42,751 bases of DNA from Thermodesulfovibrionales bacterium (lineage in GTDB: Bacteria > Nitrospirota > Thermodesulfovibrionia > Thermodesulfovibrionales > SM23-35): contig JAGUWT010000230.1 in the NCBI GenBank assembly GCA_020062205.1, positions 1 to 42,751 on the forward strand, given 5' to 3'. The notes beneath the pieces were generated by a model, which saw nothing but the letters and a program-made list of their open reading frames with translations, searched no databases and had not been told where the DNA came from. Numbering within the stretch: the stretch's first letter is position 1; the number at the start of each line of letters is the position of its first letter. Both the position numbers and the translations under genes were made by a program. This document shows, piece after piece, positions 1 through 42,751 of the stretch.

Positions 1-1
1 T

Positions 2-94
2 GGTACTGTAAGAGCTTTGGAAAGACAGGCAATGTCAAATGAGGGGAAAACTGTAAAATATCACTTTGAAAAGTCTAACCTCAAAATTCTTTGA
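2..94 (+). CDS. C-terminal end of an upstream gene (partial, unknown product)
   Basis: Open frame from the window edge reading GTVRALERQAMSNEGKTVKYHFEKSNLKIL then TGA at 92-94; no family recognised. Confidence 0.35.
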   Translation, partial: GTVRALERQAMSNEGKTVKYHFEKSNLKIL

Positions 95-147
95 GGATGA
101 TTTTCCATATAAAGGTTTAAAGGTCTTCAATACAATAAGGAGATGCT

Positions 148-1170
148 ATGCTAAACGAAAAAGTAATTTTAATTACTGGCGGCACCGGTTCTTTCGGTAA
201 AAAGATGACGCAAATTATTCTGGAAAATTACACCCCTAAAAAACTTATTATCTTTAGCCGCGATGAACTTAAACAGTTTGAAATGTCACAAAGGTGGAGT
301 ACAAGAAAGTATCCTTGTCTTCGCTACTTTCTCGGTAGTGTCAGAGATAAAGATAGGTTAATTCATGCTTTTCGTGGTGTAGATTATGTCATTCATGCTG
401 CAGCTCTGAAACAGGTACCTGCTGCCGAATATAATCCCACAGAATTTATTAAAACTAACATTATAGGTGCAATGAATGTTATAGATGCCACTCTATTTAA
501 CAATGTTCAAAAAGTTATAGCCTTATCTACAGATAAGGCATGTAATCCTGTTAATCTTTATGGAGCAACCAAACTATGTTCAGATAAGCTATTTATTGCT
601 GCTAATGCATATAGTGGGAGAAACTCAATCTTTACTGTTGTACGTTATGGGAATGTACTGGGGAGTCGTGGCTCAGTTGTCCCATTTTTCAAAGAGAGGG
701 CTGCAACAGGTGTGTTACCTATTACTGACCCACGTATGACCCGTTTCTGGATTACGCTGGATCAGGCTGCCCATTTTGTACTTAAGGTTTTAGAGATAGC
801 AAAGGGGGAGGAGATATTTGTCCCTAAAATTCCATCTATGAAAATCACCGATCTGGCGAAAGCCATAGCTCCAAATTGTACCCATACAATAATAGGTATT
901 AGACCTGGTGAAAAAATTCACGAAGTGTTAATTGGTGAGGATGATGAACATGATACAATAGAATATAATGAATGTTTTGTAATAAAACAAAAATTAATAT
1001 CTGAAGCAGATCTTAATGGTGGCAAAAGATGTCCAGAAGGCTTTAAGTATACTTCAAACAACAACCCTGATATTATTAGTATTGAAGAGCTTCAAAATAT
1101 AATAGAACAAATCTCCGATGACTATAATATTGAAAAGAGTCGCTGGTCACTGGAAGACATTATACAATAA
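148..1170 (+). CDS. pseB: UDP-GlcNAc 4,6-dehydratase, PseB/FlaA1-like SDR
   Basis: N-term VILITGGTGSFGKKMTQIILENY..IIFSRDELKQFEM is typical of PseB-type inverting dehydratases; AAGGAG ribosome-binding site just upstream of the ATG. Confidence 0.88.
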   Translation: MLNEKVILITGGTGSFGKKMTQIILENYTPKKLIIFSRDELKQFEMSQRWSTRKYPCLRYFLGSVRDKDRLIHAFRGVDYVIHAAALKQVPAAEYNPTEFIKTNIIGAMNVIDATLFNNVQKVIALSTDKACNPVNLYGATKLCSDKLFIAANAYSGRNSIFTVVRYGNVLGSRGSVVPFFKERAATGVLPITDPRMTRFWITLDQAAHFVLKVLEIAKGEEIFVPKIPSMKITDLAKAIAPNCTHTIIGIRPGEKIHEVLIGEDDEHDTIEYNECFVIKQKLISEADLNGGKRCPEGFKYTSNNNPDIISIEELQNIIEQISDDYNIEKSRWSLEDIIQ

Positions 1171-1190
1171 TAAAAAGCAAAAAATTCTTA

Positions 1191-3365
1191 TTGTTTTATA
1201 AACCCTATTATAGAAAAACTAATTTGAGATTGCTCATTACAGGTGTGAGTGGTTTGTTAGGCAACAATCTCGCTTACTACTTTAAGGATAAGTATGAAGT
1301 TCTTGGATTACATTCCTCGCATGCTGTCACAATCAAAGGTATTTATACAGAAAAATGTGATCTTTCATTTAATAACTCCATAAGGAAAATTATTCGTGAT
1401 TTCAATCCATCTGTTATCATTCACTGTGCTTCCTTAACAAACGTGGACCAATGCGAGGTAGATAAAAATCTGACCAAAAAAATAAACGTCCTGTCGACCA
1501 AAAATATTGTCGAAGATATTACCGATAGGGATGTCAAACTTGTCTATATCTCGACCGATTCAGTGTATGACGGGGTAAAAGGGGATTTCTCTGAGGATGA
1601 CAATGTGAATCCACTAAATTACTATGGACTTTCTAAATACGAAGGAGAAGTAGAAGTTTTAAAGAAAAAAAATTCTCTGGTCTTGAGGACTAATATATTC
1701 GGATGGAATATACAAAATAAATTGAGCCTTGGCGAGTGGATTTTGGAAGAGCTTAAGGCGGGAAGGAAAATAAATTGTTTTAAGGATGCCTATTTCTCTA
1801 CAATATATACACTGGAACTTGCAAGGGTAATTGACATTGCGATTCAAAATAACTTGAGTGGCATCTATAATTGCGGCGGTACCAATTCATGCTCAAAGTA
1901 CGAATTTGCCCATAAGATAGCCAGTTGTTTCGGATTTGATAAGACATTTATAGCCCCCATCTTTATAGATGATTTCGGTTTTAAAGCTAAGAGGGGGAAA
2001 AAACTTACTTTAAATGTAAATAAGCTTCAAAAAGAGCTTGATTATAAGTTGCCAACTATAGAGCAATCGATAGAATCGTTTTATAAAGATTACAAGTGCG
2101 GATTGCCAGACATGATTAAAAAAGGTCAGTCAGCAAGTCGTGAGGAATTCAATTTTATACCATACGGAAGACACTGGATTGACGAAAACGACATTCAGGC
2201 TGTTGCCAGCGTGCTACGCTCGGATCGCATTACTCAGGGACCCAAGGTTGAGGAATTCGAGAAAGCACTTACTGAATATACTGGGGCAAGATATGCTGTT
2301 GTAGTGAGCTCAGGGACAGCAGCCCTGCACATTGCATGTCTTGCCGCAGGGGTGAAAGAAGGAGACGAAGTCATAACCTCTCCGATAACTTTTACTGCAA
2401 GTGCAAATTGCATTCTTTATTGTGGAGGCAAGCCGGTATTTGCAGATATAGACAAGGGCACTTACAATATTGATCCTACCGAAATAGAAAAGAAAATAAC
2501 TTCAAGAACCAAGGCTATAATCCCTGTCCATTTTGCTGGACAAAGCTGCGATATGGAATCAATACATAAAATTGTTATTGAAGCCGAAAAAAAATATGGG
2601 CACAAGATTTATATAATTGAAGATGCCTGCCATGCGCTTGGTTCATTATATAAAAAGAATAAGGTTGGATCATGCAAATTTTCTCATATGACAGTAATGA
2701 GTTTCCATCCGGTAAAGCATATCACCACTGGAGAAGGTGGAATAGTTCTTACAAATGATAAGGAACTTTATAGTAGACTTAAGAGGCTTAGGTCACATGG
2801 TATTACAAGCAACCCTGAAGAATTTGTCTACCGGCACTATGCCTTTCAGTCCAATGGGATGTTGAACCCCTGGTATTATGAACAGATCGACCTCGGATAT
2901 AATTATCGCATTACGGATATCCAATGTGCCCTTGGACTTTCCCAAATGAAAAACCTCGATGATTTTCGAAGGCTGAGAAAAACTATTGTCAACAGGTATA
3001 ACAAAGCCTTTGGTGGCATAAGATATATCCAGACTCCGTATGAATCAACTGATTGCGAAAGTAATTTCCACCTTTATGTGATCCTGTTCGATTTCGAAGC
3101 CATTGGAAGAGGACGTACGGAATTCATGCTTGAACTTAAGAGGCGCGAAATTCAAACGCAGGTGCACTATATACCTGTATACACCCAGCCGTTTTATAGA
3201 AAAACGTTTGGTACGGACTGGGGAGATTGTCCAAACGCCGAAGCATATTATAAAAGATGCCTTTCCATTCCGCTCTTTCCCGCCATGACTGAGAATGACG
3301 TGGAAAATGTGATCACTGAAATAAAGGAGTTAGTTGAATCATCAAAACGTTCTAAATTCATATGA
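1191..3365 (+). CDS. Fusion: RmlD/dTDP-4-dehydrorhamnose-reductase-like SDR (N-term) + PseC-like DegT/DnrJ/EryC1 aminotransferase (C-term)
   Basis: N-half: LLITGVSGLLGNNLA, YISTDSVYDG, YYGLSKYEGE (GxxGxxG, YxxxK). C-half: SVLRSDRITQGPKVEEFEKALTEYTGARYAVVVSSGTAALH and SFHPVKHITTGEGG (PLP Lys). TTG start; no stop between the halves. Confidence 0.85.
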   Translation: MFYKPYYRKTNLRLLITGVSGLLGNNLAYYFKDKYEVLGLHSSHAVTIKGIYTEKCDLSFNNSIRKIIRDFNPSVIIHCASLTNVDQCEVDKNLTKKINVLSTKNIVEDITDRDVKLVYISTDSVYDGVKGDFSEDDNVNPLNYYGLSKYEGEVEVLKKKNSLVLRTNIFGWNIQNKLSLGEWILEELKAGRKINCFKDAYFSTIYTLELARVIDIAIQNNLSGIYNCGGTNSCSKYEFAHKIASCFGFDKTFIAPIFIDDFGFKAKRGKKLTLNVNKLQKELDYKLPTIEQSIESFYKDYKCGLPDMIKKGQSASREEFNFIPYGRHWIDENDIQAVASVLRSDRITQGPKVEEFEKALTEYTGARYAVVVSSGTAALHIACLAAGVKEGDEVITSPITFTASANCILYCGGKPVFADIDKGTYNIDPTEIEKKITSRTKAIIPVHFAGQSCDMESIHKIVIEAEKKYGHKIYIIEDACHALGSLYKKNKVGSCKFSHMTVMSFHPVKHITTGEGGIVLTNDKELYSRLKRLRSHGITSNPEEFVYRHYAFQSNGMLNPWYYEQIDLGYNYRITDIQCALGLSQMKNLDDFRRLRKTIVNRYNKAFGGIRYIQTPYESTDCESNFHLYVILFDFEAIGRGRTEFMLELKRREIQTQVHYIPVYTQPFYRKTFGTDWGDCPNAEAYYKRCLSIPLFPAMTENDVENVITEIKELVESSKRSKFI

Positions 3366-3390
3366 TATGCCACGGATCGGGAGTTAGGAA

Positions 3391-4752
3391 ATGAAGATAT
3401 TATTGATAAATCCACCCATCAGGGAATGGGCAAAGCCAAATGTTTTACCGCTCGGGCTTGGTTATATAGCATCGGTTTTAAGGTGCAAGGGACATGAAGT
3501 CGAGGTGATGGACATAAACGCGTTTAGATGGAAACCCCATTACGTCGAGGAAAAGATAAAAAATGCCGAATTCGACGTCGCTGGCATAGGTGCCATCGTG
3601 ACTGTGTACAAGTACGTAAAGTGGCTTGTTGGTATTCTGAGAGGCCATCATCCAGGAAAGAAAATAGTAGTTGGTGGAAGCATGGGAACCTCTATACCAC
3701 ATATCATTCTTGAAAAGACTGATGCTGACATAGCCTGCATCGGTGAAGGCGAGGTCACCGCCGCTGAGATAACTGAAGCGGTGGAAAACGGTAGTGACTT
3801 ATCCCGGGTCGAAGGCATATGGTACAGGAAAGACGGAAGGATTTGCGTGAATAATAAGAGAGCGCCAATAAAAAACCTTGATGCAGTTCCTTTGCCTGCT
3901 TGGGACCTATTCCCGATGGATATTTATCTAAAAAACCCCGTAGGTGCTCCAAACAGGAACAAATGGATAGACGGAAGCTCCGAAAGCAATACAGTGCTTT
4001 CGATGAATCTGAGTGGCACACGTGGATGCCCTTATAAATGCATTTACTGCTATCACGACTTCATGGGTCAGGGTTATAGGCATAGGTCCCCAGAAAACAT
4101 CGTCACCGAGATGAAGATTTTGAAAGAGAGTTACGGCGTAGAGTACTTCCATTTCATAGACGACGAGTTCTGCCTGAAAAAGGGTTTTGTGTTCGATTTC
4201 TGCAAGGCTGTTAAAGAGGAGTTTAAAGGAAGGATAACATGGGGCTGTGCAGGAAGAGTTAACCTTATGACCGAAGATCTAATTGCTGAAATGGCTGATT
4301 CTGGATGTACCTTGATAGGTTACGGAATAGAGTCAGGAAGCCAGAAAATGCTGAATGCAATGAAAAAAGGCGTTACAGTCAAACAGGCTAAGGATACCCT
4401 GAGATGGACTATAAAGCATTTGGGATGGGCGGACACCTCTTTTATGATAGGCACCCCCGGAGAGAATAGGGAGACCATACAGGAAACAATTGATTTTTGT
4501 AAAGAACTTGGTTTAAACCCGGCTGTAATATTTTTTACAACACCGTATCCCGGGACTGAGTTGTATCGCATGGCGCTACAGCAGGGCAAAATAATAGACG
4601 AAGAAGAATATATTCTTAATCTTGGAGAGCAAGGAGAAAAAATAAGGGTGAATTTCTCTGAACTTGCAGATGAGGAGCTATGGGAGGCACAGGAATACAT
4701 GATTAAAGAACTGAATGCATGGAACAAGATAAAACATCCTGAGAGCAGATGA
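3391..4752 (+). CDS. B12-binding-domain radical SAM protein
   Basis: N-term LLINPPIREWAKPNVLPLGLGYIASVLRCKGHEVEVMDIN (B12-binding-like); SGTRGCPYKCIYCYHD (CxxxCxxC). Confidence 0.88.
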   Translation: MKILLINPPIREWAKPNVLPLGLGYIASVLRCKGHEVEVMDINAFRWKPHYVEEKIKNAEFDVAGIGAIVTVYKYVKWLVGILRGHHPGKKIVVGGSMGTSIPHIILEKTDADIACIGEGEVTAAEITEAVENGSDLSRVEGIWYRKDGRICVNNKRAPIKNLDAVPLPAWDLFPMDIYLKNPVGAPNRNKWIDGSSESNTVLSMNLSGTRGCPYKCIYCYHDFMGQGYRHRSPENIVTEMKILKESYGVEYFHFIDDEFCLKKGFVFDFCKAVKEEFKGRITWGCAGRVNLMTEDLIAEMADSGCTLIGYGIESGSQKMLNAMKKGVTVKQAKDTLRWTIKHLGWADTSFMIGTPGENRETIQETIDFCKELGLNPAVIFFTTPYPGTELYRMALQQGKIIDEEEYILNLGEQGEKIRVNFSELADEELWEAQEYMIKELNAWNKIKHPESR

Positions 4753-5753
4753 GACAGAACATGAAAATATTAGTTTTAGGGTGTGGTTCGGTGGGCAAGA
4801 GGCATATCCGCAATTTACTTTCTCTGAATGCTGGTAAAACAGCAGCCTACGACATCAACGAAGATAAGCTGGATGCAATCAAAAAAGAATTCTCTATTGA
4901 TGTTTATTCTGATTTAAACAGAGCCTTGTCAGAAGACAAATACGATGCAGCCTTAATTTGCAGCCCTCCCAGCTGCCATGTTGCTCAGGCGTCCCTTTTG
5001 CTGGAAAATGGAATGCATTGTTTTATAGAGAAGCCAATGTCGCACAATCTTGAAGGGATTGATAAGCTTATTGAGACAGCCTTCAAGAAACAAAAGGCAG
5101 TGCTTGTAGGATACTCGCTTAGGTTTTCTCCGATGCTTGTCAATATCAAAAGGTTGGTAGACGAAGGGGCAGTAGGGAATATCCTTTCATTGAGGGCATC
5201 TGTTGGCTATTACCTGCCGTACTGGCGTCCTCACGAAGATTACAGAAGAGGTTACGGTGCAAGTCTGGAATTAGGCGGAGGCATTGTGCTGGATGCAAGT
5301 CACGAAATTGATTATGTCCGTTATCTTGCCGGAGAGGTAGAAGAAGTTTTTGCAGTCTGCAGGAAACTGAGCAAATTAGATATAGACACGGAGGATTTTG
5401 CAGAGATTACAATGCGCCATAAAAACGGAGCATATTCACAGATACACCTTGATTATCTGCAAAGTAATTATAGAAGGAACTGTGAAATTATTGGCGATGA
5501 AGGTATGATTCTCTGGGATATTAATGAGCGTATTCTTAAACTCTATGACCTGCATGATAAGGAATACCATGTTTACTATGAAGGCCTGAATGTAAATGTT
5601 AATGATATGTTTATCGAAGAACTCAGGCACTTTTTCAGATGCATACAGGGGGATGAGGACCCTGTTATTGACCTTAAGGAGGGCAAACGCATTCAGGAAG
5701 TAATTATGCGGATTAAGCAGTCTTCAGATGAAAAAAAGTTCCTTTCTGTTTAA
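4749..5753 (+). CDS. Gfo/Idh/MocA family oxidoreductase
   Basis: N-term MKILVLGCGSVGKRHIRNL Rossmann; CFIEKPMSHN (EKP motif); overlaps upstream gene by 4 nt. Confidence 0.87.
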   Translation: MRQNMKILVLGCGSVGKRHIRNLLSLNAGKTAAYDINEDKLDAIKKEFSIDVYSDLNRALSEDKYDAALICSPPSCHVAQASLLLENGMHCFIEKPMSHNLEGIDKLIETAFKKQKAVLVGYSLRFSPMLVNIKRLVDEGAVGNILSLRASVGYYLPYWRPHEDYRRGYGASLELGGGIVLDASHEIDYVRYLAGEVEEVFAVCRKLSKLDIDTEDFAEITMRHKNGAYSQIHLDYLQSNYRRNCEIIGDEGMILWDINERILKLYDLHDKEYHVYYEGLNVNVNDMFIEELRHFFRCIQGDEDPVIDLKEGKRIQEVIMRIKQSSDEKKFLSV

Positions 5754-5756
5754 AAA

Positions 5757-6542
5757 ATGGTATTAACAAAGATTCAAAAGGTTACAGCATTAATACAGGC
5801 ACGATTGGGTTCAACAAGACTTCCGGGCAAGACCCTGATGACTATTGCGGGAGAAAGTCTTCTTGGCCATCTTGTGAAAAGAGTAAAAGCATCCCGCTAT
5901 GTAAATGAGATTATAATTGCTACGACCATAAACTACAGGGATGACGCAATAGTCAAGTTTGCTGTAGGTAACAATCTTAAATTTTATCGGGGAAGTGAAG
6001 AAGACGTCCTTGAACGTTTTTACCAGGCTGCTGTTGAATACGGCATAGAGACAATTGTAAGGATTACTCCTGATTGTCCGATGTTAGACCCTGAAATTAT
6101 GGATGCTGTTATTTCGAAGTATTTGGAAGGAAATCATAATTATGTTAGTAATGTTCTTCCGCCCACGTTTCCGGATGGGTTAGATACAGAAGTTTTTTCA
6201 TTCAGGACCCTTGAAAAGACATGGCATGAGGCAAGACTTCCCTCCGAACGGGAACATGTTACTCCTTATATTGTTAAACATCCTGAGCTATTCCGTCATT
6301 TTAATGTTAAAAAGGAAGGTGAAGACCTTTCTTGGTTGAGATTGACGGTTGATACCCGAGATGATTATGACTTTGTTTGTAAAATTTTTGAGTTGCTTTA
6401 CCACCCAAATGAGATATTTCATATGGAGGATGTTCTCGCCTTATTAAAGGAAAACCCTCAACTTTTAAAAATAAACAGTGGAATATTGAGAAATGAAGGG
6501 TATAAAATATCTCTTTTAAAAGATAATAAATATGGAACATAA
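5757..6542 (+). CDS. SpsF/PseF-like cytidylyltransferase
   Basis: VTALIQARLGSTRLPGKTLMTIAGESLLGHLVKRVKAS is typical of SpsF family. Confidence 0.85.
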   Translation: MVLTKIQKVTALIQARLGSTRLPGKTLMTIAGESLLGHLVKRVKASRYVNEIIIATTINYRDDAIVKFAVGNNLKFYRGSEEDVLERFYQAAVEYGIETIVRITPDCPMLDPEIMDAVISKYLEGNHNYVSNVLPPTFPDGLDTEVFSFRTLEKTWHEARLPSEREHVTPYIVKHPELFRHFNVKKEGEDLSWLRLTVDTRDDYDFVCKIFELLYHPNEIFHMEDVLALLKENPQLLKINSGILRNEGYKISLLKDNKYGT

Positions 6543-7833
6543 TTATTCTGACCGATATAGATTATCCCTGCAAATGCTCGAAAGGGCGATTAAGACCATC
6601 CCTCTCGGCTCCCAGACCTTCAGCAAGAGCAAAACACAATATCCTTATGGCGTTTCTCCTTACTTCATCAAAAAGGGAAAGGGATCCCGTGTATGGGATG
6701 TGGATGGCAATGAATACATTGACTTTATAAATGCATTGGCTGCCGTTACCCTTGGTTATAACGACCCTGATGTTACAAATGCTGTAAAGGCTCAACTTGA
6801 AGAAGGAACTATATTTAGCTTGCCTCATGAGCTTGAAGTCAAGGTGGCTGAAAAAATAGTAGAGATGGTTCCCTGTGCTGAAATGGTGCGTTTCGGGAAA
6901 AATGGCTCTGATGTCACTTCTGGAGCAATCAGACTTGCAAGGGCATGTACAAAAAGAGAGCATGTTGCTGTATGCGGCTATCACGGCTGGCAGGACTGGT
7001 ATATAGGCTCTACTTCACGCAATCTTGGGGTACCACAATCAACAAGGGATTTAACACATACATTCGCATATAATAATATTGATTCTTTATACAAAGTTTT
7101 TCAGCAATATCCTGACCAGATAGCTACTGTTATTATGGAACCAATGAATGTAAGTGAACCGAAGGATAATTTTTTAGAAAAGGTTAAAGACCTGACACAT
7201 AAAAACAAAGCGGTATTTATATTTGATGAGACGATTACCGGATTCCGTTATTCAACCGGTGGAGCACAGGAGTATTTTGGCGTAATCCCGGACCTTGCAA
7301 CATTTGGAAAGGGGCTGGCTAACGGTTATCCTGTATCAGCCGTTGCAGGAAAGGTGGAAATAATGCGATTGATGGAGGAAATATTCTTTTCCTTTACCTT
7401 TGGAGGAGAGACCCTGTCATTGGCTGCTGCATTGGCTACGATGACAAAATTGCAGAAAGAGCCGGTAATTGAAAAATTATGGTCACAGGGGAGGAAAGTA
7501 GTTGACGGAACAAAATTGTTAATCGAGAATCATAGATTGGAAGATGTGTTGTCAATCGGGGGAAAGGAATGCTGGTCTTTTTTGATATTCAAAGATAGCG
7601 ATATATATTCCCAGTGGGAACTGAAAACCTTGTTCCTACAGGAAGTATTCAGACGGGGTATTCTGGCACTTGGAACGCACAATATGAGTTATGCTCACAC
7701 CGATGAAGACATCTCTAAACTTTTAGGAATATATGATGAAGTCTTTGCGATTATCAAAAATACCATCGTAAACAGGAATTTAAACGAAATGCTGCAAAGT
7801 GAAGTTCTGGTTCCGCTTTTTAAGATAAGATGA
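6532..7833 (+). CDS. Class III aminotransferase (glutamate-1-semialdehyde aminomutase-like), glycan-locus type
   Basis: GSQTFSKSKTQYP...GKGSRVWDVDGNEYIDFINALAAVTLGYNDP...FIFDETITGFRYSTGGAQEYFGVIPDLATFGKGLANGYPVSAVAG. Confidence 0.85.
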   Translation: MEHNYSDRYRLSLQMLERAIKTIPLGSQTFSKSKTQYPYGVSPYFIKKGKGSRVWDVDGNEYIDFINALAAVTLGYNDPDVTNAVKAQLEEGTIFSLPHELEVKVAEKIVEMVPCAEMVRFGKNGSDVTSGAIRLARACTKREHVAVCGYHGWQDWYIGSTSRNLGVPQSTRDLTHTFAYNNIDSLYKVFQQYPDQIATVIMEPMNVSEPKDNFLEKVKDLTHKNKAVFIFDETITGFRYSTGGAQEYFGVIPDLATFGKGLANGYPVSAVAGKVEIMRLMEEIFFSFTFGGETLSLAAALATMTKLQKEPVIEKLWSQGRKVVDGTKLLIENHRLEDVLSIGGKECWSFLIFKDSDIYSQWELKTLFLQEVFRRGILALGTHNMSYAHTDEDISKLLGIYDEVFAIIKNTIVNRNLNEMLQSEVLVPLFKIR

Positions 7834-8864
7834 ACATTGTTATCCGGACAGATGCATCTGTTAATGTAGGCGCAGGGCATGTAATGCGCAGTTTGACACT
7901 ATCTGATGAACTGAGACGTTTTGATGCAAAAGTTTTTTATATCTGCCGTGAGGAGTTAGGTAACTCTATAGCACTAATCGAGGAAAAGGGTTATAAAGTT
8001 TATCGGTTGCCGTATAATGACCTCCGCTTCGGAACTGAAATCGAAAAAGTAAAGACTGCTTTAATTGATATAAGTAATGTTGACTTATTGATAGTTGACC
8101 ATTATGAGTCGGATGCACAATGGGAAAGGCAAATGCGGGTTTATGTGAAAAGACTTATGGTTATAGATGACTTAGCCGACAGATATCATGATTGCGATAT
8201 ACTTTTGAATCAAAATTTTTACGAAGGGTTTCAGACACGCTATGACGGTATGGTTCCTGAGCACTGCCAAAAATTATTGGGTCCGCAATATGCCTTATTG
8301 CGCCGAGAATTTATAGAGTCCCGCAAAAAGTTAAGAAAGCGGAATGGAGATATTAAAAGGCTTTTAGTGTTTTTCGGAAGCAGCGACCCTACAAACGAAA
8401 CCGCTAAAGCCCTATCAGCTTTAAAGCTGTTTAACAATCGCTTTTCTGTGGATGTGGTGGTAGGGGATAATAACCCGCGAAGGGAAATGATAAAGGATAT
8501 GTGTAGTGTTATGCCAGGCGCCGAATATTACTGCCCGGCGGATAACATGGCGGAGTTAATGGTTAATGCCGATTTGTCAATAGGTTCTGGAGGCAGCACT
8601 ACATGGGAGAGATGCTGTTTGGGGTTACCTGCGCTGGTGGCTGTTTTATCGGATAATCAGTATGAATTGACCTTAGCAGTTGAGAAATATGGCGCTCTTA
8701 TAAACTTGGGATGGGGACATAGTTTAGTACCTGAGGATTATTCTGATGCAATCAATAACATCACTGCACGGCATTTATCCGTGATGAGTGCTAAGGGGCT
8801 GAGTTTAGTAGACGGTGAGGGATGCCCCCGCGTAGCACAAAAAATACTTTCTTTTATAGGATAA
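7830..8864 (+). CDS. pseG: PseG/SpsG-like UDP-sugar hydrolase
   Basis: MNIVIRTDASVNVGAGHVMRSLTLSDELR...LLIVDHYESDAQWE...LSIGSGGSTTWERCCLGLPALV. Confidence 0.87.
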   Translation: MNIVIRTDASVNVGAGHVMRSLTLSDELRRFDAKVFYICREELGNSIALIEEKGYKVYRLPYNDLRFGTEIEKVKTALIDISNVDLLIVDHYESDAQWERQMRVYVKRLMVIDDLADRYHDCDILLNQNFYEGFQTRYDGMVPEHCQKLLGPQYALLRREFIESRKKLRKRNGDIKRLLVFFGSSDPTNETAKALSALKLFNNRFSVDVVVGDNNPRREMIKDMCSVMPGAEYYCPADNMAELMVNADLSIGSGGSTTWERCCLGLPALVAVLSDNQYELTLAVEKYGALINLGWGHSLVPEDYSDAINNITARHLSVMSAKGLSLVDGEGCPRVAQKILSFIG

Positions 8865-8876
8865 AAAATTTAGGTT

Positions 8877-9929
8877 ATGGAAAAAATACAAATCGGTGAC
8901 CGTATAATAACTAAAGGATGTTCTCCCTTCATTATTGCCGAAGCAGGGATCAATCATAACGGGGAACTTGAAAAAGCATTTGCCATGATTAATGCAGCAA
9001 AGGAAGCAGGTGCAGATGCAGTTAAATTTCAGACCTTTAAAGCCGAAGAATTTATTACAGACCCTGATTTACCATATACTTATGTGTCACAGGGAAAAGA
9101 GATTACCGAATCCATGCTAAAAATGTTTAAACGATATGAGTTTAACCGTGAAGAATGGTATTTAATTAAAAAAAGATGCGATGAAGAGGGGATTATGTTT
9201 TTGTCCACTCCTCAAAACCGTTCTGACCTTGATTTGCTATTGAAAATTGGAATTCCGGCCATTAAGGTTGGTTCTGATGATTTTACCAATTTACCATCGT
9301 TGAAAAGTTACTCTCAGACAAAGTTGCCGATGATTGTTTCATGTGGAATGTCTGATTTGGCTGAAGTCTATCGTGCCCTTGAAGCAGTAGGCTCTCTTGA
9401 TGGTTACCCTACTGTATTAATGCTTTGTACCAGCCAATATCCCACCCCACTACAAGACGTAAATCTGCTTAAATTAAGGACGTTAATCGATGCATTCCCT
9501 ATGGTGTTGCTCGGATTTTCCGATCATACACAGGGCAACCTCGCATCTTCGTTAGCCGTTGCTTTTGGCGCAGTAGTATTTGAAAAACATTTCACCTTAA
9601 GCCATAATTTACCAGGGCCTGACCACTGGTTCTCTGAAGACCCGGTTGGGTTAAAACAATGGGTTAATTCAATCAGGGATGCCTTTATTATGATGGGAAG
9701 TGCAGATGTGAGGCCCACGGAAGCCGAACTTAGTGCAAGAACCCTTGCACGCCGCAGCATAGTGGCGATTCGTGATATAAATAAAGGGGATTTATTAACC
9801 GATGCCAATGTCGGTTTGAGAAGGCCTGGTAATGGGCTGCCGCCTGAAATGCTCGACAAAATAATCGGTTTGAAGGCTACCTGTCGGATTTCTAAAGGGA
9901 GTCTATTGCAATTTGGTGATTTTAAATAA
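8877..9929 (+). CDS. NeuB/PseI-family nonulosonic acid synthase with C-terminal SAF domain
   Basis: FIIAEAGINHNGELEKAFAMINAAKEAGADAVKFQTFKAE; GFSDHTQGN; C-term RRSIVAIRDINKGDLLTDANVGLRRPGNGLPPEMLDKIIG. Confidence 0.88.
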   Translation: MEKIQIGDRIITKGCSPFIIAEAGINHNGELEKAFAMINAAKEAGADAVKFQTFKAEEFITDPDLPYTYVSQGKEITESMLKMFKRYEFNREEWYLIKKRCDEEGIMFLSTPQNRSDLDLLLKIGIPAIKVGSDDFTNLPSLKSYSQTKLPMIVSCGMSDLAEVYRALEAVGSLDGYPTVLMLCTSQYPTPLQDVNLLKLRTLIDAFPMVLLGFSDHTQGNLASSLAVAFGAVVFEKHFTLSHNLPGPDHWFSEDPVGLKQWVNSIRDAFIMMGSADVRPTEAELSARTLARRSIVAIRDINKGDLLTDANVGLRRPGNGLPPEMLDKIIGLKATCRISKGSLLQFGDFK

Positions 9930-11386
9930 TGGATATTTCCGAATTTCAAGAGTTATTTTCGGCATTGACCGGGATTAAGAAAAACCGGTTCCACCCACTC
10001 GTATGGATAAACGGCGAGCCTGAAATCGGCGGAAATGTTTATATAGGGGGGATGTCTGAGGTGAATACAAAGGGTGCAAGTGTGGTCATCGGAGATAACT
10101 GCGACATTGCATCATTTGTCGCCATTAATTGTGCTGATACACATAAAAAATGCATTGGACTGTCGGATAAAGCAGACTGCAGGGACATAGTGCTCGAAAA
10201 CAATGTCTTTGTCGGGTCGCACAGCGTTATTAAAGGCGGGGCATACATTGGCCATCATTCAGTCATTGCGGCGGGTACGATTGTTGACGGCGTAAGAATA
10301 CCTCCATACTCTTTGGTTGCAGGAAACCCGATGCAGGTAAAAGAAGGATATTATCTAAAGCAGGCTTCTGGTATAATTCAGCATAATAAACCAACGTTAG
10401 GCGCAGAGGAAGAAAGGGCTGCTCAAAGAATAATCCGTTCGGGCTGGTTAGCACAGGGAAAGGAAGTGGAAGCATTTGAAAATGAATTTTGTAGTTCTAT
10501 TGGCTTGCCAGAAGGACACGCGGTAGCCGTTACAAACGGGACATCATCATTATTTCTTGCCCTCTGGGCACTAAAAGCACAAGGCAAAAAAGTCGCTTTT
10601 CCTGTTTATACATGCTCGAGCCTGCAGCATGCGGTAGCCATGGCCGGGGCAAAAGAGATTCTTGTGGATATTGATGGAAGGACTCCTAATATTGATCTCG
10701 AGTCGCTTGGTCAAAGTAAAGCTGATATCGCAATCGTGCCTCATATGTTTGGTTTGCCTTTGGATATATCAGATTTTAAAGGTGTAGATATAATCGAAGA
10801 TTGTGCTCAGGCACTGGGTGCATCTGTTAACAATATCCCTGTAGGATTACACGGCAAGATGGGGATATATTCTTTTTATGCCACAAAATTAATGACGAGC
10901 GGCGGACAGGGCGGTATGGTTGTATCTACGGATAAGGCTTTAGTTGATGCTATCAGGGATTACAGGGAATTTGATCAGCGGAGAGATAATATGAAAAGGT
11001 TTAACTTCCAGATGACTGATATGCAGGCTGCAGTCGGCCGCGTTCAACTTAAGAAGCTAACTGATTTTCTGAAGCGCAGGAGTGAGATATTCGAGTCTTA
11101 TCGTGAGAGCGGGCTATCCCTGCTGGATGTATCTGAAAATAATTTATCTCCGGTCCGTTTCCGAGCTGTACTATTGACTGAGCGGCCTAAAGAAGTTATT
11201 CAGGCACTGTCAAATGCAGGAATCAAGGCAATTATACCTATCGAAGATTGGGAACTTCTGGGTGAAAAAGAACTATTTCCTAATTCTTACAACATGACCC
11301 AACGGACTGTCTCGCTTCCAGTATATCCATCGCTCATAGATTACGATGTTAAAAAGGTTATTACTGTGGTGAAGAGTAGTATATGA
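9929..11386 (+). CDS. Fusion: left-handed beta-helix acyltransferase (N-term) + DegT/DnrJ/EryC1 aminotransferase (C-term)
   Basis: N-term hexapeptide repeats (VVIGDNCDIASFVAINC, IVLENNVFVGSHSVIKGGAYIGHHSVIAAGTIV); C-term EERAAQRIIRSGWLAQGKEVEAFENEF, AVTNGTSSLFLAL, YSFYATKLMTSGGQGG (PLP Lys). Confidence 0.85.
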   Translation: MDISEFQELFSALTGIKKNRFHPLVWINGEPEIGGNVYIGGMSEVNTKGASVVIGDNCDIASFVAINCADTHKKCIGLSDKADCRDIVLENNVFVGSHSVIKGGAYIGHHSVIAAGTIVDGVRIPPYSLVAGNPMQVKEGYYLKQASGIIQHNKPTLGAEEERAAQRIIRSGWLAQGKEVEAFENEFCSSIGLPEGHAVAVTNGTSSLFLALWALKAQGKKVAFPVYTCSSLQHAVAMAGAKEILVDIDGRTPNIDLESLGQSKADIAIVPHMFGLPLDISDFKGVDIIEDCAQALGASVNNIPVGLHGKMGIYSFYATKLMTSGGQGGMVVSTDKALVDAIRDYREFDQRRDNMKRFNFQMTDMQAAVGRVQLKKLTDFLKRRSEIFESYRESGLSLLDVSENNLSPVRFRAVLLTERPKEVIQALSNAGIKAIIPIEDWELLGEKELFPNSYNMTQRTVSLPVYPSLIDYDVKKVITVVKSSI

Positions 11387-12111
11387 TACTGACCGCGCAT
11401 CAGCCTGTTTATCTACCCTGGCTTGGCCTGTTCCATAAGATTTCCTTAGCGGATAAATTTTGTTTTTTTGATGATGTCCAATATCAACCGAAAGATTGGA
11501 ATAACAGGAATAAAATAAAATTCAATAACGGTACATCAGGCTGGCTAACAGTCCCTGTGCTCAGGAAATCATATCTTGAACGTTCGTATCTTGAGATTGA
11601 AATAAATAATCAACTGCCATGGCAGCGGAAACACTGGAAGTCCATAGAATTAAACTACCGGGAGGCTTCCTATTTCGGGTTGTATGAAAAGGAGTTGAAG
11701 AAATTTTATGAAGTGAAATGGCAGTTTCTTTCTGAGCTAAACTACGAGATGCTTCTGTTTTTCTTAGAAAAGCTAAATATTTCTATACTGGTAGTTAGGA
11801 TGAAAGACTATGACTTTAAGGGTCATAAGTCCGAGCTTGTTCTGGATATGTGCAGGCAGTTAGGGGCGGATATTTATATCTTCGGTGAAAAGGGAAAGGA
11901 CTATGCGGATGTAGAGGGGTTTCATGCTGCAGGCATCACACCTCTGTTTCAGGATTACCGTCACCCTACCTATCCTCAAATGCACGGTGAATTTATCCCT
12001 TATCTCTCAATCATTGACTTGCTTTTTAATTGCGGCTCTGAAAGTCTATCTATACTTACGGCGAATAACCTTCGCAGGAGTGATTTATTTGAGCATTCAA
12101 TCAAGCTTTGA
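11383..12111 (+). CDS. WbqC family protein
   Basis: MILTAHQPVYLPWLGLFHKISLADKFCFFDDVQYQPKDWNNRNKIK typical WbqC N-term. Confidence 0.88.
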   Translation: MILTAHQPVYLPWLGLFHKISLADKFCFFDDVQYQPKDWNNRNKIKFNNGTSGWLTVPVLRKSYLERSYLEIEINNQLPWQRKHWKSIELNYREASYFGLYEKELKKFYEVKWQFLSELNYEMLLFFLEKLNISILVVRMKDYDFKGHKSELVLDMCRQLGADIYIFGEKGKDYADVEGFHAAGITPLFQDYRHPTYPQMHGEFIPYLSIIDLLFNCGSESLSILTANNLRRSDLFEHSIKL

Positions 12112-12784
12112 CAGAAAGTGGGAGGAAAATGTTTATAGTCAGGGTAAGCAATTAAACAGATACCCTTTTTCTGATTTAGTCTCCTATGTTATGAGACTCT
12201 ATGCAGAACGGCTCAGGTCTGGAGAGGCATTAAGGGCATTGGAATTAGGTTTTGGCGGAGGAAATAATATTGTTTTTTTGGCTACCGAGGGGTTTGAGAC
12301 CTGGGGGATTGAAGGTTCCCCTTCCGCACATGCATTTGCGAGTGCTCGGATGAAGGAAAAAAGGATTAATACCGAATTGACTGTCGGCGATTTTGTCAGA
12401 TTGCCTTACGATAATGAATTTTTTGATCTCGTTATTGACCGGGAGGCTGTTTATTGCAACATGCCTTCTGCAATTAAAAAAATAATTCGGGAGGTTGTTC
12501 GAGTTTTAAAAAAAGGAGGTCGTTTTTTGACTTTCATGTATTCACTTGAGCATGGAAGCAGGCTTTCCGATGGTGGAAAGCTTATAGACGTAAACACTTA
12601 CAACGATTTTGTGCAGGGCAATTTTGCTGGCACAGGAATAACACATTTTTTTTCGGAAAAGGAAATTCTCAATTACCTTAAGGATTTCGAGATAGAATTT
12701 ATGAAACATCTTCGTGTAGATAGTCTTATCCCATACAAAAGAAATGAGTATGCAGAATATCACACGTGCGCACGTAAAAGATAA
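12089..12784 (+). CDS. Class I SAM-dependent methyltransferase
   Basis: ORF track opens at 11924, but the product begins near TTG 12089 (AGGAG at 12076-12080); ALELGFGGGNNIVFLATEGFETWGIEGSPSA, LTVGDFVRLPYDNEFFDLVIDREAVY. Confidence 0.8.
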   Translation: MSIQSSFDRKWEENVYSQGKQLNRYPFSDLVSYVMRLYAERLRSGEALRALELGFGGGNNIVFLATEGFETWGIEGSPSAHAFASARMKEKRINTELTVGDFVRLPYDNEFFDLVIDREAVYCNMPSAIKKIIREVVRVLKKGGRFLTFMYSLEHGSRLSDGGKLIDVNTYNDFVQGNFAGTGITHFFSEKEILNYLKDFEIEFMKHLRVDSLIPYKRNEYAEYHTCARKR

Positions 12785-12800
12785 AAAATAGGAGGGGATA

Positions 12801-13553
12801 TTGAATCCTGTTATTTCAAGGACTGAAAAAGAGAAAGACTACCGTGCCAAGATGGAGAGGTTTTTCATGGATGCAAGTGGCACCATATCCGATAAGCTTA
12901 GTAATTTTGCAAGGTTCGTTAGCAGGCAGGACATAGCGCTTTTTCTTTTTAAATACGAGTTATACAAGAGGATACTCGAGGTTCACGGCTCCATCCTTGA
13001 ATTCGGGGTGTATCGTGGCGGTGGAAGCTTTACCTTTGCCCAGTTAAGCGCTATCCTTGAGCCTTACAATTACCAGAGGAGGATAATAGGTTTTGACACT
13101 TTTGAGGGTTTCCCCTCTGTCTCAGAAAATGACCTTCTTTCAGACCCCAACCTGAGCCCCAAGAAAGGAGATTTTTACACCTCAGAAAATTTCTACGAAG
13201 AATTGAGTGAGAATATCAAACTTTTTGACATGAACCGTTTCCTGAACCATATTGAAAAGATATCATTCGTAAAGGGCGATATAAACAAGACGCTCCCGGA
13301 CTTCCTCGAAAAAAACAGGCACATTGTAGTATCACTGGCGTATTTTGACCTTGACATCTATCAGCCTACGAAAAAGGCGCTTGAACTCATATTTCACAGA
13401 ATCCCAAAAGGCGGAATTATTGCTTTTGACGAATTGAACAACCCGCTTTGGCCCGGAGAGACACAGGCAGTAATAGAGACGATTGGAATTAATAATATCC
13501 GTTTGCAGAAATTTACCTTTGAACCCTGCAGGAGTTACTGCGTAATCGAATAA
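12801..13553 (+). CDS. TylF/MycF-type (macrocin O-methyltransferase-like) methyltransferase
   Basis: TTG start after GGAGGGG; ILEFGVYRGGGSFTFAQL, IIGFDTFEGFPS, LAYFDLDIYQPTKKALELIFHRIPKGGIIAFDELN. Confidence 0.82.
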   Translation: MNPVISRTEKEKDYRAKMERFFMDASGTISDKLSNFARFVSRQDIALFLFKYELYKRILEVHGSILEFGVYRGGGSFTFAQLSAILEPYNYQRRIIGFDTFEGFPSVSENDLLSDPNLSPKKGDFYTSENFYEELSENIKLFDMNRFLNHIEKISFVKGDINKTLPDFLEKNRHIVVSLAYFDLDIYQPTKKALELIFHRIPKGGIIAFDELNNPLWPGETQAVIETIGINNIRLQKFTFEPCRSYCVIE

Positions 13554-13554
13554 A

Positions 13555-14259
13555 ATGGAGAAGGCAAATAGAAAAAGTTCAATCTTAGTTGTGGCAGCAC
13601 ATCCCGATGACGAAATCCTTGGATGTGGGGGGACCATGGCTCTTCACTCCATGAAAGGTGATGAGGTATATGTGCTTATCTTAGGGGAGGGAGTAACTTC
13701 AAGGGATGTAAAGAGGGACAGAAAGAAGAGGGATAAGGAAATTAAGGAATTAAGAAGGGATATAGAAGCGGCTAATAAAATAGTGGGGACTAAGAGGACT
13801 TTTTTATATGACTTCCCTGACAACAGGTTCGACAGCGTGCCTTTGCTTGATATTATTAAAGTAATTGAAAAAGTAAAAAATGAAGTAATACCAGATATTG
13901 TCTATACCCACCACCACGGCGATTTAAATATTGACCACCGGCTAACATTCCATGCAGTCCTAACAGCTTGCAGACCGTTAAAAGGGGAATCTGTAAAGGA
14001 AATCTATTCCTTTGAAGTGCCTTCTTCAACCGAATGGTCGCCAGATAACAGCAAATATTTCATGCCGAATTATTTTGTAAATATTAAAGATACATTTCAG
14101 GAAAAAATAAAAGCTATGAAAGCTTATACGAGCGAGATTCGCGATTTTCCACATCCACGCTCTGCAAGGGCTTTAGAAATTTTGGCTTGTAATAGAGGAA
14201 TAAGTGTTGGTCTTGAGTATGCAGAGGCGTTTGAAGTGATACGGCAAGTACGCGGTTAA
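13555..14259 (+). CDS. PIG-L family deacetylase
   Basis: SILVVAAHPDDEILGCGGTMALHSMKGDEVYVLILGEG; YTHHHGDLNIDHR. Confidence 0.92.
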   Translation: MEKANRKSSILVVAAHPDDEILGCGGTMALHSMKGDEVYVLILGEGVTSRDVKRDRKKRDKEIKELRRDIEAANKIVGTKRTFLYDFPDNRFDSVPLLDIIKVIEKVKNEVIPDIVYTHHHGDLNIDHRLTFHAVLTACRPLKGESVKEIYSFEVPSSTEWSPDNSKYFMPNYFVNIKDTFQEKIKAMKAYTSEIRDFPHPRSARALEILACNRGISVGLEYAEAFEVIRQVRG

Positions 14260-14285
14260 AGCCAACTCTAAATTTAGATCAGAAA

Positions 14286-14870
14286 ATGAATGACAAAGTA
14301 TCTAAGAAAATTTTTTCAAGCAAGGCTTTTTTGGTAGGAAAAAGATTATATTTAAGACCATTGCTAAAATCTGACATAACGAAAAGATATTTATCCTGGC
14401 TCAATGATGCGGAGGTAACGAGATATATTGAAACTGGATTATTTCCTGTTACAGAAAAAGACCTCGAAGAGTTCTATAAAAAAATAAGGGTTAGTAAAAC
14501 GGATATTATGTTTGCTATTATTGACAAAAAGCATGATTTGCACATCGGCAATATAAAATTGGGGGGTATTAAATGGGTGCACCGCTTTGCTGATTTAGGG
14601 ATTATGATTGGTGATAAAGCGTACTGGGGGAGAGGTTATGGAGAAGAAGCATGCAGATTATTACTTGGATATGCCTTTAACAGGTTAAATTTAAATAAGG
14701 TTACGTTGGGTTCTTATGCAACCAATTTAGCAGCGTTGAAAACCTATAAAAAAGTTGGTTTTAAAATTGAAGGTAGGATAAAGAAGTTGTTGAGTATTGA
14801 TGGGAAATATGTTGACCATGTTCTGATGGGAATTCTGCAGAGTGAATACAATAAAAAAGCCTTTAAATAA
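14286..14870 (+). CDS. GNAT family N-acetyltransferase (RimJ/RimL-like; candidate PseH-like role)
   Basis: LYLRPLLKSDITKRYLSWLNDAEVTRYIE...IGDKAYWGRGYGEEACRLLLGYAFNRLNLNKVTLGSYATNLAALKTYKKVGFKIEGRI. Confidence 0.85.
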   Translation: MNDKVSKKIFSSKAFLVGKRLYLRPLLKSDITKRYLSWLNDAEVTRYIETGLFPVTEKDLEEFYKKIRVSKTDIMFAIIDKKHDLHIGNIKLGGIKWVHRFADLGIMIGDKAYWGRGYGEEACRLLLGYAFNRLNLNKVTLGSYATNLAALKTYKKVGFKIEGRIKKLLSIDGKYVDHVLMGILQSEYNKKAFK

Positions 14871-14891
14871 AACAGTAACAGGAGATATTCT

Positions 14892-16223
14892 TTGGACCAC
14901 AATGCTGTAATGTCCTTCATGCGGCGGCATTATCTTAAAAATAGAACCATAGTTTCTAAAGATATTACGGGAATCATTGAAGATGTAGCTACATACATTG
15001 GCATTGAACCAGTATTGCACCGCTATCCAACAGGAAACGAGTATTCTACATGGGATATCCCACCTCGATGGGATGTGCGTGAGGCATGGCTTAAAGACGA
15101 AGATGGCAATATTATTGCAAGCTATGAAGATCACCCCCTTTTTCTTGCCCCGTATTCGATACCTTTCCATGGAGTTGTGACGTTTGAAGGTTTAAAGGAT
15201 CATGTCAGCACCCATCCGACGCTTCGAGATGCCTTTTTCTATGAGCATAGGCTTGCCTACAACTCGCGATTAAGACTTAAGGACTGGAGAATAAGTCTGC
15301 CGGCCGATCTTCTCGACCGACTTAATCCAATGGGTAGGTACGAGGTGTGTATTGATGTTGAAGTTGAGCCGGGTGAGATGCTTGTTGCCGAGTTTGTGCT
15401 ACCGGGCAAAAGCGAGGATGTAGTAGCCCTGCTTGCTGACTATTGCCATCCCGGACAAGTCAACGATAGCTTTTCAGGAATCGTGACGTTCATGGATGTC
15501 CTCAAAGAATTAAAGGAAAGACCGTCACGGAACTTCACATACAGTCTGATGCTTTTCCCAGAGACTATCGGGTCATCAGTCATGCTTGCTTCAAATCCTG
15601 AACGTATTCCAAAAATTAAAGGTGCTATTTTTTGTGAGATGGTCGCATGGGGTGCTCAATGGGCAATAAAAAAAACGTTCACCGGCGATACGTACATGGA
15701 TATGCTGGCTGGCGTCCTCTGCCTCGAAATGCCTGAGATCAAAACAATAAGCTTTGACGATGGAGCCGGAAATGATGAAATAGTATTTGACTGGGCTGGA
15801 ATTCCTGCAATATCGCTTCAACGATATCCTTACGAAGAATATCACTCAAGCGAAGACAGCCCCGAAAAGATCGATATGGAAAGCATGAAGCGCGCCATTG
15901 AAATCATTCTTAAAATGATAGATGTTATCGAAAACGACCGTATCTGGTGCTGCGTGCACCCAGTTCCTTTTTATATGTCGCGGTTTGATCTTTATAATGA
16001 TGCTGTTTCTGTCTGGCAAGACCACTTGTTCTTCCGCAACATTCTCTTCAATCTGAACGGGTACAAAAGTATTCTTGAGATAGCGAATAAACTCGGAAGA
16101 CAATTCGATAAAACACTAGGAATAATAAAGGCAATGGAAAAATATGGATTGGTAAGATCAGGTGAATTGGGATTAATAGTCGCGTCAAGAAAGCAGAGAT
16201 ATAGGCGGCTTAAAAAAGCATAA
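14892..16223 (+). CDS. DUF4910-type Zn-aminopeptidase-like protein with C-terminal winged-helix-like tail
   Basis: CHPGQVNDSFSGIVTFMDVLKEL, LFPETIGS, EYHSSEDSPEKIDMESM resemble M28-like metal-binding positions; C-term LEIANKLGRQFDKTLGIIKAMEKYGLVRS. Confidence 0.75.
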   Translation: MDHNAVMSFMRRHYLKNRTIVSKDITGIIEDVATYIGIEPVLHRYPTGNEYSTWDIPPRWDVREAWLKDEDGNIIASYEDHPLFLAPYSIPFHGVVTFEGLKDHVSTHPTLRDAFFYEHRLAYNSRLRLKDWRISLPADLLDRLNPMGRYEVCIDVEVEPGEMLVAEFVLPGKSEDVVALLADYCHPGQVNDSFSGIVTFMDVLKELKERPSRNFTYSLMLFPETIGSSVMLASNPERIPKIKGAIFCEMVAWGAQWAIKKTFTGDTYMDMLAGVLCLEMPEIKTISFDDGAGNDEIVFDWAGIPAISLQRYPYEEYHSSEDSPEKIDMESMKRAIEIILKMIDVIENDRIWCCVHPVPFYMSRFDLYNDAVSVWQDHLFFRNILFNLNGYKSILEIANKLGRQFDKTLGIIKAMEKYGLVRSGELGLIVASRKQRYRRLKKA

Positions 16224-16239
16224 TCAGTTATTTAAGGAG

Positions 16240-17754
16240 TTGAAGATGAAAGTTTTAGGCATATCAGGAAGTTTAAGAAATTTACGCTTTGGAAAAGGAT
16301 CCGATTTATTAGTTTCAGAAATAAAAAAAATTGCTACAAAAGATAACCTTCTTGAGTATTTAAAAGAACAAGGGAACTTATGTTTAAGTTTATTTATAGA
16401 ATCAGGCAGAAAAATGGGAAAACCTTTCAATCAGTTATATGAGAAGTTAAAAAAAACTGGCGGCAATTACGGGTTAAGCAACAGTGAGATTGCCCTTGCT
16501 ACGGGGCTATGGGGTGTAAACCAAAATGGGGTAGACATTGAACATGTAAGCTTGACCGAATTTTTAGAGAGGAATCAAAACAAAACCGTTGGACGCGAAC
16601 AAATTTTACAAAGAGTACAAGAAGCAGATGGCATTTTGGTTTCTGGACCTGTTTATTTTGGTGACCGCAGTTCACTGATTTATGATTTCCTGCGGTTGCT
16701 CAAGTTGGAGCCACAGATTGTAAAAAACAAGGTTTATGCCGGAATTGCTGTTGGAGCTAAGCGGAATGGCGGACAGGAAACAACACTTATTTATCAGATG
16801 ATGGATTTTATTAATATTGGCATGATTGCTGTAGGAAACGATTTGAATACGACAGCCCAGTACGGCGGGACAGGAGTTGCAGGTGATGTCGGTACTATGG
16901 CAAATGATAGCATTGGATTAGAAACTGCTATTGGCACAGGTAATCGTATAGGGGATGTGGTCAATCTAATATCCACTGCTGGAAAATTACATCTAAAGGA
17001 TAAGCCTCGCATAGGTGTATTTATACTACAAGATTGTGAAGAAACCGCCTTGAGAAAAATAAAAAATGTGGTGGAAAAGTATGAGATTTTCAATAAAGCC
17101 GATTTTAAATTTTTTCATTTACCAAAAGAAAAGATAAATAGATGTATAGCCTGCGATAATTGTCCAGCCTTTATTGACGATGACGAAGTTTATAACTGCA
17201 TCAATCAGAGAAAAGATGACCTTTTCAAAAAAATCCATAAGGAAATAATCGGCCTTGATGGAATACTTCTAGGCGGATACTCTACAAATGACTTTACCAA
17301 AATTTATTCTGTATACCAAACGTTTATTGAGAGAACCCGTTACTTAAGAAGAAGTGACTATCAATTTTCAAACCTCTTGGTAGCGCCTTTAGTTGTGGAA
17401 GAAGTTACAAGTCGGGAAAATCTAAGCATACGTATCATAACCTCGATGATACGTCATCATACTATTATGTTTAGGCCTTTAGTTTTGCAGCTAAAAGATG
17501 GTCAGGAGATCACAGAAAATTTATTCGTTGCTGATTTGTGCTCATACATAGAACTTGCTGGTTCAATTACGGCTGGAAGAATATTAAAATATGCAAGTAA
17601 GTTGGTCAAAAAGACGTATAATCCGTATGGTTATACTCTTAGATCAAGCAGGGACATGGAACAGTCCACTATCGAAAAAAAGCAGAAGGTTATGGAAAAT
17701 CGAAAGCACCGGTTTGAAGCGATGTTAGAAAAAAGAGTTGAGGGACACCAATGA
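16240..17754 (+). CDS. Tandem flavodoxin-fold (NADPH-dependent FMN reductase-like) protein; second half with Fe-S flavoprotein-like Cys cluster
   Basis: First half MKVLGISGSLRN...ADGILVSGPVYFGDRSSLIYDFLRL; second half RIGVFILQD...INRCIACDNCPAFIDDDEVYNCINQRKDDLFKKI (CX2CX2CX11C). Confidence 0.72.
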   Translation: MKMKVLGISGSLRNLRFGKGSDLLVSEIKKIATKDNLLEYLKEQGNLCLSLFIESGRKMGKPFNQLYEKLKKTGGNYGLSNSEIALATGLWGVNQNGVDIEHVSLTEFLERNQNKTVGREQILQRVQEADGILVSGPVYFGDRSSLIYDFLRLLKLEPQIVKNKVYAGIAVGAKRNGGQETTLIYQMMDFINIGMIAVGNDLNTTAQYGGTGVAGDVGTMANDSIGLETAIGTGNRIGDVVNLISTAGKLHLKDKPRIGVFILQDCEETALRKIKNVVEKYEIFNKADFKFFHLPKEKINRCIACDNCPAFIDDDEVYNCINQRKDDLFKKIHKEIIGLDGILLGGYSTNDFTKIYSVYQTFIERTRYLRRSDYQFSNLLVAPLVVEEVTSRENLSIRIITSMIRHHTIMFRPLVLQLKDGQEITENLFVADLCSYIELAGSITAGRILKYASKLVKKTYNPYGYTLRSSRDMEQSTIEKKQKVMENRKHRFEAMLEKRVEGHQ

Positions 17755-19292
17755 AGAAGCATTTCCAAAATAACGCATTATATTCCGATCCATTATCGTA
17801 CTCAACTGTTTCTGCTTTTTTAATTAGCCGCTGTAAAACGGGTGGGGATAGTGTCTTTTTAAAAGAAGTTTCAACCAATCAAAGTGTAACTTACGATGAA
17901 TTTTGGAATTTAGTATGCCAAGTTTCAAACTGGTTTGAAATCAATGCTATTGAAACTGGCGATACTATATGTTTAGCCTTAGAAAATGATATCCAGTCGG
18001 TAGCTCTCTTTTTCGCATCTCTATGCAAATCCATCATTCCAGCAGTCGTTAATAAGAATATTTCAAAACAAGAATTAAATTATATAATAGAACTGATCAA
18101 TCCGAAGAAAATTGTTAACTTCTCCATAGACTTAGTAGATAAAAGGTTCGTTTCTTTTGATTTTTCTATGATAAAAATTTTTTACATCAAAAATGTGGAG
18201 CATAGATCTGCAGGAAATGCTAATGATATTGCTTATATTACCTTTACATCCGGATCAACGGGTGTTCCCAGAGGCGTTTGTATATCAAACCGTAACGTCT
18301 TATCGGAAATCAGCAGTTTTATTCAGGCATATTGTTTGGAAAAGTCGGATGTCCATCTATGCGTACTTCCTGTTAGTCACGCGTCAGCTCTATATAGGAA
18401 CCTATTCCTTCCTTTTTCATTAGGTAGCAAGGTTGTAATGACCAGTAAGTTCGACGTCAAAGAATTTTGGCAAATTATCGAAGATAAGGAGGTGACCTTT
18501 GTTCAAGTCGTTCCCTCAATACTTTCTTCACTTCTTGTGTCGGATACCACACCAGGGAAATCCACAAAAGAGCGATTGCGATTTATCGGCAGCGCATCAG
18601 CACCCCACCCAGAAAGTCTTATAAGAAAGTTTGAGGAAAGATTCGGGATATCTATTCTTCAGGGTTACGGAATGACCGAAGCTACCTGTGGAATCACATT
18701 GTCACCGATAGAGAGGGAATTACGGATCTCTGGTAGTGTTGGACGGCCAATTCCAGGAAATAGGGTTGAGATCTGGGACGAGGATGGCAGGTGTCTTCCC
18801 CCTCATGAAATAGGTGAAGTGGTAGTTCAGGGTAAAAACATAATGATGGGTTATGTTGACCAGAATTTAAACTCAAACATAAAGTTAAGAGATGGTCGGC
18901 TGTGCACAGGAGATTTGGGTTATCTTGATGAAAATAACAATTTATTTCTTATTGGGAGAAAGAATGATATCATCAAAAGGGCTGGACATAGGGTCTCACC
19001 TAAGGAGATCGAAAATGCGCTTTACTTTCTGGAGGAAATCAGGGACGCAAAGGTTTTGGGAATACCCCATGACTTTCTGGGTGAAGATATCATAGCGTTC
19101 GTAACGCTTAACGATAGTTATTCCATAAGTGGAAGGAAGATTATCTCAAAGTTGAAAGGTCAAATTTCCTCACACAAACTTCCTTCTGAGATTTGTGTCC
19201 TTACTGATATCCCGAGAAATTCCGTTGGTAAAATTGACAGTCACTTCTTGTTCGATTGGTATGAAAAGTACTGCGCAAAAAAACGATTTTAA
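17751..19292 (+). CDS. AMP-dependent acyl synthetase/ligase
   Basis: YITFTSGSTGVPRGVCISNRNV, QGYGMTEATCGITLSP, RLCTGDLGYLDENNNLFLIGRKNDIIKRAGHRVSPKEIE; ATGA overlap with upstream gene. Confidence 0.92.
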   Translation: MKKHFQNNALYSDPLSYSTVSAFLISRCKTGGDSVFLKEVSTNQSVTYDEFWNLVCQVSNWFEINAIETGDTICLALENDIQSVALFFASLCKSIIPAVVNKNISKQELNYIIELINPKKIVNFSIDLVDKRFVSFDFSMIKIFYIKNVEHRSAGNANDIAYITFTSGSTGVPRGVCISNRNVLSEISSFIQAYCLEKSDVHLCVLPVSHASALYRNLFLPFSLGSKVVMTSKFDVKEFWQIIEDKEVTFVQVVPSILSSLLVSDTTPGKSTKERLRFIGSASAPHPESLIRKFEERFGISILQGYGMTEATCGITLSPIERELRISGSVGRPIPGNRVEIWDEDGRCLPPHEIGEVVVQGKNIMMGYVDQNLNSNIKLRDGRLCTGDLGYLDENNNLFLIGRKNDIIKRAGHRVSPKEIENALYFLEEIRDAKVLGIPHDFLGEDIIAFVTLNDSYSISGRKIISKLKGQISSHKLPSEICVLTDIPRNSVGKIDSHFLFDWYEKYCAKKRF

Positions 19293-19381
19293 GGGAATCC
19301 CAAGGGCTTAAATAAAAAAGTACTCATTGAGAAGATAACATTTATAAGTAGTCAATTAAAATAATCAAGTAGGGGATATAA

Positions 19382-19648
19382 TTGGATAGAGCGGTGATTT
19401 ATGAGAAACTGGAGGAAATTTTTTCGGATATTTTTGACCTTGGGGATATAGGCTTTAAGGAAGACCTCTCTGCCGGTTTTATAAAAGATTGGGACTCTCT
19501 TGGTCATGTCAGATTAATGATAGCGATTGAGAGTGAGTTTGATATACGATTCTCTTTAGAAGAATTTGCCAAATTGGTCACTGTCAAAAAAATACTGGGT
19601 TATCTTGTGGATATCCTGGGAAATAGCTATAAAGACAGTCTTGTATAA
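19382..19648 (+). CDS. Acyl carrier protein
   Basis: IKDWDSLGHVRLMIAIESEFDIRFSLEEFAKLVTVKKI with the DSL phosphopantetheine site; TTG start. Confidence 0.88.
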   Translation: MDRAVIYEKLEEIFSDIFDLGDIGFKEDLSAGFIKDWDSLGHVRLMIAIESEFDIRFSLEEFAKLVTVKKILGYLVDILGNSYKDSLV

Positions 19649-19649
19649 A

Positions 19650-20525
19650 ATGGATGATGAATTCAGGTACTTGCTGAGTTTGTTTGAAAGGTTTTCTATA
19701 AAACCGATAACAAAGAGCGAATTTGTTGAGAAATTAATCGAGGTGGGTGTTGAAAAAAGCGATATTTTGTATATACATAGTCAGTTATTTCTTCTGGGCA
19801 ACGTAGAAGGCGCTAGTAGTCTCGACGAATATTTGAATAAGATTTTAGAATGTTTCTTTGAAGTCATTACTTCTGAGGGCACTATAGTTGTGCCTACATT
19901 TACTACGAGAGTAATAAAGCAGGGAATACCCTTTATTCTCGAGGAAACGGAATCTGATACTGGATTATTTGCCGAATTTATTAGGAAACATCCTGACTCG
20001 GTGAGAAGCCTTCATCCAGTAAACTCGTTTTCTGCTATCGGTAGGAGAAAGTATGAGATATGCAGCGATGTGCCCCAGACCAATTATGGTCTTGATACTC
20101 CTATGGATAGAATGGCTAAGTTGGGAGCGAAGGGTGTACTATTGGGCATGGAACTGACCGGAGATGCTGCTTATACAATCTCGTTGCTTCACCACATTGA
20201 AGCCATGTATAATGTGCCATATGTTTACAACAAAATAATAGATGCGAAAGTTATTGCTGGAGGAAAGTGTATCGATAAAATTTTTATCGGGAATTTCCGT
20301 TATCTGGACTTTGATATTCAAATGGGAACAATGCGGACAAATTTTATTCATAGACATTTAATCGAAGGAGGCCTGATAAGATCGGCCTACTTTGATAAAA
20401 GGGGCATTTATGTTGTGAATTTTAGTGACTATATAAACGAGTGTGTAAGTCTGTTGAAGAAAGATATATATAGTTTACTTGACTATCCTCCCTCATTTGT
20501 CAGGGGTGTTATACCATACAAATAA
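19650..20525 (+). CDS. AAC(3)-fold N-acyltransferase
   Basis: Start moved to ATG 19650 (same frame as ORF 19566); DILYIHSQLFLLGNV, TSEGTIVVPTFTTR, SVRSLHPVNSFSAIGRR. Confidence 0.82.
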   Translation: MDDEFRYLLSLFERFSIKPITKSEFVEKLIEVGVEKSDILYIHSQLFLLGNVEGASSLDEYLNKILECFFEVITSEGTIVVPTFTTRVIKQGIPFILEETESDTGLFAEFIRKHPDSVRSLHPVNSFSAIGRRKYEICSDVPQTNYGLDTPMDRMAKLGAKGVLLGMELTGDAAYTISLLHHIEAMYNVPYVYNKIIDAKVIAGGKCIDKIFIGNFRYLDFDIQMGTMRTNFIHRHLIEGGLIRSAYFDKRGIYVVNFSDYINECVSLLKKDIYSLLDYPPSFVRGVIPYK

Positions 20526-20577
20526 GCTCATGATTCTTGCTCTTTTACGCCTTTTAAGGATTCAGATATAAACTAAC

Positions 20578-22635
20578 ATGGTTCTGGACAGTAATTTTAA
20601 GTATTTTTTATGTAAGGTCGTTAAGCTCAAATGCGTTGTGAGTCTGGTGTTCCGTGAGGTGGTGCTTAGAAGGAACAAGGTCATGCTATGTTATTTAACC
20701 CCAAACAAAATCACATCTGTCTTGGAAAAACTTATCTGGCTGTTGAGTAAATTTCAGAAAAAGCTCTCTCTTAAGTATCTCTACTGTAATGTCTCCGGAA
20801 TGAAAAATGATGCTGGAGTTTCGCTTGTAAAGGTATCATATTTTGACGAGCTGTATGACGTAATAAATAATCTGAACGGTATGATACACAAAGAAGGCGA
20901 TTCGATATTAGATTATTTAAGTAGGAGGATGGAGCCCATTAAGGAGGACTTAAAGCTTTATATTATGCAGCAGGTAGCGTTTGATATCTATGACGATTTA
21001 TTATCAGTTAATGTTGCAAGTTGGTTATCCACAAACAAGGAAAGCGAGTTGTACGGGAAGAACCCAGTTTTAATACTAGAAAATAAAAGTTATTGGAGTT
21101 ATTTAGTTTTTGACCATGCAAAAAGTAAGAATGTGGAGATTATCGTTTTTCGCCAGATGAACATGAAAAGAAATAAGGGAATTCGCTTCGTATATTATTT
21201 AGTAAAATTGATTTCTGAATTTGTGAGACGGCTTTTCACAGGCAAGAAAAAGACTGCTCTCTCTGAAGAGGTGGATATTGGAATTCCATTTTATGCAGTT
21301 CATAATTTTACCAATTTTTTTGACCAAAAAAATTATTATCTATTTTGGTTTTATCAATCAGGAATTGACCCAAAAAACATATTGATTTATGTTCCAGATG
21401 CTGAATTTAAAATCAGCGATGAAGAGGTGCTTAACATAAAAAAGGCTGGATTTAACCTTTTATTCTGTCCGACCAGGATAACTGGGAAAGCTAAAAACAA
21501 CGTTCCTGTTTATGTATGTTCATTCAAAATGGCGCAACTTCTGCTTTTCTATTTAAGGCAGATTGTAAAGATGTATTTTCGTGTTAGAGGCAGGCCTATG
21601 AAGGAGCAGTGGAAGCTCCTTTCCCTATTGTTTATCCAACTTCCATACTGGGAGGACTTTTTCCAGAGCAATAATGTAAAGATTAAGTTCAGGTTTCATG
21701 ACATATTCGGCATACGTGATATTGCTGCGAAGCTGTCAGGCGTAATAACCATGTCTTATCACTATTCGAACCATTCTGCATCGACTATTATGCATCAGGA
21801 AGTTTGTGATATTTTTTATATTTGGGGGAGAAGATATAAAAGATTTTTACTGCCGAAATATTCGACCACAAAAAATATAATTCAAACCGGATACGTCTTC
21901 GATTATTCCTTCGGTCACTTAAAGCAAAAGGCATTAGAAGTAAAAAAGGCTTTTGCTGGGCGGAATATTCAGTATGTTATAGGGGTACTGGACGAACATT
22001 TAAAAGGAAATCCCGGGAATGCGATATTGGACTGTTATGAGGCTGTATTCAGATACGCTATGTCGCACAGCGAAATCGGTATTATTATAAAGCCCAAGAA
22101 AGTAACTCTTCGTGAGGATATGTTATCAAAACCGGAAGTTCTTGATCTGCTTGAACTGCTTGAAAAGGAAGGCAGGTTGATTATACTGGATTATAGAAAA
22201 TATCCTATTGAGGCCGGGTATGCCTCTGATATCGTTATAGGGTTGGTTGCAAACTCAACTGCAGCATTGGAGTGCGCGATTGCAGGTATCCCGACAATTG
22301 TTTATGATTGCGCTGGCTCTAGAGATTGGTGTCCATATTATGAATGGGGATATAATAAGGTAGTTTTTGATGATATTAAACAACTAATTGACTCGTTAAA
22401 TACAAACAGAGAAATATTGGATAATGTGTCTGGTTTTGCAGACTGGTCGTTCATTCTTAATGAAGTAGACCCCTTCCGTGACGGCAAGGCAAACCAGAGG
22501 ATTGCAGGCTATATCAAGACACTTCTCCTTGCGTCAAGTAATGGCTTAAGTAAAGATGAGGTCATTGAGGCTGCAAACCGGGCTTATGCAGAAGAATACG
22601 GCTGGGATAAGGTGACATCTTTGCACAGAAAATAA
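20578..22635 (+). CDS. Large surface-carbohydrate biosynthesis / GT-B-like protein
   Basis: C-term IVIGLVANSTAALECAIAGIPTIVYDCAGSRDW and IGIIIKPKKV resemble GT-B sugar-nucleotide-binding segments; N-term unrecognised. Confidence 0.6.
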   Translation: MVLDSNFKYFLCKVVKLKCVVSLVFREVVLRRNKVMLCYLTPNKITSVLEKLIWLLSKFQKKLSLKYLYCNVSGMKNDAGVSLVKVSYFDELYDVINNLNGMIHKEGDSILDYLSRRMEPIKEDLKLYIMQQVAFDIYDDLLSVNVASWLSTNKESELYGKNPVLILENKSYWSYLVFDHAKSKNVEIIVFRQMNMKRNKGIRFVYYLVKLISEFVRRLFTGKKKTALSEEVDIGIPFYAVHNFTNFFDQKNYYLFWFYQSGIDPKNILIYVPDAEFKISDEEVLNIKKAGFNLLFCPTRITGKAKNNVPVYVCSFKMAQLLLFYLRQIVKMYFRVRGRPMKEQWKLLSLLFIQLPYWEDFFQSNNVKIKFRFHDIFGIRDIAAKLSGVITMSYHYSNHSASTIMHQEVCDIFYIWGRRYKRFLLPKYSTTKNIIQTGYVFDYSFGHLKQKALEVKKAFAGRNIQYVIGVLDEHLKGNPGNAILDCYEAVFRYAMSHSEIGIIIKPKKVTLREDMLSKPEVLDLLELLEKEGRLIILDYRKYPIEAGYASDIVIGLVANSTAALECAIAGIPTIVYDCAGSRDWCPYYEWGYNKVVFDDIKQLIDSLNTNREILDNVSGFADWSFILNEVDPFRDGKANQRIAGYIKTLLLASSNGLSKDEVIEAANRAYAEEYGWDKVTSLHRK

Positions 22636-22647
22636 GTATCATTAAAA

Positions 22648-24126
22648 ATGACAAGCAAAGAACAACAGGTAAAAAACAGTTTCATTTACATGCTTCCTCT
22701 CCTTGTAAGCGGCATTTTTCCATTTGTGGCAATGCCGATTCTTACAAGGATACTTACCGCGGAGGATTACGGCATACTTGCTCTGGCTCAGATATACGCT
22801 ATACTCGTAAGCGGATTCGCCAACTTCGGTATGAGTGCATCTTATGACAGAAATTTTTTCAAATATAGAAGTGACAAATTAAAATCGGCGCAATTACTAT
22901 TTTCCACCCTCTTTTTCGTAGTATTGAATTTTATCTTCCTCGCATCACTTACTTTCTTCTTTCGTAATACGTTTGCGAGACTCATTGTTGGCGATGCTCA
23001 ATACGGTAATATACTTTTTGTAGCGTTGTGCGCACAATTTTCGAGCACAGTGTCATATTATTACTATTCCTATTTTAAAAATTCGGAGCTTGCAAAAAAA
23101 TTTACTGCTTATACAATTGCCCAGAATATTATAAATGTTATCCTGTCTCTTTTTATGGTTGCTTATCTAAAGACAGGTGTTATAGGAATATTTTATGCCC
23201 AATTATTGTCCGGTTTAATCATCTTCTCTGCCCAAAGCTATAAGTTTTTGATTATGCTTAAGCCCTCATTGGATAAATCTATTCTACTTGAATCTATTAA
23301 GATAAGTTATCCACTTACCCCGACAATTTTTTTCGGCGTCATAGGAACACAGTTTGACAAGTACATGATAGGCATGCTGGCATCGCTTGGCGGGGTGGGG
23401 ATTTACAGCATCGGGCAGAAGGTGGCGTCAGTAGCCTTTACCTATATGACAGCCATTCAAAACGTATTTTCACCGCAGGTATACACAAGGATGTTTGATC
23501 TGAAGGAAAAGGGTGGCGAATCCGTGGGCAGATACCTGACTCCGTTTGTTTATATTTCTACAGCTTTTACATTAATTATTGCTGTTTTCTCGGAAGAGAT
23601 AATCTCTATACTCACTCCTGTTTCCTACCACGGAGCGATTGATATCGTTACAGTTCTCGCCATGTATTATGGGTTCCTTTTTTTCGGAAAGATATCCCCG
23701 ATGCAGTTGATATATGCAAAAAAAACACATTTATGTACAGTACTTTCCACCGTTAGTATAGGCTTTAACATAGTATTAAATATTATTTTCATCATGAAAT
23801 GGGGGGCAATTGGAGCAGCATGGGGCACCTTCCTGGCAGCGGTGATTTCTGGTTCGATATATTTTATGGTCGCTCAAAAAAACTATTTAATAAAATGGGA
23901 ATATTTAAAAATTGGCACCATCTTTTTAGTATTTTTCTCATCAGCGATGCTAATGATTGTTTTAAGAGATTTCAATACTGATTATGTAACACGACTGATA
24001 CTCAAGGGTATTTCTATCGGCACTTATGTATATTTGGGCATTAAATTTGATGTGATCACAATGGATAATTATAGGCTGATAAGAAATGCGATACCTATAA
24101 AACAGAAGGGTTATATTACAAGTTAG
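22648..24126 (+). CDS. wzx: Oligosaccharide flippase, Wzx-like (MATE/PST superfamily)
   Basis: LPLLVSGIFPFVAMPILTRILTAEDYGILALAQIYAILVSG; many hydrophobic segments. Confidence 0.88.
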   Translation: MTSKEQQVKNSFIYMLPLLVSGIFPFVAMPILTRILTAEDYGILALAQIYAILVSGFANFGMSASYDRNFFKYRSDKLKSAQLLFSTLFFVVLNFIFLASLTFFFRNTFARLIVGDAQYGNILFVALCAQFSSTVSYYYYSYFKNSELAKKFTAYTIAQNIINVILSLFMVAYLKTGVIGIFYAQLLSGLIIFSAQSYKFLIMLKPSLDKSILLESIKISYPLTPTIFFGVIGTQFDKYMIGMLASLGGVGIYSIGQKVASVAFTYMTAIQNVFSPQVYTRMFDLKEKGGESVGRYLTPFVYISTAFTLIIAVFSEEIISILTPVSYHGAIDIVTVLAMYYGFLFFGKISPMQLIYAKKTHLCTVLSTVSIGFNIVLNIIFIMKWGAIGAAWGTFLAAVISGSIYFMVAQKNYLIKWEYLKIGTIFLVFFSSAMLMIVLRDFNTDYVTRLILKGISIGTYVYLGIKFDVITMDNYRLIRNAIPIKQKGYITS

Positions 24127-24163
24127 ATAAAAGAATTTCTACATATTTGGAAGGAGAGCTGGA

Positions 24164-25216
24164 ATGATTAAAATCGGCTTAAATGGATTTGGAAGGATCG
24201 GCAGGGCTATTACAAGGATAGTATTAAAAAGTGTGGATTGCCAACTAAATGTGATTAATGAGCTGGATCCAGACATTGGCAATGCTACATATTTATTAAA
24301 TTATGATTCTATATACGGTCGTTTTTCAGAAAAGATATCAGCTGATGAGCAGAGAAATGCCCTTATTTGTAACGGCGGGGTTATTCCAGTATATTCGTTT
24401 GCCAACACCGAGCATGTTCCGTGGGAAAGACATGATATTGATGTCCTGATTGACGCTACGGGGGTGAAGGCGAATGTCCTGGCAGCCCATCGCTTGATAG
24501 AGAGAGGAATCCCAAAGATCGTTATAACTCATTCCCCTGACGAGGTTGATACAACGATTATTTTAGGTGTTAATGAAAATGAGTATGACCCCAAAAAGCA
24601 TCACGTAATAAGTAGCAGTATCTGCGATGCAAGTGCGATCGCTCCAGTATTGTTTGAGATAAACAAGCTGTGGGAGATAGAGAATTGCTTTGTGACAACA
24701 CTGCATCCTTGGTTATCTTATCAAAATTTATTGGATGGTTCGGTCAGTTCTGTTTCCAGTCCGGGTCATTATTGGAAAGACTATTCTCTTGGACGAAGCA
24801 GCATCATGAACCTTATTCCAAAAGACACGACAGCTGCAAAAGCAACCCTTAAAGTCCTTACAGAATTGAAGGGGAAGATAGATGCAATTTCCTTCAGGGT
24901 TCCGACAAGTATTGTTTCAGCCTCAGACATGACAATCTTAGTAAAAAACAAGACGTCTACCGAAGAGGTAAATTCACATTTTAAGAGATTGTCAGAGGAG
25001 AAGGAGGATATCTTTGAACTGATCGAGGAATGTCTGGTTTCTATAGACCACCAGGGTACCAATAAGTCAGCTATTATAGATGCAGTGCGCACTAAGGTTT
25101 TGAACGAAAGGATGATAAAGATGGTAGTCTGGTATGACAACGAGTGGGGATATAGCAATAAAGTTGTCGATATTGCAAGATTGATAACTAAAAAATCAGG
25201 AGATAATCATGGGTAA
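24164..25216 (+). CDS. Divergent glyceraldehyde-3-phosphate dehydrogenase-like protein
   Basis: IKIGLNGFGRIGRAITR, YLLNYDSIYGRF, SSSICDASAIAP (Cys kept), TTLHPWLSYQNLLDG (His kept), FRVPTSIVSASDM, WYDNEWGYSNKVVDIA. Confidence 0.88.
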   Translation: MIKIGLNGFGRIGRAITRIVLKSVDCQLNVINELDPDIGNATYLLNYDSIYGRFSEKISADEQRNALICNGGVIPVYSFANTEHVPWERHDIDVLIDATGVKANVLAAHRLIERGIPKIVITHSPDEVDTTIILGVNENEYDPKKHHVISSSICDASAIAPVLFEINKLWEIENCFVTTLHPWLSYQNLLDGSVSSVSSPGHYWKDYSLGRSSIMNLIPKDTTAAKATLKVLTELKGKIDAISFRVPTSIVSASDMTILVKNKTSTEEVNSHFKRLSEEKEDIFELIEECLVSIDHQGTNKSAIIDAVRTKVLNERMIKMVVWYDNEWGYSNKVVDIARLITKKSGDNHG

Positions 25217-26162
25217 AAGGATTTTAGTAACGGGCGGGGCCGGTTTTGTAGGGAGCTGCCTGTGTAGAGAACTAAAAGAAGACAGTTATCACGTTACTGC
25301 AGTCGATGATTTATCCAACGGGAAACGTGAAAATATTCCTGAAGGGGTTGATTTCATAAGACTGGATATTTCGTCAGGGGAAGGCTTAAAAAGACTTGAC
25401 GCACATTCATTTGATAGCGTTATTCACTGCGCTGCCCAGTCGTCCAATGCCCTTTCTTTTAAAGACCCGAAGCAGGATATGTTGACCAACCAGTTAGGCA
25501 CACTTAATGTGCTGAATTATTGCATGGGGAAAAAAATCAACCGGTTCATTTTTACGAGTTCAATGAGCGTTTATGGACAGCCCGAGCATCTTCCAACTAA
25601 GGAAACGGATACACCATATCCTGATTCCTTTTATGCCATTCACAAATTAGGCTCTGAGCATTATATCCGAATATTTGCAAGGCAATATGGAATACAGTAC
25701 ACAATTTTCAGGCTATTTACTACCTATGGATTCGGGCAGAATCTTGAAAATGTCGATCAGGGCCTTCTCAGCATTTACTTAAGTCATATTCTTAATGAGA
25801 GGACATTGGTCGTAAAGGGCTCAAAAGATAGGACAAGAGATATAATCCATGTCAGTGATGTTGTTAACGCTATTAAATTTTCGCTAGACAATCCGAAATC
25901 TTACAACAGGGTCTATAATTTAGGAACAGGGCAGAGTATGAAGATAGAGAAGATTGTAGAGATGTTGACGACAGGCCTAGGCTACAGGAGAGGGGAATAT
26001 CCTGTAAGATATGAGAGTGGCACAGAGGGGGATCCGTTTGATACCCTGGCGGATATCGAGGAAGCCAAGAGGGATTTAGGATGGAAACCAAGGATTTCTG
26101 CCGAAGAGGGGATAAGGCTTACTTTGGAAAACTATAAGGCCCTGCTGAATAGGCATGAATGA
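25209..26162 (+). CDS. NAD-dependent epimerase/dehydratase (GalE-like SDR)
   Basis: RILVTGGAGFVGSCLCRELKE, FTSSMSVYGQPEHLPTKETD, YAIHKLGSEHYIR. Confidence 0.88.
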   Translation: MGKRILVTGGAGFVGSCLCRELKEDSYHVTAVDDLSNGKRENIPEGVDFIRLDISSGEGLKRLDAHSFDSVIHCAAQSSNALSFKDPKQDMLTNQLGTLNVLNYCMGKKINRFIFTSSMSVYGQPEHLPTKETDTPYPDSFYAIHKLGSEHYIRIFARQYGIQYTIFRLFTTYGFGQNLENVDQGLLSIYLSHILNERTLVVKGSKDRTRDIIHVSDVVNAIKFSLDNPKSYNRVYNLGTGQSMKIEKIVEMLTTGLGYRRGEYPVRYESGTEGDPFDTLADIEEAKRDLGWKPRISAEEGIRLTLENYKALLNRHE

Positions 26163-27162
26163 GCTTGAGATAAGACCCCAAAAACTTTTTAATGAATACC
26201 TTGAAATATCAAGGAAAGACGTTGAGCGTTTCTTTTCAAAAAAAGAGCTGTTTGTGGAGGTATCGTGCCCTGCCTGTAAAAGCAACAGGACTCAATTTGC
26301 ATTTGAAAAATATACCTTTTCTTACCGTATATGTGAAGAGTGCCTTACCCTTTTTGTCTCTCCACGTCCTACAGAGGAGATGATAGAGGACTTTTACAGG
26401 GAGTCTGCGTCAAGCAGGTTTTGGGCTGAGCGATTTTTCCCGGAAACTGCGGAGGCAAGGAGACTAAAGATATTCCGCCCACGTGCTATTTTGGTAAGCG
26501 AACTGGTTTCACGTTTCAGAGTACCTGAGCCCATCTCTCTTGTTGATGTCGGTGCCGGCTTTGGCATCTTTCTGGAAGAGATTAAAAGAACAGGATATTT
26601 TTCTGAAGTCCTGGCAATAGAACCCAGCATAGATCTTGCCAAATGCTGCAGGAGTAAAGGTTTCAGGGTTATTGAGAAATCCGTTGAAAATATTGAAGAT
26701 AACGAATTGCAGGTATCTGTGGCATGTTCTTTTGAGGTACTGGAACATTTATTTGACCCTGAAAGATTCATTAAAAGCATGAAGAGACTGTTGAAAACCG
26801 GAGGACTGATCATCTTTACGACCCTTACCATCAGCGGGCTTGACCTACTGGTACTATGGGAACACTCAAAAAGCATTTCACCACCACATCATATTAATTT
26901 CCTATCAGTGGAAGGGTTAAGGAGACTGATAGACCGCTGCGGTCTTGAAGAGGTGGAGATCTCAACACCTGGTCAGCTTGATGTTGATATTCTTTGCAAC
27001 ACAATGCGGGAAATGCCTGACCTGAAAGTTCCGAGATTTATAGATTATATAGTGAAGAACCGTGGCCCTGAAACATTCAATCAGTTACAGGCATTTTTAC
27101 AGGCCAACAACTTAAGCTCACATGCACGTGTTATCGCCCGAAAAGTAATACTTGAGTTGTAA
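26155..27162 (+). CDS. Class I SAM-dependent methyltransferase with N-terminal Cys-rich (Zn-ribbon-like) segment
   Basis: VSCPACKSNRTQFAFEKYTFSYRICEECLTLFVSPRPTEEMIEDFY; LVDVGAGFGIFLEEIKR, SFEVLEHLFDPERFIKSMKRLLKTGGL. Confidence 0.85.
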   Translation: MNELEIRPQKLFNEYLEISRKDVERFFSKKELFVEVSCPACKSNRTQFAFEKYTFSYRICEECLTLFVSPRPTEEMIEDFYRESASSRFWAERFFPETAEARRLKIFRPRAILVSELVSRFRVPEPISLVDVGAGFGIFLEEIKRTGYFSEVLAIEPSIDLAKCCRSKGFRVIEKSVENIEDNELQVSVACSFEVLEHLFDPERFIKSMKRLLKTGGLIIFTTLTISGLDLLVLWEHSKSISPPHHINFLSVEGLRRLIDRCGLEEVEISTPGQLDVDILCNTMREMPDLKVPRFIDYIVKNRGPETFNQLQAFLQANNLSSHARVIARKVILEL

Positions 27163-27908
27163 TGCGTAGCTTATTATGGGATTTTGATGGTGTTATTATT
27201 GACAGTATAGACGAATGCCTGCTTACTTCATATAATGCCTACCTGCAGTACCAGGGGATATATAATGAATTTATCGAGACATTAGAGGACATCCCGAAAT
27301 ATTACCGTGAAGAATTTTACAGGACGAGAAAGTATGTCAGGCCAGCAGGAGAATATTTTATTTTGCATAAGGCGATATCATCTAATATTAAAATCGACAG
27401 TTATTTGCGGTTCAAAGAATTATTAATAAGCAACGCCGGAGCAGTGGCTGATTTTCAGGAATTGTTTTTTTTAACTCGCAATGAATTTAAAAGCAAGTAT
27501 CCGCGATACTGGTTTGAGCTTCATCATAGTTACCCAGGAATAAAAACAAAATGGCAGGAACTTAAAAGATATTTTGATTTTTATATCGTCTCTAATAAGG
27601 ATTTAAAATCAATTTCTGAGATTTTGGATTTTTTCGATCTGCCGATCAACCGAGACAACATTTTCGGCGCAGAGTTCAGCACAGACAAGAAAGTGATAAT
27701 CAGACATATTCTGTCAACTAATAATATTAGCGCTGAGAAACTATTTTTTATAGATGACAACTACCAACATCTTTTAGATTTAAACGGAATGGGGATCAAA
27801 CTATTCTTTGCTTGTTGGGGATATGGAGAAATCCAGGATAATACCAATGAAGATATAATCCTTCTGGATTTAGATACTTTTAATATTAAAGTTATAGAGG
27901 AATTATGA
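27162..27908 (+). CDS. HAD superfamily hydrolase
   Basis: LLWDFDGVIIDSIDECL (DxD), FYIVSNKD, LFFIDDNYQHLLD. Confidence 0.8.
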   Translation: MRSLLWDFDGVIIDSIDECLLTSYNAYLQYQGIYNEFIETLEDIPKYYREEFYRTRKYVRPAGEYFILHKAISSNIKIDSYLRFKELLISNAGAVADFQELFFLTRNEFKSKYPRYWFELHHSYPGIKTKWQELKRYFDFYIVSNKDLKSISEILDFFDLPINRDNIFGAEFSTDKKVIIRHILSTNNISAEKLFFIDDNYQHLLDLNGMGIKLFFACWGYGEIQDNTNEDIILLDLDTFNIKVIEEL

Positions 27909-28687
27909 TGGAAAAGTTTGCGAAAGTTAATTACCATGGGAAGATAAAATGGTGCAAAGTTATAGAAGATAATTATTATGAATTAGCAGATAGTATTTAT
28001 AAGGAAAATCCAAGAGTAAAAAGGCAACCTCTTGATCAAACAGGTATTCGTTTTCTACCACCATGTGACGGTCAAAAAGTCATTGGTCTCGCTTATAATT
28101 ACAAGGGATTGGTTGGTAAAAAAGAAAACTATGATGAGCCATTATTCTTTTTCAAATCGCCGACTGGATTGATAGGTCACAGAGAATCCATCATTTACCC
28201 TGGTTTCGCCCAAAAAGTATGGCAGGAGGTTGAGTTAGCTATTATCGTAAAGGCTAAATGCAAAAATGTTCCTGTAGAAGAGGCACATAGATATATTTTG
28301 GGCTATACCTGCGGTAATGACATTACTTGTGAGAATATCCTTAATAGGGATTGGCATTTAGCCAGATCAAAAGGATTAGACACTTTTTGCCCTTTAGGTA
28401 CATTCTTAGTTAAAGATATCAACACAGAAAATTTACGGCTGACATCGTACATTAATGGAAGGGTAACACAAGACAGTTATACATCAGATAGGATAATAAA
28501 TGACGTTGAAACTGTATCATTAATATCAAGGTATGTCACTTTATTCCCCGGGGATGTGATACTAACCGGAACACCTGCCGGTGCGGTCAATGCTGTTATA
28601 TCACCGGGTGACATAATAAAGGTAGAAATTGAAAGTATAGGAATTTTAGAAAATAGTGTAGTACCAGATAAGGAGGGCTTAAAATGA
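27905..28687 (+). CDS. Fumarylacetoacetate hydrolase (FAH) family protein
   Basis: KVIGLAYNYKG, EPLFFFKSPTGLIGHRESIIYP, WQEVELAIIVKAKCKNV, GYTCGNDITCEN, GDVILTGTPAGAVNAVISPGD. Confidence 0.9.
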   Translation: MMEKFAKVNYHGKIKWCKVIEDNYYELADSIYKENPRVKRQPLDQTGIRFLPPCDGQKVIGLAYNYKGLVGKKENYDEPLFFFKSPTGLIGHRESIIYPGFAQKVWQEVELAIIVKAKCKNVPVEEAHRYILGYTCGNDITCENILNRDWHLARSKGLDTFCPLGTFLVKDINTENLRLTSYINGRVTQDSYTSDRIINDVETVSLISRYVTLFPGDVILTGTPAGAVNAVISPGDIIKVEIESIGILENSVVPDKEGLK

Positions 28688-29424
28688 TTCCAGCATTAGT
28701 AATTGGAAGGGGTGGCAGCACCGGATTTCCCGGAAAAAATACTACCAGTATAGTTGGTCGGCCGTTAATGTCTTATCCGATATTGGCAGCCAAACACTCC
28801 AAGATGGTAGATAGGGTATATATCTCCACTGATACAGAAGATATTGCATCTATAGGGAAAAATTATGGTGCGGAGCTGATTAAACGTCCTGATTATCTGG
28901 CCACTAAAGAGGCCCTGTCCCAGGATGCTTTTAAACATGGGTTTGATACGATTGTCGAACTCATTAAGCCGGAGGAATTGGAAATGATAGTTTTACTTTT
29001 TGCCAACGGCGCAACGATTACACCCGGAATTATAGATAAGGGGATTGAAGTCTTACGAACAAACCCGAACCTGGATTCAGCTGTCACTGTAAGCTGTTAC
29101 AACATGTGGAGCCCCTTGAGGGCGCATAAAATTGTGGACGGGTTATTAAAGCCTTTTTTAGATGCCTCCTTTTTTGAATCCGCAAGTTGCGACAGGGATT
29201 CACAGGGAGATGTGTACTTCCCCGATTGTTCGGCATTTGTCGTGAAACCAAAATGTTTTGACTATGATTACGGCAGACCGCCTTTTCCATGGATAGGGAG
29301 AGTAGTATATCCTCTTAAACAATGGGGAGGTCTTGATATCGACTTCAAATGGCAGTTTCCAATAGTGGAATTCTGGCTCCGTGAGCATGGATTCACAGAA
29401 ACCAAAACTCCGTACGACAAGTAG
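28684..29424 (+). CDS. Acylneuraminate cytidylyltransferase (NeuA)-family protein
   Basis: IPALVIGRGGSTGFPGKNTTSIVGRPLMSYPILAAKHSKMVDRVYISTDTEDIASIGKNYGAELIKRPDYLA. Confidence 0.85.
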   Translation: MIPALVIGRGGSTGFPGKNTTSIVGRPLMSYPILAAKHSKMVDRVYISTDTEDIASIGKNYGAELIKRPDYLATKEALSQDAFKHGFDTIVELIKPEELEMIVLLFANGATITPGIIDKGIEVLRTNPNLDSAVTVSCYNMWSPLRAHKIVDGLLKPFLDASFFESASCDRDSQGDVYFPDCSAFVVKPKCFDYDYGRPPFPWIGRVVYPLKQWGGLDIDFKWQFPIVEFWLREHGFTETKTPYDK

Positions 29425-29426
29425 CG

Positions 29427-30422
29427 ATGGCAACAATAAAAGTCTTTATTACAGATTATATAACATCTCCTGATATTGAGCGCGCGGTTTTGGGAGAAGG
29501 AGTCTCAATCGAGTGCCTTAATACAGAAGATGAGGCTGAGTTTCCTGATTCCATCGAAGAAGAGGCAGATGCCCTGCTTGTGTGGCATGCACGCATAACG
29601 GAGAAGACCATCAGACGACTTAAAAAATGCAGGGTTATTGTCCGTTACGGCGTTGGATATGATAACGTGGATTTCAGATGTGCGCAGAGATACGGTATCC
29701 CTTTCTGCAATACACCTGATTACGGTATCCATGAAGTTGCGGATACCACCTGCGGCATGATACTTGCGTTTATCAGGAAAATTTTTTCTTATCACCATTC
29801 AGCGCAAAGATTTTCTTCGGGTTGGCAGGAACATACGCAACCGCCGATAAAACGTTCCACACAGCATAATTTAGGTATTATCGGGATTGGCCGTATTGGC
29901 TCTGCAGTGGCTTTAAGGATGAAGGCATTTGGAATAAGCATAGGTTTTTATGATCCGTATGTGCCGAGTGGATATGAAAAGACCCTCGGGGTGCAACGTT
30001 TTGAATCCCGAGAAGAACTGCTTAAATTCTCAAGCATAGTCTCCCTGCATGTGCCCCTTAATGAAGAGACACGCTGGATGGTTGATGAGAGGTTTATACA
30101 GAATTTAAATGATAATACAACCCTTATTAATACAGCTCGTGGAAAGATAGTAAAGGATCTAGATGTCCTGTATGATGGACTGGTTTCAAGCAAACTTGCG
30201 GCTGTGGGTTTGGATGTTTTGCCTGAGGAGCCTCCGTTGCCTTCAGAACGCTTGATACAGGCATGGAAAGATGTAAATTCCGATTTTCATCAGAGAATTA
30301 TTATTAACCCTCACACTTCATATTTTTCCGATCAGGCATGGCGTGAGATGAGAGAAAAGGCCGCAGAAAACGTTAAGAGAATCCTGGAGGGAAAGAGCCC
30401 CAGGAATCTAATTACTTCTTAA
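29427..30422 (+). CDS. D-isomer-specific 2-hydroxyacid dehydrogenase (CtBP-like)
   Basis: VIVRYGVGYDNVDFRCAQRYGIPFCNTPDYGIHEVADTTCGMIL; LGIIGIGRIGSAVALRMKAFG; NTARGKIVKDLDVLYDGL; GLDVLPEEPP. Confidence 0.92.
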   Translation: MATIKVFITDYITSPDIERAVLGEGVSIECLNTEDEAEFPDSIEEEADALLVWHARITEKTIRRLKKCRVIVRYGVGYDNVDFRCAQRYGIPFCNTPDYGIHEVADTTCGMILAFIRKIFSYHHSAQRFSSGWQEHTQPPIKRSTQHNLGIIGIGRIGSAVALRMKAFGISIGFYDPYVPSGYEKTLGVQRFESREELLKFSSIVSLHVPLNEETRWMVDERFIQNLNDNTTLINTARGKIVKDLDVLYDGLVSSKLAAVGLDVLPEEPPLPSERLIQAWKDVNSDFHQRIIINPHTSYFSDQAWREMREKAAENVKRILEGKSPRNLITS

Positions 30423-30438
30423 AGACAGCATAACAAAA

Positions 30439-32433
30439 ATGATAGCTAAAAATCTTCTGATCGTAGATAATTGTGAGGGGAAAGTTTTTGACCAATATGT
30501 GGGGGACAACTTAAATGAGTCCGAATGGGAAATATTGACTTTGGGCGCTACAGAAACATTGTATTTTGGCAGAAATAAGGCCAAGTTACAACAGCAGTTA
30601 GCTAACTATTCGTTTATTGACCTGACAGAATATTATCTAAAGGCACAAGAATTAACCAAGGAATATTGTCTTCGTTTAAAATTTGAGTTTCCCAAAAAAA
30701 AGATATGGAAAGGAAAAACTTTATTTGATCTTTTAAGTTTTAAAGAGTTTAATCTTTGGTGGTTTACTACGTTTTCAGAAATGGGGACTTTCAGGATTAA
30801 ATTCATTGATCAAATATATTTTCTGTCTTTAATTCAACTTGTTATTTCCAGCAGAGAAAAGTATGACAATATATGTCTGGATATCAAAGACTGTCCACTT
30901 AACTCGATATTAACTGATTATTTTCGAAAAGAGAATATGAATGTCTTTACAACAAGACATTACTCTAATATCAGAAATACACTAACCCGTAGGTTCCCAT
31001 TATTGTGGTGGATAATTTCGGTTACAAGTTTCTTATCACTTCAATTGGTGAAAACTGCTATTTTGAAATTATTCAATATAGGTTTTAATCCTGATAGTAA
31101 AAATTTTTATCTTTTTTTCAGTTTCTATCCATTACTCTGGAAAAATAAAGAAGAAAAAAATATCAGGAATGCAATTTATAACGACTTACCGGAGCAATTA
31201 TCTGAAGTAGCTCCGTCATATCATGCAGTATTTATCACAAACATTGGGGAACTCTGGAAGCAAAGAAAATCTATCCATGATGTTTTTCAGAATGGAAAAA
31301 TTATACCTGTAGAGAGATTTATTACCTTAAAGAACTATTGGTTTTTGTTAAGTATTAAGTTAGTAAAATTAATATTTAATTACAGCTTTTTTGTTTCAAA
31401 AAAAATAAAAGAATTCTATAACGGGTATGATATAACTAAACTTGTTGTCGGGACCTTCAATTCATCTCTGGGAGATCATGAACTATTCAGGGATGTTTTG
31501 ATCTATTTTGCTCTTACCAATATATTCAGAAAGTATGATGTTAGAGGCATTATTCATGCCTCTGAGTTTCAATGTTATGAAAAAGCTATCTGGTATGCAG
31601 CAAAAAATAAATGTAAAGTTTTCGCTCTACAGCACTCTGCCATAGGGAAAAACTGGTTAAATTATTATTTCTGCCCAGATGAAATACCTTTGTATTTAGG
31701 AGATAAAAGGCCTTCATGGAATATGCCGTTACCTGATTTATACCTTACCTCTGGTGTTTATCCATATGAAGTTATAGTGCAAAACAAAATCCCTGAAAAT
31801 ATGCTCAGGTTGTGTGGCGCCGTCAGATACGATAAATTGGCTTCTTATATTCAGCACAAACCCTCAAAGATTGAGTTAAGAAAAAAATATAATATTCAAA
31901 ACAAAATGAAAGTACTTTTGGTATTTAGTGGCGTCAACAGAGAGGAATCTATAAATATGATTAGTAATATTAGCTTCGCTTTGCAGGAGATAGACGCTGG
32001 CATTTTAGTTCTGTTCAAGTCACACCCGCTTAGAATAATAGATGAAGAGTTTAAAAAGATTATGAGAACAAACAATGTAAGGGTCCCTTTTGATACTATT
32101 CCAGTTAATGCAAATTATTTTGAATATATAACTTTAGCTGATGTTACATGTTTTTGTAATTCAACAATCGGTATAGAATCAATTGCCTTAGGAACCCATG
32201 CTGTTAGTTTTGATAATATTCATAGTATGGTTAGTTTCGACATGATCGAAGTAGGTGATGCAGTATTCCATGTGAAGAACCCATGTGAATTGAGACAGGC
32301 ATTGGATAAGATCCTAAGAGGAGATGAAATATTAAAAATGGTTGAGAATCTTTGGTCAGATGCCATTTATAAAACGTTTTATTCTTTAGACGGAAAATCT
32401 CATAAAAGGTTTATCGAATGTTTAAAGAATTGA
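30439..32433 (+). CDS. Second large surface-carbohydrate biosynthesis / GT-B-like protein
   Basis: C-term DAGILVLFKSHPLRIIDEEFKKIM...ITLADVTCFCNSTIGIESIALGTHAVSFDN; central CKVFALQHSAIG. Confidence 0.6.
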   Translation: MIAKNLLIVDNCEGKVFDQYVGDNLNESEWEILTLGATETLYFGRNKAKLQQQLANYSFIDLTEYYLKAQELTKEYCLRLKFEFPKKKIWKGKTLFDLLSFKEFNLWWFTTFSEMGTFRIKFIDQIYFLSLIQLVISSREKYDNICLDIKDCPLNSILTDYFRKENMNVFTTRHYSNIRNTLTRRFPLLWWIISVTSFLSLQLVKTAILKLFNIGFNPDSKNFYLFFSFYPLLWKNKEEKNIRNAIYNDLPEQLSEVAPSYHAVFITNIGELWKQRKSIHDVFQNGKIIPVERFITLKNYWFLLSIKLVKLIFNYSFFVSKKIKEFYNGYDITKLVVGTFNSSLGDHELFRDVLIYFALTNIFRKYDVRGIIHASEFQCYEKAIWYAAKNKCKVFALQHSAIGKNWLNYYFCPDEIPLYLGDKRPSWNMPLPDLYLTSGVYPYEVIVQNKIPENMLRLCGAVRYDKLASYIQHKPSKIELRKKYNIQNKMKVLLVFSGVNREESINMISNISFALQEIDAGILVLFKSHPLRIIDEEFKKIMRTNNVRVPFDTIPVNANYFEYITLADVTCFCNSTIGIESIALGTHAVSFDNIHSMVSFDMIEVGDAVFHVKNPCELRQALDKILRGDEILKMVENLWSDAIYKTFYSLDGKSHKRFIECLKN

Positions 32434-32447
32434 AGAGGTTTAAAAAT

Positions 32448-32535
32448 ATGAAAGGCCCTTTAGTTACAGTACAGTATTAATGCCTGTTTATAACGGTGGG
32501 GAATATCTCAAATTCCTATCTATATTATCTATATG
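32448..32535 (+). pseudogene. N-terminal remnant of a family 2 glycosyltransferase, frameshifted and truncated
   Basis: MKGPLVTV in one frame, then after an apparent 1-nt deletion LMPVYNGGEYLKFL in another, ending just where the next ORF begins. Confidence 0.75.
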
Positions 32536-34011
32536 AACCGCTCATTTAGGATGTCTGCCGCAGTGATCGCCGGAGGTGCGGCCGTGGGTTTGCTTGTACA
32601 TGCCCTGGCGTCAAATCCCCAACTGGCGATGCCTTTAGCTGCGGCTGTATTCTTATTGGGCATAGTGTTTCAAGAGCGTGTCCTCTACTACTTCATCGTG
32701 GGGACTATGCCGTTGCACCATAATGCATGGGTGCTCTCGGATATCGGTTTTGGGGCAATCCCTGTGCTGGTGCCAGTTTTGGCGGCTTCCGTCATTGCCA
32801 AACAGATGTTGAAAGGCAGTCCTTTTCGGTTTCCCAAGAGGATGAGACCGGCGATCATTTTCATTGCTCTCGCGGCACTATCAATTGCCTTCGCCGAATC
32901 GAAGGCTGACGCCCTAAACCTTATGGCCTGGGAGAGGGCATTCGTTCGAGTGCTGCTTTTCCCTTACGTTGCTTGGGTCATTTTTATATCGCTCTGTCCC
33001 GAGGCACAGGTGAAATTTCTGAGCCGCCAGACCGCTGTTGTGCTCTTCGTAACGTTTGCCGGCGTTGTTCTTTCCTTCCTCCAAGTTTTGACTGGAGAAT
33101 TTTATTTTATCTCAAGCCAATGGGAGAACTATAGTGTTCACAGTGCGCTCTTAGCGCGCCCCATAGGTCTAGCCGACTATCCAATCGCATGGGGGGTCTT
33201 TCTGCTCATCCCCTTCTTCATGGTGCTCGCCGAAGCATCAGCAGGCATCATCCTGTATAAATGGTTTGCTGCGGGCATTATCCTGGTAGGGTTAGTGATT
33301 TCCGGAACCCGAGGTGCTTGGCTAGGGGGATTGGTTGCGATGCTCTGGTTTTTCTCTAAAGCACGGCATCGAAGGAGGGCCGTCTTCTTGCCACTCCTAT
33401 TCGTCGTACTAATCACGGGTGGGGTCATATTCAGTGTCGGGGCCTTCCGTAATATTTCATGGGAGAGGATCGAAACGGGTGAGGAAGGACTAATAGGTCG
33501 ATTGCCGATATTGCTTGGGGTAGTTAACATGGCCATCAGTCATCCCATCATTGGGGTCGGCATAGGAAATGTCCCTATCTACCTTCTAAACCACGCGCGC
33601 GAACTCTTGGGTGACTTCAGGGTCGAATACTGGCAGCATTGGATCGGACGCAGCGAAGCAACTCATGCGCACAATATGCTCTTGGGCATCTGGGCAGAAA
33701 TAGGCACTTTCGGCCTGCTCGCGCTGTGCTGGCTCCTCTGGAGAGGCTGGCAGAATTTCCAATCGTTCTCAATGCCAAGCGGGGTTGATGATTCGCTGAG
33801 CCGTGGCATATCGCTAATGCGGATCCGAGATGGTCTGCAAGCCGCCTATCTTGCCATCATTGTGGCGTCATTCTTTCAAGCAATCGACCATTATTTGTTT
33901 CTCTGGTTCTTACTCGCCGCGTCTTTCATGCTGAAGAGTTATGCCACGAGGCTGCGGATTACGGATCCGCAGCCTGCGCTTAGTGTGAAGGGTCATAAAT
34001 ACGTTGATTGA
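32533..34011 (+). CDS. O-antigen ligase/polymerase-like membrane protein (Wzy_C-type)
   Basis: Polytopic hydrophobic protein; SGTRGAWLGGLVAMLWFF; HPIIGVGIGNVPIYL; ATHAHNMLLGIWAEIGTFGLLALCWLLW. Confidence 0.85.
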   Translation: MNRSFRMSAAVIAGGAAVGLLVHALASNPQLAMPLAAAVFLLGIVFQERVLYYFIVGTMPLHHNAWVLSDIGFGAIPVLVPVLAASVIAKQMLKGSPFRFPKRMRPAIIFIALAALSIAFAESKADALNLMAWERAFVRVLLFPYVAWVIFISLCPEAQVKFLSRQTAVVLFVTFAGVVLSFLQVLTGEFYFISSQWENYSVHSALLARPIGLADYPIAWGVFLLIPFFMVLAEASAGIILYKWFAAGIILVGLVISGTRGAWLGGLVAMLWFFSKARHRRRAVFLPLLFVVLITGGVIFSVGAFRNISWERIETGEEGLIGRLPILLGVVNMAISHPIIGVGIGNVPIYLLNHARELLGDFRVEYWQHWIGRSEATHAHNMLLGIWAEIGTFGLLALCWLLWRGWQNFQSFSMPSGVDDSLSRGISLMRIRDGLQAAYLAIIVASFFQAIDHYLFLWFLLAASFMLKSYATRLRITDPQPALSVKGHKYVD

Positions 34012-34065
34012 GCGTCGGGGATACTTACGCGCGAAAGGGTTTCATAGAAAGTATGAACTGAGTGA

Positions 34066-34155
34066 GGGCAATGGGCGCGGGGGAAATTTAATCGGGAGTT
34101 TAAGGAAGAGGCAGTACGACTGATAACAGAGGGAAGACGACCTGTATCTACGGTG
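34066..34155 (+). mobile_element. IS3-family-type OrfA (transposase N-terminus) remnant
   Basis: Frame from 34084 reads KFNREFKEEAVRLITEGRRPVSTV, resembling IS3/IS911 OrfA N-termini; no downstream transposase. Confidence 0.6.
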
Positions 34156-34235
34156 TGTCCACTTTTTTGGCAAGAGCAAAAAGAATCTTAATGAATTAAT
34201 GAGATGGAGTATCATTGAAGGGAGTACGCGGATAA

Positions 34236-35135
34236 ATGTATATCAGCGCTGTAATACCTACACGAAATCGTCCCGATGATTTAATACGCACAGTCAATTC
34301 CATCATTAGACAAAATCTCTTGCCTGATGAATTGTTGATAATTGATCAGAGTAGGGATGATATATCCAAAAATCTGGTAATGAATCTATTCGCCGAACAA
34401 GGGGATAGTATAAACTTAAAATATATTCTTGATGATTCGATACAAGGTCTCGTAGCCGCCAAAGAAGTTGCCGTATCCATAGGTTTGGGAGACATTATAA
34501 TGTTTTTGGAAGATGATGTAGTGCTTGAGGAGGATTATATAGATAATATGGCACAGGGATTTATTGATCATCCTGAAATGATGGGTTCATGCGGTGTTGT
34601 TACAGAAGTGCCGAATGTAAATAAATTTTATCAATCATTTTTTCATCTTTTCCACCGGGGCATTTTCTACGACAAGAGGGTAGGTGTTCATGGCAATTCA
34701 AAAAAATGGGAGCAACTTTTGATTCAAAGCAATTATTTGAGCGGCGGCCTTTCTGCATACAGACGTGAGGTATTTGAAAAGGTAAAATTTGATACGAAAA
34801 ATGACTTTTTTATGCTTGAAGATATTAATTTCTCGACCCGTGTTGTCAGGGAGTTTGGAGAAGACAGATTTTTTATAAATACCAGTGCTCGTCTGCAACA
34901 CAAAATGTCAGCAGTTAACCGTAGTAAATTTAAAGTGCGTTATGAACGAAAGTTGCGTGAATATATTTGTTTTTACAAACTAAACTGTGACCAGAAGATG
35001 TCTCTGACAAATCTCCTCTGGCTGCTTATCGGCCTCTTTATCGAGGCATGTTTCGAGTCTTTAAAATCGCTCAATTTTGGTCCTTTAAAAGGCTCCCTTG
35101 CCGGTCTTGTTAAAGGAATCAGGCAGAAGATCTAG
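34236..35135 (+). CDS. Glycosyltransferase family 2
   Basis: YISAVIPTRNRPDDLIRTVNSIIRQNLLPDELLIIDQS; GDIIMFLEDDVVLEEDYIDNM. Confidence 0.9.
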   Translation: MYISAVIPTRNRPDDLIRTVNSIIRQNLLPDELLIIDQSRDDISKNLVMNLFAEQGDSINLKYILDDSIQGLVAAKEVAVSIGLGDIIMFLEDDVVLEEDYIDNMAQGFIDHPEMMGSCGVVTEVPNVNKFYQSFFHLFHRGIFYDKRVGVHGNSKKWEQLLIQSNYLSGGLSAYRREVFEKVKFDTKNDFFMLEDINFSTRVVREFGEDRFFINTSARLQHKMSAVNRSKFKVRYERKLREYICFYKLNCDQKMSLTNLLWLLIGLFIEACFESLKSLNFGPLKGSLAGLVKGIRQKI

Positions 35136-36126
35136 CCTGTATAGCTTAGACAATTTGGAAAATAAAGCAATTTTTGTTACTGGTGCTACTGGTTTTATAG
35201 GGAGACAATTGGTTGCCGATCTCCTAAAAGAAAATGTATCGGTCTATGCTCTTATTCGTGAAAATAGCAATAGATCGAATATGGATAAAAGAATACATTT
35301 TATTAAAGGCGATATTACTGAGAATATCGTTTTACCCAGCGGAATTAAAACTATATATCATTGTGCAGGGATAATATCGAGAAGGGATCAAATGGAAAAT
35401 GTTAATGTCCATGGTTCACAAAATATAGTTGATGCTGCATTAAAACAAAACTGCCGGTTAATTCATCTTTCGAGTGCTGGAGTTGTGGGACGAACCAGGG
35501 AAAACTATATCGATGAAAATACAGAATGCAATCCGCAGAACCTTTACGAGCAAACCAAGCTTGAAGCTGAAAAAATTGTAAAAAAAGGCATTGCTATGGG
35601 ATTGAAAGCTCAAATACTGAGACCCACTATTGTTTTTGGGACTGGAAGAGAGCCTGCTAATGATAGTTTTCTTCAACTTATTATTGCTATGAAGTCCGGC
35701 CGTTACAAAAATATTGGCGCTGGTAGCAGCGTATATAATATAGTCCATGTTAATGAAGTCGTTCATGCCATGCGCGCACTGGATAGTGACGATATCTCAA
35801 ATGGTGGGATATATTTTATTAATACTCCGATAACTTTTAAAGAGATGTACAGAATTGTTCAGGAAGAAACAAAGGGTAAAGTTAATAAACCATCCAGTAT
35901 CCCTTATTCAATAGCCTTCGGTGCTGCTGCAATTCTTTCTGCAATTTCGCTCATAGCCGGTAAAAAAATGCCCTTAACTCTCTCACGATTGAAGGCACTG
36001 ACGAATAAAAAAGTCTTCTCACAGAATTGCCTCATAGATATGACTTCCTACCGTCCTCTTGTAACAGTGGAAGATTATATTAGGCAAGCCTGCAGGGAGT
36101 ATGCTGAAAAAGGTCTGTTAAACTAA
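35098..36126 (+). CDS. NAD-dependent epimerase/dehydratase
   Basis: AIFVTGATGFIGRQLVADLLKENVSVYALIRE; HLSSAGVVG; YEQTKLEAEKIV. Start uncertain (TTG 35098 or TTG 35155). Confidence 0.88.
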   Translation: MPVLLKESGRRSSLYSLDNLENKAIFVTGATGFIGRQLVADLLKENVSVYALIRENSNRSNMDKRIHFIKGDITENIVLPSGIKTIYHCAGIISRRDQMENVNVHGSQNIVDAALKQNCRLIHLSSAGVVGRTRENYIDENTECNPQNLYEQTKLEAEKIVKKGIAMGLKAQILRPTIVFGTGREPANDSFLQLIIAMKSGRYKNIGAGSSVYNIVHVNEVVHAMRALDSDDISNGGIYFINTPITFKEMYRIVQEETKGKVNKPSSIPYSIAFGAAAILSAISLIAGKKMPLTLSRLKALTNKKVFSQNCLIDMTSYRPLVTVEDYIRQACREYAEKGLLN

Positions 36127-36129
36127 ATT

Positions 36130-36795
36130 ATGAAGCTTAACAAAAGTCGTCTACTCATTGTCATCTCTATCATTGTTTTAACGACCAGCATCTTGCTTTT
36201 TAGTGTCAGATTGGCAGGATACTGGCTTCTAAACAGTGACAACCCACAAGAGGCAGACGCAATTGTCGTGCTCGCCGGAAACCCCACCAGAGCCTTTTAT
36301 GCTGCAGACCTCTATGTAAAAGGGTATGCCCCGAAAATATACATCAGTAAACCCATCCGTTTACATCATGAGCGATTGTTGGATGAACTCGGGGTGATTT
36401 CACCTTATGCAGAGGATATCTACAGACAGGTGCTTTTGAAAAAGGGTGTTCCTGATTCACATATTCAGGTGTTCGGAAAATCATCAATAAGCACTGTTGA
36501 AGAGGCAGAGGCTATTAAGGAACTCTTTAAAGGTTCTAATAAACGCCTTTTAGTCATTACTTCTCCTTACCATACAAGAAGGACAAAGATGATCATCAGA
36601 GATGTATTAGGGGGATACGATGTTAAAGTTGTAGCGACACCTTATGAACCATTTCCCAAAAAATGGTGGACAGATCAGGACTCAGCAAGAAATGTAATTC
36701 TTGAGGCATTTAAAATTCTATTTTATAAGTTAGGTGGCACTTTCATTCCGGGACGGATTGAAATTATGGGTTTATGGCTGCAACGGAAAAGCTGA
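36130..36795 (+). CDS. YdcF/ElyC/SanA-family protein (DUF218)
   Basis: N-term TM helix; ADAIVVLAGNPTRAFYAADLYVKGYAPKIYIS; LLVITSPYHTRRTKMI. Confidence 0.82.
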   Translation: MKLNKSRLLIVISIIVLTTSILLFSVRLAGYWLLNSDNPQEADAIVVLAGNPTRAFYAADLYVKGYAPKIYISKPIRLHHERLLDELGVISPYAEDIYRQVLLKKGVPDSHIQVFGKSSISTVEEAEAIKELFKGSNKRLLVITSPYHTRRTKMIIRDVLGGYDVKVVATPYEPFPKKWWTDQDSARNVILEAFKILFYKLGGTFIPGRIEIMGLWLQRKS

Positions 36796-37916
36796 AAATC
36801 TGCATTATCGTATCCAGCGAGATGACGGTCATGGTGTTCCTGCTCGACCAGATTGCGGCATTGAGCCGCCGATATGAAGTTACTGTAGTTGCCAACACAA
36901 GGAACAGGGATTTTCTGAATGCCATGGGAATAAAAGCGAACGTCTTTCCTGTCTGCATCGAAAGGAGGATAGCCCCGATCAGCGATATTAAGGCGCTGTT
37001 CTCCTTGCTTTATCTGTTTAAAAGGGAAAATTTTGCCATTATCCACTCCGTTACCCCAAAGGCCGGACTGCTGTCCATGACGGCAGGCTTTTTGGCTGGT
37101 GTCCCCAGTCGGGTTCATACATTTACAGGCCAGGTTTGGGTCACCAGTTCCGGAATGAAGAGGTGGTTCCTCAAAAGAATGGACAAGGTGCTGGCCGCCC
37201 TTGCCACAAATATCCTTGTCGACAGCTACTCGCAGAGGGAATTTCTGGTCGAGCATGGAATTGTTTCGAATGAGAAGTCCCGCGTTCTGGGGAAAGGCTC
37301 AATCAGCGGTGTCGATACAGATCGCTTCCGCCCCGACCCCCGTGCAAGATTGAAGACCCGGGGAAGGCTCGGCATCAGGGATGACGATATCGTCCTTCTA
37401 TATCTTGGCAGACTGAACAGGGACAAGGGGGTTCTGGATCTAGCCAAGGCATTCTCCGTCGTATGCGCCGCCCATCACGGTAATCTTCATCTCCTTGTTG
37501 TCGGCCCCGACGAGGAAAACATACGAGACAGCATTATTACACCGTATCCAAACAGGGTGCACTTTATTGAATACACTCATGAAGCAGAAAGATACATAGC
37601 CAGTGCCGACATATTCTGCCTACCTAGCTATCGAGAAGGATTCGGAAGCGTCATCATCGAGGCGGCATCGGCCGGGATCCCATCCGTTGGGTCGAGAATT
37701 TATGGGATTACCGATGCGATAGAAGAGGGTGTAACAGGGCTTCTGCATGACGCGGGCGATGTAAATCAGCTGGCAGTGAGATTGAGACAGCTTGTTGATG
37801 ACCCGGGGCTGAGGAGAAAAATGGGAGAAAATGCGCGCCTCTGGGCACAGCGTAATTTCTCAAAGGACATGCTGACCTCTGCCATGCTTGATTACTACAC
37901 GGAGATTTTGGGATAA
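36774..37916 (+). CDS. Glycosyltransferase family 4
   Basis: IIHSVTPKAGLLSMTAGFLAGVPSRVHTFTGQVW; LLYLGRLNRDKGVLDLAKAF; PSYREGFGSVIIEAASAGIPSVGSRIYGITDAI. Confidence 0.92.
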   Translation: MAATEKLKICIIVSSEMTVMVFLLDQIAALSRRYEVTVVANTRNRDFLNAMGIKANVFPVCIERRIAPISDIKALFSLLYLFKRENFAIIHSVTPKAGLLSMTAGFLAGVPSRVHTFTGQVWVTSSGMKRWFLKRMDKVLAALATNILVDSYSQREFLVEHGIVSNEKSRVLGKGSISGVDTDRFRPDPRARLKTRGRLGIRDDDIVLLYLGRLNRDKGVLDLAKAFSVVCAAHHGNLHLLVVGPDEENIRDSIITPYPNRVHFIEYTHEAERYIASADIFCLPSYREGFGSVIIEAASAGIPSVGSRIYGITDAIEEGVTGLLHDAGDVNQLAVRLRQLVDDPGLRRKMGENARLWAQRNFSKDMLTSAMLDYYTEILG

Positions 37917-37922
37917 TTTCCC

Positions 37923-38516
37923 ATGCTCAAGCGGTTGTTTGATTTTATGGTATCGCTCATTTTGCTTATTATATTGTCTCCGCTTATTGTCACGGTGACG
38001 ATAATGGTACGACTTATAATGGGCAGTCCTGTACTTTTCAGACAACAGAGACCTGGTTTGCATGCTAAGCCCTTTTTTTTGTATAAGTTTCGCACAATGA
38101 CTAATCGCCGTGATGTCGGGGGGCGGCTGTTGCCGGATGAGATGCGCCTGACGAAGTTCGGGAGTTTTCTCAGGAGATACAGTCTGGACGAGCTGCCCCA
38201 GCTCATCAACGTGCTCAGGGGCGATCTAAGCCTGGTAGGGCCGAGGCCGCTACTGATGGAGTATCTTCCGCTTTACAGCCCCGAGCAGGCCCGCCGTCAC
38301 GAAGTAAAACCCGGCATTACCGGATGGGCCCAGGTCAATGGTCGCAACGCCATTAGCTGGGAAGAAAAGTTTAGGTATGACATCTGGTATGTGGATAACT
38401 GCTCATTTTTGCTGGATTTAAAAATGCTCCTGATAACAGTAATCAATATTCTTAGAAGTGAAGGAATTAGCCAGGAAGGGCAGATTACTGCCGAAAAATT
38501 CAAAGGGAACAGATAA
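37923..38516 (+). CDS. PglC-like monotopic phosphoglycosyl transferase (sugar transferase)
   Basis: MLKRLFDFMVSLILLIILSPL; FLYKFRTMTN; YSLDELPQLINVLRGDLSLVGPRPLLMEYLPLYSPEQARRHEVKPGITGWAQVNGRN. Confidence 0.93.
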   Translation: MLKRLFDFMVSLILLIILSPLIVTVTIMVRLIMGSPVLFRQQRPGLHAKPFFLYKFRTMTNRRDVGGRLLPDEMRLTKFGSFLRRYSLDELPQLINVLRGDLSLVGPRPLLMEYLPLYSPEQARRHEVKPGITGWAQVNGRNAISWEEKFRYDIWYVDNCSFLLDLKMLLITVINILRSEGISQEGQITAEKFKGNR

Positions 38517-38521
38517 AATTT

Positions 38522-38935
38522 ATGAATGATAGATTTAAAGGCTGGAAGTACCTGGAGATAAAAGAGGGAAAATTAACCAAATACAATTGGTTAGTCCAAC
38601 ATAAAGATAAGCTCCTATTGGGATATAAAACTGATATAGGCGCATTTACTTATATTAATGCAAAAAATGGGGTAGTTATAGAAGACTTTGTCCAGATAGG
38701 TTCTCATTGCTCGATATATTCTATTTCTACAATTGATGAAAAGGAAGGGAGGGTAGTCTTAAAGAAAAATTGTAAAATAGGCAGCCACAGCATTATAATG
38801 CCTGGAATAACGATAGGAGAGAATTCGATTATTGGTGCCTTTAGTTTTGTAAATAAGGATATACCTGATAATGTTACTGCCTTTGGAATACCTATAAAGA
38901 TTATTAAAAGGCGTGTAAAGAAAAAAATCCCCTAA
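38522..38935 (+). CDS. Left-handed beta-helix (hexapeptide) acyltransferase
   Basis: YKTDIGAFTYINAKNGVVIEDFVQIGSHCSIYSIST; CKIGSHSIIMPGITIGENSIIGAFSFVNKDIPDNVTAFGIP. Confidence 0.88.
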   Translation: MNDRFKGWKYLEIKEGKLTKYNWLVQHKDKLLLGYKTDIGAFTYINAKNGVVIEDFVQIGSHCSIYSISTIDEKEGRVVLKKNCKIGSHSIIMPGITIGENSIIGAFSFVNKDIPDNVTAFGIPIKIIKRRVKKKIP

Positions 38936-38940
38936 ATCCT

Positions 38941-40146
38941 ATGTTGCCAAAAGTTAATGAATTTAGAACGGAAAATTTTAAATCATTTGCCCCATGGCCT
39001 TCTTTCGCACATGATGAAATTAAAGCTGTTGTTAGCGTCCTTAGATCAGGCAAGGTTAATTACTGGACTGGTGAGGAAGGGCGTCTTTTCGAAAAGGAGT
39101 TTGCCAATTTTGTCAGTTGTGAATATGCTGTCGCTGTGGCCAATGGAACAGTTGCCCTAGAACTGGCTCTTTTTGCTCTTGGAATTGGACCTGGCGATGA
39201 AGTTATTGTAACAAGCCGCACCTTTATAGCATCAGCAAGTTGTATTGTTATGCGCGGGGCAAAGCCTGTTATGGCTGATGCTGACCCTGTCAGTCAGAAT
39301 ATAACTGTTGAGACAGTCAAGGCTGTTCTAAGTCCAAAAACCAAGGCAATAATAGCAGTGCATATAGGAGGTTGGCCATGCGATATGGACACTATAATGG
39401 AATTCGCAAAAAAACATAATTTGAAGGTTATTGAAGACTGCGCCCAGGCCCACGGGGCAACCTACGAAGGACGGCCTGTTGGTTCTTTGGGCGATGTGGC
39501 AGCTTTCTCCTTTTGTCAGGATAAAATTATGACGACGGGTGGAGAGGGAGGGATGTTAACAACCAATAATAAAAAGATATGGGAGAAGGCATGGTCTTTC
39601 AAAGACCACGGTAAGAATTATAACACTGTTTATAATAATAAACATGAGCCGGGTTTCCGCTGGCTTCACGAATCTTTTGGAACCAACTATCGTCTGACAG
39701 AAATGCAGTCGGCTATAGGCAGAGTCCAACTGAAAAAGGTTCCGGGCTGGATAAAGCTGCGTCAGCAGAATGCAGCCATATTGACGGATTGTTTTAAACG
39801 GATTCCCTCGCTGCGAGTAACAGTGCCGCCATCACATATAGGACACGCTTACTATAAGTATTATACTTTTGTTCAGATGGAGAAATTAAAGGCGGGATGG
39901 ACTCGTGATAGAATAATGAATGCTATAAATGCTGAAGGTATTCCCTGCTTCAGCGGGAGCTGCAGCGAGATATACCTTGAAAAGGCATTTGAATTAAAGG
40001 GGCTGCGTCCTAAAAAACGCCTGCAAACAGCAAAAGAACTTGGAGAGACAAGCCTGATGTTTTTTGTTCATCCCACATTGAGCAAGAAGGATATGAAAAA
40101 TACCTGCAGGGCAGTGGAGAAGGTATTGCGGGCGGCGATGCGATAG
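38941..40146 (+). CDS. DegT/DnrJ/EryC1/StrS aminotransferase
   Basis: WTGEEGRLFEKEFANFVSCEYAVAVANGTVALELAL; VIEDCAQAHGATYEGRPVGSLGDVAAFSFCQDKIMTTGGEGGML (PLP Lys). Confidence 0.92.
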   Translation: MLPKVNEFRTENFKSFAPWPSFAHDEIKAVVSVLRSGKVNYWTGEEGRLFEKEFANFVSCEYAVAVANGTVALELALFALGIGPGDEVIVTSRTFIASASCIVMRGAKPVMADADPVSQNITVETVKAVLSPKTKAIIAVHIGGWPCDMDTIMEFAKKHNLKVIEDCAQAHGATYEGRPVGSLGDVAAFSFCQDKIMTTGGEGGMLTTNNKKIWEKAWSFKDHGKNYNTVYNNKHEPGFRWLHESFGTNYRLTEMQSAIGRVQLKKVPGWIKLRQQNAAILTDCFKRIPSLRVTVPPSHIGHAYYKYYTFVQMEKLKAGWTRDRIMNAINAEGIPCFSGSCSEIYLEKAFELKGLRPKKRLQTAKELGETSLMFFVHPTLSKKDMKNTCRAVEKVLRAAMR

Positions 40147-40342
40147 TCGCCCGCGCGAATGGGAGTAGCGGGTTGGCTGTGGCGTATTTGGTTGATAATG
40201 TGCAAAACATTGGAAACTTCGCTGGTCTGCGATGCGGTGATGGGGGCGATGATAATATCGGATGACGCACCAAGAGGAACTTCGGCGGTGTGTGGAAGTT
40301 AAATGATTAGCTTAGGGTAGGGTCAGCCTTATTTAGAAAAGG

Positions 40343-40732
40343 ATGGATGTCCTTGGTTTTGTCTTTGCTACTTTTGTAGTAAAATTGTCAGTTAATATCG
40401 GCATATTTCTTTGCCTTGTTATGTTTCTCTGCACATTTTATGCAGATGCAATAGTCACTATCTTTTACAGATGGAGAAGGGGAGAAAATCTAATAAAGGC
40501 ACACAGGAGTCACCTATATCAATATATGAGTAATGATCTGGGAATGCCCCATTGGATAGTATCGCTGTTGTATGCTTTAAGCCAGTTCGTCTTTGGCTTT
40601 CTGGCGTTATTAGCATACAGGAAAGGATTAGTATGGCAATTTATGGTCTTTTTAGGATTCGGAATCATGTTTCTGTTCACCTATAAGGTTGTTAAAAATA
40701 TAAAACCGAAATATCTGCTGGATAAAAAATGA
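40343..40732 (+). pseudogene. C-terminal fragment of a WecA/WbpL-type UDP-HexNAc:undecaprenyl-phosphate transferase
   Basis: FYADAIVTIFYRWRRGENLIKAHRSHLYQYMSNDLGMPHW resembles the C-terminal part of WbpL/WecA; only 129 aa, in-frame stop just upstream, N-terminal catalytic part missing. Confidence 0.7.
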
Positions 40733-41052
40733 AGCGTTTATTTGATATAGTATTTTCACTGATTGGGCTGTTATTACTTCTGCCTTTATTTGCAGTGGTG
40801 CCATTCTTTATAAAGGTAGGAAGTAGAGGTCCTGTATTTTTTGCCCAGAAAAGGATTGGGAGGAATTTAAAGCCATTTAACCTTTACAAATTCATGACAA
40901 TGGTCCACGATGCAACTAAGAAGGGGCTTTCTATTACTACCGGTGCTGACTCACGAGTTACAAGGATTGGCAGGTTTTTACGAAAGACAAAGGTAGACGA
41001 GCTCCCACAGCTCTGGAATGTCCTTAAAGTGAAATTTATCTCAAATGCATAA
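40729..41052 (+). pseudogene. Truncated PglC-like sugar transferase
   Basis: MKRLFDIVFSLIGLLLLLPLF...VFFAQKRIGRNLKPFNLYKFMTMVHDA...RFLRKTKVDELPQLWNVLK then breaks off before the GDMSLVGPRP segment. Confidence 0.8.
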
Positions 41053-41169
41053 CTTTTGTCCCTCCCATTGCAAGGTTAATAGCTCCATATTCATGGCATG
41101 TCTACTATATACTTGAGAAACTGAAGGTTTTTAATACGCATTATATTGGGGTGATTAAGAAGAACTAAT
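41030..41169 (+). pseudogene. C-terminal remnant of a class I SAM methyltransferase (copy 1)
   Basis: Frame shifted relative to the upstream sugar transferase reads EIYLKCITFVPPIARLIAPYSWHVYYILEKLKVFNTHYIGVI. Confidence 0.5.
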
Positions 41170-41335
41170 AATATAGTAAATATTTTTAATGAAACAGTTC
41201 TAATATTTATTCATAAAATGTATCATCGGCAAAACCCCCGCAACGTATAAGATGGAGGAATAAGCAAGGGCAAGACCATTATTGATTTTTTAGTCTTACT
41301 GGTGCTAAAATTCTTTAAATTGTAAAAGTAGAATT

Positions 41336-41620
41336 ATGGGAAAAATCCTTGTAAAAGAAACCATCACGAAAGAAAGAGAAATAGAAATTACAGTAGATAC
41401 ACTACTTGCTCTCATTGATGACCTTGCTTTGAAAGAGAAGACGGAATTGTTCAAAAAACTCTCTTCCGCTTTGAAAGGCAAGAAACCCTTAGAACTTATG
41501 CCATTTAAAAAAGACAGGATTGAAAATATCATCTCTGATTTTGCAGATACGAATCTGTATGAGGAAAATTTTCTTAGGGATTTAGAAGAAGGCTTGAAAA
41601 GATCTTCTATATATAAGTAA
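41336..41620 (+). CDS. Putative antitoxin of a type II toxin-antitoxin pair
   Basis: Small charged 94 aa protein directly upstream of a RelE/ParE-like ORF (5 nt gap). Confidence 0.6.
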   Translation: MGKILVKETITKEREIEITVDTLLALIDDLALKEKTELFKKLSSALKGKKPLELMPFKKDRIENIISDFADTNLYEENFLRDLEEGLKRSSIYK

Positions 41621-41625
41621 CATTC

Positions 41626-41883
41626 ATGCCCCGGATATTGAACCTAAGGGATGATCTTGAAGAGTACATAAGAAAACAGGGACTTACAGAAAAATGGCAA
41701 CAAGTTAAACACCTATTTGAAAATGATCCATCACATCCTTCCTTGCATACTGAACTTCTTGAACCTAAACAACGTCTGATTTATTCTTTTAGAATTGATA
41801 AAAAGTATAGAGCCATATTTATCGTAAAAGGGAAAGACCTGATTGAAATAATCTCTATCACTAAGCATTATCGTAAACAATAA
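41626..41883 (+). CDS. RelE/ParE-superfamily toxin-like protein
   Basis: KWQQVKHLFENDPSHPSLHTELLEPKQRLIYSFRIDKKYRAIFIVKGKDLIEIISITKHYRK: RelE-like C-terminal pattern. Confidence 0.72.
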   Translation: MPRILNLRDDLEEYIRKQGLTEKWQQVKHLFENDPSHPSLHTELLEPKQRLIYSFRIDKKYRAIFIVKGKDLIEIISITKHYRKQ

Positions 41884-42057
41884 GACAATTCCCAAGTTAT
41901 AGGGATATGGTCGGATTCCACAATTTACATTCCCTGTGTCAATTTAATACATCCAGCATAAAATCCTTGGGATGGTAGCCAATACCTGGTATTACCTGCC
42001 ATGGAGCAAGAAGGAAATGTTGTACAGTCTGATTTAAGTTTCTGTCGAAAATTTCTA

Positions 42058-42185
42058 ACTTTAATGGGACTTGTACTCCCTTAACAAGATTAATAATCCC
42101 TTATTCATATCTGGCATGTTATTTGCGTCTGAAAAATTATTTGTATTGATACATAATTCATACTTGTTTGTGCTCATAAAGCATA
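42058..42185 (+). pseudogene. Heavily decayed second copy of the methyltransferase C-terminus (copy 2)
   Basis: With frame changes reads TRLIIPYSY..WHVICV*K, aligning to ARLIAPYSWHVYYILEKL of copy 1; nucleotides also align (caaggttaatagctccatattcat..ggcatgt vs caagattaataatcccttattcatatctggcatgt). Confidence 0.45.
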
Positions 42186-42276
42186 CTTTTGTGCAAGGCA
42201 GTTTTGAAGGCTTTAATAATGGGAATCCCTTTCCACTATGCTATTCAGCCCTGTGATATGAATGAGATAATGGAGA

Positions 42277-42471
42277 TTGCCAAGGGGAATAGAATCTTTT
42301 GATGAAGCCGAAAAGCGAAAGACACTTATTGATGAAAAATTTCCCTGTGCTTCAATTGAGGATATAATTGAGAGCAAGAAGGCTGCTAAGAGACAAAGAG
42401 ATATGGAAGAACTACCACGCCTTGAAGCGTTTAGGGATGAATTAAGGAGAAAGCAAAGGGGACAAAGATGA
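42277..42471 (+). pseudogene. C-terminal fragment of a nucleotidyltransferase-like protein
   Basis: GIESFDEAEKRK...CASIEDIIESKKAAKRQRDMEELPRLEAFRDEL resembles the C-terminus of small nucleotidyltransferase proteins; N-terminal part missing. Confidence 0.45.
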
Positions 42472-42517
42472 TAATAAAATACTATACTAAGACTTTATAA
42501 GAGGGTAACCCAGGCAG

Positions 42518-42751
42518 ATGAAAAGAGGCTTTGACATATTTTTTTCATCCATTGGTCTCTTGGTATCTCTGCCTATCTTTGCATTGGTAGCAGTCCTCGT
42601 AAAGATAGAAAGCCGGGGGCCTGTATTTTTTATCCAGACAAGAATAGGCAGGAACTTCAAGCCTTTTGCCCTTTACAAGTTTAGAACCATGGTGGTGGAT
42701 GCTCCAAAGAAGGGCATCCCCATCACTGCCAGTGATGATCCACGAGTTACA
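42518..42751 (+). CDS. PglC-like sugar transferase, 5' part, running off the window
   Basis: ATG 42518; MKRGFDIFFSSIGLLVSLPIFALVAVLVKIESRGPVFFIQTRIGRNFKPFALYKFRTMVVDAPKKGIPITASDDPRVT. Confidence 0.88.
   Translation, partial: MKRGFDIFFSSIGLLVSLPIFALVAVLVKIESRGPVFFIQTRIGRNFKPFALYKFRTMVVDAPKKGIPITASDDPRVT

Follow-up and report, generated by a model that had tools for sequence, protein, structure and literature searches.

The locus described here raises the question of what a second NeuA-like cytidylyltransferase, encoded in a surface-polysaccharide cluster without a NeuB of its own, would activate, and for what use. The whole stretch of DNA that was analysed (42,751 nucleotides, referred to as the window) comes from a genome of 1.84 Mb that is 74% complete.

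Gene layout and genomic surroundings

Seven open reading frames lie on the + strand between 24164 and 30422, with spacings of -8, -8, -1, -4, -4 and +2 bases. Each has a Pfam match to the family named in a preliminary description of this DNA, and coordinates, spacings and domains all agree with its account of seven overlapping or abutting genes. Together with the gene that follows, they are:

24164..25216, +, GAPDH-like dehydrogenase paralogue (core), PF00044/PF02800 (Gp_dh_N/C)
25209..26162, +, extended SDR / NAD-dependent epimerase-dehydratase (accessory), PF01370 (Epimerase)
26155..27162, +, SAM-dependent methyltransferase (accessory), PF13489 (Methyltransf_23)
27162..27908, +, HAD phosphatase-like protein (core; variable position), PF13419 (HAD_2)
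27905..28687, +, FAH-family enzyme (core slot), PF01557 (FAA_hydrolase)
28684..29424, +, NeuA/PseF/KdsB-superfamily cytidylyltransferase (core), PF02348 (CTP_transf_3)
29427..30422, +, D-2-hydroxyacid dehydrogenase, 2HADH (core), PF02826/PF00389 (2-Hacid_dh(_C))
30439..32433, +, GT-B fold surface-carbohydrate transferase, which probably uses the activated product, weak TIGR04326 / BFO_1060 match

The gap from the 2HADH gene to the gene at 30439 is +16 bases, and surface-carbohydrate glycosyltransferases (GTs) of the TIGR04326 / BFO_1060 families come after several other cassettes. The functional unit probably extends one gene past the seven to include the GT-B protein at 30439-32433, and this enzyme probably transfers the activated product; its structural model gave a generic GT-B match, a fold that does not reveal the donor. 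Elsewhere in the window, a second nucleotide-sugar set (about 0.1-11.4 kb) contains, besides NeuB, PseG and aminotransferases, a cytidylyltransferase of its own (5757). The region farther along encodes a flippase and a Wzy_C protein together with GTs and a sugar transferase. A phosphonate reading was set aside, as the PEP-mutase domain was absent among the window genes scanned.

Recurrence of the gene set across genomes

After 85,488 species genomes had been scanned for the cytidylyltransferase, the best 80 relatives were kept. Among these 80, the 12 most similar (57-72%) are encoded in loci that also have genes for a GAPDH-like protein, a 2HADH and an FAH-type protein, and a HAD is present in all of these 12 loci except two from Pelagibacteraceae. 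The 12 genomes belong to Omnitrophota, KSB1, Oligoflexia, Myxococcales, Deltaproteobacteria, Gammaproteobacteria, Pelagibacteraceae and Prochlorococcus. Gene order varies among them, the typical arrangements (CTP denotes the cytidylyltransferase) being GAPDH-FAH-CTP-2HADH-HAD-GT in Omnitrophota, GAPDH-HAD-FAH-CTP-2HADH in KSB1, GAPDH-HAD-CTP-FAH-2HADH in Oligoflexia, Deltaproteobacteria and Myxococcales, and GAPDH-HAD-SDR-FAH-CTP-2HADH-GT in Gammaproteobacteria, with a GAPDH-2HADH pair beside SDR-FAH-CTP on the opposite strand in the two Pelagibacteraceae. Orthologues from the same phylum (399 genomes), at 48-56% identity, had neither GAPDH nor FAH beside them in those loci that were read and were dropped as cassette evidence. 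In a plasmid collection, matches to the cytidylyltransferase were weak and the GAPDH matches listed shared 35-37% identity, and almost all of them bore the annotation of ordinary gap; a phage collection yielded one partial match to the cytidylyltransferase.

The genomes were also searched with a nucleotide pattern encoding the second motif of the cassette GAPDH (described below), a query blind to the cytidylyltransferase. Exactly one match was found in each of the 12 cassette genomes, and the pattern was otherwise rare: 1/399 genomes of the same phylum, 1/292 of Omnitrophota, 2/197 of the Pelagibacteraceae family, 3/201 of the Prochlorococcus family and one viral contig. The single same-phylum match is the source genome itself, which points to probable horizontal acquisition of the cassette there. 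Three new loci were recovered, two of them cyanobacterial, L132 (HAD-GAPDH-CTP-HpcH/HpaI-2HADH-GT) and L133 (GAPDH-CTP-2HADH, the smallest set), and one on the virus-classed contig, L136 (GAPDH-HAD-CTP-HpcH/HpaI-2HADH). All three encode a cytidylyltransferase and a 2HADH, and two of the three cytidylyltransferases are of other subtypes, which argues for an association with function and not with one lineage.

Recurring in 12 named genomes and three motif-found loci, the combination of GAPDH, HAD, FAH, NeuA-like enzyme and 2HADH is far beyond chance. The closest relatives keep these genes together, as a coordinated pathway had been taken to imply, with the surface-carbohydrate GT recurring as well; the original seven-gene proposal needs modification for the SDR and the methyltransferase. 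A homologous SDR (48-49%) is adjacent in L043 and L045 only, two Oligoflexia relatives, and the methyltransferase has no homologue in any other cassette, though a 40% homologue occurs in L034 near a cytidylyltransferase-2HADH fusion; judged by this distribution, both are accessory. A HAD-type protein is found in most cassettes, with none seen in L044, L048 and L133, and 2HADH is present in every cassette locus.

The FAH position is occupied by an HpcH/HpaI aldolase in L132 and L136, so that the two families interchange in one slot; neither was found in the 14 kb read of L133. Nearest solved relatives of the window protein are HpcE-type decarboxylases and, more weakly, 2,4-diketo-3-deoxyrhamnonate hydrolase. 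Across the loci, the proteins in this slot resemble HpcE-type and 2,4-diketo-3-deoxyrhamnonate hydrolases, 2-keto-3-deoxyarabinonate dehydratase, or hydroxyketoacid and 2-keto-3-deoxy sugar aldolases.

At a threshold of E 1e-10, FAH, HpcH/HpaI and the cassette GAPDH were found in 0/68 other cytidylyltransferase loci, whereas 2HADH was present in 28/35 GAPDH-less cytidylyltransferase loci of at least 18 kb. Moreover, cytidylyltransferase and 2HADH are fused in a protein of L034 and apparently also in a family with L057, L065, L066 and L068, which suggests that the product of 2HADH may be passed to the cytidylyltransferase. Taken together, 2HADH plus cytidylyltransferase looks like a wider core, to which GAPDH plus FAH/HpaI would form a specific upstream module. 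In the cytidylyltransferase tree, cassette members cluster (2 label changes versus 13 when shuffled) and a single clade of them is not rejected (p-AU 0.825), with the virus row on a long branch; groups in the GAPDH tree broadly match, with some differences.

Properties of the GAPDH-like protein and the cytidylyltransferase

The GAPDH-like protein carries the motifs SSSICDA and HPWLSYQNLLDG, the latter followed by an insertion of about 10 residues, and cassette GAPDHs share the forms SICD and H[PS][WI]LSYQN. It falls under the cut-offs of the GAPDH-I and Epd equivalogs (276 of the 367 bits needed for TIGR01534, glycolytic GAPDH type I), and a second GAPDH in the same genome, 36% identical to it, is of the ordinary type. 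The catalytic pair is present, C154 and H181 being invariant in the cassette alignment (Cys149 and His176 in B. stearothermophilus numbering, used hereafter). Around it, Ile148, Asp150, Leu179 and Tyr181 replace Ala, Thr, Thr and Asp or the usual equivalents, so that substrate- or inorganic-phosphate-site residues are altered at 150, 179 and 181, with Arg231 and Thr208 retained. From these altered residues and the extra residues we infer a substrate different from that of ordinary GAPDH and, possibly, a non-phosphorylating reaction.

The cytidylyltransferase contains a PF02348 domain (Pfam E 1e-14), and the RxGS...KN and DxD residues R9, G11, S12, K18, N19, D218 and D220 are invariant in 13 cassette members. 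Its profile matches in PDB are all CMP-NeuAc/Pse/Kdo-type synthetases, and the AlphaFold2 model (pLDDT 87.8) matches best the V. cholerae CMP-NeuAc synthetase (E 4.6e-17), the top folds being CMP-NeuAc, CMP-Pse, CMP-Kdn and CMP-Kdo synthetases with GlmU and IspD behind. The curated PseF cut-off was not passed (79 of 205.7 bits) and KdsB models scored far below theirs. By profile and predicted fold, the enzyme resembles CMP-ulosonic-acid synthetases.

A proposed route, its alternatives and known systems

To our knowledge, the first step of every characterised CMP-sugar pathway is catalysed by a PEP-dependent synthase of the KdsA or NeuB type. Inside the cassettes, PF03102 (NeuB) and PF00793 (DAHP/KdsA-family) had no match. 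The explanation that we favour, for which the case is about evenly balanced, is a route that dispenses with NeuB/KdsA and yields a CMP-activated 2-keto-acid (ulosonic) sugar for a surface glycan. From the observed gene content and its conservation, the FAH/aldolase replacement, the altered GAPDH site and the predicted cytidylyltransferase fold, we infer the individual reactions, their order and the end product as follows. The GAPDH-like enzyme would act on the aldehyde or carboxyl end of a precursor, and the FAH enzyme, or HpcH/HpaI in its stead in some relatives, would convert a 2-keto(-3-deoxy) acid by metal-enolate chemistry. 2HADH would set the 2-keto group, HAD would take off a phosphate, and the product would go to the cytidylyltransferase to form a CMP-sugar, which the GT at 30439 would use in building a surface glycan; a PEP-dependent NeuB/KdsA synthase would play no part. 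The earlier suggestion of a second NeuA-like enzyme lacking a NeuB and working around a 2-keto or 2-hydroxy acid is supported. Counting against the proposed route, FAH enzymes are best known for cleavage of C-C bonds, there would be no need for 2HADH if FAH/HpaI sufficed to make a 3-deoxyulosonic acid, and L133 shows neither FAH nor HpcH/HpaI in its 14 kb.

Unlikely, in our view, is a sequential oxidation in which the GAPDH-like enzyme would convert an aldose phosphate to the aldonate and 2HADH would oxidise C2 to a non-deoxy 2-ulosonic acid, followed by dephosphorylation by HAD and activation by the cytidylyltransferase, with FAH/HpaI merely editing. Epd and PdxB of vitamin B6 synthesis represent the same family pairing, and both the smallest set (L133) and the hand-over suggested by the fusion are consistent with it. 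However, equivalog cut-offs are far off (Epd 205 of 530 bits, PdxB 76 of 434 bits) and the near-constant FAH/HpaI slot is left unexplained. This scheme is a special case of our favoured explanation minus the C-C chemistry.

Distinctly doubtful is the activation of a phosphorylated hydroxy acid as a CDP-glycerate-like donor, from which the GT would transfer the phospho-acid, with GAPDH and 2HADH acting as in the phosphoglycerate/serine pathway. It comes nearest to the glyceric-acid substituent of the preliminary description. The window 2HADH does match PGDH models, and CDP-glycerate exists as the product of CpgD, a CTP:phosphoglycerate cytidylyltransferase of Caulobacter (PMC12275187), the only system to which the literature on glyceric acid led. 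Yet CpgD belongs to COG1213, a different family, whereas profile and fold both place the cassette enzyme among CMP-ulosonic-acid synthetases; the phosphate-site residues of GAPDH are changed, and FAH or HpcH/HpaI would be without a role. A glyceric-acid substituent accordingly found no specific support.

It is improbable that the cassette modifies and re-activates an ordinary nonulosonic acid from the NeuB at 8877. This is the sole NeuB found in the window, and L042-L045 likewise have NeuB genes close to the cassette. However, the NeuB at 8877 has its own cytidylyltransferase (5757) in the same gene run, and no NeuB was found in four cassette genomes, all of them drafts. Finally, a catabolic 2-keto-3-deoxy-acid module placed in surface-sugar islands by chance is very improbable: catabolic pathways often include FAH, HpcH/HpaI and 2HADH, but every locus has a cytidylyltransferase and many are followed by a surface-carbohydrate GT.

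In its broader form, which we hold somewhat more tentatively than the route itself, our favoured explanation describes a NeuB/KdsA-free CMP-ulosonic-acid pathway with a GAPDH paralogue, 2HADH and an interchangeable FAH or HpcH/HpaI enzyme, spread horizontally among phyla and also carried on a viral-classed contig. A limited search of open-access literature found no description of this gene set. If this explanation is true, the cassette would add a new class of acidic surface sugar with new chemistry for its synthesis, and a GAPDH paralogue whose new substrate could be tested. The cassette occurs in abundant marine lineages (Pelagibacteraceae, Prochlorococcus), to whose surface glycans phages might plausibly attach.

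Among known systems, CMP-Kdo and CMP-nonulosonic-acid pathways (KdsA-KdsC-KdsB; NeuB-NeuA; Pse, Leg) share with the cassette a HAD phosphatase and a NeuA/KdsB-superfamily CMP transferase in a surface-polysaccharide cluster, with a GT downstream; in place of their PEP-dependent synthase, the cassette has GAPDH-like, 2HADH and FAH or HpcH/HpaI proteins. With Epd-PdxB it has in common the pair of GAPDH and D-2-hydroxyacid dehydrogenase families, but its subfamilies differ, lie under the equivalog cut-offs and adjoin a CMP transferase. CpgD likewise uses CTP to activate a small acid destined for a surface molecule, albeit as a COG1213 enzyme acting on a phosphate ester. Lastly, homologues of 2-keto-3-deoxy-D-arabinonate dehydratase, 2,4-diketo-3-deoxyrhamnonate hydrolase and HpcH/HpaI aldolases fill the FAH slot; the known enzymes are catabolic, whereas the cassette versions reside in a surface-sugar cassette.

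Genes on either side of the cassette

The following window genes lie upstream (first line) and downstream of the cassette at 24164-30422.

14892-20525: DUF4910/M28-type protein, FMN reductase-domain protein, AMP-binding ligase and Antibiotic_NAT acyltransferase, adjoining
37923-38516: Bac_transf sugar transferase
40729-41052: Bac_transf sugar transferase, N-terminal part only

Some homologues of the adjoining upstream genes were again found grouped in two same-phylum relatives (L028 and L031). The 685-residue open reading frame at 20578-22635 returned no Pfam or NCBIfam matches. After the partial Bac_transf gene, a weak HigB-like match was detected at 41626.

Fusions of cytidylyltransferase and 2-hydroxyacid dehydrogenase

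In two other loci, a variant cytidylyltransferase domain lacking the usual RxGS motif is joined to a D-2-hydroxyacid dehydrogenase (2HADH) in a single protein (L034:9254-11014, with the 2HADH domain assigned by Pfam, and L022:7564-9501). Loci L057, L065, L066 and L068 apparently contain members of the same cluster, with an ordinary cytidylyltransferase copy close by in L057, L066 and L068.

Cytidylyltransferase neighbourhoods in other genomes

Same-phylum relatives (L024-L033) harbor a distinct recurrent cytidylyltransferase neighbourhood, from which GAPDH and FAH are absent and which comprises SPASM radical SAM, B12 radical SAM, 2HADH, SDR, putative cyclase and HAD genes. Finally, the set GAPDH-HAD-cytidylyltransferase-HpcH/HpaI-2HADH is present on an 83 kb virus-classed contig (L136:6852-10695, IMGVR_UViG_3300037586_005524).
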